Shown in pieces: positions 1-40,918 of a DNA stretch of 40,918 nucleotides. This DNA comes from a virus. Each line of letters opens with the position of its first letter. The stretch's first letter is position 1. The position numbers were made by a program, and so were the translations under genes. A model generated the notes under the pieces. It was not told where the DNA came from, ran no database searches, and worked only from the letters and a program-made list of their open reading frames with translations. The stretch covers positions 1 through 40,918 of the IMG/VR virus record IMGVR_UViG_3300048055_000054, one strand, 5' to 3'.

Positions 1-2
1 CC

Positions 3-308
3 GATGGCACCATCACGTTTGAGACGTTGGATGCCTGCGTGAAGATTGTGGACACCTTGTGCTTCCTTTTCAAGATCGAGAAGAAGTTCCCTGACGGGGG
101 CACGATCCTAGAGGAGTTCGCCTCAGGAAAGAAGACAGGTAATGCGAAGCGCGACCGGGCCTACTTGCCAAACGGCAAGAGCGCCACTGAGTTCTCCGGG
201 GTGTTTGGCCATCGCAACGCCACCCGCAACCGAGGCAAGGGCGACCCAGGTGACGAAATCTTCAACAGGTTGGAGGCTGCTGGATACAAGAGGGTTGTAG
301 TTGAATAA
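3..308 (+). CDS. C-terminal part of an unknown phage protein (5' end outside window)
   Basis: The reading frame is open to the left edge and ends with TAA at 306-308, so only about the last 101 residues of a longer protein are visible. A TTG at 27 could serve as a start but has no convincing ribosome binding site, so I treat the gene as truncated by the window. The visible part is basic, with a Lys/Arg/Gly/Asn-rich centre and a C-terminal stretch that looks helical. It has no Cys motif and no domain I recognise. It is transcribed in the same direction as the replication genes, two bases ahead of the next start. Coding status is supported by the tight packing. Function is unknown. Confidence 0.6.
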   Translation, partial: DGTITFETLDACVKIVDTLCFLFKIEKKFPDGGTILEEFASGKKTGNAKRDRAYLPNGKSATEFSGVFGHRNATRNRGKGDPGDEIFNRLEAAGYKRVVVE

Positions 309-310
309 GC

Positions 311-760
311 GTGGACTTAGTAACCTACCTAATCGTACCTGACATGGCCGACACTGAGAGGTCGGTGCTACTACCGCTCAGATACGTCTACCCGGAGTGC
401 TCCAAGCTCATAGAGCCTCACCCGCAGATGTACCCGTTAAAGTGCTTGCGGAACGACGGCTGTCCTGCTAATGTCGGGTGTATGGGGATCCTAGTGCAGC
501 GCGTGGATTACTTGTTCAGCGAGGTAATGCCAGAAGCCGAGATGCTTATAGCGTACTTCACTTACGGAGATACTAAGTCACTTCGTGGTGCAGTATTCTA
601 TAGGGACCTTAGGGAACCCCGGCTGATTACGATGAACCCATCGGGGTTCAGGAGACTCCAAACCATCGGGACCGTAGGTACGTGGGTACCCACAGACACA
701 TACAAGAACATACAAACTTACCAAAAGATAATCCCTGCGGACAGACTTATTCGCAACTAA
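311..760 (+). CDS. hypothetical protein, 149 aa
   Basis: This protein begins at a GTG two bases after the preceding stop. An internal ATG at 343 is an alternative start. Its stop shares one base with the ATG of the UvsW-like helicase (TAATG at 758-762), so the two are probably translationally coupled. It is a mixed alpha/beta-looking soluble protein with three Cys in a short stretch (near residues 45-57) and no membrane segment. I do not recognise a family. The position directly ahead of a recombination helicase suggests an early replication-module protein, but that is inference from context only. Confidence 0.6.
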   Translation: MDLVTYLIVPDMADTERSVLLPLRYVYPECSKLIEPHPQMYPLKCLRNDGCPANVGCMGILVQRVDYLFSEVMPEAEMLIAYFTYGDTKSLRGAVFYRDLREPRLITMNPSGFRRLQTIGTVGTWVPTDTYKNIQTYQKIIPADRLIRN

Positions 761-2205
761 TGAGTGTTACAATAGAAATATACGGGCCGTACAGCACCTT
801 GAAGGGGGACTTCCCCCTAGAGGAGATAAAGCTCGTTACATCGTGGGCGGTAGACGGTGCTAGGTACTCCCCTGCGTTTAAGAAGGGCCTGTGGGATGGC
901 CGTAAGCACCTGTTCAAGCCCAAGACGGGGGCGTTCCCCACGGGACTGATGACCGTCGTTAAAAAGTGTTTAGACGACAGTAAGACAGACTATGATATTG
1001 TTGACCACAGATCACCGCCAGAAGTGGACGGTAACACTTTTGATATTAAAGGAATATCGTTCGCGTATCCGTATGATTACCAACTCGAAACCGCTAAGAA
1101 AATGGTGGAGGCGAAGCGGGGTATAATCAAGATCGCCACCAATGGCGGTAAGGGGATCATCGCTGCATCCGTAATCAACTACTTGAATCTGCGCACCCTG
1201 TTCATCGTACCCAACCGCGAACTGCTGTACCAGTCTGAGAAGGTATTCAAGGACCGACTAGATGTTGTGGACGGAGAGATAGGCCTCATAGGTGATGGGC
1301 ATTGGAACCCCGGGTCCTGGATTACTGTGGCCACTGTAGATACACTGGAATCCCGGTTGGAAAAGGAAGAGTGTGTTAGTTTCCTACACAGCATTGACTT
1401 GGTGTTCTACGATGAAGTACACCGCGCTGGGTCTGAGACCGGGTTCGCAGTATCCACCATGTGCCCTGCGTACTACGCGTTTGGCATGTCAGGCACACCA
1501 AACGACCGGACGGACGGTGCTAACCTCGCAGTCATAGGAGCCTTTGGTGACATCCTTGTTTCTATCGGAAACAAGTTCCTTGTGGATCGGAAGATTAGCG
1601 CCAAGGGCAACATCATCTTCGACAAGGTAACCTCACCTCCAATCCCTAAAAAGACTCCGTATGCCACTGCGTACAAGCAGGGGGTGACAGATAACGAGAC
1701 ACTAAACCAGAAGGTGGTTGACTGGGTCGTAGCCTGTAGAAAGAACGACCTGTCTGTGCTGGTTCTCATAGAAGAGATCGGGCATGGAAAGGCGTTGGAC
1801 CAACTGCTGTGGACTCACACAGGGGACACCTTTATTCCGCACCAGTTTGTGTTCGGGGACGAGTCCACAGAGACACGCCAGCAGGCAATCAAGGTGTTCG
1901 GGGACAGGACGTTGCCTGTGCTCATAGCCAGTACTATTTTTGACGAAGGGATTAACCTACCCACCATAGATGTGCTAATATGTGCGGGTTCCCGCAAGAG
2001 CAAGATTAGGACCATGCAGCGGCTGGGCAGAGGGTTACGCGGTGACAAGCTCATACTTATCGAGTTCTCCAACTTCTGTCACAGCTTCCTGCTTGAGCAC
2101 AGCCTAAAGAGGTACAACGACTACAAGGAAGAACAATGCTTCGATATGTACCGGTCAACCCCCGATGCCGCTTTGATAAAAGAACTATGGAGTAAACCGC
2201 GTTGA
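760..2205 (+). CDS. UvsW-like superfamily 2 DNA helicase
   Basis: This is a 481-aa SF2 helicase resembling phage T4 UvsW, an ATP-dependent enzyme that unwinds recombination and replication intermediates such as R-loops, stalled forks and Holliday junctions. RecA-like domain 1 holds a Walker A region near residues 125-133, a DEVH box at 218-221 and a GMSGTP motif (motif III type) near 247. Domain 2 holds the motif V stretch with DEGINLP and motif VI QRLGRGLRG starting at residue 420. The Walker A loop reads Gly-Gly-Lys-Gly, lacking the usual Ser/Thr after the Lys. The reading frame is open upstream to 682, but I chose ATG 760 because the sequence upstream overlaps the previous gene and 760 gives a TAATG junction. 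Family assignment is confident; the exact UvsW role is inferred. Confidence 0.9.
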   Translation: MSVTIEIYGPYSTLKGDFPLEEIKLVTSWAVDGARYSPAFKKGLWDGRKHLFKPKTGAFPTGLMTVVKKCLDDSKTDYDIVDHRSPPEVDGNTFDIKGISFAYPYDYQLETAKKMVEAKRGIIKIATNGGKGIIAASVINYLNLRTLFIVPNRELLYQSEKVFKDRLDVVDGEIGLIGDGHWNPGSWITVATVDTLESRLEKEECVSFLHSIDLVFYDEVHRAGSETGFAVSTMCPAYYAFGMSGTPNDRTDGANLAVIGAFGDILVSIGNKFLVDRKISAKGNIIFDKVTSPPIPKKTPYATAYKQGVTDNETLNQKVVDWVVACRKNDLSVLVLIEEIGHGKALDQLLWTHTGDTFIPHQFVFGDESTETRQQAIKVFGDRTLPVLIASTIFDEGINLPTIDVLICAGSRKSKIRTMQRLGRGLRGDKLILIEFSNFCHSFLLEHSLKRYNDYKEEQCFDMYRSTPDAALIKELWSKPR

Positions 2206-2420
2206 CCGTCCACTATGTAAAGTACGCACACACAGATGTGGAGTGCGTTCAGGCCTCCGCGTCCAAACTGTCCATAGCGGCCCTAAAGACCAGCTGTAAC
2301 TTGCTAATCGCTAACCTACGGTTTACAGACCTTACCGTAGTCCCTATGAACGTGTCCTGTGCGAAGTGTAAATCTGCTCCAGCGTATGATCTCGACATAC
2401 TAAACCGAGTGTCCCTATGA
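2202..2420 (+). CDS. small His-Cys-CxxC / Leu-tail protein (family member 1)
   Basis: This 72-aa protein has the family plan seen 21 times in the window: His4 or His10, Cys32, CxxC at 53-56 and a C-terminal LNRVSL. The first Cys of CxxC is 20 residues from the end. It is the most divergent copy, since its single Cys is followed by Asn. The start is a TTG that overlaps the helicase TGA. A GGAG lies about nine bases upstream, which favours this start. The last codons, CTA TGA, overlap the ATG of the next gene. A zinc site built from one His and three Cys is inferred from spacing. Function is unknown. Confidence 0.65.
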   Translation: MTVHYVKYAHTDVECVQASASKLSIAALKTSCNLLIANLRFTDLTVVPMNVSCAKCKSAPAYDLDILNRVSL

Positions 2421-2845
2421 TCCTAATAACCGAGTTGGTGCCTGGTGACGAAATCCTGGTCTTCATGCGCCTAGGACTAGCCCTAGAGGTCAAGAGGAAC
2501 GTGGATGGCTCCGTGTGTAGGGCTGTCCCTACAGTGCCACAGAAGGCCTCCTCGCTGGCGCTAACGAAGTTCCGTGCTACAGTACTCCGGAACGAGACAG
2601 AAAGCCAGGTGCTGTTCCTGGCCACGGTGGGTGTTGACTCCCACGGTAACCCGCTCCCTCACAGTAACGGGCTACCAGCAGACATCCACTATTCAGCCTT
2701 TAACAAGATACGCCTTTACAGCCCCTACAGCTACGTACCAAGAGATGAAATCCACCATACGGGGAGCAAGGCAATCCCCGGTGTGCAGGGTCTATATAAG
2801 AACTACCAACCGTACAGGACGTTAGTACCCGTTGTTTTATGCTAG
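2417..2845 (+). CDS. hypothetical protein, 142 aa
   Basis: The ATG overlaps the stop of the preceding small Cys protein (ATGA at 2417-2420). The protein looks like a soluble beta-rich domain, with Gly/Asp turns near residue 10 and repeated short hydrophobic strands. The C-terminus contains a Tyr/Pro-rich stretch and ends in Cys. It has no CxxC, no nucleotide-binding motif and no membrane segment. Its 3' end overlaps the J-domain gene by seven bases. I do not recognise a family. The operon position between a helicase and a chaperone-like protein suggests early expression. Confidence 0.65.
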   Translation: MILITELVPGDEILVFMRLGLALEVKRNVDGSVCRAVPTVPQKASSLALTKFRATVLRNETESQVLFLATVGVDSHGNPLPHSNGLPADIHYSAFNKIRLYSPYSYVPRDEIHHTGSKAIPGVQGLYKNYQPYRTLVPVVLC

Positions 2846-3279
2846 TCAAACAATGTAAAGACTTCTTCGCGTTGTTTGGAGCACCGAAGAACGTGGTAGA
2901 GTACCTCAGGTTGTCTGTTGTACCGAAGTTTAGGCACTTCGACGGCGGTCACGAGAACCCCCATTGGAAGGTCCACAAGACTCATATAGTCCAAGCGCTG
3001 CAACTGGCCCACGGGCAGGGGCACAGAGTAGAGTACCGTGGGTGCTCACCAGAGTACCTGGACCTGTTTGAGAAGACAACGGCTAACCGGGATAATAAAC
3101 AACCGGTTACAAATAAAGAACAGGCATACGCCGCGCTGTACTTGACCGCAGACGCTCCGACAGCTATAGTAGATGCCGCCTGGAAGGTGTTGGCAAAGAT
3201 GCACCACCCTGATGTGGGTGGCGACGCTCTCACATTCACACGGATTAGTGGAGCATACGATTTGATAAAAAAGGGATAA
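2839..3279 (+). CDS. J-domain (DnaJ-like) protein
   Basis: This is a 146-aa protein with a C-terminal J domain at about residues 90-146. It has the invariant His-Pro-Asp at 123-125, followed by a Gly-Gly-Asp turn and a closing helix typical of the end of a J domain. J domains stimulate the ATPase of Hsp70 (DnaK), so the protein may recruit host DnaK to a phage substrate. The N-terminal 85 residues match nothing I know and could be the substrate-binding part. The usual order in DnaJ is reversed, and no Gly/Phe region or zinc domain is present. It lies three genes upstream of the DnaB-like helicase. By analogy, lambda uses host DnaJ/DnaK to activate DnaB, so a role in helicase loading is plausible but inferred. 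Confidence 0.8.
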   Translation: MLVKQCKDFFALFGAPKNVVEYLRLSVVPKFRHFDGGHENPHWKVHKTHIVQALQLAHGQGHRVEYRGCSPEYLDLFEKTTANRDNKQPVTNKEQAYAALYLTADAPTAIVDAAWKVLAKMHHPDVGGDALTFTRISGAYDLIKKG

Positions 3280-3280
3280 A

Positions 3281-3907
3281 GTGTACAGTTCAATAACGGA
3301 ACAACTAAAACACATAAAACTCAAAAACATAGAACGAAGTATAAAAGCGAGCGAACAAAATGAAATCTCAATAAGAGAAAAATCACGGTTGATTAAACCT
3401 ATTTTAGGTACACATAATCCCGTTGAAACGTTAGAGATAAAAGCGTACCAGCTTTCCGTTTTGTATTACGAAATGAAGGCCCGGTATGACGGTAAGGCGA
3501 CCTTCACCAAGGTGGCCACCTCGGACAAGAGCAAGGACTTGTGGCGCAGGGTAGCGGTCGCATGTGACAAAGCAGGCGCAGAGCCTAGGATGTTTATGAA
3601 GGCACAGTATGACTTCTTTCATACTGCGTTTGGGACAATCCCTAAGCTAAACCAGCTGGCTACAGAGGGGGCGACCACACGAGCCCAGCTGTACGCAGGT
3701 AACGACAAGAGCATCGTAGGCAACGCGATGGAGCACAAGATATCTGTGGGGTCACTGTTCTCCTACTGTGAGAAGCAAATACAGGATATCTGTAAGGCCC
3801 AGAACTGTAACCGGGAAGAGTTTTACCAGAGGTTCGTGCTAACCCGGCTGCTTAGCTTTCCCAAGCAGTTCCTAGAGTCAGACCCAGTTTACAGGAAGTT
3901 GGTGTAG
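3281..3907 (+). CDS. hypothetical protein, 208 aa, upstream of DnaB-like helicase
   Basis: The start is a GTG one base after the previous stop, with AAGGG a few bases upstream. The first ~45 residues are Lys/Glu/Ser-rich and probably helical. The rest is a mostly helical soluble domain with no Walker, zinc or membrane motif. Base composition is more A-rich at the 5' end than in neighbouring genes. Only one small Cys protein gene separates it from the replicative helicase, the place where several phages keep a helicase loader or origin protein. That role is positional inference only; I do not recognise the family. Confidence 0.65.
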   Translation: MYSSITEQLKHIKLKNIERSIKASEQNEISIREKSRLIKPILGTHNPVETLEIKAYQLSVLYYEMKARYDGKATFTKVATSDKSKDLWRRVAVACDKAGAEPRMFMKAQYDFFHTAFGTIPKLNQLATEGATTRAQLYAGNDKSIVGNAMEHKISVGSLFSYCEKQIQDICKAQNCNREEFYQRFVLTRLLSFPKQFLESDPVYRKLV

Positions 3908-3908
3908 T

Positions 3909-4100
3909 ATGGCACCCAGGGTGATTCACATGCTCAACGCAACAGGTACCTCTAACTGCGGCAAAGCAGCTACACTAAGCATATACGACGTAGCGTTCAT
4001 GTTAACATTTCTACGTCAGCGCATGTTAATCCCGAACCACACATGTGATGATTGCTACAACATACACACACTACTTACTCTGAAGGAAAGTTTACTATAA
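3909..4100 (+). CDS. small His-Cys-CxxC / Leu-tail protein (family member 2)
   Basis: A 63-aa family member, the shortest copy. It has His7, Cys17-Gly, CxxC at 46-49 and C-terminal LKESLL, with the first Cys of CxxC 18 residues from the end. The start ATG follows the preceding TAG by one base. The terminal Leu codon CTA and stop TAA run straight into the ATG of the DnaB-like helicase, sharing one base (TAATG). The tail between CxxC and the terminus is an amphipathic run of Leu/Ile spaced as in a helix. A zinc site is inferred; function is unknown. Confidence 0.75.
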   Translation: MAPRVIHMLNATGTSNCGKAATLSIYDVAFMLTFLRQRMLIPNHTCDDCYNIHTLLTLKESLL

Positions 4101-5449
4101 TGGAAGAAAAGTTTGCAGACTCTGAAGAGTACCAACAAAAGGTACTATCTTACATGTTGTATAATCCTTCCTTTTGTAGTGTTGCAACAGCTGCTGTAAA
4201 AGAGGAGAACTTCTATAATAAGCCATTACAGTGGTTCTTCAACAAGCTCACAACATCTGAAATACAGCTAACACCTGTAACTTTGAAAGAAGAGTTACTT
4301 AAGGCTGCTAGGGAAAAGAGGATAAAAGAAGAGAACGTATCAAACTACGTAAGTTTGTACCGTACCCTAATCGTTCCTCCTGTACCAGCAGAAGAGGAAT
4401 ACATCAAGCAGCACATGCTATCCTTTGTGCGCCGGAACGAGATCAAACGGGCCATGGTGGACTGTATTGAGTTAATGAAGACAGATGACTGGGCAACGAT
4501 CCAGGATCGTGTAACAAACGCGGTGAACGCTGGGTCAGACATTATGACCACAGGGTCAGACTACTTCGGTGAGTACCAGGACCGCATTGGTAACAGACTC
4601 ACAAGGGAACCAGCCCGTAAGCTGTCCACGGGTATCCCAGAGTTGGACGAGCTTACATATGGTGGGATAAAGAACAAGCAGCTAGGCCTCTGCGTAGGGG
4701 GCACAGGTAGAGGTAAGTCCATCTTCCTACAGTGGTTAGCTCGGGTAGCCATTCTGCTGGGCAAGAAGGTAGTGTACCTCACCTTTGAGTTATCCGAGGA
4801 GGATATGGCTGACCGGTTCGATAGCATCTTCGCTCACATCAAACCCGCAGGGCTAGTGGACCACTCGTCTGAGGCATTGAAGCGGTTGTCCAAGTATTAC
4901 GACCGATTCGGGTCATCCTTGATTATCAAGGAGTACCCAGAGGACGAGATCACGGTACCAGAAATAAAGGCGTACTTACTCCAGCTGACCGCTAAGGGCT
5001 TCGTACCCGACCTAGTACTGGTGGATTACGTAGACCTTATCAAGCCCCACAGGAACTACGGGGACGTTACGCAGGAGCAGGCAATGGTCATCAAGGCTCT
5101 CCGTGGTCTCTCTAAGAGCATGAACACTCGTATCTGGACAGCAGCCCAGCTAAACCGTGCTGGCATGGCCCAGGAGACGCCAGACGAAACATCCATCTCT
5201 GGCGGTATCTCCAGGCTGTTCACTGCCGACTTGGCGGTGTTCATGGCCCAGACTAAGGAGGAACGAGAGGATTGCATCATGCGTTTGGTGTTGGCTAAGA
5301 ACCGTAACGGCCGCGCTGGCAGGAGCGTACGTCTCGACACTGACTTCGAATTCTTGACTCTGATGCGGGAGCAGGTTATAACAGCAGACGATGTGCCAAA
5401 GGAGCAGCTAAATGAGGAGACTGGTGACAGGGGTGTGCTCATTTTGTAA
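4100..5449 (+). CDS. DnaB-like replicative DNA helicase
   Basis: This is a 449-aa hexameric-type helicase of the DnaB family, expected to unwind the phage fork 5'-3' and to bind the primase. Residues 1-100 form the helical N-terminal domain. The RecA-like C-terminal domain starts around residue 165. It carries Walker A GGTGRGKS with the Lys at 206, a Walker B VLVDYVDL, a WTAAQLNR stretch like the DnaB Gln sensor, and a late KNRNGRAG segment where DnaB proteins carry the arginine-finger region. Primase is a separate gene downstream rather than fused as in T7 gp4. ATG 4100 was chosen over the longer frame from 4052 because it is fused to the previous stop and matches the usual DnaB N-terminus. 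Confidence 0.93.
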   Translation: MEEKFADSEEYQQKVLSYMLYNPSFCSVATAAVKEENFYNKPLQWFFNKLTTSEIQLTPVTLKEELLKAAREKRIKEENVSNYVSLYRTLIVPPVPAEEEYIKQHMLSFVRRNEIKRAMVDCIELMKTDDWATIQDRVTNAVNAGSDIMTTGSDYFGEYQDRIGNRLTREPARKLSTGIPELDELTYGGIKNKQLGLCVGGTGRGKSIFLQWLARVAILLGKKVVYLTFELSEEDMADRFDSIFAHIKPAGLVDHSSEALKRLSKYYDRFGSSLIIKEYPEDEITVPEIKAYLLQLTAKGFVPDLVLVDYVDLIKPHRNYGDVTQEQAMVIKALRGLSKSMNTRIWTAAQLNRAGMAQETPDETSISGGISRLFTADLAVFMAQTKEEREDCIMRLVLAKNRNGRAGRSVRLDTDFEFLTLMREQVITADDVPKEQLNEETGDRGVLIL

Positions 5450-5795
5450 GGAGATGAAGCCTGTAATAGCCACTGAGAACGACAGCATTTGTAACGAATG
5501 TGTATACCGGGCTACCGTTAAAACGAAGGAGTGGTCTCCTGGGATATTAGTTTGTAGGTGTGACAACTGGGAAGCATTCACGCTAGTCAGCAACACAAAC
5601 GTGAGTGTGACATTCAAGTCGATGGATACGGACGCCTCGGGAGGTGTGATATATTATCCGCTACTAGCCTCCTCCAAGCTAACCAAGGACAAGCTGGTAC
5701 TGAAGAAGATAGTATGTACAATGTGTAAGCGCGACCAGCCTAATTGGCTATTAGACCACAACAAATACATAGCAGCACACTTTAAACACAAATGA
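5412..5795 (+). CDS. Cys-rich putative zinc-binding protein
   Basis: A 127-aa protein overlapping the helicase 3' end by 38 bases. An AAGGAG eight bases before ATG 5412 supports this start. It has four Cys-pair motifs: CSFC near residue 9, CNEC near 27, CRC near 48 and CTMC near 103. The first two could form one treble-clef or ribbon zinc site, the latter two another. The centre is a beta-rich segment without known motifs. Its stop overlaps the ATG of the next small Cys protein (ATGA). It does not have the Leu-tail of the 21-member family, so I keep it separate. Function is unknown; nucleic-acid or protein binding is plausible. Confidence 0.7.
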   Translation: MRRLVTGVCSFCKEMKPVIATENDSICNECVYRATVKTKEWSPGILVCRCDNWEAFTLVSNTNVSVTFKSMDTDASGGVIYYPLLASSKLTKDKLVLKKIVCTMCKRDQPNWLLDHNKYIAAHFKHK

Positions 5796-6034
5796 TACAC
5801 TGTAGAAAACCTGACGGTTTGGCTGGGATATTTGGCGCAGTTGGCCCGTTTGACAGTTGGTTTGGCGGCGCCCCTACATCAATTTGTAATACTAGACCGT
5901 TACTCGACGACATAGTAACCGCTTCACGCTTCGATGAACTGTTAGGGAAGTACGATACGTCCAACCCTGACGAGTTCTGTGCCTCGTGCGTCGGGGTAAG
6001 GACACTGTCTCAACTAAAAAACACATTACTATAA
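5792..6034 (+). CDS. small His-Cys-CxxC / Leu-tail protein (family member 3)
   Basis: An 80-aa family member with His3, Cys32-Asn, CxxC at 63-66 and C-terminal LKNTLL. The first Cys of CxxC is 18 residues from the end. Its ATG overlaps the previous TGA (ATGA). It ends CTA TAA five bases ahead of the primase ATG. A Gly/Pro/Phe-rich stretch at residues 9-28 is unlike the other copies. Zinc binding is inferred; function is unknown. Confidence 0.72.
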   Translation: MIHCRKPDGLAGIFGAVGPFDSWFGGAPTSICNTRPLLDDIVTASRFDELLGKYDTSNPDEFCASCVGVRTLSQLKNTLL

Positions 6035-6039
6035 AAACT

Positions 6040-7107
6040 ATGACAGACACTAGACCACTACGCTACATACGAAAAAACTTTGCGTGGAGAGAGTACATCG
6101 AGCAGAACTACAAGTTCAAACGTGCTGCGATGAGCGAGCTTCGCATCTGCTGTCCAGCCTGCGGTGACCAAAAGTTCAAACTCTACGTAAACGTAGACAA
6201 GGGCGTGTTCATCTGCTTCAAGTGTGACTTCTCGTGTAAGAAGGGTTACAAGGATGTATTCGACTTTGTTGCCATCACAGAAAGTATCTCACGTCGTGCT
6301 GCCATAGAGCAGCTACTACTCCAGTACAAAACGATAACTAATGAGGAGTTTGAGGACGCCATAAACGGCCTGCTAGACACTACACCCGACCAGCAGAAGA
6401 AGCAGAAGCTCATTCTCCCTTGTAGCGTGCCCAAGGAGGCGTTACCTCTTACCTCTGAGGCAGGTCCCTACTGGGATTACATGGTAGACCGAGGGTTGAC
6501 CGAACGGGAGATTACTCGGCTTTTGAAGGCGTCCTACATCCCAGATGAATCACTAGTCCTAAAGGACTCCAAGGGTATGCGGAAGGGGGACATAGGGCAG
6601 CGCATACTGTGGCCTCTCTACACATTGGAGAGCCGCCTGTGCTCCTGGCAAGCACGCAGTACCACCAATGAAGACCCTAAGTACTTAAATGCGCCAGAGA
6701 CTGATATCTCTTCTACGCTGTGGCCCTTTGTGCCTCCGTACACGGACACGGTCATCCTAGTGGAGGGCGTACTCGACTGCGTAGCGATGCGCCGCCTAGA
6801 CAAGCCCCACGCAGCCTACGCGACACTTTCCAAGCACATATCCGCAGCGCAGATCGAGGTCCTAAAAATGTGGGGGGTGAAGCGAATCACCTTGCTCTGG
6901 GACCGGAGGGATGCTATTAAAGAGATGGCGAGAGCAGTAGACATGTTGGACGATTTTGAGGTCGTCTACGCAGACACACTGTCATGGCCATCTGGTATAG
7001 ACTGTGGTGACCTCCTAAAAGAGAGCAGCACGGACCAGCAGTTATACGCGGCAACACATACAATCAACCCTAAAACAGCAGATATCATAAGGTGGAAGCT
7101 ACAATGA
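6040..7107 (+). CDS. DNA primase (zinc finger plus TOPRIM)
   Basis: A 355-aa primase expected to make RNA primers for lagging-strand synthesis with the DnaB-like helicase. The N-terminal zinc ribbon has Cys38, Cys41, Cys59 and Cys62. A linker leads to a TOPRIM fold with LVEGVLD (Glu242) and an acidic pair at Asp288 and Asp291. The usual TOPRIM DxD appears here as Asp-Arg-Arg-Asp, a one-residue-longer spacing worth noting. There is no helicase domain, unlike T7 gp4. ATG 6040 is chosen over the longer frame from 5986 because the earlier codons overlap the preceding small gene and the protein starts cleanly here. The last codons overlap the next gene (ATGA). Confidence 0.9.
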   Translation: MTDTRPLRYIRKNFAWREYIEQNYKFKRAAMSELRICCPACGDQKFKLYVNVDKGVFICFKCDFSCKKGYKDVFDFVAITESISRRAAIEQLLLQYKTITNEEFEDAINGLLDTTPDQQKKQKLILPCSVPKEALPLTSEAGPYWDYMVDRGLTEREITRLLKASYIPDESLVLKDSKGMRKGDIGQRILWPLYTLESRLCSWQARSTTNEDPKYLNAPETDISSTLWPFVPPYTDTVILVEGVLDCVAMRRLDKPHAAYATLSKHISAAQIEVLKMWGVKRITLLWDRRDAIKEMARAVDMLDDFEVVYADTLSWPSGIDCGDLLKESSTDQQLYAATHTINPKTADIIRWKLQ

Positions 7108-7652
7108 ACATTGTACTAGAACAAAAAGATGGTGACAGCGTCTACACCCTTGACGGTCTTCTCCACAATACAGAGGGACCTGCACTAGTTCTAAAGAACG
7201 GGGAGAGTCACTGGTACCAACACGGTATTAAGCACCGTACAGATGGCCCTGCGTCGTCGTATCCTGACGGGTCGGTGAGGTACTACCGAAGGGGTTTCCT
7301 AACTAGGTCTGACGGTCCTGCCCTCATAGGGGCTGACGGTACAGAAATCTGGTATGAAAAGGATTACCCTACTCGCAAGGATGGTCCTGCCATTACACTA
7401 GGGTCTGCCCCTCCTTTTCCTTTGCCTGGTTTCGGATTCAAGGCAACCCCGGTCTTTTACGCGGGCGCAGCCCGGGTTGACCTGGGTCCCAATATGGCCT
7501 TACACGTAAAAGGAACACAGCTGCACAGGGAAGATGGTCCTGCGGTTGAGCGACAAGATGGGAATAACGAGTACTACCTAAACAACACCCGGATTTCTGA
7601 GAAGCGTTGGAACGCCGTTCCTGTGGAGTTTCTATTACTAGGAGCAATATGA
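7104..7652 (+). CDS. MORN-like WY-G-HR-DGPA repeat protein
   Basis: A 182-aa protein built from about five degenerate repeats of roughly 22-25 residues. Each has a Trp/Tyr-Tyr, a Gly or turn, a His/Thr-Arg and a DGPA (once EGPA). Such repeats fold as stacked beta hairpins related to MORN repeats and turn up in many phages and bacteria with no fixed role. A Pro/Phe/Gly-rich spacer at about residues 111-135 interrupts the array. The start is the ATG at 7104 inside the primase stop overlap, not the in-frame GTG four codons earlier. There are no signal peptide, membrane or catalytic motifs. The location between primase and polymerase suggests early expression. Function is unknown. Confidence 0.75.
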   Translation: MNIVLEQKDGDSVYTLDGLLHNTEGPALVLKNGESHWYQHGIKHRTDGPASSYPDGSVRYYRRGFLTRSDGPALIGADGTEIWYEKDYPTRKDGPAITLGSAPPFPLPGFGFKATPVFYAGAARVDLGPNMALHVKGTQLHREDGPAVERQDGNNEYYLNNTRISEKRWNAVPVEFLLLGAI

Positions 7653-8083
7653 GTAGCGACGAGATCAATGATTTCACATACATCCGCCCAGGTTACATTT
7701 CCCAAGACCGGCACTGTGATACACTGGTGTCAGCATTTACAGGAATCGTGCCAGGGGACAGTGTACTTCCGCCTAGATGGAAGTACACTACACAAGAGGC
7801 GTTCGTAGCGGAGTTTGGCAAGCAGGGTCTTTGCTTGTGGGCTAAGGCGATGAACTCCCACCTGTTACTGATTGCTGGTGTAAAGGTACTCCGCATCTGG
7901 ACGGACACCCATAAGCACTGCTACGTGGATATCAGGGATAACCTCAGCGGCTCAGTATCAGCCGAGCCAATCCCTGCGGGTAACGTGCGAAAGTGTAAGC
8001 CGTTTACGCAACGCACCAAAGTCACGAACATTGAAGACATGAAGAAACTTGCCTTAGAGACGAAAAGGATCCACGGTATTTAA
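7649..8083 (+). CDS. hypothetical protein, 144 aa
   Basis: The ATG at 7649 overlaps the previous stop (ATGA) and follows TAGGAG at good spacing, so I prefer it to the longer frame from 7607. It looks like a soluble globular alpha/beta domain with scattered Cys and His (including a His-Lys-His-Cys near residue 95) but no paired CxxC. I do not recognise a family. Its TAA shares one base with the ATG of the following zinc-ribbon gene, so it belongs to the same coupled operon as primase and polymerase. Confidence 0.65.
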   Translation: MSSDEINDFTYIRPGYISQDRHCDTLVSAFTGIVPGDSVLPPRWKYTTQEAFVAEFGKQGLCLWAKAMNSHLLLIAGVKVLRIWTDTHKHCYVDIRDNLSGSVSAEPIPAGNVRKCKPFTQRTKVTNIEDMKKLALETKRIHGI

Positions 8084-8391
8084 TGCTAAAACTATTCAAT
8101 TTTACTTGCACCCAGTGTACTACAGAGTGGGAAGACCTAGTGGACGCCGAGGGCCTGTCTCCCTGTCCCGACTGCCAAGAAGAGCGTCCACGGGACGCAA
8201 TCTCCTGTCCTAAGTTGGCAACCTTTGCTATGCTGTCCAAGGCAGACAAGGCCACCGCACTAAAGAAGCGGTCAGCTGACCACTCCAAGAAGGAGCTTCG
8301 TAAGGAGGCCGAGCAGTTTGGCTCCTTTGGGAAGCAGCTGGCACGTGAAGGACAAATCCGGTCATTTGGAGGATTGGGGAAGTCACGGTAA
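8083..8391 (+). CDS. FmdB-like zinc-ribbon protein
   Basis: A 102-aa protein with an N-terminal zinc ribbon: CTQC at residues 9-12 and CPDC at about 28-31, with the aromatic and acidic spacing typical of FmdB-type regulatory ribbons. The C-terminal half is Lys/Glu-rich and helical. It ends with a Gly/Ser/Arg-rich tail that could bind nucleic acid. The start shares one base with the previous TAA, and the stop shares one base with the next ATG. FmdB-like ribbons are poorly characterised, so a regulatory or adaptor role is only a guess. Confidence 0.72.
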   Translation: MLKLFNFTCTQCTTEWEDLVDAEGLSPCPDCQEERPRDAISCPKLATFAMLSKADKATALKKRSADHSKKELRKEAEQFGSFGKQLAREGQIRSFGGLGKSR

Positions 8392-8612
8392 TGCAAGTGG
8401 TGAAAGATCCTAGGCACTACGTAGACCTACAGATGCCTCACCATTTCAAGCACAGGGCAGCCACGGACCAACGATCCCTGTGCGGCATCCATCTCCAAAT
8501 AAGGGGCAATAAAACACAACCAGCAAAGTGGACACACACGGAAAGCCGCGTAACATGTACAACATGCAGAGAAATATTACCGATTGTACAACTTAAGAAT
8601 ACAGTGCTATGA
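8391..8612 (+). CDS. small His-Cys-CxxC / Leu-tail protein (family member 4)
   Basis: A 73-aa copy with a His cluster at 17-21, Cys31-Gly, CxxC at 56-59 and C-terminal LKNTVL. The first Cys of CxxC is 18 residues from the end. The final CTA TGA contains the ATG of DNA polymerase (8609), a classic four-base stop/start overlap. It is thus translated immediately before the polymerase. Zinc binding is inferred from spacing; function is unknown. Confidence 0.78.
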   Translation: MQVVKDPRHYVDLQMPHHFKHRAATDQRSLCGIHLQIRGNKTQPAKWTHTESRVTCTTCREILPIVQLKNTVL

Positions 8613-10756
8613 ATACAATACCATTTGGAAACACAACAATCAGTCAGTTTGACGGAGTAGCCAACTCCAAACTACACCTAGTAAACAGCCCAGAGCAGTG
8701 TGATGAGTTCTTTCGTAGACTCTCCGCACAGAAGTCTGTGGCATGTGATACGGAAACCGACGGATTTGACTGGTTCAAGTCTGACCGTGTCATTGGTATG
8801 AGCTTTGGGTGGGGGGTGGACGACAACTACTACATCCCTATTAGGCACTCAGATTCAGTGCTAGGGGGCAGGACAGGGTACCAGACTCCGATGGAGTCCA
8901 TCATTGACCGCTTGAAGGCGTTCTTCACTCGGGAGGATGTTACCCTGATCTTCCATAACTTCAAGTTCGACTCGCTGTTCTACCGGGCAGAGGGCGTGGA
9001 GATTACTGCACTGGTACACGACACAGCGCTCCTGTGGCACCTGTACGACGAGAACGCCCCGGTCGCCTTGAAGGATGTGGCCACGGGCTGGGTGGACGAC
9101 CTAGGGATTAAACAGAAGGGACTGATTAGTCCAGACGCCAACCAGAAGGAAAAGGAAGTAGACAAGTGGCGCTCAGATGAGGCAAAGGCCAGAAGAAAGG
9201 TATACGGCGACCTAGTAAAGGATGAAGTTACCGAGCTAGCGTCCAACCCAGAGAACCAGGGTATACACAAGCGTGATCTAAAGAAGCAGGTTATAGCCTC
9301 TGCTAAGTTTGCCAACCACGAGTACGTAAACGCTGGCAAGGAAGATGTCCACTACGGATACGTGCCCATTGACCTGATGACTGAGTACGCAAGCTTGGAC
9401 GTGTTTTTTACCTGGGAACTATTCAAGTTCTGCATGAAGAACATGGAGTGGAACCCTGAGCTAAAGGCGTTGTACATCAATGAACTGAAGCTGTCTTCGG
9501 CGCTACGTGAGATTGAGTACAACGGGATCTGCATAGACATTGACTACTTTACCCGGGTGCAAGCAGAGTTGTTGGCGGAAGACGAGGAGCTAGGCAAGCT
9601 GGTAGCTGAGAAGCTGGGTAACATCAACCTGAACTCCAACGCGCAGCTTGCAGAAGCGCTTGTAGCCCAGGGAGTTGTGCTGGTCAAGCAGACAGACACT
9701 GGCAACCTCTCCGTCGATTCTGAGGTCCTGGAGGAGCTTGAGGACGAATATCCTATCGTCGCTGACTTGCGCCGACTCAGGCTTATCCGTAAGCTACGTA
9801 CTACCTACGTGGAAGCGCTGCTGGAGAAGGCTGTAGGCAATGTCGTACACTGCAACTTCAATCAAAACGTGTCCACAGGTCGCATGAGCTTGTTGCGTCC
9901 CAACCTGTCTAACATACCTGGTAGAGATAAGACCATACGAGCAGGCTTCGTGGGACCGGATCCAGACGAGTTTGAATACTACTTCGCGGACTATTCTCAA
10001 GTAGAGGTTAGACTCACCGCCCATGCATCGCAGGATCCTCTGTTGCTCGACGCGTACAAGCGTAACCAGGACGTACACACCCGCACATTCTGTGAGGTAC
10101 ACAATCACTTCTACGAGGAAGTATCTGCCATCCTAAAGGACAAAAAGCATCCCAAGTTTGAAGAGTACTCAAGCGGTCGTACCGCTATCAAGCGCACGGT
10201 GTTCGGTATCGTGTACTCGGTTAGCGCGTTTGGGTTATCCAAGCAGATTAAGCGTCAGCCTGGCTACAGTAAAAAGCAGTGGGAGAACCATTGTGGCCAG
10301 ATCATTGATTTGTTCCTGGACAAGTACTTGGGGGTTAAGCGCTTCATCAACGCGTCCTACCGCGAGATTGCCAAGAATGCCAAGGTGACTACGGTGTTTG
10401 GTCGCGTAAGGCGCTTGCCTCATGCCAAGGCGTGTACTATACTCCGTGACCACTCCAAGGCGTGGCTGGAACGCTCTGCACAGAGACAGGGCACTAACTT
10501 CAAGATCCAAGGAACGGCTGCTGATTTGTTCAAGATTGCCGTGGTGAGAGTGCATAATCTTTTCAAGGGAAAGAAGTCACGGATTGTGAACCTCGTCCAC
10601 GACGAAATTCAGTTTTACCTACACAAGTCGGAGAGGCATTTGCTGCCTGAGATAAAGCGGCTCATGGAGGATTTCCCACAGTTTACGGTTCCGATTATTG
10701 CAGAGTTCTCTAGGACAGACACAAGCTGGGCAGAAAAGGAGTCAATAGAGGTATGA
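8609..10756 (+). CDS. family A DNA polymerase with 3'-5' exonuclease
   Basis: A 715-aa replicative polymerase of the PolA family. The 3'-5' exonuclease domain has Asp47-Thr-Glu49 (Exo I), an HNFKFD stretch (Exo II) near residue 115, and a YASLD (Exo III) near 258. Polymerase motif A is DYSQVEVR from Asp461. Motif B runs RTAIKRTVFGIVYS with Lys528 and Phe532. Motif C is HDE at 664-666. No 5'-3' exonuclease domain is present, as in most phage PolA. Phe532 corresponds to E. coli Phe762. The Gly after the motif B Tyr is replaced by Ser. Length and motif order match T7-type phage polymerases. Start and stop both overlap neighbouring genes by four bases. Confidence 0.95.
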   Translation: MNTIPFGNTTISQFDGVANSKLHLVNSPEQCDEFFRRLSAQKSVACDTETDGFDWFKSDRVIGMSFGWGVDDNYYIPIRHSDSVLGGRTGYQTPMESIIDRLKAFFTREDVTLIFHNFKFDSLFYRAEGVEITALVHDTALLWHLYDENAPVALKDVATGWVDDLGIKQKGLISPDANQKEKEVDKWRSDEAKARRKVYGDLVKDEVTELASNPENQGIHKRDLKKQVIASAKFANHEYVNAGKEDVHYGYVPIDLMTEYASLDVFFTWELFKFCMKNMEWNPELKALYINELKLSSALREIEYNGICIDIDYFTRVQAELLAEDEELGKLVAEKLGNINLNSNAQLAEALVAQGVVLVKQTDTGNLSVDSEVLEELEDEYPIVADLRRLRLIRKLRTTYVEALLEKAVGNVVHCNFNQNVSTGRMSLLRPNLSNIPGRDKTIRAGFVGPDPDEFEYYFADYSQVEVRLTAHASQDPLLLDAYKRNQDVHTRTFCEVHNHFYEEVSAILKDKKHPKFEEYSSGRTAIKRTVFGIVYSVSAFGLSKQIKRQPGYSKKQWENHCGQIIDLFLDKYLGVKRFINASYREIAKNAKVTTVFGRVRRLPHAKACTILRDHSKAWLERSAQRQGTNFKIQGTAADLFKIAVVRVHNLFKGKKSRIVNLVHDEIQFYLHKSERHLLPEIKRLMEDFPQFTVPIIAEFSRTDTSWAEKESIEV

Positions 10757-11241
10757 TCGACAAGTCAATTTATCCTACTAAACTCACGTTGAACGGGGTT
10801 GAATATCCAATGGATATTGCAGATGCCGTCAGCATTGACGAGTGCAACCTAAACGAGGAGTTCCTGCGTCATCCTGGGTTGTTCGCATTCATTGCAACCG
10901 CGTATGAAATCTCTGTGCGGGAGGAGAACAGGGCATCAGCAGCCCTGTCCCGGCTGGAGGCATCCCTGAACCACCGGGGCAGGATGGAAGCGATCCAAGC
11001 AGGCCTCAAGTCCACTGACAAGATGGCCGAGAACTACGTAAAAACCCAGCAGGAACACGTAGAATTAAGCGACGCTCTTATCGAAATTGAGCACCAAGTG
11101 GGCTTGCTAAAAGCAGCGAAGGAGGCTATGATACACAGGAAGGACGCGCTGATCCAGCTGGCTTCAACCCAGCGACAAGAGCACGCATCCGACATATCAT
11201 TGAAACAAAGCCAAGTAAAAAACGTAGTAAACAAGAGATAA
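10753..11241 (+). CDS. coiled-coil protein, candidate UvsY-like recombination mediator
   Basis: A 162-aa protein. The first ~40 residues are a small mixed segment, and residues 40-150 are almost entirely helical with long charged heptad-like stretches. It sits between DNA polymerase and the gp32-like protein, and RecA follows shortly after. T4-type phages need a small helical mediator, UvsY, to load recombinase onto gp32-coated DNA, and this protein has the right size, helical character and neighbourhood. No diagnostic catalytic motif exists for UvsY, so the call is inference. An alternative is a simple structural coiled coil. Confidence 0.5.
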   Translation: MIDKSIYPTKLTLNGVEYPMDIADAVSIDECNLNEEFLRHPGLFAFIATAYEISVREENRASAALSRLEASLNHRGRMEAIQAGLKSTDKMAENYVKTQQEHVELSDALIEIEHQVGLLKAAKEAMIHRKDALIQLASTQRQEHASDISLKQSQVKNVVNKR

Positions 11242-11364
11242 AACAATCGCTGAGCTAATCGCGAAAATTCACATTTGAGACGGATAGATTAAACTTATGG
11301 AACATGGTGTTCCATTTGAATAACTAGATAATTAGTACTAAATAATAAAAAGGAACAAAAACAA
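11242..11364 (+). promoter_or_regulatory. AT-rich intergenic region with a dyad, probable promoter/operator of the SSB gene
   Basis: This is the first real gap in the replication module (123 bases), markedly AT-rich. It contains a perfect 7-bp dyad, TGGAACA-TGG-TGTTCCA, at 11298-11314. Just beyond lie TTGAAT (11316) and A/T-rich hexamers including TAAATA (11339) at 17-base spacing, a weak sigma70-like match. AAAAAGGAAC ahead of ATG 11365 is the ribosome binding site. SSB genes are often strongly and separately expressed, so a promoter here is reasonable. The dyad could be an operator or a short RNA hairpin. Confidence 0.4.
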
Positions 11365-12186
11365 ATGGCTATTGACATGGATAAGTTGCGTGGGCACCAA
11401 GAGAAGATTGCAGATAAGAAGCCAGGACAATCCGCTAAGTTCTGGAAGGCTGACAGTGCCACGAATGACCTTAGAGTGATGCCGCCTTGGACAGAGGTGG
11501 AGCAGTACCGTGGTATGATTGCACGGGAGGTCTTCCAACACTGGGGGGTTTCCGAGGAACAGAAGGGGCCGGTGCTCTGTGTAGATAAGACGGAAGATTT
11601 GGAGGGAAACTGTCCAATCTGCCAGTTCGTGAAGGAGTTGTACGAAGACAAGACCAACGTGGAGGCACAGGAGCTAGCCAAGCGCATCAAGGCTAAGGCT
11701 GCCTACTTTATGAACATCGTTGATTTGAGTGACTCAACGTACACTGCAAAGGATGTTGCAGAGTTCAAGAAGAACCGTCCGGACGCAACTGACTTGCCAT
11801 TCAGTGCGGGAGATCCCAAGATTCAAGTGTATGCGGCTCCGAAGACCGTGTATGACGCGATCTTGTCCATCATCCTTAAGAACAACATGGACATTACTGA
11901 TTTGGAAAACGGGTACGATATCGTACTAACCAAGTCAGGTAAGGGACTGAACACGAAGTACTCGGTTACGCCCAAGCTGAAGCCGTCTGCGTCAGACGTA
12001 ACGGCAGACCGAGCGCTCCCGGCACTGGACAAGGTCGGATTCGTTATGAAGGAAGGGGATATGCTCAAGCTCTTGGCTGAAGGCGTAGGCGCTACCTTTG
12101 TATCCAAGCCGCCGACACGGGCGCTATCTCACAATAACTCGTCTACGGACGACCTTGAAGCTGAGATGCGGTCGCAGCTTCGCTAG
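11365..12186 (+). CDS. gp32-like single-stranded DNA-binding protein
   Basis: A 273-aa protein resembling T4 gp32, which coats ssDNA cooperatively at forks and recombination sites. The zinc-binding core has His59, Cys72, Cys83 and Cys86; gp32 uses His-x12-Cys-x9-Cys-x2-Cys, and here the middle gap is one residue longer. The N-terminus is basic with an AKFWK segment. The body is an OB-like fold with aromatic residues. The C-terminus has a Ser-rich linker followed by an acidic STDDLEAEM stretch, the usual partner-binding tail. It has its own AT-rich leader upstream and a strong hairpin downstream, so it may be expressed as a separate, abundant transcript. Its neighbours are the candidate mediator and RecA. 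Confidence 0.85.
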   Translation: MAIDMDKLRGHQEKIADKKPGQSAKFWKADSATNDLRVMPPWTEVEQYRGMIAREVFQHWGVSEEQKGPVLCVDKTEDLEGNCPICQFVKELYEDKTNVEAQELAKRIKAKAAYFMNIVDLSDSTYTAKDVAEFKKNRPDATDLPFSAGDPKIQVYAAPKTVYDAILSIILKNNMDITDLENGYDIVLTKSGKGLNTKYSVTPKLKPSASDVTADRALPALDKVGFVMKEGDMLKLLAEGVGATFVSKPPTRALSHNNSSTDDLEAEMRSQLR

Positions 12187-12194
12187 GGGCAGGT

Positions 12195-12236
12195 GACAGG
12201 CTGCCGTACCCACCACCATAGGTACGGCAGCCTGTC
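12195..12236 (+). terminator. strong 16-bp hairpin after the SSB gene
   Basis: A perfect 16-bp inverted repeat (GACAGGCTGCCGTACC and its complement) flanks a 10-base loop, starting eight bases after the SSB stop. The following bases TCTATATCT are only moderately T-rich, so it may be a partial terminator, an RNA-stability element protecting the SSB message, or a processing site. It ends nine bases before the next small gene. Confidence 0.7.
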
Positions 12237-12245
12237 TCTATATCT

Positions 12246-12470
12246 ATGCTAAAGCACGGATACTATCATTCGTACTCAAAGGAGTTTGCTGCGAAGGACG
12301 CAGCGCTTGGTTGGTACAGTCTGTGTGGCGTGCCCTATGCTAATTCTTCAACCAAGTTTCACGGATGGCGGGTAGACCGCCACAAGCTCAGTGTTGTACG
12401 GCGCCACATAGACTGTTCAGACTGCATCAGTCTGTTACTACTGCACGAGCTTAAAACTAGTAAGTTATAA
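12246..12470 (+). CDS. small His-Cys-CxxC / Leu-tail protein (family member 5)
   Basis: A 74-aa copy with His4/His8, Cys27-Gly, CxxC at 57-60 and C-terminal LKTSKL. The first Cys of CxxC is 18 residues from the end. The last codons are TTA TAA. It lies between the SSB hairpin and RecA, 30 bases ahead of the RecA start. This copy is not preceded by an overlapping gene; no clear Shine-Dalgarno sequence is visible because the hairpin sits immediately upstream. Function is unknown. Confidence 0.75.
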   Translation: MLKHGYYHSYSKEFAAKDAALGWYSLCGVPYANSSTKFHGWRVDRHKLSVVRRHIDCSDCISLLLLHELKTSKL

Positions 12471-12500
12471 GCCACTATGTCAAAAATGTAAAGGAAAACA

Positions 12501-13505
12501 ATGGCAAAAGAAAAATCAACAAACGATGCGGAGGACACCTCGTTAGATGGGGTACTAAAGGGTATCGAAAAGGACTTTGGCAAAGGTGCTATCATGCGTA
12601 TGGGGGACAGGCCAGAGATGAAGATTGAATCCGTTCCGTCTGGTTCTCTTGGACTTGATATCGCGTTGGGCGTCGGCGGGTATCCTAGGGGCAGAATCAT
12701 TGAGTTGTGGGGACCAGAGTCCGCAGGTAAGAGCACCTTGGCACTCCACGCAGTGGCTGAAGCCCAGAAGCTAGGAGGCCGAGCGGCCTATATTGACGCT
12801 GAGCACGCGCTAGACCCTGCCTACGCGTCTGCTCTTGGTGTAGACGTGGATAACATGTACATCGCCCAACCAGACTCAGGGGAAGAGGCGCTGGAAATCG
12901 TTGACCGCTTAGTGGAGTCTGGGGTGTTTGATATCGTGGTCATAGACTCCGTGGCTGCTCTCGTACCCAAGGCAGAGCTAGAGGGTGAGATGGGACAATC
13001 CCACATGGGCTTACAAGCACGCCTTATGTCACAGGCATTACGTAAGCTGAAGGGCAAGGTGAACAACACCAAGACAATCTTGTTCTTCATCAATCAGGTC
13101 CGCATGAAGATCGGTGTAGTGTTCGGTAACCCGGAAGTCACCGCAGGTGGTAACGCATTGAAGTACTACGCTTCTGTCCGATTAGAGATCAAGCGCATTG
13201 GGGCGCTTAAGGACGGAGAATTGTTCGTAGGAAACAAGACCCGGGTGAAGATTGTTAAGAACAAGGTTTCTCCTCCAATGAAGGAAGCTGAGTTTGACAT
13301 CGTGTTCGGTCAGGGTGTGGATTACACCGGAGAACTAGTGGACCAGGCAGAGCTTCTGGACATCTTCAAAAAGGGCGGGGCGTGGTACAACTACGGCACC
13401 GTCAAGTGGCAGGGTCGAGACAACACTGTTAATGCGCTGAAGGAAGATCCTAAGTTGTTCAAGGAGGTAAAGAGCGCAGTACTCAAGGGATTGGGGATTG
13501 AGTAA
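12501..13505 (+). CDS. recA: RecA recombinase, bacterial type
   Basis: A 334-aa RecA, an ATP-dependent strand-exchange recombinase. It has the N-terminal polymerisation segment with [15 protein letters not shown], Walker [10 protein letters not shown] with Lys77, a Walker B ending [11 protein letters not shown], a loop L1 segment [21 protein letters not shown], and loop L2 around [11 protein letters not shown]. The conserved [14 protein letters not shown] follows, then a C-terminal domain shorter and less acidic than in E. coli. These motifs match cellular RecA far better than T4 UvsX. AAAGGA ahead of ATG 12501 supports the start. The stop overlaps the SbcD-like gene by one base. It probably acts with the gp32-like protein and the gp46/47 nuclease in phage recombination-dependent replication. 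Confidence 0.95.
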
Positions 13506-14587
13506 TGCGCTTCCTGGTGTTCTCTGACGTACATGCACACCCGTTCGTGTACGAGGCCACGCACGTTTCGTTTGAGGGGTTCCCTGGGAAGCACAATAGT
13601 AGATTAGTTGATACGTGTAACGCCCTCATAGAAGTAGCGCAGTATGCGGTACAGCACCAGGTCCAGACCGTCCTGTTTGGTGGGGACTTGTTCCACACCA
13701 GGCAGGCGGTTAGGACGCTCGCCTTCAACCTGGTTTACCACGTCATAAAGAAGCACTTCTCCGACGCGGGATTAGACTTGATCATGATCCCGGGCAACCA
13801 CGACTACGCTGACCGTAACGGTGCTGTACATAGTCTGGAAACTTTGAAAAGCCTCCAAGGCGTGACTGTGCTGGACTCGGTCACGAAAATGGCGTCCCAG
13901 CAACCCGGTCTACAGATCGTGTCTGTTCCTTACACAGACAACGTGAACAAGGCTAGGGAGCACCTACAGCTTGCTGCGTCGCTCACAGCGGGCGATGAGC
14001 CTGTTGTGCTGCTGGCCCACCTAGGGACGGAGGGGGCCATTGTGGGGTCTGACTACGTTATGTTGTCCCCTAACGACATAACCGTAGACGACATCCCTCT
14101 GCGGCAGTTTGACCTGTGTCTGTTTGGGCACTACCACCAGCACCAGCAAATAGCTAAGAACGCCCACTACATCGGGGCACTGACACAGCACAACTGGGGA
14201 GACGCCAACACCACTAGAGGGTTCCTCGATATCACCCTAACGAAGGAGCACTACGGAATCACTCGGATCGAGACAAAGGCGCCTAAGTTTGTGCGCTGTG
14301 AGTCTATCGCAGAGTTGGAGGCGGTAGATCCTTCCAACTTCGTGGCACTCCGCACCGACGAGGCAGTTGACCCTGACAAGCTCAGAGAACTGCACCCTAC
14401 CTTAAAAATAGAGATAAAAAAGCAGGACAAGGCCGGAATAGAGTTTAACGCCACTTGCCTAAACATCACAGCCGCGCTACAACCGTGGGTGCAGAACAAC
14501 GCAGGTAGCTTGGATCCTGTCACACTGCTGAAGCTAGGGGAAGACCTCCTCAAAGAAGGACTAGGAAATGAAGTTCAAGACGCTTGA
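13505..14587 (+). CDS. SbcD / gp47-like recombination nuclease subunit
   Basis: A 360-aa metallophosphoesterase-type nuclease, the Mre11/SbcD partner of the following ATPase. Active-site motifs in order are SDVHAH (Asp8, His10), GGDLFH near 60, GNHDYAD near 97, LAHLGTEG near 172 and FGHYHQHQ near 212. With its ATPase partner it resects double-strand ends and opens hairpins, feeding ssDNA to RecA. Its start shares one base with RecA's stop and its 3' end overlaps the gp46-like gene by 20 bases, consistent with stoichiometric coexpression. Family is clear; equivalence to T4 gp47 rests on gene pairing. Confidence 0.92.
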   Translation: MRFLVFSDVHAHPFVYEATHVSFEGFPGKHNSRLVDTCNALIEVAQYAVQHQVQTVLFGGDLFHTRQAVRTLAFNLVYHVIKKHFSDAGLDLIMIPGNHDYADRNGAVHSLETLKSLQGVTVLDSVTKMASQQPGLQIVSVPYTDNVNKAREHLQLAASLTAGDEPVVLLAHLGTEGAIVGSDYVMLSPNDITVDDIPLRQFDLCLFGHYHQHQQIAKNAHYIGALTQHNWGDANTTRGFLDITLTKEHYGITRIETKAPKFVRCESIAELEAVDPSNFVALRTDEAVDPDKLRELHPTLKIEIKKQDKAGIEFNATCLNITAALQPWVQNNAGSLDPVTLLKLGEDLLKEGLGNEVQDA

Positions 14588-16370
14588 AATTCAGAATTTT
14601 GGTACGGTGGGTAAGATCACACTCAACCTAGCTAACAGGGGTCTAGTCCTAATCACTGGGCAGAACAACGACACTCCCGCCGCAGACAGCAACGGAGCAG
14701 GAAAATCACTGCTGTTAGAGGCGTTCTGTTGGTCCGTGTGGGGTGCGACTATCCGGGACTTGGAGACGGCCGACGAGGTCGTAAACCGCATTGCGAAGAA
14801 GGACTGCAAGGTCAGCATCCTGTTTGAAGAAGGCAGCAGCACCTACAAGATAGTTCGTTACAGGTTGAGCACGGAGTCTAGAAAACCTAACGACGTAGAG
14901 GTCTATTTGAATGATGAGGACATTAGTGGTCCTTCCAACAAGGTAACACAGGAGATAATCAACAGCATCATTGGTATGTCGTTTGGGACGTTCTGTGCTC
15001 TTATGCCGGGTGCAGGCGTGCCGGTGGCTAAGATGACAGACACCACCATCAAAGAGTTGTTGGAGAACATGCTGGACATTACAGCCTTGGCCCAGGCCAA
15101 AAAGGCAACAACAAAGCGCCTGGATGAAAACACCAGGGAGTGGGCAAAGACTCAAACGGAGTCAGCCCAACTGACCAAGGAACAAATCCAACTAGAACAA
15201 CAGGTGCAGGAGTACCAACAAGTTTTGGATGTGTTTGAGTCTAATCAGAAAAAGAAGCTTGATGCAATAGAAGACCAGATAGTAGCCAAGAGGGCTAGAC
15301 TTCTTATACTGGAAGTACTGTGCGAACAAACTACCGTGATCGACCCGGAGCCGATTAGGCGCCAGATAAGCAGTGTCACAGACAAGCTTACCCGCGTGTA
15401 CGACAACATCGAATCCAACCGGGGCAAGCTGGGCCTGTTGAACAGGCAGCTAAAGGATATCACCAAAATAGGCAGTACGTGTTCCGTCTGCAAGCAGGCA
15501 GTGTCTGGTGACCACATAAATAGCTGTGCAAGCAAGACAGAAGAAGAGATCGCTGTGGTCGCCAAAGAGATTGAGACCCAGACCCCCGTCAAGCAATCCT
15601 TGTACGCTACACAGCAGCTGCTACAGGAAAGCCTCCAGCAGGCTCTACAGCAGCAGGCTGAGTACACACGGTACTCGTTTGAGCAGATACAGCTGAGGGC
15701 CGCCCTAGCCCAGCTGGACAAGGACAAGCAGGCTGTGCAAGCAGACGAGCCGATGTACAGCCAATGGATTGCGTCGCACTTGGACAAACTGCGGGTGATA
15801 AAAGCAGCATTGTCCGCCTCGGAGGAGAAGGCAGCGACCCACAAAGAACTAGATGCGCAACTACAGTTTTGGAAAAAAGGGTTCTCAACCCAGGGTATCC
15901 GTAGTTATTTGTTGGACAACATCATTCCCGTCTTGAACGAACGAGCGGATTACTACGCGACCATCTTGACAGGTGACGAGATGTCAGTTAGGTTTAGCAC
16001 CAAGTCAGAGTTAGCTGACGGATCTACGAAGGAGAAGTTCTCCATCCGGGTGGAACAGCGGCACGGGGGAAGCTCCTACGGGTCCAACAGTGAGGGAGAG
16101 AAGTCCCGGGCCAATCTAGCGATAGCGCTGGCAATAAGTGATTTGGCGTCCTTGCACAGCCACAAGAGTATCGACTTCCGGTTTTGTGACGAGGTGTTTG
16201 ACAAGCTGGACCAAGCAGGCCAAGCGGCGGTTATGAAACTACTGCAAGTACTAAAGGACAAGTACCCCACAGTGATGGTGGTAACACACCAGGACTCGTT
16301 CAAGGAGCTTTTCCAGAACACGATTCAGGTTACTAAGTACAACGGTATCTCCACCTTAGAGGAGGTGTAG
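14568..16370 (+). CDS. SbcC / gp46-like recombination ATPase with zinc hook
   Basis: A 600-aa SMC/Rad50-like ATPase. The N-terminal lobe has a Walker A region ending SNGAGKS with Lys46. A long coiled coil (about 170-460) is broken by a zinc hook CSVC at 305-308. The C-terminal lobe has the ABC signature NSEGEKSRANLAIA and a Walker B FRFCDEVFDKLD. It is shorter than bacterial SbcC and the same size class as T4 gp46. Complexed with the upstream nuclease it processes DNA ends. Walker A has an unusual insertion (QNNDTPAAD) between the strand and the loop, common in phage gp46. Confidence 0.93.
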   Translation: MKFKTLEIQNFGTVGKITLNLANRGLVLITGQNNDTPAADSNGAGKSLLLEAFCWSVWGATIRDLETADEVVNRIAKKDCKVSILFEEGSSTYKIVRYRLSTESRKPNDVEVYLNDEDISGPSNKVTQEIINSIIGMSFGTFCALMPGAGVPVAKMTDTTIKELLENMLDITALAQAKKATTKRLDENTREWAKTQTESAQLTKEQIQLEQQVQEYQQVLDVFESNQKKKLDAIEDQIVAKRARLLILEVLCEQTTVIDPEPIRRQISSVTDKLTRVYDNIESNRGKLGLLNRQLKDITKIGSTCSVCKQAVSGDHINSCASKTEEEIAVVAKEIETQTPVKQSLYATQQLLQESLQQALQQQAEYTRYSFEQIQLRAALAQLDKDKQAVQADEPMYSQWIASHLDKLRVIKAALSASEEKAATHKELDAQLQFWKKGFSTQGIRSYLLDNIIPVLNERADYYATILTGDEMSVRFSTKSELADGSTKEKFSIRVEQRHGGSSYGSNSEGEKSRANLAIALAISDLASLHSHKSIDFRFCDEVFDKLDQAGQAAVMKLLQVLKDKYPTVMVVTHQDSFKELFQNTIQVTKYNGISTLEEV

Positions 16371-16371
16371 T

Positions 16372-16758
16372 ATGGCAGCAGCTAATCCCACACCAGTGGT
16401 AGACATGACCACGAGTGAAGTCTTTTTCAAGTCCGCAGCGGATCTCACTAGGTCTATTTTCCTCAGAATCAACGATGAACTAGCCCCTGAGTTGGACGCA
16501 TTTATGATCGAGGTTGACGGAGAACTCCAGGGGCTGGACTCCAAGCAGGTGGCCACGCTATTGTTATCCATTTCGATAGGCAAGGCGCTAGGTCCGAAGG
16601 CGATGCTGCTAAAGAACTCGTTGGACCGCGCAGTCAGTGTTACGAATGAAATAGAAGCCCTTAGCTACGTAGTAAACAACCTAAACAACGAAGTACTCTA
16701 CAAACTTGATTTAAGCCTACTAAAACGATATGGGTTCAAAACGAAAAAAGCCGTTTGA
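16372..16758 (+). CDS. hypothetical protein, 128 aa
   Basis: The ATG lies one base after the gp46-like TAG. It is a soluble, mainly helical protein with alternating hydrophobic and acidic stretches and a Lys/Arg-rich C-terminus. It has no Cys, no membrane segment and no motif I recognise. The 3' end overlaps the next small Cys gene by 29 bases. Context suggests an accessory to recombination or nucleotide metabolism, but nothing in the sequence shows it. Confidence 0.62.
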   Translation: MAAANPTPVVDMTTSEVFFKSAADLTRSIFLRINDELAPELDAFMIEVDGELQGLDSKQVATLLLSISIGKALGPKAMLLKNSLDRAVSVTNEIEALSYVVNNLNNEVLYKLDLSLLKRYGFKTKKAV

Positions 16759-16963
16759 AACGTGGCACATAGTCCCCTACGCCACATTCGTGCGTGACTT
16801 ACCGCAACGGAAGTTTGTAGGCTACTGTGGTGTTGCGTTACGGATCTCACAACCTGAAACGACTTGGACTGTTACCGACAGCACCTACAGCCGGGTTAGG
16901 ATTAGATGCCCGATCTGTAGTGGAGCGGTTGTTTTGGAAGAGCTAGGAGAGGCTAAACTATGA
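16730..16963 (+). CDS. small His-Cys-CxxC / Leu-tail protein (family member 6)
   Basis: A 77-aa copy with His13, Cys33-Gly, CxxC at 60-63 and C-terminal LGEAKL. The first Cys of CxxC is 18 residues from the end. The N-terminus is Lys/Arg-rich. It starts inside the previous gene, and its final CTA TGA contains the ATG of the dNMP kinase. Function is unknown. Confidence 0.76.
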   Translation: MGSKRKKPFETWHIVPYATFVRDLPQRKFVGYCGVALRISQPETTWTVTDSTYSRVRIRCPICSGAVVLEELGEAKL

Positions 16964-17679
16964 GACTGATTGGGATAGTAGGACAAGCAGAATCAGGTAA
17001 GGACACAGCAGCTGACATCTTTGTGGAGGACGAGAGCTTCGCTAAGATTGCGCTAGCCGACCCGTTGAAGCGGTTCCTTCTAACAGTGTTTGAGTTTGAC
17101 CACAACTCTGTATTTGGTCCGTCCGAGTTTCGTGGAACACAGTTCCCTATGCCTGATTTCACTGCACCTGAGGTGAGGGACGATGTAACCTACGAAGCAC
17201 TAAACCAGTTTAGCACAAGCCGTCGCATCCTTGATTGGTTGGACGCTTTCTCAAAAGGCAGAGAGACTGTGTCCCCCAGGGACGCTCTGATTTCGTTGGG
17301 AACAGACTGGGGTAGGAAGCTTGGGCCTAACTTGTTTATTGACATTCTAGCCAATCAAATCGTTGCACTAAACGATAAGTCGCGTATAGCATACTCCAAG
17401 GACAAGGGCGCTGTCGTAGAGCGCTATTCGTCTACCTACAAGGGGGTAGTCGTCCCAGACGTTCGCTTTGAGAACGAACTGAACTTCATAAAAGAAAATA
17501 ACGGCATCTTAATCAAGATTGAGCGCAACACTACTCTGGTGAAGCCCTTCTCAGGTCACGCGTCAGAATCCGACCAAAAAGCGTTTGCACCTGGGCTGTT
17601 TGATGCTATAGTCGTCAACGATGGGAACCTCAGTGACTTCAAGGCCAAAATTGACCTACTGGTGTACCAGTATGTTTAA
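16960..17679 (+). CDS. deoxynucleoside monophosphate kinase (T4 gp1-like)
   Basis: A 239-aa P-loop kinase. The N-terminus reads GIVGQAESGKDT, with Lys14 in the Walker A loop. A later ALADPLKR segment, an ISLGTDWGRK stretch and a VVVPDVRFENE strand are hallmarks of phage dNMP kinases. It should phosphorylate dNMPs from degraded host DNA to dNDPs to supply replication. ATG 16960 overlaps the preceding stop by four bases. The 3' end overlaps a small membrane protein gene by eight bases. Family assignment is solid; substrate range is not visible. Confidence 0.88.
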   Translation: MRLIGIVGQAESGKDTAADIFVEDESFAKIALADPLKRFLLTVFEFDHNSVFGPSEFRGTQFPMPDFTAPEVRDDVTYEALNQFSTSRRILDWLDAFSKGRETVSPRDALISLGTDWGRKLGPNLFIDILANQIVALNDKSRIAYSKDKGAVVERYSSTYKGVVVPDVRFENELNFIKENNGILIKIERNTTLVKPFSGHASESDQKAFAPGLFDAIVVNDGNLSDFKAKIDLLVYQYV

Positions 17680-17869
17680 CAACCTATGTAACATAGCTCT
17701 TACTGTCTACTATGTAGACACAGCCCTGCTGTGTCTAGCGCTGTGGCTGTACCCTAGCTACTTCCTCCTACTCACTACGCTAATGGTTCTAGCTACAGTA
17801 ATCCTAGGTGTTGCTGCTTTCTTACACGGTGAAGCGAAAAAAGAAAAAGAAACAAGGAGAACAACATGA
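17672..17869 (+). CDS. small membrane protein, 65 aa, two predicted TM segments
   Basis: The frame is open from 17621, but the ATG at 17672 gives a compact membrane protein: hydrophobic residues 5-30 and 32-52, then a Lys/Glu/Arg-rich tail that should be cytoplasmic. Its start overlaps the kinase stop by eight bases, and its TGA overlaps the next ATG. Two short helices with a charged tail are compatible with a holin or an inner-membrane accessory protein. There is no endolysin beside it, so I do not call it a holin. Confidence 0.65.
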   Translation: MFNNLCNIALTVYYVDTALLCLALWLYPSYFLLLTTLMVLATVILGVAAFLHGEAKKEKETRRTT

Positions 17870-18159
17870 CCGACAACGACGAAACCCCTAAGAACGATGC
17901 AATCCCCCGCGCTATTTCTGGCTTGATATTTGAGCAGTTACAACAGTATGACAGATTCAATATGTTCATACAGTCCAACTACCATATCTCGTTGATGAAG
18001 AACGATGAGGACAAGCGAATCGAGGTTATCGTCGAGGAGATCCTGGGGGCTGTTGCAACAGAGAACCTAGTGACTCGTGTCAAAGACCGTAATGCCAAGC
18101 GTAAGACCGGTAACATCGTTATTGCCAAGGCAGACGCACTGACCAAGCTAAAGAACTAA
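17866..18159 (+). CDS. hypothetical protein, 97 aa
   Basis: The ATG overlaps the previous stop (ATGA). The N-terminus is acidic (DNDETPKND), followed by a helical body and a basic C-terminus. There are no Cys motifs or membrane segments. The size, charge split and helical body would suit a DNA- or protein-binding accessory, but I do not recognise the family. Confidence 0.6.
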   Translation: MTDNDETPKNDAIPRAISGLIFEQLQQYDRFNMFIQSNYHISLMKNDEDKRIEVIVEEILGAVATENLVTRVKDRNAKRKTGNIVIAKADALTKLKN

Positions 18160-18160
18160 C

Positions 18161-18769
18161 ATGAAGATCCCTATCAAAATAGGCCAGCGTTATGGCGCTT
18201 GGGTTGTTTTGAAAGAACTCGGGTACAGTAGTAAGTACCAGTGCCAGTGTGACTGCGGTATCACGTCTCCCTGCCGTGCTTATGACCTGGCCCAAGGGAA
18301 GACCCGGAGTTGCAAGCAATGCACAACTAAGCAGCGATCAGGCGCCGCGCTGATGTCTCACGACCCAGCATACGGGTGCTGGGGGCACATGGTGTCTAGG
18401 TGTACAAACAAATCCAACAAGGACTACAAGAACTACGGCGGACGAGGCATCCAGGTCTGTGACTTGTGGAAAGACTCATTTGAGACCTTCCTCATGCAGA
18501 TGGGACCCCGGCCTAGCGTCTACCACTCGTTAGAGCGGTTAGACGTTAATGGGAACTACGAGGCAGGTAATGTCACGTGGGCTACTGTTGCCGAACAATC
18601 AGTTAACAAGCGCAGTACTGTACGCATTACCATTGAGGGGGAGACTAAAGCCGTCTCAGAGTGGGCAGAGGACCCACGGTGTGTTGTTACTGCTAAGGTG
18701 GTCTACAAACGGATAGAAAGAGGCTGGGATCCAGTCAAAGCGGTACTTACACCAACCAAGGGTAAATAA
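18161..18769 (+). CDS. zinc-containing phage protein of the HNH/AP2-like GGRGI family
   Basis: A 202-aa protein. The N-terminal half has Cys-rich segments (CQCDCG near residue 27 and CKQC near 50), typical of a zinc ribbon. Residues 65-150 follow the widespread phage pattern: Trp, RCTNK, a YKNYGGRGIQVCDLW block, a SFETFL block, then SLERLDVNGNYEAGNVTWAT. Proteins of this type are annotated as HNH- or AP2-associated and are often free-standing homing-endonuclease relatives. The Asp/Asn-Gly-Asn-Tyr block replaces a canonical HNH triad, so nuclease activity is not assured. It may be a selfish element or a host-takeover nuclease. Codon use resembles its neighbours, so any insertion is not recent. 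Confidence 0.7.
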   Translation: MKIPIKIGQRYGAWVVLKELGYSSKYQCQCDCGITSPCRAYDLAQGKTRSCKQCTTKQRSGAALMSHDPAYGCWGHMVSRCTNKSNKDYKNYGGRGIQVCDLWKDSFETFLMQMGPRPSVYHSLERLDVNGNYEAGNVTWATVAEQSVNKRSTVRITIEGETKAVSEWAEDPRCVVTAKVVYKRIERGWDPVKAVLTPTKGK

Positions 18770-18770
18770 C

Positions 18771-19496
18771 ATGAAAAAACTAATACAATGGTTTAAAAAG
18801 GTGCTTAATACCGCGGTGGTAGCTGAGGTACCCCCTGGGACTACTATCGTAGGCGGGGACTTCGTAAGGGAGAAGGAAGGGGGCCTTATTGGAAAAGTGA
18901 GGACCCCCCTCAGCACCCGTAGCTGGGTGTGGGTAGATTATATAGATCCTGCTGTGGAATCACTACAGTACCATAGTACAGCCCAGCCTCTTTTTGAAAA
19001 AATAACAGAAGAAGAGTACGATGCTGCTAAAAAAGTGTGGGACGACCATACCGAGCGTAAAACAGAAGTACAGCGACGAAACTTCAACAGGTTCTGTGAT
19101 AATATCATTGGTACCTTTAGAGGAAATCCCCACATACATTTTGTAAAAAGTAGCCGGTCTAACACGCTAACAGTCTACATGGTAGGAGGCCCAGGGGTAC
19201 GTTATCGCTGGCGACAGGCAAAATTTCACACTGCCCTAGGCGCAGAAGAGTGCGCCAAGTACGAACTAGGTGAGATCGAGCGTATCATTGATATGTTAGC
19301 ACGTACGAAGGCTTCTAAAGGCATATACGACTCACATATCCCTACGCTGTCCCCCAGCTTGGTTTTCGGTGTGTTGAGGGAAATTAACAACCAACCACCC
19401 GAATTTAAGACTGAGCTAGACTGCCCTGGTACAGACGTACCAGAAACCCCTGGACGTGCCCCGAACCCAGAAATAGAGGACCCTGTCAATGACTAA
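18771..19496 (+). CDS. hypothetical protein, 241 aa
   Basis: The start ATG follows the previous TAA by one base. The N-terminus is a short basic amphipathic helix (residues 1-15). The middle is a charged alpha/beta region. The C-terminus is Pro/Glu/Asp-rich and probably disordered. The 5' half is more A-rich than its neighbours. There are no catalytic motifs that I can recognise. It overlaps the PD-(D/E)XK nuclease gene by eight bases, which suggests joint translation. Confidence 0.6.
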   Translation: MKKLIQWFKKVLNTAVVAEVPPGTTIVGGDFVREKEGGLIGKVRTPLSTRSWVWVDYIDPAVESLQYHSTAQPLFEKITEEEYDAAKKVWDDHTERKTEVQRRNFNRFCDNIIGTFRGNPHIHFVKSSRSNTLTVYMVGGPGVRYRWRQAKFHTALGAEECAKYELGEIERIIDMLARTKASKGIYDSHIPTLSPSLVFGVLREINNQPPEFKTELDCPGTDVPETPGRAPNPEIEDPVND

Positions 19497-20022
19497 GAAA
19501 GCAGCCAAGCAGGCCACTAAGAAGGGCATAAATAGCCGTCAAAAAGGTGCCCGGGGGGAACGGGAGGTCTGTAAGGTGTTTGCTGAGTGGTGGGGGGCTG
19601 AGTTTAGTAGGACGCCTCTTAGCGGCGGCTGGGCCACTGCTAAGACCCGCGACAGCGTAAACGCGGCAGGGGACCTAGTGTGCTCTGATACTCGTTTTCC
19701 TTTCACAGTAGAGTGTAAGTTTGTGGAGGGGTGGTCGTTTGAACAGCTACTAACAGCACCAAAGTGCAACTTCTATAAGTGGTGGGATCAGGCCGTAGGA
19801 GAGACGCCGGAAGGAAAGATGCCCTTATTGGTGTTCACTAAGAGCAGGGCACCCTGGTTCTTTGCCACATTTTCCGAAAATCTCCTGCCGCTCGCTGTTA
19901 GAGGCGTCACCATTAGTACACACATACAAGAGCGGTCTGTTACAATAGGCCTACTAGCAGACTTACTCACACCCGAAAATATGCTGTACAGCACCCACCT
20001 GTATACCAAACGACAGCCGTAA
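19489..20022 (+). CDS. PD-(D/E)XK-type nuclease (resolvase-like)
   Basis: A 177-aa protein. After a Lys-rich start it has GARGEREV with Glu26, then RTPLSGGW, then AGDL with Asp62 and VECKF with Glu75 and Lys77: the Glu...Asp...Glu-x-Lys arrangement of PD-(D/E)XK nucleases such as archaeal-type Holliday junction resolvases. It may resolve branched recombination products before packaging or degrade host DNA. The location after the recombination set supports the former. The C-terminal ~90 residues contain WFFATF and further beta strands that probably complete the fold. Confidence 0.78.
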   Translation: MTKKAAKQATKKGINSRQKGARGEREVCKVFAEWWGAEFSRTPLSGGWATAKTRDSVNAAGDLVCSDTRFPFTVECKFVEGWSFEQLLTAPKCNFYKWWDQAVGETPEGKMPLLVFTKSRAPWFFATFSENLLPLAVRGVTISTHIQERSVTIGLLADLLTPENMLYSTHLYTKRQP

Positions 20023-20031
20023 GGAGCCCCA

Positions 20032-20106
20032 GTGACTGAAGTACCAAAGTGCCCTAAATGTAAGAAGGCCTTAATCCGTTGTAAGTGTAAGGAGAACGAC
20101 CTATGA
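20032..20106 (+). CDS. 24-aa Cys-rich mini-protein
   Basis: A GTG start follows AAGGAG by several bases, and the frame closes at TGA 20104-20106. The product has CPKC at 7-10 and a second Cys-Lys-Cys at 17-19: four Cys in 24 residues, embedded in Lys. This is enough to hold one zinc ion. The TGA overlaps the ATG of the next mini-gene. The good ribosome binding site and exact overlaps on the downstream side support reality. Confidence 0.6.
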   Translation: MTEVPKCPKCKKALIRCKCKENDL

Positions 20107-20207
20107 AACCTGGTGTAATCGTAGGTATTGTACTTGCTGTTGTTTTTGCTGTGGCCGCCATCTACGCAGTGTCCGTCCTAGGAGTAGCAGCTGCCCCCTA
20201 CCTATGA
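20103..20207 (+). CDS. 34-aa single-pass membrane mini-protein
   Basis: The ATG overlaps the previous TGA and the TGA at 20205-20207 overlaps the ATG of the epimerase-like gene. After a short Met-Lys-Pro-Gly N-terminus the protein is one hydrophobic helix of Val/Ile/Ala/Leu to its end. A single short TM helix with almost no tails could be a small holin-like or membrane-anchoring peptide; function is unknown. Confidence 0.6.
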   Translation: MKPGVIVGIVLAVVFAVAAIYAVSVLGVAAAPYL

Positions 20208-21010
20208 AACGTATAGCCTTCACAATAGGTGGAGATCACGGGGCGTTGTATGATGTACGCGACCGCCTAATCAAGCTGGGCTACTGGCTTGTCCCTGAGG
20301 GTAGTACCGACCCAGCCCCTGACTTCCGTGTATACGGTGGAGCCCCCTACGAGTACAACGGGGATATCGACATAGCCTGTCTACTAAGGGAATGTCCTGA
20401 CTTCCGTGTCCCTACGATAGTTCTGTCTAGTGGGGATGTCTATTCCGACGTTGAGGACAAGAAGGTTCCGTTCAAGGAGGATGACATGTTAATCGTCCCC
20501 TCGGTATACGACAGTGATTTGTGCAACGTGTTGTATTCCCTGATAGCAGAGAACTACTTTCTAGAAGCAGGTGGCCAGACGCTAGTGCTCCGTACGTTTA
20601 ACCTGTACGGGGCAGGGGCCAAAGGGACCATCCGGAATATGTTCCGGCGTCTCGATCGGAAGGAACAGATAGTAATACCTCCCCCTGGGTACCAAGTCAA
20701 CACGTGGTTGCACATTGACGACTTCCTCTCCGCGATAGAGAAGTTAATACCCAAGTTCCTAAAAGGGGCACAGGGGGTGTACAACATCGGGTCCAAGGAG
20801 GAAATCAGCTACAACCGACTGGCTGACTCCGTTTGGCAGCTTGTGCATACCGATGGGTCTGCTACACTCACTACGCCTAATCCAAGGTGGGTGCAGCCCT
20901 GGTACACAGTACCTGACATTACTAGAATCCAAGCGTTGCTTAACTGGAAGCCACAAATATCAATACGGAAGGGATTGTGGATGCATGTTAACCAAAAAAC
21001 GAATGTATAG
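20204..21010 (+). CDS. degenerate NAD-dependent epimerase/dehydratase-like (extended SDR) protein
   Basis: A 268-aa relative of nucleotide-sugar epimerases. Recognisable elements are TIVLSSGDVYSD (around 71-82), LRTFNLYG (about 129-136), an HIDD stretch, YNIGS and a C-terminal LNWKP block. The N-terminal Gly motif is loose (IGGDHGAL). At the catalytic site Tyr102 is present, but the Lys of YxxxK is replaced by Leu106. The region between the first strands is much shortened. It may therefore be catalytically dead or a binding protein. Phage epimerases usually serve surface or DNA glycosylation. It overlaps the next small Cys gene by 26 bases. Confidence 0.7.
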   Translation: MKRIAFTIGGDHGALYDVRDRLIKLGYWLVPEGSTDPAPDFRVYGGAPYEYNGDIDIACLLRECPDFRVPTIVLSSGDVYSDVEDKKVPFKEDDMLIVPSVYDSDLCNVLYSLIAENYFLEAGGQTLVLRTFNLYGAGAKGTIRNMFRRLDRKEQIVIPPPGYQVNTWLHIDDFLSAIEKLIPKFLKGAQGVYNIGSKEEISYNRLADSVWQLVHTDGSATLTTPNPRWVQPWYTVPDITRIQALLNWKPQISIRKGLWMHVNQKTNV

Positions 21011-21227
21011 GGGAACGTGGGCTAACCACATTTCTGAGGGCGGTAGACTTCTGTGTGGTAGGCCGTTCTACGCCCAATACCCCACGGCGTACACTGACGG
21101 TTCGGGGCGTAGGCCGTTTCCTAGCATTTCCTACGGTACTCTAGCGAGTTACAGCAGACTAACAATCAACTGTGCAGATTGCTGTGCAATTCTACCATTA
21201 AGACAACTAAGGAGTGTTCAACTATGA
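20985..21227 (+). CDS. small His-Cys-CxxC / Leu-tail protein (family member 7)
   Basis: An 80-aa copy from ATG 20985 (ATG 21003 would remove six residues). It has His15, Cys24-Gly, CxxC at 63-66 and C-terminal LRSVQL. The first Cys of CxxC is 18 residues from the end. The middle is Tyr/Ser/Thr/Arg-rich. The final CTA TGA contains the ATG of the Dam-like methyltransferase. Zinc binding is inferred; function is unknown. Confidence 0.74.
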   Translation: MLTKKRMYRGTWANHISEGGRLLCGRPFYAQYPTAYTDGSGRRPFPSISYGTLASYSRLTINCADCCAILPLRQLRSVQL

Positions 21228-21766
21228 CTAAAGCTGGCGGACAGGTAGGACCGAGAGTAAAGGGAGTCAACGATGACCGGTGCTCCCCAGAATCAGTATT
21301 ATCCGTGGTGCGTATGTTTGCGCCCATCACACTGGACCCCTGTTCTAACCCACACAGCACTGTAGGAGCCTCTACAAGCCTCTCGTTGGAGAACGGGGAT
21401 GACGGGCTGGTAGCTGACTGGGAGGCCCTTGCAGGGCAACCTGGGTTGGTTTTCGTGAACCCCCCGTGGTCCTCCCTTTATCCTTGGGCCAGGAAGTGCG
21501 TGCGGGTATCCATGGATACTTTCTTCCGTACAGAAATCATATGGCTGGCCCGCGCTGAGAGCGCCACAGAGTGGTCACAACTCCTCCATAGGAACGCCTC
21601 CGCTATGTGCATGTGGTCAAAGCGTGTAGGATACCCCAAGCCAGGGGACACGGGCAAGATCACCAATGATGTCCAGAGTAGTATGTTGTTCTACTTTGGT
21701 AACAGGGTGGACAGGTTCAATGAGATGTTTAGGCCCTATGGGATTGTGTACAAGAGGCTACCGTGA
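21224..21766 (+). CDS. phage DNA N-6-adenine methyltransferase (Dam family)
   Basis: A 180-aa protein of the phage Dam type. It has an LDPCSNP block near residue 38, the catalytic NPPW (a DPPY variant) near 82, and a following TEIIWLARAES strand. It should methylate adenine N6 in phage DNA, protecting it from host restriction or marking it. Only the compact catalytic core is present, the usual size for this family. ATG 21224 is taken over the longer frame from 21179 because of its four-base overlap with the preceding gene. Its last bases overlap the phosphoesterase GTG start. Confidence 0.85.
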   Translation: MTKAGGQVGPRVKGVNDDRCSPESVLSVVRMFAPITLDPCSNPHSTVGASTSLSLENGDDGLVADWEALAGQPGLVFVNPPWSSLYPWARKCVRVSMDTFFRTEIIWLARAESATEWSQLLHRNASAMCMWSKRVGYPKPGDTGKITNDVQSSMLFYFGNRVDRFNEMFRPYGIVYKRLP

Positions 21767-22413
21767 CAAAGCTGTGCTTTATTTCAGACACTCACACTTA
21801 CCACGATCAAGTACACATACCTGAATGTGACATTCTGGTGTGTAGCGGGGATTTTACGTTCAAAGGAGAACCCAGGGAACTGATAAGCTTTAACTCTTTC
21901 ATCCATGATTTAAAAGAGGCCAAAACCATAAAGAAGTGCGTCGTGACATATGGCAATCACGAGGTTATGACGGAAAAAGACCCTTGGGGGATGGCGAAGC
22001 TGTATCTGCCTGCGTGTGAACTGTTGCATAGGAGCGATGACGAGATAGAGGGTATTAAGTTCTACGGCCTCCCGGATCAGCTTCCGTTCTTCAACTGGGC
22101 GTACAACTCCTCGGAGGAGAAGATTGCAGGCTTCTTGAAGTGGGTACCGGATGACGTAGACGTTGTTGTGTCACACGGGCCTCCTTATGGCATCCTGGAC
22201 CGTAACAGGGAAGGACAGCCCTGCGGCTCACACGCACTCCGAGATTGGATAGAGGAGCACCAACCAAAAATATGTGTTTTTGGTCATATCCACGAAGGAG
22301 CCTCAGCCAATCAGGGAGTAACACTACTTGGCCGTACACTGTGCATCAACGCATCAACATGTACTAGGGAATCCAAGCCCACGAACAAACCAATTGTGGT
22401 GGATGTGGTCTAG
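21763..22413 (+). CDS. calcineurin-like metallophosphoesterase
   Basis: A 216-aa enzyme starting at a GTG within the Dam stop overlap. It carries the dinuclear-metal motif series: ISDTH at 8-12, CSGDF near 28, YGNHE near 66, VSHGPP near 134 and FGHIHEG near 170. The compact form resembles small cytoplasmic phosphodiesterases rather than SbcD. The substrate is unknown; a 2',3'-cyclic phosphate, nucleotide signal or RNA end are possibilities. The phage also encodes an RNA ligase further right, so RNA-end repair is conceivable but speculative. Confidence 0.85.
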   Translation: MTKLCFISDTHTYHDQVHIPECDILVCSGDFTFKGEPRELISFNSFIHDLKEAKTIKKCVVTYGNHEVMTEKDPWGMAKLYLPACELLHRSDDEIEGIKFYGLPDQLPFFNWAYNSSEEKIAGFLKWVPDDVDVVVSHGPPYGILDRNREGQPCGSHALRDWIEEHQPKICVFGHIHEGASANQGVTLLGRTLCINASTCTRESKPTNKPIVVDVV

Positions 22414-22435
22414 CACAAAACGCCCTTCTGTGCTA
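22411..22435 (+). other. short hairpin at replication/structural junction
   Basis: A perfect 7-bp inverted repeat (TAGCACA and TGTGCTA) with an 11-base loop begins at the phosphoesterase stop and ends 13 bases before the fibre ATG. There is no T-run, so it is at best a weak terminator. Because it would sit close to the fibre ribosome site, it might instead influence fibre translation. Confidence 0.35.
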
Positions 22436-22448
22436 CCCTTTGCACTCC

Positions 22449-25199
22449 ATGGTGTTTAAACGGGTATTCACAGACGCTGAAGGTAATGCCCAGATTCCGG
22501 GGAACGTGGACATCATTGGCAGGCTCACTGTTATGGGGGCCAACGTAGGCCCGGGACTCGGTTCCGGAGACGTGACAGGCCCAGGAACGGCGACAGCAGA
22601 CGCTGTGGCGCTGTTTGACGGGACTTCTGGACAGCTGATCAAGAACTCCACTGTGACCGTTTCTGTCACAGGAAGTATTACTGTGCCCCCAGGAGAGACT
22701 GTAGACGGGCGTGACATAAGCGCAGACGGGTCTACAGTGGATTCGCATACAGCGAACACCAGCAACCCACACGGTACTACCGCAACGCAGGTTGGGTTGG
22801 GTAACGTCACTAATAACGCACAGTTAACCAGGGGTTCGGGCGACTGGACTCCCTTTGGCGTGAAGATGGCACCCAACTCCAGTGATTATATTCTCATTGA
22901 AGACACAGCGGACTCAGGCGCTAAAAAAAGGGCAGCCTTCCCGACTGGTGGTGACGTGTTCGGGCCAATCGGGGCTACTGATGAAGGTATTGCCCGGTTT
23001 GACGGAACTACCGGTGAGCTACTCCAAGATAGTAACGTCACTATTAGCAACGCAGGTAACATTACCCTACCGGGTAGTGCTACGGTTGACGGGCGTGACT
23101 TAAGCGTAGACGGCACTAAACTTGACCTCATAACCGTCACTCAGGCTGTTGATTTAGACCAAATGGAGACTGATCACGAGGTGTTCAAGCAGCCGCTGTC
23201 CACAGGATTTGAGGGGGCTCCCCCGGTCCTAACAGTCAACGGCAACGGCGTCTCGTTCGATATGTCTGCCTGTGCAATCGTCCACGTTGACAGTTCGACG
23301 AACCCGCCCACAGTGACGCGGAGCGCGGTCCCCGCACAAACGGCAGTGGCCCCCGCGTTTCTTGCAACCGGCGTGGTCTCCTACATATCGATCGATTCCA
23401 CAGGAGCAATCGCCCAACGGGCGATGATTTCCACGCCCCAGCAACGGAGGGAATATGCGAGCGTAGGCGCGATCTCCCACCGCGATAATATCAACGTGGA
23501 CGGGGCCATAAACGCGCCAACCCACAACCACGATGTGGCGGCCCAGGTCCACGATTTGATTTCAGCGTTGGGCTTCTTTAGCACGGGCGGGAATCTGGTC
23601 TCCGGGCTTGCTACAACCCTAACGATTGCGAAAAGTAGCGGGACGGGGTTCGCTCTCAATATCAATCCGGCCAACCCGAAGGATCCACATAGCACGGCCA
23701 TTGCGGGGGCAAGTCCGGCGTTTCTGATCCACCTCCTCCAGGACGGGACGATCGTAAGCGCTAGCGCGACCATTGACCCCACGGTTTACGATCTCGCCGG
23801 GGTGGCTACTACGGTCCCCGCGAACAAAAACGCCACGATAAGTTACGTTTATTTATTCTCCAACGGATCGATGGTCTATCTGATTGGCCAAGAGGTGTTC
23901 GCGACCTTTGCCGACGCCAAGGACGCGGCGGGCACTGAAACGATTGTCCTGCCACCCGATCTTGCGACCGGTGCGCTGCTGCTGGCCCGCGTGATCTTGA
24001 AGAAGAACGCCACGGACATCACGGACCCCTCCGAGGCTTTCATTCTGCCGTCCGCAGCAATTGCCGCTGGCGGGTCGAGCGTCACAAGTCTTCAGGAGGC
24101 TTACGACATATCGCTAGAGCCTGAGATCCTGACCGACTCCACGCGGGGCGCGCTGACGCTTCGGCGAGGCTCCGCTGCTGACACGGACACGATTCTTGAA
24201 GGCCAGAACGCGGCAACGGCGGTAACGTTTTCCGTCACGGGCGAGGGTGTGATCACGGCGGATTCTTTTGCGGGTGCGGGTATCGCAACTCAAGTGGAAG
24301 TGGACGCAGGCACGAACGATACAAGGATCGTAACGCCCCTAAAGTTGCGAACCGCGGCCCCCACGGCCCACACCATAGCCAGTCACTCAGACACTACGGC
24401 TACCGGGGCCGAACTGGAGACCCTAACGGATGGGAGCAATGCGGATTCCCTCCACACCCATGCCGTGGCGGGAATCTTTGGAGTGAGTGGCCTTACAGAC
24501 ACGGACTACTACTCCAGCTCTATTTCTAATCCATTCGCGGGACAAACACTTCTGACTTGTGTTGCTCTTGTAGAGATGAATAAAAACATTGGCGACGAAC
24601 AAGTTATTTTCTCATCGCACGACTACGACAGCGTCGGTGGCCTAAACAGCGGCGTGAGCTTTGCTTTGTTTGGCAATGGAGGAATAAGTCCGCGTATTAG
24701 ATACTGGGACAACGGCGGGACTCAACGGATCACTGGAGCGAGTTGGCCATCGGGACTTCCGTACACGCGAAAACTATGTTTGGTCGCGTTAGAAGTGGAT
24801 TTCTCGACTGCAGATGCTGACTACATGCTTTACGTAAACGGCGCTTCCGTCGCTAACGGTTCCACTGCAGGCGCGGGCGGCGCGCTTCCCGCGGGTTCGG
24901 GTTCAAACGACCTTCTTGTGGGGCGAAATACAGCGGGCGAAACATGGCCGGCGGAAGGTTTGACTATATACGGGTTCGGCTGGAGATTTGGCGCATTCAA
25001 TACCCCGGCCCAACATTCAGCTTGGTATGAGACTGTAATTGACGCCTTAGAGCTGTCAGATTCTCCAGCGGGATTGAATAGTCTATATATCATTAGTGGT
25101 TCTGATCCTGGAGCTACGTGGAGCCCGACGATTGGTTCTGGGAGTTTGACAAGAGAGGGGACCCCCGTGTTTGGTTCCCGCGCCGTGTATCCAATGTAG
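22449..25199 (+). CDS. tail fibre protein with C-terminal lectin-like domain
   Basis: A 916-aa fibre. The N-terminal ~250 residues contain two related repeats: a GDV-GP turn, a LFDG/RFDG-TSG segment, a TVDGRD block and a DG-T(K/V)-D block. One is followed by SNPHGTTATQVGLGNV, a classic phage fibre repeat. The middle is a beta-rich shaft. The last ~230 residues resemble a concanavalin/LamG-like jelly roll (aromatic and Gly-rich strands, a DYMLYVNG strand), a probable receptor-binding tip. Codon choice shifts sharply near 23.22 kb to GC-rich third positions and relaxes again near 24.5 kb, so the gene looks mosaic. ATG 22449 is preferred over TTG 22440. No good Shine-Dalgarno is visible. Confidence 0.85.
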   Translation: MVFKRVFTDAEGNAQIPGNVDIIGRLTVMGANVGPGLGSGDVTGPGTATADAVALFDGTSGQLIKNSTVTVSVTGSITVPPGETVDGRDISADGSTVDSHTANTSNPHGTTATQVGLGNVTNNAQLTRGSGDWTPFGVKMAPNSSDYILIEDTADSGAKKRAAFPTGGDVFGPIGATDEGIARFDGTTGELLQDSNVTISNAGNITLPGSATVDGRDLSVDGTKLDLITVTQAVDLDQMETDHEVFKQPLSTGFEGAPPVLTVNGNGVSFDMSACAIVHVDSSTNPPTVTRSAVPAQTAVAPAFLATGVVSYISIDSTGAIAQRAMISTPQQRREYASVGAISHRDNINVDGAINAPTHNHDVAAQVHDLISALGFFSTGGNLVSGLATTLTIAKSSGTGFALNINPANPKDPHSTAIAGASPAFLIHLLQDGTIVSASATIDPTVYDLAGVATTVPANKNATISYVYLFSNGSMVYLIGQEVFATFADAKDAAGTETIVLPPDLATGALLLARVILKKNATDITDPSEAFILPSAAIAAGGSSVTSLQEAYDISLEPEILTDSTRGALTLRRGSAADTDTILEGQNAATAVTFSVTGEGVITADSFAGAGIATQVEVDAGTNDTRIVTPLKLRTAAPTAHTIASHSDTTATGAELETLTDGSNADSLHTHAVAGIFGVSGLTDTDYYSSSISNPFAGQTLLTCVALVEMNKNIGDEQVIFSSHDYDSVGGLNSGVSFALFGNGGISPRIRYWDNGGTQRITGASWPSGLPYTRKLCLVALEVDFSTADADYMLYVNGASVANGSTAGAGGALPAGSGSNDLLVGRNTAGETWPAEGLTIYGFGWRFGAFNTPAQHSAWYETVIDALELSDSPAGLNSLYIISGSDPGATWSPTIGSGSLTREGTPVFGSRAVYPM

Positions 25200-25313
25200 T
25201 TGCGTTGAACACCGACAGCCCTGGCGAACGCCACGAAAGCACCTCCGGTGATCTATGGGTAAGATAAAAGCACGTGGCTTCCTAATTAGCCAACATTAGT
25301 AAAAAGGGGAAAA
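25200..25313 (+). other. intergenic region with nested inverted repeats
   Basis: These 114 bases contain GCCACG (25230) paired with CGTGGC (25273) around an inner CACC-TCC-GGTG hairpin, followed by an AT-rich stretch and AAAAAGGGG, the ribosome site of the next gene. The structure could be a weak terminator behind the fibre gene or a leader element. No strong T-tract is present. Confidence 0.35.
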
Positions 25314-25604
25314 ATGGAACAAACAAACGAGGGTGTACCAGGCTTGCAACTTAGCGAGCTTCAAAGGGTTAAGCTAGAACTACTAACCCTAAAGATAAAC
25401 AACATCAACGAGAGTATCTGTAAGCCTCTACTGGACGAGGTAAGGGTGAAGATTAATACTGAGTTGGCAAACAACAAGGAGTTCCTCCGGTTAGAGGAGG
25501 AGCGTAACACCCTGGTTGACCAAATAACAAAGGAGTTGGTTGTACCTGAAGGTAGCCGTGTATCCTCCATCGCAGTTGATACAGGGGTTGTTACACTAGA
25601 GTAG
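25314..25604 (+). CDS. coiled-coil hypothetical protein, 96 aa
   Basis: A strong AAAAGGGG precedes ATG 25314. Residues 15-80 form a long amphipathic helix rich in Leu/Glu/Lys/Asn, probably a coiled coil, followed by a small beta segment. Composition matches the early-region genes, not the GC-rich fibre genes on each side. It could be a virion trimerisation or chaperone protein. I do not recognise the family. Confidence 0.7.
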   Translation: MEQTNEGVPGLQLSELQRVKLELLTLKINNINESICKPLLDEVRVKINTELANNKEFLRLEEERNTLVDQITKELVVPEGSRVSSIAVDTGVVTLE

Positions 25605-25619
25605 GGTTTTCTTGTAGCT

Positions 25620-25648
25620 TTGTTCACTCCATTTTGGTAAAATATAAC
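25620..25648 (+). promoter_or_regulatory. candidate sigma70-like promoter ahead of the patatin gene
   Basis: TTGTTC at 25620-25625 and TATAAC at 25643-25648 are separated by 17 bases, a good spacing with a strong -10 and weak -35. It lies in an 85-base AT-rich gap, about 42 bases before the patatin start, and could drive the patatin and downstream structural genes. There is no experimental support. Confidence 0.4.
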
Positions 25649-25689
25649 ACTACTGTAGCGGGGGATGTTTTGAATACACGGAGTAGTAC

Positions 25690-26547
25690 ATGCGAGCGCT
25701 CGTTCTCAGTGGTGGAGGAAGCAAGGGACAGTACCATGTAGGAGCCTTGGAGCACCTACTAGGTGGCTTGGGCCGTAAGTATGATATTGTGTGCGGGGTG
25801 TCCGTTGGCGCCTTAGTGGCTGCGTACGTATGCCAGTATGCTGTGGGAGAAGAGTGGCAAGCGTCAATAGACTTGACTAACCTCTTCCTCTCGATAGAGA
25901 ACAAGCACGTGTGGCAGAACTGGTTCCCGCTGAAGCAGCTACACGGATTGTACAAAAACAGCTATTTCGACAGCAGCCCCCTCGCTGATACCATCAATAA
26001 ACACTTGTGTTTAGACAAGCTAAGAACTTCTGGTAAGCAGCTACGAGTGGGGGCCACTTCGTTAAACACAGGGGAGTACCGTGTGTTCACTCAGAATGAC
26101 CCTGACCTGCGGCTGGCAGTACTGGCCTCTGCCTCATTCCCGGGTGCCTTTTCTCCTGTAGTTATAGGAGGGGAACTCTGGAGTGATGGAGGGATTTGTA
26201 CTACTACCCCTATCAAAGCTGCTGCTGACGCAGGGGCTACTGAGGTGGACATAATCCTTGCTTCTCCTTCCTTCGCTCCGCACAGGGCTGACAAGGCTCC
26301 GCGAGCACACGAAGTAGCGATGCGTGCTCTGGAAATACAGTCGGTAGCCAAGATGAACAGTGACATCGACAGAGCACTGTATTACAATGAGCTAATAGGT
26401 GCCGGTTTTATTAAAGGCAAAACACACATAAAGTTCAACATCATCAAACCTGATGGTGTGTTAACTCATAACGCCTTGCATTTTTCTCCAAAAGAAGCTA
26501 AACTGGTGCAGCTACAGGGGTTCAACGACGCTCGTAAGATTTTATAG
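25690..26547 (+). CDS. patatin-like phospholipase
   Basis: A 285-aa protein with all patatin landmarks: oxyanion loop GGGSKG at 8-13, nucleophile elbow GVSVG with Ser38, and catalytic Asp166 in DGG. Patatins are serine lipid acyl hydrolases. No signal peptide or TM segment is visible, so it should be cytoplasmic or virion-associated. It sits inside the structural region but has native early-type codons. Bacterial patatins serve in anti-phage defence (CapV) and phage ones could disturb host membranes, aid lysis or be carried in the virion; none of these is shown. All catalytic residues are intact, so activity is likely. Confidence 0.9.
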   Translation: MRALVLSGGGSKGQYHVGALEHLLGGLGRKYDIVCGVSVGALVAAYVCQYAVGEEWQASIDLTNLFLSIENKHVWQNWFPLKQLHGLYKNSYFDSSPLADTINKHLCLDKLRTSGKQLRVGATSLNTGEYRVFTQNDPDLRLAVLASASFPGAFSPVVIGGELWSDGGICTTTPIKAAADAGATEVDIILASPSFAPHRADKAPRAHEVAMRALEIQSVAKMNSDIDRALYYNELIGAGFIKGKTHIKFNIIKPDGVLTHNALHFSPKEAKLVQLQGFNDARKIL

Positions 26548-26560
26548 GTAAAGGCCCAGA

Positions 26561-28255
26561 ATGACGATCAACACTGATTTCGAGATCCAGAACGACAAGG
26601 ACATCCGCTACATCGGCGCCGCTCATGGTGCTTCCGGAGCCGGGTACTACACCGTTTTGGAGCTTCACCGATGGGCTCAAGACTTGGCCGATGACGCTGC
26701 GGCGGCGGGCGATGACCTGATGGACATCACACGCGAAACTCCGTCAGACAAAGCTTTCGACACGATCATCAACCTGATCAACGCCTTCAACATCGACGAC
26801 ACCGCAGCGGAGCACCTTTACGGCGGCTCGGTCATCCAGACCAACGGCGATGAGATCTACGACGGTGTCCAGATCGTTGCGAACGCGGGCGTCCATGTCG
26901 AGATTGTTCAGGACGGCGCGATCATCGTAAACGACTTCTGGAACACGATTCCGTTTGGCTCGTCCAACAAAGGATTGAACCCAGACGTTCCCACGGGTAC
27001 TGCGGCCCGCTTCATGGTCAAGGTCCGCACGGCAGCAGCTGACCTTGACGGTCGTCGGTTGCTCTTCCAGACCCGCGAGTGGGGCTTCACCTATTCAGAG
27101 TTCCGCATTCCAGGCACGGGCCGTGGACTCAACGTCGTTCCCCTGACCTACGCAGACGATCTAAACAACGTGACGGCGTCGGGAACCGTTGCGACTTGGA
27201 CCACGATCACGAACATCACAGAGGGCTACGCCGGGATCGACGTGAACAATGACGCGGCGGACGAGTTCTACTACTCCGAATGGGACCGCGACACATTCAC
27301 GATCAACCAGTTTTACGAGCGCATGAAGTACCTCACCCGGCGCGGTACGGCTGAAACGATCTACGGCCTGAACGGCGAGTTGTTCCGAGGCATCACCCAC
27401 CAGATCGCGGTGGACACCCAGGGCGCCACGGACTTCATCGCAGTCGAGGAAGTATCCTGGACGGGCGGCACTGGTCGCATGTTGGCGATCGACGACCTCA
27501 ACGCGTCGACCGCGATGTGGATTCAGTTGCTAACCGGCGTTGCGCCAACAGACGGCCAGACAATCACTGGCGCCACCAGTGGCGCAACGTGTGATGTAAA
27601 CGTGACGATCACGGACAGGACGCTTTCCTTTCCGTTCTGTGGTGTTTCTACGGGGTCTGCCATCATCGGCGCCTACGGCTTCGGAATCGAAGCCTTGGAT
27701 CTGGCGGCGTCCGACAAGGTCTTTGACCTCACCAACACGCAGCGTGTCGCTCCGAACTACGTGGCCTTCACGGTGGGCGGCATAGTCAGCGGCGAGGACT
27801 ACGTCCTGGTCACCCCGGCGGATGGCAGCGCAATCGACCTTGACTTCTTCACGCTTGACGGGGCGCTCGTCGGTGGCGCGGTAACTGCCGTGGTCGTCGT
27901 CGAAGCAATCCCCGCCGATACGCCAGCGACAGGCACCATCCGCATCCTGCGAGCCAACGGCGCGTACTCCCGCCACGCATACTCGGCATACAACGCAGGC
28001 ACCCGTACGTTCACGATCGCCTCGCACGACTTCAGCACGAACAACGCAGCGAACCTTGCAAACTGCTTTCCCAGCTACATCGACAAGCTTGCGGCGGCGA
28101 CGAGCGAGGCATTCACGGCGATCTATGGCTCCGACCGGGGACTATTCGTCCGAGTCCGAGACGGAGGCATCACGCCGATCAAAACCTTTGAGTCAACAGC
28201 TACTCTCGGCAGTGCCGGCGGTTCGGCTACGGCTGTCAGAAACTCTGACGCGTAA
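26561..28255 (+). CDS. virion structural protein, 564 aa
   Basis: A large acidic, beta-rich, Cys-poor protein of virion type, preceded by AAAGG eight bases before the ATG. The first ~60 residues are helical. Then comes a long series of Gly/Thr/Ala/Val-rich strands. Around residue 305-345 is a stretch with repeated TGATSGA-like turns. It resembles structural proteins of many environmental tailed phages. Third codon positions are distinctly G/C-rich compared with the replication module. Possible roles are a tail sheath-like, fibre or decoration protein; I cannot pick one. Confidence 0.7.
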   Translation: MTINTDFEIQNDKDIRYIGAAHGASGAGYYTVLELHRWAQDLADDAAAAGDDLMDITRETPSDKAFDTIINLINAFNIDDTAAEHLYGGSVIQTNGDEIYDGVQIVANAGVHVEIVQDGAIIVNDFWNTIPFGSSNKGLNPDVPTGTAARFMVKVRTAAADLDGRRLLFQTREWGFTYSEFRIPGTGRGLNVVPLTYADDLNNVTASGTVATWTTITNITEGYAGIDVNNDAADEFYYSEWDRDTFTINQFYERMKYLTRRGTAETIYGLNGELFRGITHQIAVDTQGATDFIAVEEVSWTGGTGRMLAIDDLNASTAMWIQLLTGVAPTDGQTITGATSGATCDVNVTITDRTLSFPFCGVSTGSAIIGAYGFGIEALDLAASDKVFDLTNTQRVAPNYVAFTVGGIVSGEDYVLVTPADGSAIDLDFFTLDGALVGGAVTAVVVVEAIPADTPATGTIRILRANGAYSRHAYSAYNAGTRTFTIASHDFSTNNAANLANCFPSYIDKLAAATSEAFTAIYGSDRGLFVRVRDGGITPIKTFESTATLGSAGGSATAVRNSDA

Positions 28256-28269
28256 GACGGGGGGCTGCG

Positions 28270-31200
28270 GTGGCAACATTCACAGTCACGACAGCACAGA
28301 ACATAGATGAGCTTGCGTCGAAGGCCGGAAACGACACCTACAACGTCAACGGTGGATTCCTCACCGTCGATCAGGACAGCCGCTATGGGCTGAACCAGAC
28401 CACGAGTGCCATTCTTGGCGCCATGACCCTGTCGGCCACGCTGGGCGGCACCGTTGAGTTCAACGCGACGAAGGTCAGGCTGATCCCCTACGACGCAGGC
28501 GGTGGCAACGTCCCAGCGTTGAACACTTCGATCACTGGCGCCGCCGGTTCGGGAAAACTGATCGCAGTCTACGCAACGCTGACATCGGCACCCACAGCCG
28601 TTGCGTCTCCGATGCCAGCCGCCGGATTCATCAAGATCAAACAGTGGAACGACGGAGCCTACGTCGATAACGAGGCGCTAGGTGGACTTACCGCAACGGT
28701 TGACGGCACAGACCGGGTGGGCTGGATCGAGATCGTTGGAGGCGATACCAGGAGCGTCACTGTCAACCGGCTCTCCACTTTTCGGGTTCGCGGCGAGTGG
28801 TATGACCTCGGCACAACCGATGGCGCGCGTGCGACGACGTACCAGATGCCGACGAATGGCAGCACGGTCAACTACTTCCCAGGTGTGTGGGTCGAGACTG
28901 CGGCCAGCTCGGGAGTCTACGAGTTCTACCCGTGTGCAGGGTCAGCTGCGGCCTTGATCACGGTATTCGCGACCGATGAGTTTCGCGGCAGGGTGTGCTG
29001 GGTCACGACCTCAACGGGCGAGGTCCGGTTTGGTCACGACGGCGCGAATCTAACTGGTGGGTTTATCCCGGAGACAGGCCGCAAGATTCGCGTGCCCAAC
29101 ATCTTCTTTGTCAACGCGACGCTCGCCGCACCAACGGTCAACGTCCTGCCGGCGGCGTCGCTTGGAAATCGTTACGAGTTCAACACCAGCGGCGGCGGCG
29201 TTCTCGACATCGACAAGGTACTGTGCAACTGGTACCTCAACATCCTCCAGGCCTACAGCGTGACGCTGTCACACGTCGGGGTCATGACGGCCCTTGTTGC
29301 CAACGAGACCGCGACGTTTAGTGTTTGGAGCCACGTCGGGGTTGGGCAGGAGGCGGCCAACACCCAGAACGGACTCACGCTGGGACGCACTTTCGCGGGC
29401 GGCACGCTGACGGACTGCGTTTGGACTCGCGCGAACGCCAGCACCGGGATGGTGCTCACCGACGCGGGCGGGTTCACATTCGTTCGTGTGCGCACGCACA
29501 CCTTCGGAAGCATCCGGTCTAGTAGCAGCGGCAGCATGAGCTGCACTCGCGTGAAGGACTGCACGTGGGAGGATTGTACTTATATCGGCGGTCGCGTGCT
29601 TCTCACGACTTGTTTCGATCTAGCTTTCACCGACACCCACTACGCGGACAACACGCGCGGAAACACGATCAGCACGCAAGTGCAGTACATGTTCGACTGC
29701 GCCTCCGGGACAAAGGGCGTCACGTTAGACGGCGCAGACTTCGCAGGGTTGTTGTTGACTCAGCCGTACAGTGGAATCCTGAGGGTGGCATCGGGGAGCG
29801 AAGCCATCAAGCTTCGCAACATCGGAACAGCGGCGGAACCGCAGTCACTGGGATCGGCGCAGCGTGACTTGGTGGCGTGGACACGCGTCACGACGACCGC
29901 GACAGTTACCAGCGTTGCTCACGGACTCGAAACCGGAAACTACGTATACGCCGTATACTCCAACAGTATTGCGGCGATCATTGTTGGCAACAAGCAGGTC
30001 ACAGTAACTGACGCCAACACATTCACGTTCACATGCCTCAACGCGGGTGCAGCATCGGGCACGATTAGCTACTGGGGCGTGATGTCCAGCAACCTTTTTG
30101 TCGTCTCAAACGCGTCGTCAGCTAAAAACATCCGGGTCCAGCGCTGCTACACACAGCACACACGCTCCACCAACTCTTTCTTCACGGTGGACAACAGCTC
30201 CAGAGGTTTGGTTTTAGAGAACGTGCCGAACGCGTTTTCTAGCTTGTTTGTTACATCAGCCCTCAACATGTCGATCCGTGGCGGGTCGGGCACTTCGGCG
30301 TTGACGGCTCAAACGTCAGTCTACGGGACGCACTGGCTAGACTGGCTAAGCGGCAGCGTGACACCGAACGTCGCGGCTCAGTCGTGGACACGCGCCACGA
30401 CGACCGCGACAGTTACGTCCACGGGCCACGGGATACGAACCGGCCGCCAAGTACTTGTGACCGTGACCAGTGACGTGGCGGCGATCGTGCTCGGGCTGAA
30501 GACGATCACGGCAGACGACGCCAACACATTCACGTTCACATGCCTCAACGCGGGTGCGGCATCAGGGACTCTCACGTTCGTTCCGTTGGTGGCCCAAATG
30601 GCCCTGATGATGAACGAGGAGACGGCCGAGACTGCCTCCCAAGTCACGATTGAATCAGGGACGCCGGGGTTCACGTCGAGGGGCAATCTGTCGATGCCCA
30701 CCATCGGGGACCGCGTGATGTTTGAGCAACCCGACTACGTGATCGGCCACACCGGGTTTCCGATCGCCGAGCCGGTAATGGCGGGTGGTGTGACCAACAA
30801 CCACGACCTCAAGTATGCGATCGACTTGAACGACGGCGCAGGGTTCAGCGCATATAAGAATTTGCGTTACACCCGACTGGGCGGCGGCGGCAGTGCGGCT
30901 TCCACGACTGTCACAATGACCTCAACCACCGGAGTCGCAGACAATGACTACATCTTCGGCACAGGCGTCGCACCGCTGGCCTACGTCGTGTCTGTTGATA
31001 GTGGAACCGATATCACGGTCAGCGCGGTAAACACCGCCACCGTTTCGGGGACGCTTAGATTTTGCCAGTTGCCGTCGCAAACCGGGATTGATGCCGAGCT
31101 TGGTTTCAAGCTGCGGGCGACGATTGAGACTGTGGTCACTAGCACCTCCGCGATCAATTCGCTGTATTGGTTCACGACCACGACCGACGTATCCAGGGCG

Positions 31201-31521
31201 TACCAGTACCCACTCGACCTCGCGCCCGTGGTGGTGAAAGTATACGACGCAGTCACAGGCGCCCCAATCGAAGATGTTCGCATTAGGCTTGAGGCAGCAG
31301 CGGGCGGCCCAGCGACACCCGGTGATCTAATCCTCACGGGCACCACAAACGTATCTGGCGTGCTGTCCGGAGTCGTCTCATTCGTAGGCGACCAGCCGGT
31401 TTCTGGGCGGGTGAGACGCGCCACCGCTGGGCTTGGCACGCGATACAAGGCAGGTATAATCTCGGCCACGATCACGCTCGACGGGATGGACGTGACCGCC
31501 CTGCTGATTTCGGACGAATAA
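28270..31521 (+). CDS. large virion/tail-fibre-like structural protein, 1083 aa
   Basis: A 1083-aa Ala/Thr/Gly/Val-rich beta protein, starting at a GTG behind a G-rich ribosome site (ACGGGGGG). Two internal domains of about 65 residues, encoded at ~29.88 and ~30.38 kb, are clear duplicates: each begins WTR-TTTATVTS, has an AHG or GHG, and ends FTFTCLNAGAASGT. The C-terminal 130 residues resemble an Ig-like/carboxypeptidase-regulatory fold (PVVVKVYDAVTG...), a common adhesin module. It is strongly G/C-biased at third positions. Likely a long tail fibre or adhesin. The exact virion position is unknown. Confidence 0.75.
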   Translation: MATFTVTTAQNIDELASKAGNDTYNVNGGFLTVDQDSRYGLNQTTSAILGAMTLSATLGGTVEFNATKVRLIPYDAGGGNVPALNTSITGAAGSGKLIAVYATLTSAPTAVASPMPAAGFIKIKQWNDGAYVDNEALGGLTATVDGTDRVGWIEIVGGDTRSVTVNRLSTFRVRGEWYDLGTTDGARATTYQMPTNGSTVNYFPGVWVETAASSGVYEFYPCAGSAAALITVFATDEFRGRVCWVTTSTGEVRFGHDGANLTGGFIPETGRKIRVPNIFFVNATLAAPTVNVLPAASLGNRYEFNTSGGGVLDIDKVLCNWYLNILQAYSVTLSHVGVMTALVANETATFSVWSHVGVGQEAANTQNGLTLGRTFAGGTLTDCVWTRANASTGMVLTDAGGFTFVRVRTHTFGSIRSSSSGSMSCTRVKDCTWEDCTYIGGRVLLTTCFDLAFTDTHYADNTRGNTISTQVQYMFDCASGTKGVTLDGADFAGLLLTQPYSGILRVASGSEAIKLRNIGTAAEPQSLGSAQRDLVAWTRVTTTATVTSVAHGLETGNYVYAVYSNSIAAIIVGNKQVTVTDANTFTFTCLNAGAASGTISYWGVMSSNLFVVSNASSAKNIRVQRCYTQHTRSTNSFFTVDNSSRGLVLENVPNAFSSLFVTSALNMSIRGGSGTSALTAQTSVYGTHWLDWLSGSVTPNVAAQSWTRATTTATVTSTGHGIRTGRQVLVTVTSDVAAIVLGLKTITADDANTFTFTCLNAGAASGTLTFVPLVAQMALMMNEETAETASQVTIESGTPGFTSRGNLSMPTIGDRVMFEQPDYVIGHTGFPIAEPVMAGGVTNNHDLKYAIDLNDGAGFSAYKNLRYTRLGGGGSAASTTVTMTSTTGVADNDYIFGTGVAPLAYVVSVDSGTDITVSAVNTATVSGTLRFCQLPSQTGIDAELGFKLRATIETVVTSTSAINSLYWFTTTTDVSRAYQYPLDLAPVVVKVYDAVTGAPIEDVRIRLEAAAGGPATPGDLILTGTTNVSGVLSGVVSFVGDQPVSGRVRRATAGLGTRYKAGIISATITLDGMDVTALLISDE
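29876..30075 (+). repeat. intragenic domain repeat, copy 1
   Basis: This is the first of two duplicated ~65-residue domains inside the large structural gene; the second spans about 30384-30575. DNA identity is very high over the segment encoding FTFTCLNAGAASGT and over the GACGACCGCGACAGTTAC stretch, lower between. The pattern suggests duplication followed by drift, or gene conversion at the conserved ends. Confidence 0.75.
30384..30575 (+). repeat. intragenic domain repeat, copy 2
   Basis: This is the second copy of the duplicated beta domain starting WTRATTTATVTS. It differs mainly in the middle strand, while both ends keep nearly identical DNA with copy 1. The spacing between copies is about 510 bases. 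Confidence 0.75.
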
Positions 31522-31524
31522 CCA

Positions 31525-32463
31525 ATGCCGGTCGTCAACGAAACCGCGAACTTCTGGCCCTACGACACGAGCTACACGCCGACGCCACCACTGGACCCGT
31601 TGGGGTTCGTGTACATCGGCGGAAACTTTGAGCTTGAGTTGGTCGAACCCGGCACACCGATCACCATCACGGGCACTGAGCCGGGCTTCGGGGCTGGCGT
31701 GTGGACCGGGCTCGTAACGACTTCCAATCTCGACTACATCGGATTCACGCCCGACGACACCGAGTACATGGGTGATGGTTCCTCGGCGTGGGACGAGTAC
31801 GCACTGGCAGCCGCTGGCGGTGCCTGCACCATAAGCTTTACGCGGCCCGACGACATCTACATCGACTGGATCACGGGCATCATCCACGTCCCGCGTGCGT
31901 TCCTAAACCTCGTAGCCGGCACGCTGTACCAGCTAGATACTGATGCTCTGCGGTTGGTGCTGAAGGAGATTGAGGACTCCGAGGAGGGCGCGACGTTCCC
32001 CGACACGCACCGACACAACACCCAGTACACAGTGGCTGGCGTTACTTATGCGCGGTCGATCGAGATCATCAACGGGTACTCGGTGCACTTTGAAAACGGG
32101 CTGTATTCTGCGAGCTTGATCGGCAGCAACAACAACCTTTTCGATGTGCAAGCTGGCATCCTTGTGCAGAACGCTGTCCAAGTAATCCCGAACAACAGCG
32201 CCGGGTTGATTGTGTCAAACGCCACAGTGGTGGCGCCGACACAGCAGCAGATCCGCGATGCCATGAAGCTAACCCCAACAGCGGGTGTACCTAGTGCTGC
32301 CAGTTTGGACATCCTTCTCACTGAGTTGCACAGGATCCTAGGACTGGACCCCGCAGCACCGTTGCAAGTGGCTAGAACAGCTAAGACGGCTGGAACTATC
32401 ACGCAGACGATACAAGAGGATGTACCAGTAGTGGGGCGTGTTACTATAACACGAACAAGCTAA
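31525..32463 (+). CDS. virion protein with fibre-like beta domain and helical C-terminus
   Basis: A 312-aa protein starting three bases after the previous stop. Residues 1-120 are beta-rich. Residues 175-240 carry a YSVHFENGLYSASLIGSNNN...VQNAVQVIPNNSAGLI block, common in tail or neck structural proteins of many phages. The last ~75 residues (from QQQIRDAMKLTP) form a helix plus strand module often at the C-terminus of phage baseplate/neck proteins. Codon use is G/C-rich until about 32.26 kb, then returns to the early-region style at that helical module: a probable recombination joint inside the gene. Exact location in the particle is unknown. Confidence 0.72.
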   Translation: MPVVNETANFWPYDTSYTPTPPLDPLGFVYIGGNFELELVEPGTPITITGTEPGFGAGVWTGLVTTSNLDYIGFTPDDTEYMGDGSSAWDEYALAAAGGACTISFTRPDDIYIDWITGIIHVPRAFLNLVAGTLYQLDTDALRLVLKEIEDSEEGATFPDTHRHNTQYTVAGVTYARSIEIINGYSVHFENGLYSASLIGSNNNLFDVQAGILVQNAVQVIPNNSAGLIVSNATVVAPTQQQIRDAMKLTPTAGVPSAASLDILLTELHRILGLDPAAPLQVARTAKTAGTITQTIQEDVPVVGRVTITRTS

Positions 32464-32855
32464 TGCCCTACGTACTGAACGACCCCTTCAGTGTGGCTAC
32501 ACTAGGGTGGTTGACCCACAGTTCCTTGGGTATTGGTACCCTTGGATACATATTTGAAGTAGAAGTAGACGCTGCTACAGCTGCGTCTGATGGTTGGTTC
32601 GTTAGATTGAATGTAACACAGCCTTTGACAGGGCCGCTGTCTTTCAAGGATGCAGATGAACTGGCGCGCAAGCTGAGTGACACACCAGGCCTAGGTAACT
32701 TGGCGCAAGTGTGCTCCTACGTCGGAGCCAGACCGGGTGACCCGAGGGTTACTCCCGCACTAAAGGTGTCCTTTATCTACTTACGTGGGCAACGTGTGGC
32801 CGCAGGTAGACGAGCAGAGATGCTGTCTAAGACACAAGGCCCACCTACAGGATAA
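32463..32855 (+). CDS. small structural-region protein, 130 aa (paralogue A)
   Basis: The ATG shares one base with the previous TAA. The C-terminal half has RPGDP, then a KVSFIYLRGQRVAAGRRAEM strand/turn/helix pattern. The neighbouring 97-aa product has the same order (RPGDP..., Y-x-x-G-x-R, GR-A), so the two look like a diverged tandem duplicate. The N-terminal half is beta-rich without known motifs. Probably a tail accessory protein, from context. Confidence 0.65.
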   Translation: MPYVLNDPFSVATLGWLTHSSLGIGTLGYIFEVEVDAATAASDGWFVRLNVTQPLTGPLSFKDADELARKLSDTPGLGNLAQVCSYVGARPGDPRVTPALKVSFIYLRGQRVAAGRRAEMLSKTQGPPTG

Positions 32856-32858
32856 ACT

Positions 32859-33152
32859 ATGCCCTATTCGTTACCGTACAAAGTGTGGAGAATCATAACT
32901 TGGGAAGGAGTTGAACTTCTTCCAGAGCCTGTAGACTTTCCAACAGCTGAGAGGTATGTTATAAGAGTTTCTAGGGATGTAGAGGGACACGGACTCTTGT
33001 ATCTGGCTGTTAATTCTGGTTCTAGACCAGGAGACCCTACACAAAATAATACTAGACTTTTCGTGTGTTTCGGGTATATTAAGGGAAAACGAACACTAGG
33101 CGGACGCATGGCACAATACAACTTTGACCGTGGTCTGCAACCGCCTCCGTAG
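32859..33152 (+). CDS. small structural-region protein, 97 aa (paralogue B)
   Basis: It follows the previous stop by three bases. It shares RPGDP near residue 57, followed by a Y-x-KGKR-x-x-GGRMAQY block, with its upstream neighbour, while lacking that protein's N-terminal extension. It is more A/T-rich than paralogue A. Role unknown; the duplicate relationship is the main observation. Confidence 0.62.
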   Translation: MPYSLPYKVWRIITWEGVELLPEPVDFPTAERYVIRVSRDVEGHGLLYLAVNSGSRPGDPTQNNTRLFVCFGYIKGKRTLGGRMAQYNFDRGLQPPP

Positions 33153-33158
33153 GAGCAC

Positions 33159-33356
33159 ATGAATAATAAATACAGGGAAGAGGAATACGAGGGTCTGTAC
33201 GCTCCGTATGAGGAGCCCAGCGAGTCTATGTTTGACTCGCTCCATTCATACGAGTTTGAATACTGTCCCAAATGTCATTACGACGGCCCACTAGACGCAA
33301 AACGGAAAGGATATACCTGCCCTAAATGCCGGACGATAGTGCTTCCAATGGACTAG
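33159..33356 (+). CDS. zinc-ribbon protein, 65 aa
   Basis: Acidic/Tyr-rich N-terminus followed by a C-terminal zinc ribbon, CPKC near residue 36 and CPKC near 54. TAGGAG precedes ATG 33159. It overlaps the next gene by 31 bases. The ribbon probably binds nucleic acid or protein; no family is recognised. Confidence 0.68.
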   Translation: MNNKYREEEYEGLYAPYEEPSESMFDSLHSYEFEYCPKCHYDGPLDAKRKGYTCPKCRTIVLPMD

Positions 33357-33568
33357 AGTGCAACACTTGTAAGGTGATTGCCAAAGAGTGGTACATGGTA
33401 GAAATAGAAGACTTATCCACACTGGAAATCATTGAATCCACTATGTGTAAGACGTGCTTAGATAAAATAAGCGACGCTATTGGTGTGGACGTTACCGAGA
33501 CAGGCAGTGCTTACTTTAGCGTAGACGATGAGAATACCGTAAAACCTGTAACCAAGGTTTGGAACTAA
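33326..33568 (+). CDS. CxxC protein, 80 aa
   Basis: It starts inside the previous gene at ATG 33326. CNTC at 12-15 and CKTC near 41-44 are spaced as in a treble-clef zinc site. The C-terminal half is acidic and beta-rich. It lacks the Leu-tail family ending. There are no further clues to role except its position just before the ParB-like and terminase genes. Confidence 0.62.
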   Translation: MPDDSASNGLECNTCKVIAKEWYMVEIEDLSTLEIIESTMCKTCLDKISDAIGVDVTETGSAYFSVDDENTVKPVTKVWN

Positions 33569-33578
33569 AAGAGGGAAT

Positions 33579-34466
33579 ATGGCAAAAAAGAAACAAGATA
33601 TTAAGGTACATCTAGCCACTATGGTGGACGCGATGTTGCTAACGGAGCACCCAAACAACTCAAACAAGCAGTCAAGGCACATATCCAAGGAACTGGCTAA
33701 GTCAATCAAGGAGAACGGGTACGACGAGCCCTTGATTGTGGTCAAGCGCTCAGACGGCGATGTCGGATACTACGTAGCCTCTGGAAACCACAGGTTCCGC
33801 ACCGGTATGACGCTAGGTATGACAGAGTTCCCCTGCATCGTTCGGGACGACTGGGATTCCATCAAGTCTCAAGTAGAGTTGGTACGCCGAAACTATGTAC
33901 GCGGCGACATTAACAAGGACGCGTTTACCGAGGCGGTAAACAACTTGGCACAAGAGTCTTCCATGGACTTTGAGTCGATTAGGACGCTCATGGGGTTTGA
34001 GGATGCCGACAAGTTTGCGGCCCTGTACAAGGAAGACGAAGAAGCCAACAGGGAAATGGGGGAACGTATCGCAGGGGGAGGCGCTCCCGGGGGAGGTGCC
34101 AACATTGTTAAGGTAATCGACGACCTCGGGGCTATGATTGCCTCCTTGCTAGAGAGGTTCGGGGATACCGTTCCCAATAGCTTTCTAATCGTGCCTGTCT
34201 CCTCTAAAAATCACATGTTTATTATGACCACCCCCGGTCTTAAAAAGGTGTTGGAGCTTATCGCAACCCAATGTGTCCAAAAGAACATGGACATTAACGT
34301 GGTAATGAGTGGCCTGTTAAATATTGGCATGGCCCACTCTGCGTTCAAGACGGACACACCAGACACGAAGATGCTCGCGACCAAGGGGGTAACTAAGGGT
34401 GAAAAGAACTTGAAGTCTATCCACGAGCTTTTGGGTACTGTAGATCCAGCCGATTCAGTAGAATAG
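33579..34466 (+). CDS. ParB/Srx-fold nuclease-like protein upstream of terminase
   Basis: A 295-aa protein. Residues 10-100 are a ParB-N domain: LTEHPNNSN, a helix with LAKSIKENGYDEPLIV, then SGNHRFRT (the ParB G-x-x-R box) and MTEFPCIV. Such domains bind CTP or phosphate. A Gly-rich linker (GGGAPGGG near residue 170) separates it from a C-terminal helical domain. The gene is next to terminase, where several phages carry a ParB-like protein that may act as a small terminase or packaging regulator. A helix-turn-helix region is not obvious. Role by location only. Confidence 0.78.
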   Translation: MAKKKQDIKVHLATMVDAMLLTEHPNNSNKQSRHISKELAKSIKENGYDEPLIVVKRSDGDVGYYVASGNHRFRTGMTLGMTEFPCIVRDDWDSIKSQVELVRRNYVRGDINKDAFTEAVNNLAQESSMDFESIRTLMGFEDADKFAALYKEDEEANREMGERIAGGGAPGGGANIVKVIDDLGAMIASLLERFGDTVPNSFLIVPVSSKNHMFIMTTPGLKKVLELIATQCVQKNMDINVVMSGLLNIGMAHSAFKTDTPDTKMLATKGVTKGEKNLKSIHELLGTVDPADSVE

Positions 34467-34471
34467 CGCGG

Positions 34472-36208
34472 ATGTCAAACAACCCTAACATACACATTGC
34501 TACCCCCGTTATCAAACCAGAGGACTTAACGGAGAACACGGCTAGGTTTTTAGCTAAGGACTCGTTTCCTCTGTGGGCACTGGCAAATGGGTTCAGCGTA
34601 GATGGGTCTCCGTTCAACTTTGACAATTTCAAATACATGTTTCCTATTTACGCTGATCCTTCACATGAAATTATTTTAGCCAAAGGAGCACAAACTGGTG
34701 CCACAATCTACCAGATTTTGAAGCTGCTATACCACGCTGCCACCAATCCAGCAAGCAAGAGTGCTCTGTATCTCCCCACGGATAGCCTTGTGATATCCAT
34801 GATGAAGGACCGATTTATCCCCATCATCCAGTCTTCACCTGCGATTGGTCCTACGTTTGATACAAACTCAAGTCTAGCTTTGCTACAGTTCGGTAACAAG
34901 TCCAGTATTTACGCGTTCTCTGTAGCAGGTAAGTCTGCTAAGGATAGTCTACCTATTTCTGGTTTAATCTGTGTAGATGAAACGCGCCTTATCCCTGACG
35001 CCGCTATACCTCAAATACGGGAGCGACAAAGCGCCCAAATGATTAAGCGCTTCGTGACGATGTCAACTGTGGGGCTACCAGGCCAGAATATTGACCGCTT
35101 TTACAACGCAGGAACCCAACATGTTTGGCAAGCACGTTGTGGCTGCAAGGATGGTTGCGACCTTCCGAGAACCTGGCCGGATTGTGTCGCGGATGACCCC
35201 AAGCGCGGTGTTTACTACAGGTGCCCTAAGTGTTTGTGGAGGATTAACGACACCCAGAACGGGCGATTCGTCCCACATAACCCTGGTGCCCCCTACAACT
35301 CCTACCATGTGTCACAACTAAACTCTCGGTTCATGTCCTTAAAAGAGATTTGGCAATCGTACAAAACAACCACCAACATCGCGGAGTGGTGGAATGCTAA
35401 GGCGGGTCTCCCATATATTAACTCGGACGCCAGGGGCGTGACCCATGACCAACTAATGGCCTGCGTGTCCACTGAGGAGCGCTGGACTAAGAAGAAACTA
35501 GGCAACGGCTGTGCCATGGGAGTAGACCAGGGTGCTGGCTACGTCATGGTGGTTATCGCAGACATCTCACCCAGCAATGGTAAGAAGCGGATCCGCCACA
35601 TCGAGATTATCGAGAACACCAACCACGACTACATGGAGAACGGCCAACGCGTAACACCGTTCAAGCGACTCCGGGAACTCATGGTAGAGTTTGATGTACG
35701 CTTGGCGTTGTGCGACGGGCTACCCAACTTCAATGACGCCCTACAATTCGCTCAGTCTCACCCTTCCCGGGTATTCCTGGCGTACTACATGAGAGACGCA
35801 AAACACGTAGTCCAGTGGTCAGATAAGAAGAAGGGGCTAGAATCCATCAGGAAAGCCGGTTCCCTACTCAGGTTCAAGTATAACGCGTTGTTAAACCGCT
35901 ATACGTCTTTAGAGACCATGCTGTCTACGTGGTCCAACGGAGACGTAATATGCCCCGATCCTAACGGATTGGTACAGACGTGTATGGACGAGGGAACCAA
36001 GGCGATGATGCCAGAGGCTGTTTGTAGGCGCTTGTTCACTCACCTAACCCGTCTAATCCGTAACTACAAGGAATCCAACCCGGAGACAGGGGAAGGGCGC
36101 TACGAGTGGCTGTATACGCAAGGCGACCCCCACCTAGCCCACGCATGTAACTACTGCTTTATCGCGTTGGAGCGTATGAAGCGAACAGCCGGGTTCTCGT
36201 TCCTCTAA
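34472..36208 (+). CDS. terminase large subunit, GpA type
   Basis: A 578-aa DNA packaging motor/nuclease like lambda GpA. The deviant Walker A KGAQTGAT starts at Lys71, with the catalytic Lys at the front of the loop as in GpA. Walker B is Asp169-Glu170. A zinc-binding insert has Cys223-Gly-Cys and CPKC at 251-254. Nuclease acidic residues are Asp352 (GVDQG), Asp415 (CDGLPNF) and Asp552 near the end. Length is close to GpA-type terminases. It starts five bases after the ParB-like gene, and its TAA overlaps the stop of a convergent minus-strand gene. Portal and capsid genes do not follow, which is unusual. Confidence 0.92.
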   Translation: MSNNPNIHIATPVIKPEDLTENTARFLAKDSFPLWALANGFSVDGSPFNFDNFKYMFPIYADPSHEIILAKGAQTGATIYQILKLLYHAATNPASKSALYLPTDSLVISMMKDRFIPIIQSSPAIGPTFDTNSSLALLQFGNKSSIYAFSVAGKSAKDSLPISGLICVDETRLIPDAAIPQIRERQSAQMIKRFVTMSTVGLPGQNIDRFYNAGTQHVWQARCGCKDGCDLPRTWPDCVADDPKRGVYYRCPKCLWRINDTQNGRFVPHNPGAPYNSYHVSQLNSRFMSLKEIWQSYKTTTNIAEWWNAKAGLPYINSDARGVTHDQLMACVSTEERWTKKKLGNGCAMGVDQGAGYVMVVIADISPSNGKKRIRHIEIIENTNHDYMENGQRVTPFKRLRELMVEFDVRLALCDGLPNFNDALQFAQSHPSRVFLAYYMRDAKHVVQWSDKKKGLESIRKAGSLLRFKYNALLNRYTSLETMLSTWSNGDVICPDPNGLVQTCMDEGTKAMMPEAVCRRLFTHLTRLIRNYKESNPETGEGRYEWLYTQGDPHLAHACNYCFIALERMKRTAGFSFL

Positions 36209-36408
36209 AGAGTCGCAGCGTTCAGCCTGGTTAGCAGTGTTAACGGGTGCTGGTCACACACAGGACAAAGTACCTGAAAGAGGTGGGCGTATTTTACAAG
36301 GCCAAGGGTCTCTGAGTCAACGTTGGCACAAGTATAACGGAAGGAAGCGCCACACAGTGGCGTTGCTGGGTACGTATCTAGACCCAGTAAGTGGCCGACT
36401 TGCGTCAT
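36205..36408 (-). CDS. small His-Cys-CxxC / Leu-tail protein (family member 8)
   Basis: A 67-aa copy: His6, Cys19-Gly, CxxC at 48-51 and C-terminal LNAATL, with the first Cys of CxxC 20 residues from the end. It is the last gene of the leftward array and ends tail-to-tail with terminase, overlapping by four bases. Its ATG overlaps the previous stop (ATGA). Final Leu is CTT, an exception to the CTA/TTA rule, consistent with there being no following start to overlap. Confidence 0.76.
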   Translation of the reverse strand: MTQVGHLLGLDTYPATPLCGASFRYTCANVDSETLGLVKYAHLFQVLCPVCDQHPLTLLTRLNAATL

Positions 36409-36641
36409 AGTTCCGCCATCCCCAGTTCAATAAGTGTTACCAACTCCGACTTTTCACACAGTGGGCACAACCCACGACCAGGAGTTTGCAAAACATCTTT
36501 TATCTTTGCTAAGTTCCATGTGTCACCATGCCTGTTACCTATGTAGTAGTAGTGATCCCTGGTAATAGCCCCACAGAAACCTTCTCGCGCCTCACTCTCC
36601 TTGTCGTAATTTTCTACTGTGACTAAGTGTATTGTTATCAT
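36405..36641 (-). CDS. small His-Cys-CxxC / Leu-tail protein (family member 9, tandem unit)
   Basis: A 78-aa unit of the four-copy tandem cluster. His5, Cys23-Gly, CxxC 59-62, C-terminal LGMAEL. Shared blocks with its neighbours are IHLV, YYYIG, TWNLAKIK and CPLC. Its stop overlaps the ATG of the next gene. It is the most divergent unit of the four, reading GAITRD where the others read GTST. Confidence 0.8.
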   Translation of the reverse strand: MITIHLVTVENYDKESEAREGFCGAITRDHYYYIGNRHGDTWNLAKIKDVLQTPGRGLCPLCEKSELVTLIELGMAEL

Positions 36642-36874
36642 AGTTCCGCCATCCCCAGTTCAATAAGTGTTACTTCGCTAGATGCTTCACACAAGGGGCA
36701 CAACTCCTCGAAAGGAGTTATGAGACTAGCCTTTATCCTTGCTAAGTTCCATGGGGATTGGTGCTTACCTGCACCTATGTAGTAGTAATCCTGGGTACTA
36801 GTCCCACAGAAACCTTCTTGCGGCCCCTTCTCCTTGTCGTAACTTTCTGCTGAAACTAAGTGTACTATTATCAT
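36638..36874 (-). CDS. small His-Cys-CxxC / Leu-tail protein (family member 10, tandem unit)
   Basis: A 78-aa unit: His5, Cys23-Gly, CxxC 59-62, C-terminal LGMAEL. It shares YYYIGAGKHQSPWNLA-like blocks with the unit at 37107. DNA identity to its neighbours is highest at the 3' end (the first ~35 bases in window orientation). Start and stop both overlap by four bases. Confidence 0.8.
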   Translation of the reverse strand: MIIVHLVSAESYDKEKGPQEGFCGTSTQDYYYIGAGKHQSPWNLARIKASLITPFEELCPLCEASSEVTLIELGMAEL

Positions 36875-37110
36875 AGTTCCGCCATCCCCAGTTCAATAAG
36901 TGTTACTTCACTAGCTGCCTTACACACAGAGCACAACTCCTGGCCAGGAGTTTGCAGACTAGTTTTTATCCTTGCTAAGTTCCATGTGCCAGAGTACCCG
37001 GCACCTATGTAGAAGTAATCGTTGGTGCTGGTCCCACAGAAAACTTCTAGCAGCCCTCCAATCTTCTTGTCGTAGGTTTCTGCTGAAACTAAGTGTATTA
37101 CTTCCTTCAT
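36871..37110 (-). CDS. small His-Cys-CxxC / Leu-tail protein (family member 11, tandem unit)
   Basis: A 79-aa unit: His6, Cys25-Gly, CxxC 60-63 (CSVC), C-terminal LGMAEL. The N-terminal MKEV and AETYD are shared with the unit at 37107, indicating these two are closest at the 5' end, while the 3' half groups with the unit at 36638. This patchwork suggests gene conversion between units. Confidence 0.8.
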   Translation of the reverse strand: MKEVIHLVSAETYDKKIGGLLEVFCGTSTNDYFYIGAGYSGTWNLARIKTSLQTPGQELCSVCKAASEVTLIELGMAEL

Positions 37111-37349
37111 AGTTCTGCCATCCCCAGTTCAATAAGTGTTACCAACTCCGACTTTTCACACAAAGGGCACAACCCATAGTGATGGCTACGCACGCTAGTT
37201 TTTATCTTTGCTAAGTTCCATGGGGATTGGTGCTTACTCGCACCTATGTAGTAGTAATCGTTGGTACTAGTCCCACAGAAACCCTCCATCGGCCCTCCCA
37301 CCTCCACGTCGTAGGTTTCTGCTGAAACTAAGTGCATTACTTCCTTCAT
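37107..37349 (-). CDS. small His-Cys-CxxC / Leu-tail protein (family member 12, tandem unit)
   Basis: An 80-aa unit: His6, Cys25-Gly, CxxC 61-64, C-terminal LGMAEL. It is the first unit downstream of the RNA ligase, whose TAA shares one base with this ATG (TAATG). Its C-terminal CEKSELVTLIE matches the unit at 36405, again mixing identities. Confidence 0.8.
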   Translation of the reverse strand: MKEVMHLVSAETYDVEVGGPMEGFCGTSTNDYYYIGASKHQSPWNLAKIKTSVRSHHYGLCPLCEKSELVTLIELGMAEL

Positions 37350-38365
37350 TACAATGCCTCTCTAATCCTGCCAAGGAACCACGCGCGACTCTTGGAGCTA
37401 ACTACCGCTCCTACGTCTTTCCGTCCCAGCCCAGAGATTTCCATACGCTCTAGTTCTTCTTTCCAAATGTCCCCTTTGATCCATTTGATGTATGGACCCA
37501 GAGAGTACTTATCCAAGGGTAGGTTATTCTCCCTTAAATAAGATACGCCCTGCTCCAACCGGGCCTCCGTAACAACCATTTCCACGAAGTCCATGATAGT
37601 GTCCGCCTTCTCCGTGGTCATTTCAATCGGGGCTTTCGCTACAGTGACCTTGTGGCGCTCTCCCTTGGTCTTAAACCAGAAACCGGGGCCAGTGTACCCT
37701 GGAGTGCTAACGTGCCACACAAGGCCCTCTCCGATGCCCGTAGCGCCATTCAGCTTGGCATAGGGACACTCGTTCTCCACCTGCTGTGTGATGGCGTTCA
37801 ACTCGGTCGCTACGTTCCCTGCGTGGGACATGTCTGCAATGATGGTAAAGACACCTGGAGACGTGATTGTGTCAATACCGGCATCAGGGGTCCACAGCCG
37901 GAGCTTGGTAATGTCAAACCAAGTATTACTTGTAAGTCCTTTCACCGCAAAGTAAACAAAGCGCTTACTAAGTGTGCTAATACCTACACCCTTTTGAATG
38001 CCCTCACCACACCACTCCCCGAAGATTACACAGGGCTCACCAAACTGTGTCTCTGCCACACACAGTAACTCCTTGAAATCCTTATGGTTTCCCGGTTTGT
38101 GGACGTGGGTGGCAAACCCCATATTGTCGTCGATGTTGGATAACACACGTGACCGGGACATACAGACGACCTTGTTGTTCTCGTCTAGGTACACACCTGC
38201 GTTGGTCCCATGGAGCTTTACGGTGCCCACCAGGGTTAGCGTAGGTAACATACGAGTGATATCGTAGATTGGTTTATCTTCTTCGTCCATTCCGGTGAAG
38301 TACGCGGTGGACTTGATTTGCTTGTAGAAACTCTTGAACGACTCGATTGACGGGAATTTATGCAT
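37349..38365 (-). CDS. Rnl2-like RNA ligase
   Basis: A 338-aa ATP-dependent RNA ligase. The nucleotidyl-transferase core has motif I KLHGTN with catalytic Lys50, motif III-type FGEWCGEG with Glu117, motif IV EGLVWH near 210 and motif V FKTKGERH near 230. A helical C-terminal domain of ~90 residues follows. The order fits the T4 Rnl2/editing ligase family, which seals 3'-OH/5'-phosphate nicks in RNA, often repairing tRNAs cut by host defences. AGGAG lies five bases before the ATG. It is the only recognisable enzyme among the small Cys proteins of the leftward operon, so it is probably coexpressed with them. No polynucleotide kinase/phosphatase gene is visible here. Confidence 0.88.
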   Translation of the reverse strand: MHKFPSIESFKSFYKQIKSTAYFTGMDEEDKPIYDITRMLPTLTLVGTVKLHGTNAGVYLDENNKVVCMSRSRVLSNIDDNMGFATHVHKPGNHKDFKELLCVAETQFGEPCVIFGEWCGEGIQKGVGISTLSKRFVYFAVKGLTSNTWFDITKLRLWTPDAGIDTITSPGVFTIIADMSHAGNVATELNAITQQVENECPYAKLNGATGIGEGLVWHVSTPGYTGPGFWFKTKGERHKVTVAKAPIEMTTEKADTIMDFVEMVVTEARLEQGVSYLRENNLPLDKYSLGPYIKWIKGDIWKEELERMEISGLGRKDVGAVVSSKSRAWFLGRIREAL

Positions 38366-38409
38366 GGGGTCTCCTTTTATAGCGACATGATCTGTGGTGA
38401 GTTTAAGCC

Positions 38410-38706
38410 TTATAGAACACTGCTCTTTAGTACAAGTAACGCTGTAGCAGCTGGTTGTAGCTCGTTACAGACCTCACAGTATATTTTACCCTGGTCCAAG
38501 TACAACGTGATATTATCGCAGTGGGCAATCAGTACGAGCCAACTACCACTCCTGGATCTACGATTAAATTCTTCTGGGCTCCACTGTCTAGACCCCGGTA
38601 TTTTTATCCCGCATAAGGTAGTAATAGTGGTTTCGTCGTGGGGGTTTTTTTCATCGTACTCGTACGACAAGGTAACATGCTCCGTTGTGAACCTGTACTC
38701 AGTCAT
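38410..38706 (-). CDS. small His-Cys-CxxC / Leu-tail protein (family member 13)
   Basis: A 98-aa copy, the longest one: His10, Cys32-Gly, CxxC 77-80, C-terminal LKSSVL, first Cys of CxxC 22 residues from the end. The frame is open to 38739, but the ATG at 38706 overlaps the previous stop by four bases, so I chose it. The region between Cys32 and CxxC holds a Ser/Arg-rich and a beta segment. Confidence 0.74.
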   Translation of the reverse strand: MTEYRFTTEHVTLSYEYDEKNPHDETTITTLCGIKIPGSRQWSPEEFNRRSRSGSWLVLIAHCDNITLYLDQGKIYCEVCNELQPAATALLVLKSSVL

Positions 38707-38972
38707 AACATTGTTTGTCCTAGTAAGATTAGGGGCCATGCCACTTCTAGTTTAACTGCACACGTGGAGCACTTGACGTGCAGCCCTCTTGTTTCCCTCC
38801 TGGCCACTATCCGCGATGCGATGCCCGTTACAGCTATGTGAGTAACCACGCCGTTGTAACAGAAGTACAGTACAGATTCACCACAAAGTGTGCGAATCCG
38901 CTGACCTGTACACAACCGGTTGACCTTTTCACTACACAGATGGTCTGTTATAAACATTGGTTCGTCAGTCAT
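38703..38972 (-). CDS. small His-Cys-CxxC / Leu-tail protein (family member 14)
   Basis: An 89-aa copy: His11, Cys30-Gly, CxxC 68-71, C-terminal LGQTML, first Cys of CxxC 22 residues from the end. Two extra Cys lie at 13 and 21. I chose ATG 38972, with GGAGG seven bases upstream and a four-base overlap with the previous stop, over the longer frame from 39017. Confidence 0.76.
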   Translation of the reverse strand: MTDEPMFITDHLCSEKVNRLCTGQRIRTLCGESVLYFCYNGVVTHIAVTGIASRIVARRETRGLHVKCSTCAVKLEVAWPLILLGQTML

Positions 38973-39196
38973 AACATTGCCTCCTTTAGTACGTGTATGT
39001 GGAGAAGGTTCATGCATTGCCTACAACGTACGTAGCTGTCATACCAATCCATTATGGCTGGATTTGTCTTTATATCCTTCAAGCACAGATCTAACTCCAA
39101 CTGTTTTCCCCCGCTAAGAAACTCCACACCACAGATGGAGGTGTGGATAATACGGCTGTACCGGATGGTTGCCCCTGTTATTACGTGCTCATGCAT
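38969..39196 (-). CDS. small His-Cys-CxxC / Leu-tail protein (family member 15)
   Basis: A 75-aa copy from ATG 39196 (a GTG at 39211 is an alternative). His2/His4, Cys22-Gly, CxxC 58-61, C-terminal LKEAML, first Cys of CxxC 18 residues from the end. Final TTA TGA overlaps the next ATG. Its start overlaps the coiled-coil gene's end by eight bases. Confidence 0.74.
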   Translation of the reverse strand: MHEHVITGATIRYSRIIHTSICGVEFLSGGKQLELDLCLKDIKTNPAIMDWYDSYVRCRQCMNLLHIHVLKEAML

Positions 39197-39440
39197 TGCA
39201 GCTGGACTCACGGAACTTTTCTAACTCGTTGAAAAGTAGTGCCAGGTCTTTAGATGTGAGGTTCCCCATGAGGTAAGCGTCTGGCTCCCAGGCCCAGCAG
39301 CACTCCAAGGCCTCCCGCAGGGTGTTCCTGCCTTTGGGCAAAGGGCCATCTGGTTGCGGAGGGTAAACCATCTCCTCAAGTTCTGCCGCCCACTTCTCCA
39401 ACTCGTTGTATTTTTGTTGTAGTAGTTCTAGTTCTGTCAT
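39189..39440 (-). CDS. coiled-coil small protein, 83 aa
   Basis: Residues 1-25 form a Leu/Glu-rich amphipathic helix. The remainder is a compact domain with Trp-Ala-Trp and a second helix near the end. It has Cys residues but lacks the His-Cys-CxxC/Leu-tail plan. TAGGAG precedes the ATG. It is the only non-family small gene inside the leftward array, and its function is unknown. Confidence 0.68.
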   Translation of the reverse strand: MTELELLQQKYNELEKWAAELEEMVYPPQPDGPLPKGRNTLREALECCWAWEPDAYLMGNLTSKDLALLFNELEKFRESSCNA

Positions 39441-39447
39441 GGGGCTC

Positions 39448-39681
39448 CTATAGTACAGCGTCTTTCAATTTAACCAAGCAGCGTACTTCATTGCACTTTT
39501 CACAAAGGATTGTTCCGAACCGCTCTGCCTCTGACCCCATTGCGGCTATTGTGTAGTGGCTACTACCTGATGTATAACGCACCGGCCCGCGCACCACCGG
39601 TTCGTTACAAAGTGTGCGATAGGGGTGCTCCTGTGTCTGTGACACCAAGTGATCTGCGGAGTACGCTGGTTGTCTTTCCAT
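39448..39681 (-). CDS. small His-Cys-CxxC / Leu-tail protein (family member 16, triplet unit)
   Basis: A 77-aa copy: His11 in SADHL, Cys25-Asn, CxxC 60-63 (CEKC), C-terminal LKDAVL, first Cys of CxxC 18 residues from the end. It is nearly identical over its 3' half to the two following family genes. Its ribosome site is TAGGAG in the repeated spacer. Confidence 0.8.
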   Translation of the reverse strand: MERQPAYSADHLVSQTQEHPYRTLCNEPVVRGPVRYTSGSSHYTIAAMGSEAERFGTILCEKCNEVRCLVKLKDAVL

Positions 39682-39688
39682 GGGGCTC

Positions 39689-39940
39689 CTATAGTACAGC
39701 GTCTTTCAATGTAACCAAAATGCGTGCTTCATTGCACTTTTCACAAAGGATTGTTCCGAACTGTTCTACCTCCGACCTCATCTCGGCTATTGTGTAGTGG
39801 CTACTACCTGATGTAGTGAGCGACCACCGGCTCGTCACCGATTCGTTACAAAGTGTGGGGTAGCGATGACGCTCGACCACCCCCCTGCCACCTGTGTCTT
39901 GGGCCAAGTGATCCGCAGAGTGCTTTGGTTGTCTTTCCAT
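39689..39940 (-). CDS. small His-Cys-CxxC / Leu-tail protein (family member 17, triplet unit)
   Basis: An 83-aa copy: His11 in SADHL, Cys31-Asn, CxxC 66-69 (CEKC), C-terminal LKDAVL. It shares its first five residues and its ribosome site spacer with member 16. A short insert (GGRGVVERH) lengthens the loop ahead of Cys31. Confidence 0.8.
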   Translation of the reverse strand: MERQPKHSADHLAQDTGGRGVVERHRYPTLCNESVTSRWSLTTSGSSHYTIAEMRSEVEQFGTILCEKCNEARILVTLKDAVL

Positions 39941-39947
39941 GGGGCTC

Positions 39948-40226
39948 CTATAGTACAGCGTCTTTCAATGTAACCAAGCAGCGTACTTCACTGCACTTTT
40001 CACAAAGGATTGTCCCGAACCGCTCTACCTCCGACTCCACCTCGGCTAGTGTGTAGTGGTAGTTGCCTGCTGTAACAATCTCTGGAAGGCTCGTCACCAA
40101 TTTGTTACAAAATGTGAGATAGCGGCCGTGGTCAGTCAACCCGCTGTCCCCCGGGTCCTGTACCAAGTGGTCCGCGGAGTACGTTATTTCTTCTTCTTCT
40201 AGAGGCGAGCGTTCTTCAGTTGCCAT
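39948..40226 (-). CDS. small His-Cys-CxxC / Leu-tail protein (family member 18, triplet unit)
   Basis: A 92-aa copy from ATG 40226, with AAAGGA upstream; the longer frame from 40262 lies inside the previous gene. It adds an acidic N-terminal extension (EEEE) before the shared SADHL. His20, Cys40-Asn, CxxC 75-78, C-terminal LKDAVL. The start overlaps the previous gene by 28 bases. Confidence 0.76.
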   Translation of the reverse strand: MATEERSPLEEEEITYSADHLVQDPGDSGLTDHGRYLTFCNKLVTSLPEIVTAGNYHYTLAEVESEVERFGTILCEKCSEVRCLVTLKDAVL

Positions 40227-40444
40227 AAGCACCAATCCTTTGATAGCATGCAATCCAAACAATCAACGTCACCTGACGTGTCCGTGAAGTTCTTGCGGGT
40301 ACAAATATCTGAGTTGTAAAATATCTTGAGTGGGGCTGCTTGGCCGCACAGGGCCACGTACGCCTCATCCACGTGTGACCGGGTCGCGTGTGTTAGTAGG
40401 TTTACTCGTCTGTACAGTATCTTTTCAATTTCGGTTACGGGCAT
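40199..40444 (-). CDS. small His-Cys-CxxC / Leu-tail protein (family member 19)
   Basis: An 81-aa copy: His19, Cys33-Gly, CxxC 62-65, C-terminal LKNARL, first Cys of CxxC 20 residues from the end. It has an additional Cys near the tail. The N-terminal helix is basic. The stop codons of this copy are CTC TAG, another exception to the CTA/TTA ending. The next start lies upstream, inside it. Confidence 0.75.
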   Translation of the reverse strand: MPVTEIEKILYRRVNLLTHATRSHVDEAYVALCGQAAPLKIFYNSDICTRKNFTDTSGDVDCLDCMLSKDWCLWQLKNARL

Positions 40445-40471
40445 AGTGTGTGTAGTCTTGTTAATCCTTTC

Positions 40472-40735
40472 TTACAAGATGTTCCTCTTCAGTTCCAAGA
40501 GGGTTACCTCCGGGTACTCTCTGTACAGAATTTCCTCACACACTTTACAGTGAACCATGAGGTTTCCATCATCATCCTCTTCTTCCCGGTACCACGAGCT
40601 ATCACCGGTCAGTATGACTGACAGGACAGCTTGATAGTTGCGTGGCGGTTTACTACACAGCGCGATTTCGTGTGGGTCCCTACTTATGCACCTCTCTGAT
40701 GTCCCTTTTGGTGTCCGTTTTGATGCCAGTTTCAT
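40472..40735 (-). CDS. small His-Cys-CxxC / Leu-tail protein (family member 20)
   Basis: An 87-aa copy: His22, Cys27-Ser, CxxC 63-66, C-terminal LKRNIL, first Cys of CxxC 25 residues from the end. The N-terminus is Lys/Arg/Ser-rich. A Glu/Asp run lies before the CxxC. Its ATG overlaps the stop of the partial gene upstream (ATGA). It ends TTG TAA and is followed by a 27-base gap. Confidence 0.75.
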   Translation of the reverse strand: MKLASKRTPKGTSERCISRDPHEIALCSKPPRNYQAVLSVILTGDSSWYREEEDDDGNLMVHCKVCEEILYREYPEVTLLELKRNIL

Positions 40736-40918
40736 AACACCGCCTTCTTTAGCTCTTTGAGTAGTAGCTGTGGATTCTCAGCGTAGAGTACGTCTGCACA
40801 CGCTCCACAGCGTGGAAAGTCTGGATTATACCAGGTACTCCTACCGATCAGTACGTAGCGCAGGATTGCGTCGTAATCAAACTCGTCAGCTAGGTAGCCA
40901 CAGAGTCTAGCAGAACCG
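40732..40918 (-). CDS. small His-Cys-CxxC / Leu-tail protein (family member 21, 5' end outside window)
   Basis: The frame is open to the right edge; 61 C-terminal residues are visible. Cys6-Gly and the CxxC at visible positions 37-40 are present, and the protein ends LKKAVL, with the first Cys of CxxC 25 residues from the end, the same spacing as member 20. The WYNPDF segment before CxxC resembles the WYREEE of member 20, so these two are closest relatives. The array therefore continues beyond the window. Confidence 0.72.
   Translation of the reverse strand, partial: GSARLCGYLADEFDYDAILRYVLIGRSTWYNPDFPRCGACADVLYAENPQLLLKELKKAVL

Follow-up and report, generated by a model that had tools for sequence, protein, structure and literature searches.

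Under toxIN pressure, phage T4 amplifies dmd-tifA in tandem, with breakpoints at microhomologies of 6-10 bp (PMC9391042). In phage T6, SegB promotes amplification of anti-defence loci (PMC13096335). Both are cases of amplification for dosage. The gene accordion of poxvirus K3L (Elde 2012, as cited in PMC9391042) is a tandem expansion that may precede divergence of the copies. Phage gene amplification is usually viewed as a transient gain in dosage. Here we describe a virus record of 40,918 bp, a fragment of an uncultured tailed phage that was analysed over its whole length (the window), in which one family of mini-proteins fills a third of the genes of a 41-kb fragment. This wider family is the main finding, and a tandem array at 36405-37349 (array A) is its youngest layer.

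About 63 genes were predicted on the fragment. The plus strand carries a replication block, and tail and packaging genes are present as well. On the minus strand, a leftward operon faces the terminase gene and continues past the record end, with array A at its distal end. The following features of this region lie outside the mini-protein family:

34472-36208, TerL, convergent with the leftward operon
37349..38365 (-), RNA ligase (PHROG 548, E=3.7e-54), within the leftward operon
39189..39440 (-), small ORF of 83 aa between family members in the operon, of charged, coiled-coil-like composition and without kinship to the family

The RNA ligase (37349-38365) had a match in only one of the compared relatives, G013, at a different location. 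Elsewhere in the window, a direct repeat of 507-bp spacing (29876-30569; 77-79% identical) lies within an ORF of 1083 aa (28270-31521), and a separate multi-CxxC protein is encoded at 5412-5795 (+), with orthologues at the same place in G001 and G005 and similar ORFs in G003, G004, G009 and L167. An Rfam search of 30-40.9 kb returned zero matches, a promoter scan gave matches at chance level, and a TerL scan across bacterial and archaeal genomes revealed no host and no prophage.

The first-pass annotation had described positions 36405-37349 as a four-copy tandem repeat, and the repeat analyses confirmed this. TRF reported a ~233-bp unit present in 4.0 copies at 36405-37339 (score 929; alternative description 2 x 469-bp), and direct repeat searches agreed on four units at 36405-37349. 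The units are arranged head to tail, measure 233, 233, 236 and 243 bp, and each coincides exactly with a single ORF of 78-80 aa on the minus strand:

37107..37349 (-), array A unit 1 (A1), 80 aa, with H6, C25, C61 and C64; its start lies at the stop of the RNA ligase gene
36871..37110 (-), array A unit 2 (A2), 79 aa; overlaps unit 1 by ATGA
36638..36874 (-), array A unit 3 (A3), 78 aa; ATGA overlap
36405..36641 (-), array A unit 4 (A4), 78 aa; ATGA overlap

The stop of each ORF overlaps the next start as ATGA. The near-identical 3' ends of about 35 bases reported earlier were found as a common block of 36 nt, GTAACACTTATTGAACTGGGGATGGCRGAACTATGA (coding strand), with one differing position. 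Pairwise alignment of the units showed nucleotide identities of 71-82% and differences at 27-41% of residues, and dS between units was 0.26-0.40; at this level of divergence, the earlier description of the amplification as "fresh" does not hold.

The tree grouping of the units varied along their length. Informative sites at positions 4-89 (the first third) supported the grouping A1A2|A3A4, those at ~122-126 supported A1A3|A2A4, and those at 173-206 supported A1A4|A2A3. Five topology switches were observed compared to 13.1 expected (P = 1.5e-4, site shuffle), and the switching of the nearest relative was also significant in the stricter codon shuffle (P = 0.0035), in which the A1/A4 tract reached an uncorrected P of 0.012. 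Since such clustering of sites is unlikely under random order in both the site and the codon shuffle, the earlier claims that the nearest relative of a unit shifts along its length, and that gene conversion or unequal crossing over has acted between units, are well founded. These results support array A as a tandem gene array with recombination between copies (conversion or unequal crossing over). The 3' block was also considered as a conversion tract or special recombination site in its own right. This was dropped, because synonymous variation affected 1/10 codons in the block versus 3/21 of the units' other invariant codons (P = 1), so that its synonymous conservation is no higher than theirs.

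A second tandem array of the same mini-protein family, with three copies, was located at 39448-40226 (-):

39948..40226 (-), array B unit 1; in the repeat search, the dN/dS set and the leave-one-out profile
39689..39940 (-), array B unit 2, 83 aa; in the same three analyses
39448..39681 (-), array B unit 3, 77 aa; E=1.8e-7 in the leave-one-out search that excluded array B

These units have their 3' ends and an intergenic RBS in common (TATAGGAGCCCCATG), and units B2/B3 also have their first codons in common. The family as a whole numbers about 21 (21 of ~63 genes) and follows the pattern H...(L/F/Y)C(G/N)...CxxC...LxxL(K/G)xxxL-stop. Fourteen members, including arrays A and B, lie in the leftward operon facing the terminase gene. 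A profile built from these 14 found the other seven, which lie on the plus strand between replication and structural genes, most of them between replication genes. Leave-one-group-out profile searches were run against 8,707 background ORFs, and the members outside the arrays, with their leave-one-out E-values unless otherwise stated, are as follows:

36205..36408 (-), divergent fifth member, 67 aa, the last operon gene, convergent with TerL; E=1.9e-4
38410..38706 (-), family member; E=0.0038
38703..38972 (-), family member; E=7e-5
38969..39211 (-), family member, start uncertain; E=0.071, assigned partly on architecture
40199..40444 (-), family member, 81 aa; E=1e-5
40472..40735 (-), family member, 87 aa; E=0.0079
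40732..40917 (-), family member cut by the record end, N-terminal part missing; E=0.88, assigned on architecture
2202..2420 (+), degenerate member, 72 aa, TTG start, after a helicase gene at a junction closed in relatives; E=0.045 (model without 2202..2420), no better than the best non-member
3909..4100 (+), family member, 63 aa, flanked by syntenic genes and preceding the DnaB-like helicase; E=0.081
5792..6034 (+), family member, 80 aa, before a primase-like gene; E=0.0099
8391..8612 (+), family member, 73 aa, preceding the DNA polymerase gene; E=0.0017 (model without 8391..8612), leave-one-out 1.8e-5
12246..12470 (+), family member, 74 aa; E=3.5e-4
16730..16963 (+), family member, 77 aa; E=3e-6; structure model m6ace1d0479fa
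21003..21227 (+), family member, 74 aa; E=0.065

Array A was recovered with E-values of 8e-6 to 2.5e-9 and array B with 3e-5 to 1.8e-7, and most single window members had E<0.01. The members at 2202, 3909, 21003, 38969 and 40732 were not individually significant by profile; they are borderline or worse, and their membership rests partly on architecture and position. The top non-member in the leave-one-out searches, the multi-CxxC protein at G005 103099 (orthologue at window 5412-5795), was weighed and left out of the family. A C-terminal leucine was present in all 21 members, whereas among the 42 other genes there were 4 (P = 5e-13, a value inflated by array copies and in part by the way the family is defined), and YTA was the last codon in 18 of 21 (P = 1e-7, a value inflated by the non-independence of array copies and by the family definition). 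Judged by the collinear relatives G004 and G005 (166-169 kb), the fragment appears to cover about a quarter of the genome, so the count of 21 members is a lower bound.

Relatives were gathered with a TerL profile; their replication and/or packaging regions are collinear with those of the window, at ~26-60% amino-acid identity. The matching junctions of collinear relatives held no family member. Three junctions leave no room for a member: in relatives, the genes on either side of 2202 and of 3909 lie 7-105 bp apart (at 3909, the gap is 19-105 bp in five relatives), and those on either side of 5792 overlap each other in G001 and G005. Profile searches of the relatives revealed members in G002 only (IMGVR_UViG_3300007871_000068). 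The family is absent from most relatives; the closed junctions are direct evidence of this, while each absence from an incomplete contig is weak evidence. Our use of "lineage-specific" rests on absence in incomplete contigs, the expansion being known from one record and a few members from one relative.

G002 carries 5 members, which all lie downstream of TerL on the leftward strand; of these, 3-4 had leave-one-out E<0.01 and one (26784-27068) was not individually significant. Two of the five form an ATGA-coupled tandem pair with a common CP[DE]CLAS[DS]ELGLD near the 3' end. The member at L105:5585-6013 (-), G002 ~23084-23512, is fused to a ~60-aa palm fragment of a family A DNA polymerase (TGRLSSSQPN...ADYAALE), which matched PF00476 with E=3.3e-7, below the curated cutoff, and PDB Pol I entries with E=3.5e-4; this fusion is possibly a polymerase decoy or a recombination product. 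Beyond the relatives, no family member occurred in another 75 loci (1.05 Mb in total) that surround related DNA polymerase genes. Viral contig scans with the single protein and the array profile of the array A unit returned nothing, and with the G002 subtype as query the only match was G002 itself. A DNA pattern for CxxCxxHPDYxLxL found G002 plus unrelated phage genes only, and tblastn of the members against 50,697 phage records gave chance-level matches only; on inspection, those in Kuravirus XT73, Mycobacterium phage Daishi, Lactococcus phage LW81 and Vibrio phage PG28 proved to be ORFs without kinship to the family or the reverse strand of a different gene. A possible parallel, similar H...TLCG...CxxC proteins in actinophages, was set aside as unconfirmed.

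Profile searches of the members against Pfam, PHROGs and PDB sequences yielded no match above threshold, including to zinc-finger/ribbon families. PADLOC matched none of the 21 aligned members to defence proteins, comparison of member models with solved (PDB) and viral (BFVD) folds gave no match, and no description of such a family was found in the literature. Weak matches to PHROG 15583 and PHROG 22805 covered LCG...CxxC (E=0.0041 for 8391-8612; E=0.011 for the 142-aa member of G002); this part of the family is alignable with them, and the single-member matches are below any confident threshold. Judged by their conserved cysteines and histidines, the members probably bind zinc, the proposed ligands being the N-terminal His, the Cys of the LCG turn and the CxxC leading into the C-terminal helix. 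AlphaFold (AF2) models of A1 (pLDDT 72) and 16730-16963 (pLDDT 74), both of medium confidence, present the same order of elements: a strand beside the His is followed by a helix and a second strand, then by the CG turn, a further strand, and the CxxC opening the C-terminal helix. This predicted order could fit a treble-clef-like zinc fold.

The dN/dS comparison proposed in the first-pass annotation gave whole-gene values of 0.54-0.95 in array A, and array B gave 0.54-0.99. The intervals were wide, exceeding 1 at the upper end in most pairs, and none lay wholly above 1. Such values are far from strong purifying selection and appear compatible with diversification around a fixed core, with positive selection unproven. 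Recent amplification, with selection for either dosage or diversity, had been suggested for array A; neither the recency nor the dosage part was supported, and the extent of residue differences between copies favours diversity. An arms-race reading of the array A genes is plausible as a hypothesis.

We give about half of our credence to the following explanation: a lineage-specific expansion of ~21 tiny, probably zinc-binding proteins, which arose by junction and tandem duplication and by recombination and serve as diversified binders of host targets. Duplication within the phage would have dispersed copies into the junctions of co-oriented gene blocks, and at two sites tandem duplication produced arrays A and B. 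ATGA stop/start overlaps join many copies to their neighbours, so that these genes are probably translated in a coupled manner. Exchange between tandem copies, which has statistical support in array A, would reshuffle the loops that lie between the fixed metal ligands and the helix, and the loops may thereby diversify around an invariant metal core (dN/dS 0.54-0.99). The proteins would act as diversified small binders of host targets in host takeover or counter-defence, and the selected trait would be repertoire diversity, not dosage. A further idea, tentative and in our view doubtful, is that the family amounts to a combinatorial repertoire from one undescribed mini zinc scaffold, seeded into junctions across the genome and with loops reshuffled in the tandem arrays. 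A third of the fragment's genes would then be variants of one protein, as a viral counterpart of recognition repertoires that diversify. If the copies bind different host proteins, they would constitute a naturally occurring collection of small binders of host proteins and would directly test how new genes arise in phages. The family would also aid the annotation of small uncharacterised phage proteins.

Small CxxC proteins are frequently nucleic-acid binding, and the main functional rival holds that the members are nucleic-acid-binding accessory factors for phage replication or recombination, duplicated and specialised for each partner. The placement of most of the seven plus-strand members between replication genes and the fusion of a G002 member to a polymerase palm fragment are in keeping with such a role. 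However, collinear relatives carry the replication genes without members, the array loops vary freely with no conserved basic patch, and the leftward operon has twice the member count of the plus strand; we consider a replication-machinery role rather improbable. A selfish or passive ORF family, which invades gene junctions, multiplies by recombination at ATGA/leucine-codon ends and is tolerated as harmless, seems less probable again. It would account for insertions located exactly at junctions closed in relatives with unbroken neighbours, for the recurrence of YTA-stop ends, for whole-gene dN/dS of 0.54-0.99 and for the lack of the family in most relatives. Yet the C/CxxC/Leu core is strictly kept in nearly all copies, which indicates selection on the protein and argues against pure neutrality, and the sole truncated copy is the one cut by the record end. 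Furthermore, no endonuclease or transposase was recognised in the units, and no flanking repeats common to the members outside the arrays were found.

Ordinary dosage amplification of one inhibitor, like T4 tifA or poxvirus K3L, is a very unlikely account of array A. Head-to-tail copies of one small phage gene do arise fast under defence pressure (PMC9391042; PMC13096335), but dosage amplifications are near-identical, whereas the array A copies differ at 27-41% of residues with dS of 0.26-0.40, and the unit coincides exactly with a single ORF, which leaves no space for its own promoter. The record derives from a metagenome, and an assembly or sequencing artefact is for this reason conceivable but extremely improbable, since the units differ by 18-29% yet keep open, coupled frames, and since array B and the tandem pair in the independent contig G002 share the same design.

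DksA has a two-CxxC arrangement, unlike the H-x~18-C-x~35-CxxC spacing of the present family, and no TraR/DksA family match to the members was obtained in profile searches. TraR/DksA-type proteins of phages and plasmids (PMC9239242) nevertheless resemble the proposed host-target binders in being small, in carrying a zinc motif and in acting on a host enzyme. The T4 dmd-tifA amplification is alike in that recombination produced tandem copies of a locus containing a phage gene of 85 aa, in occurring in a lytic phage and in involving small accessory proteins, but its copies are recent and serve dosage, whereas those of array A are diverged, mosaic and gene-exact, and belong to a family dispersed over the fragment (PMC9391042). 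The T6 SegB system (PMC13096335) likewise shows phage recombination expanding accessory loci; in the phage fragment, by comparison, a homing endonuclease was recognised neither within the arrays nor next to them, and only protein ORFs are repeated. Poxvirus K3L, as cited in PMC9391042, shares the tandem expansion, but the class of virus differs, and no transient stage is visible in the phage fragment. Array A, which is filed apart from dosage amplifications because it fails their defining feature of near-identity, would by analogy resemble a later, diversified stage of such an amplification.
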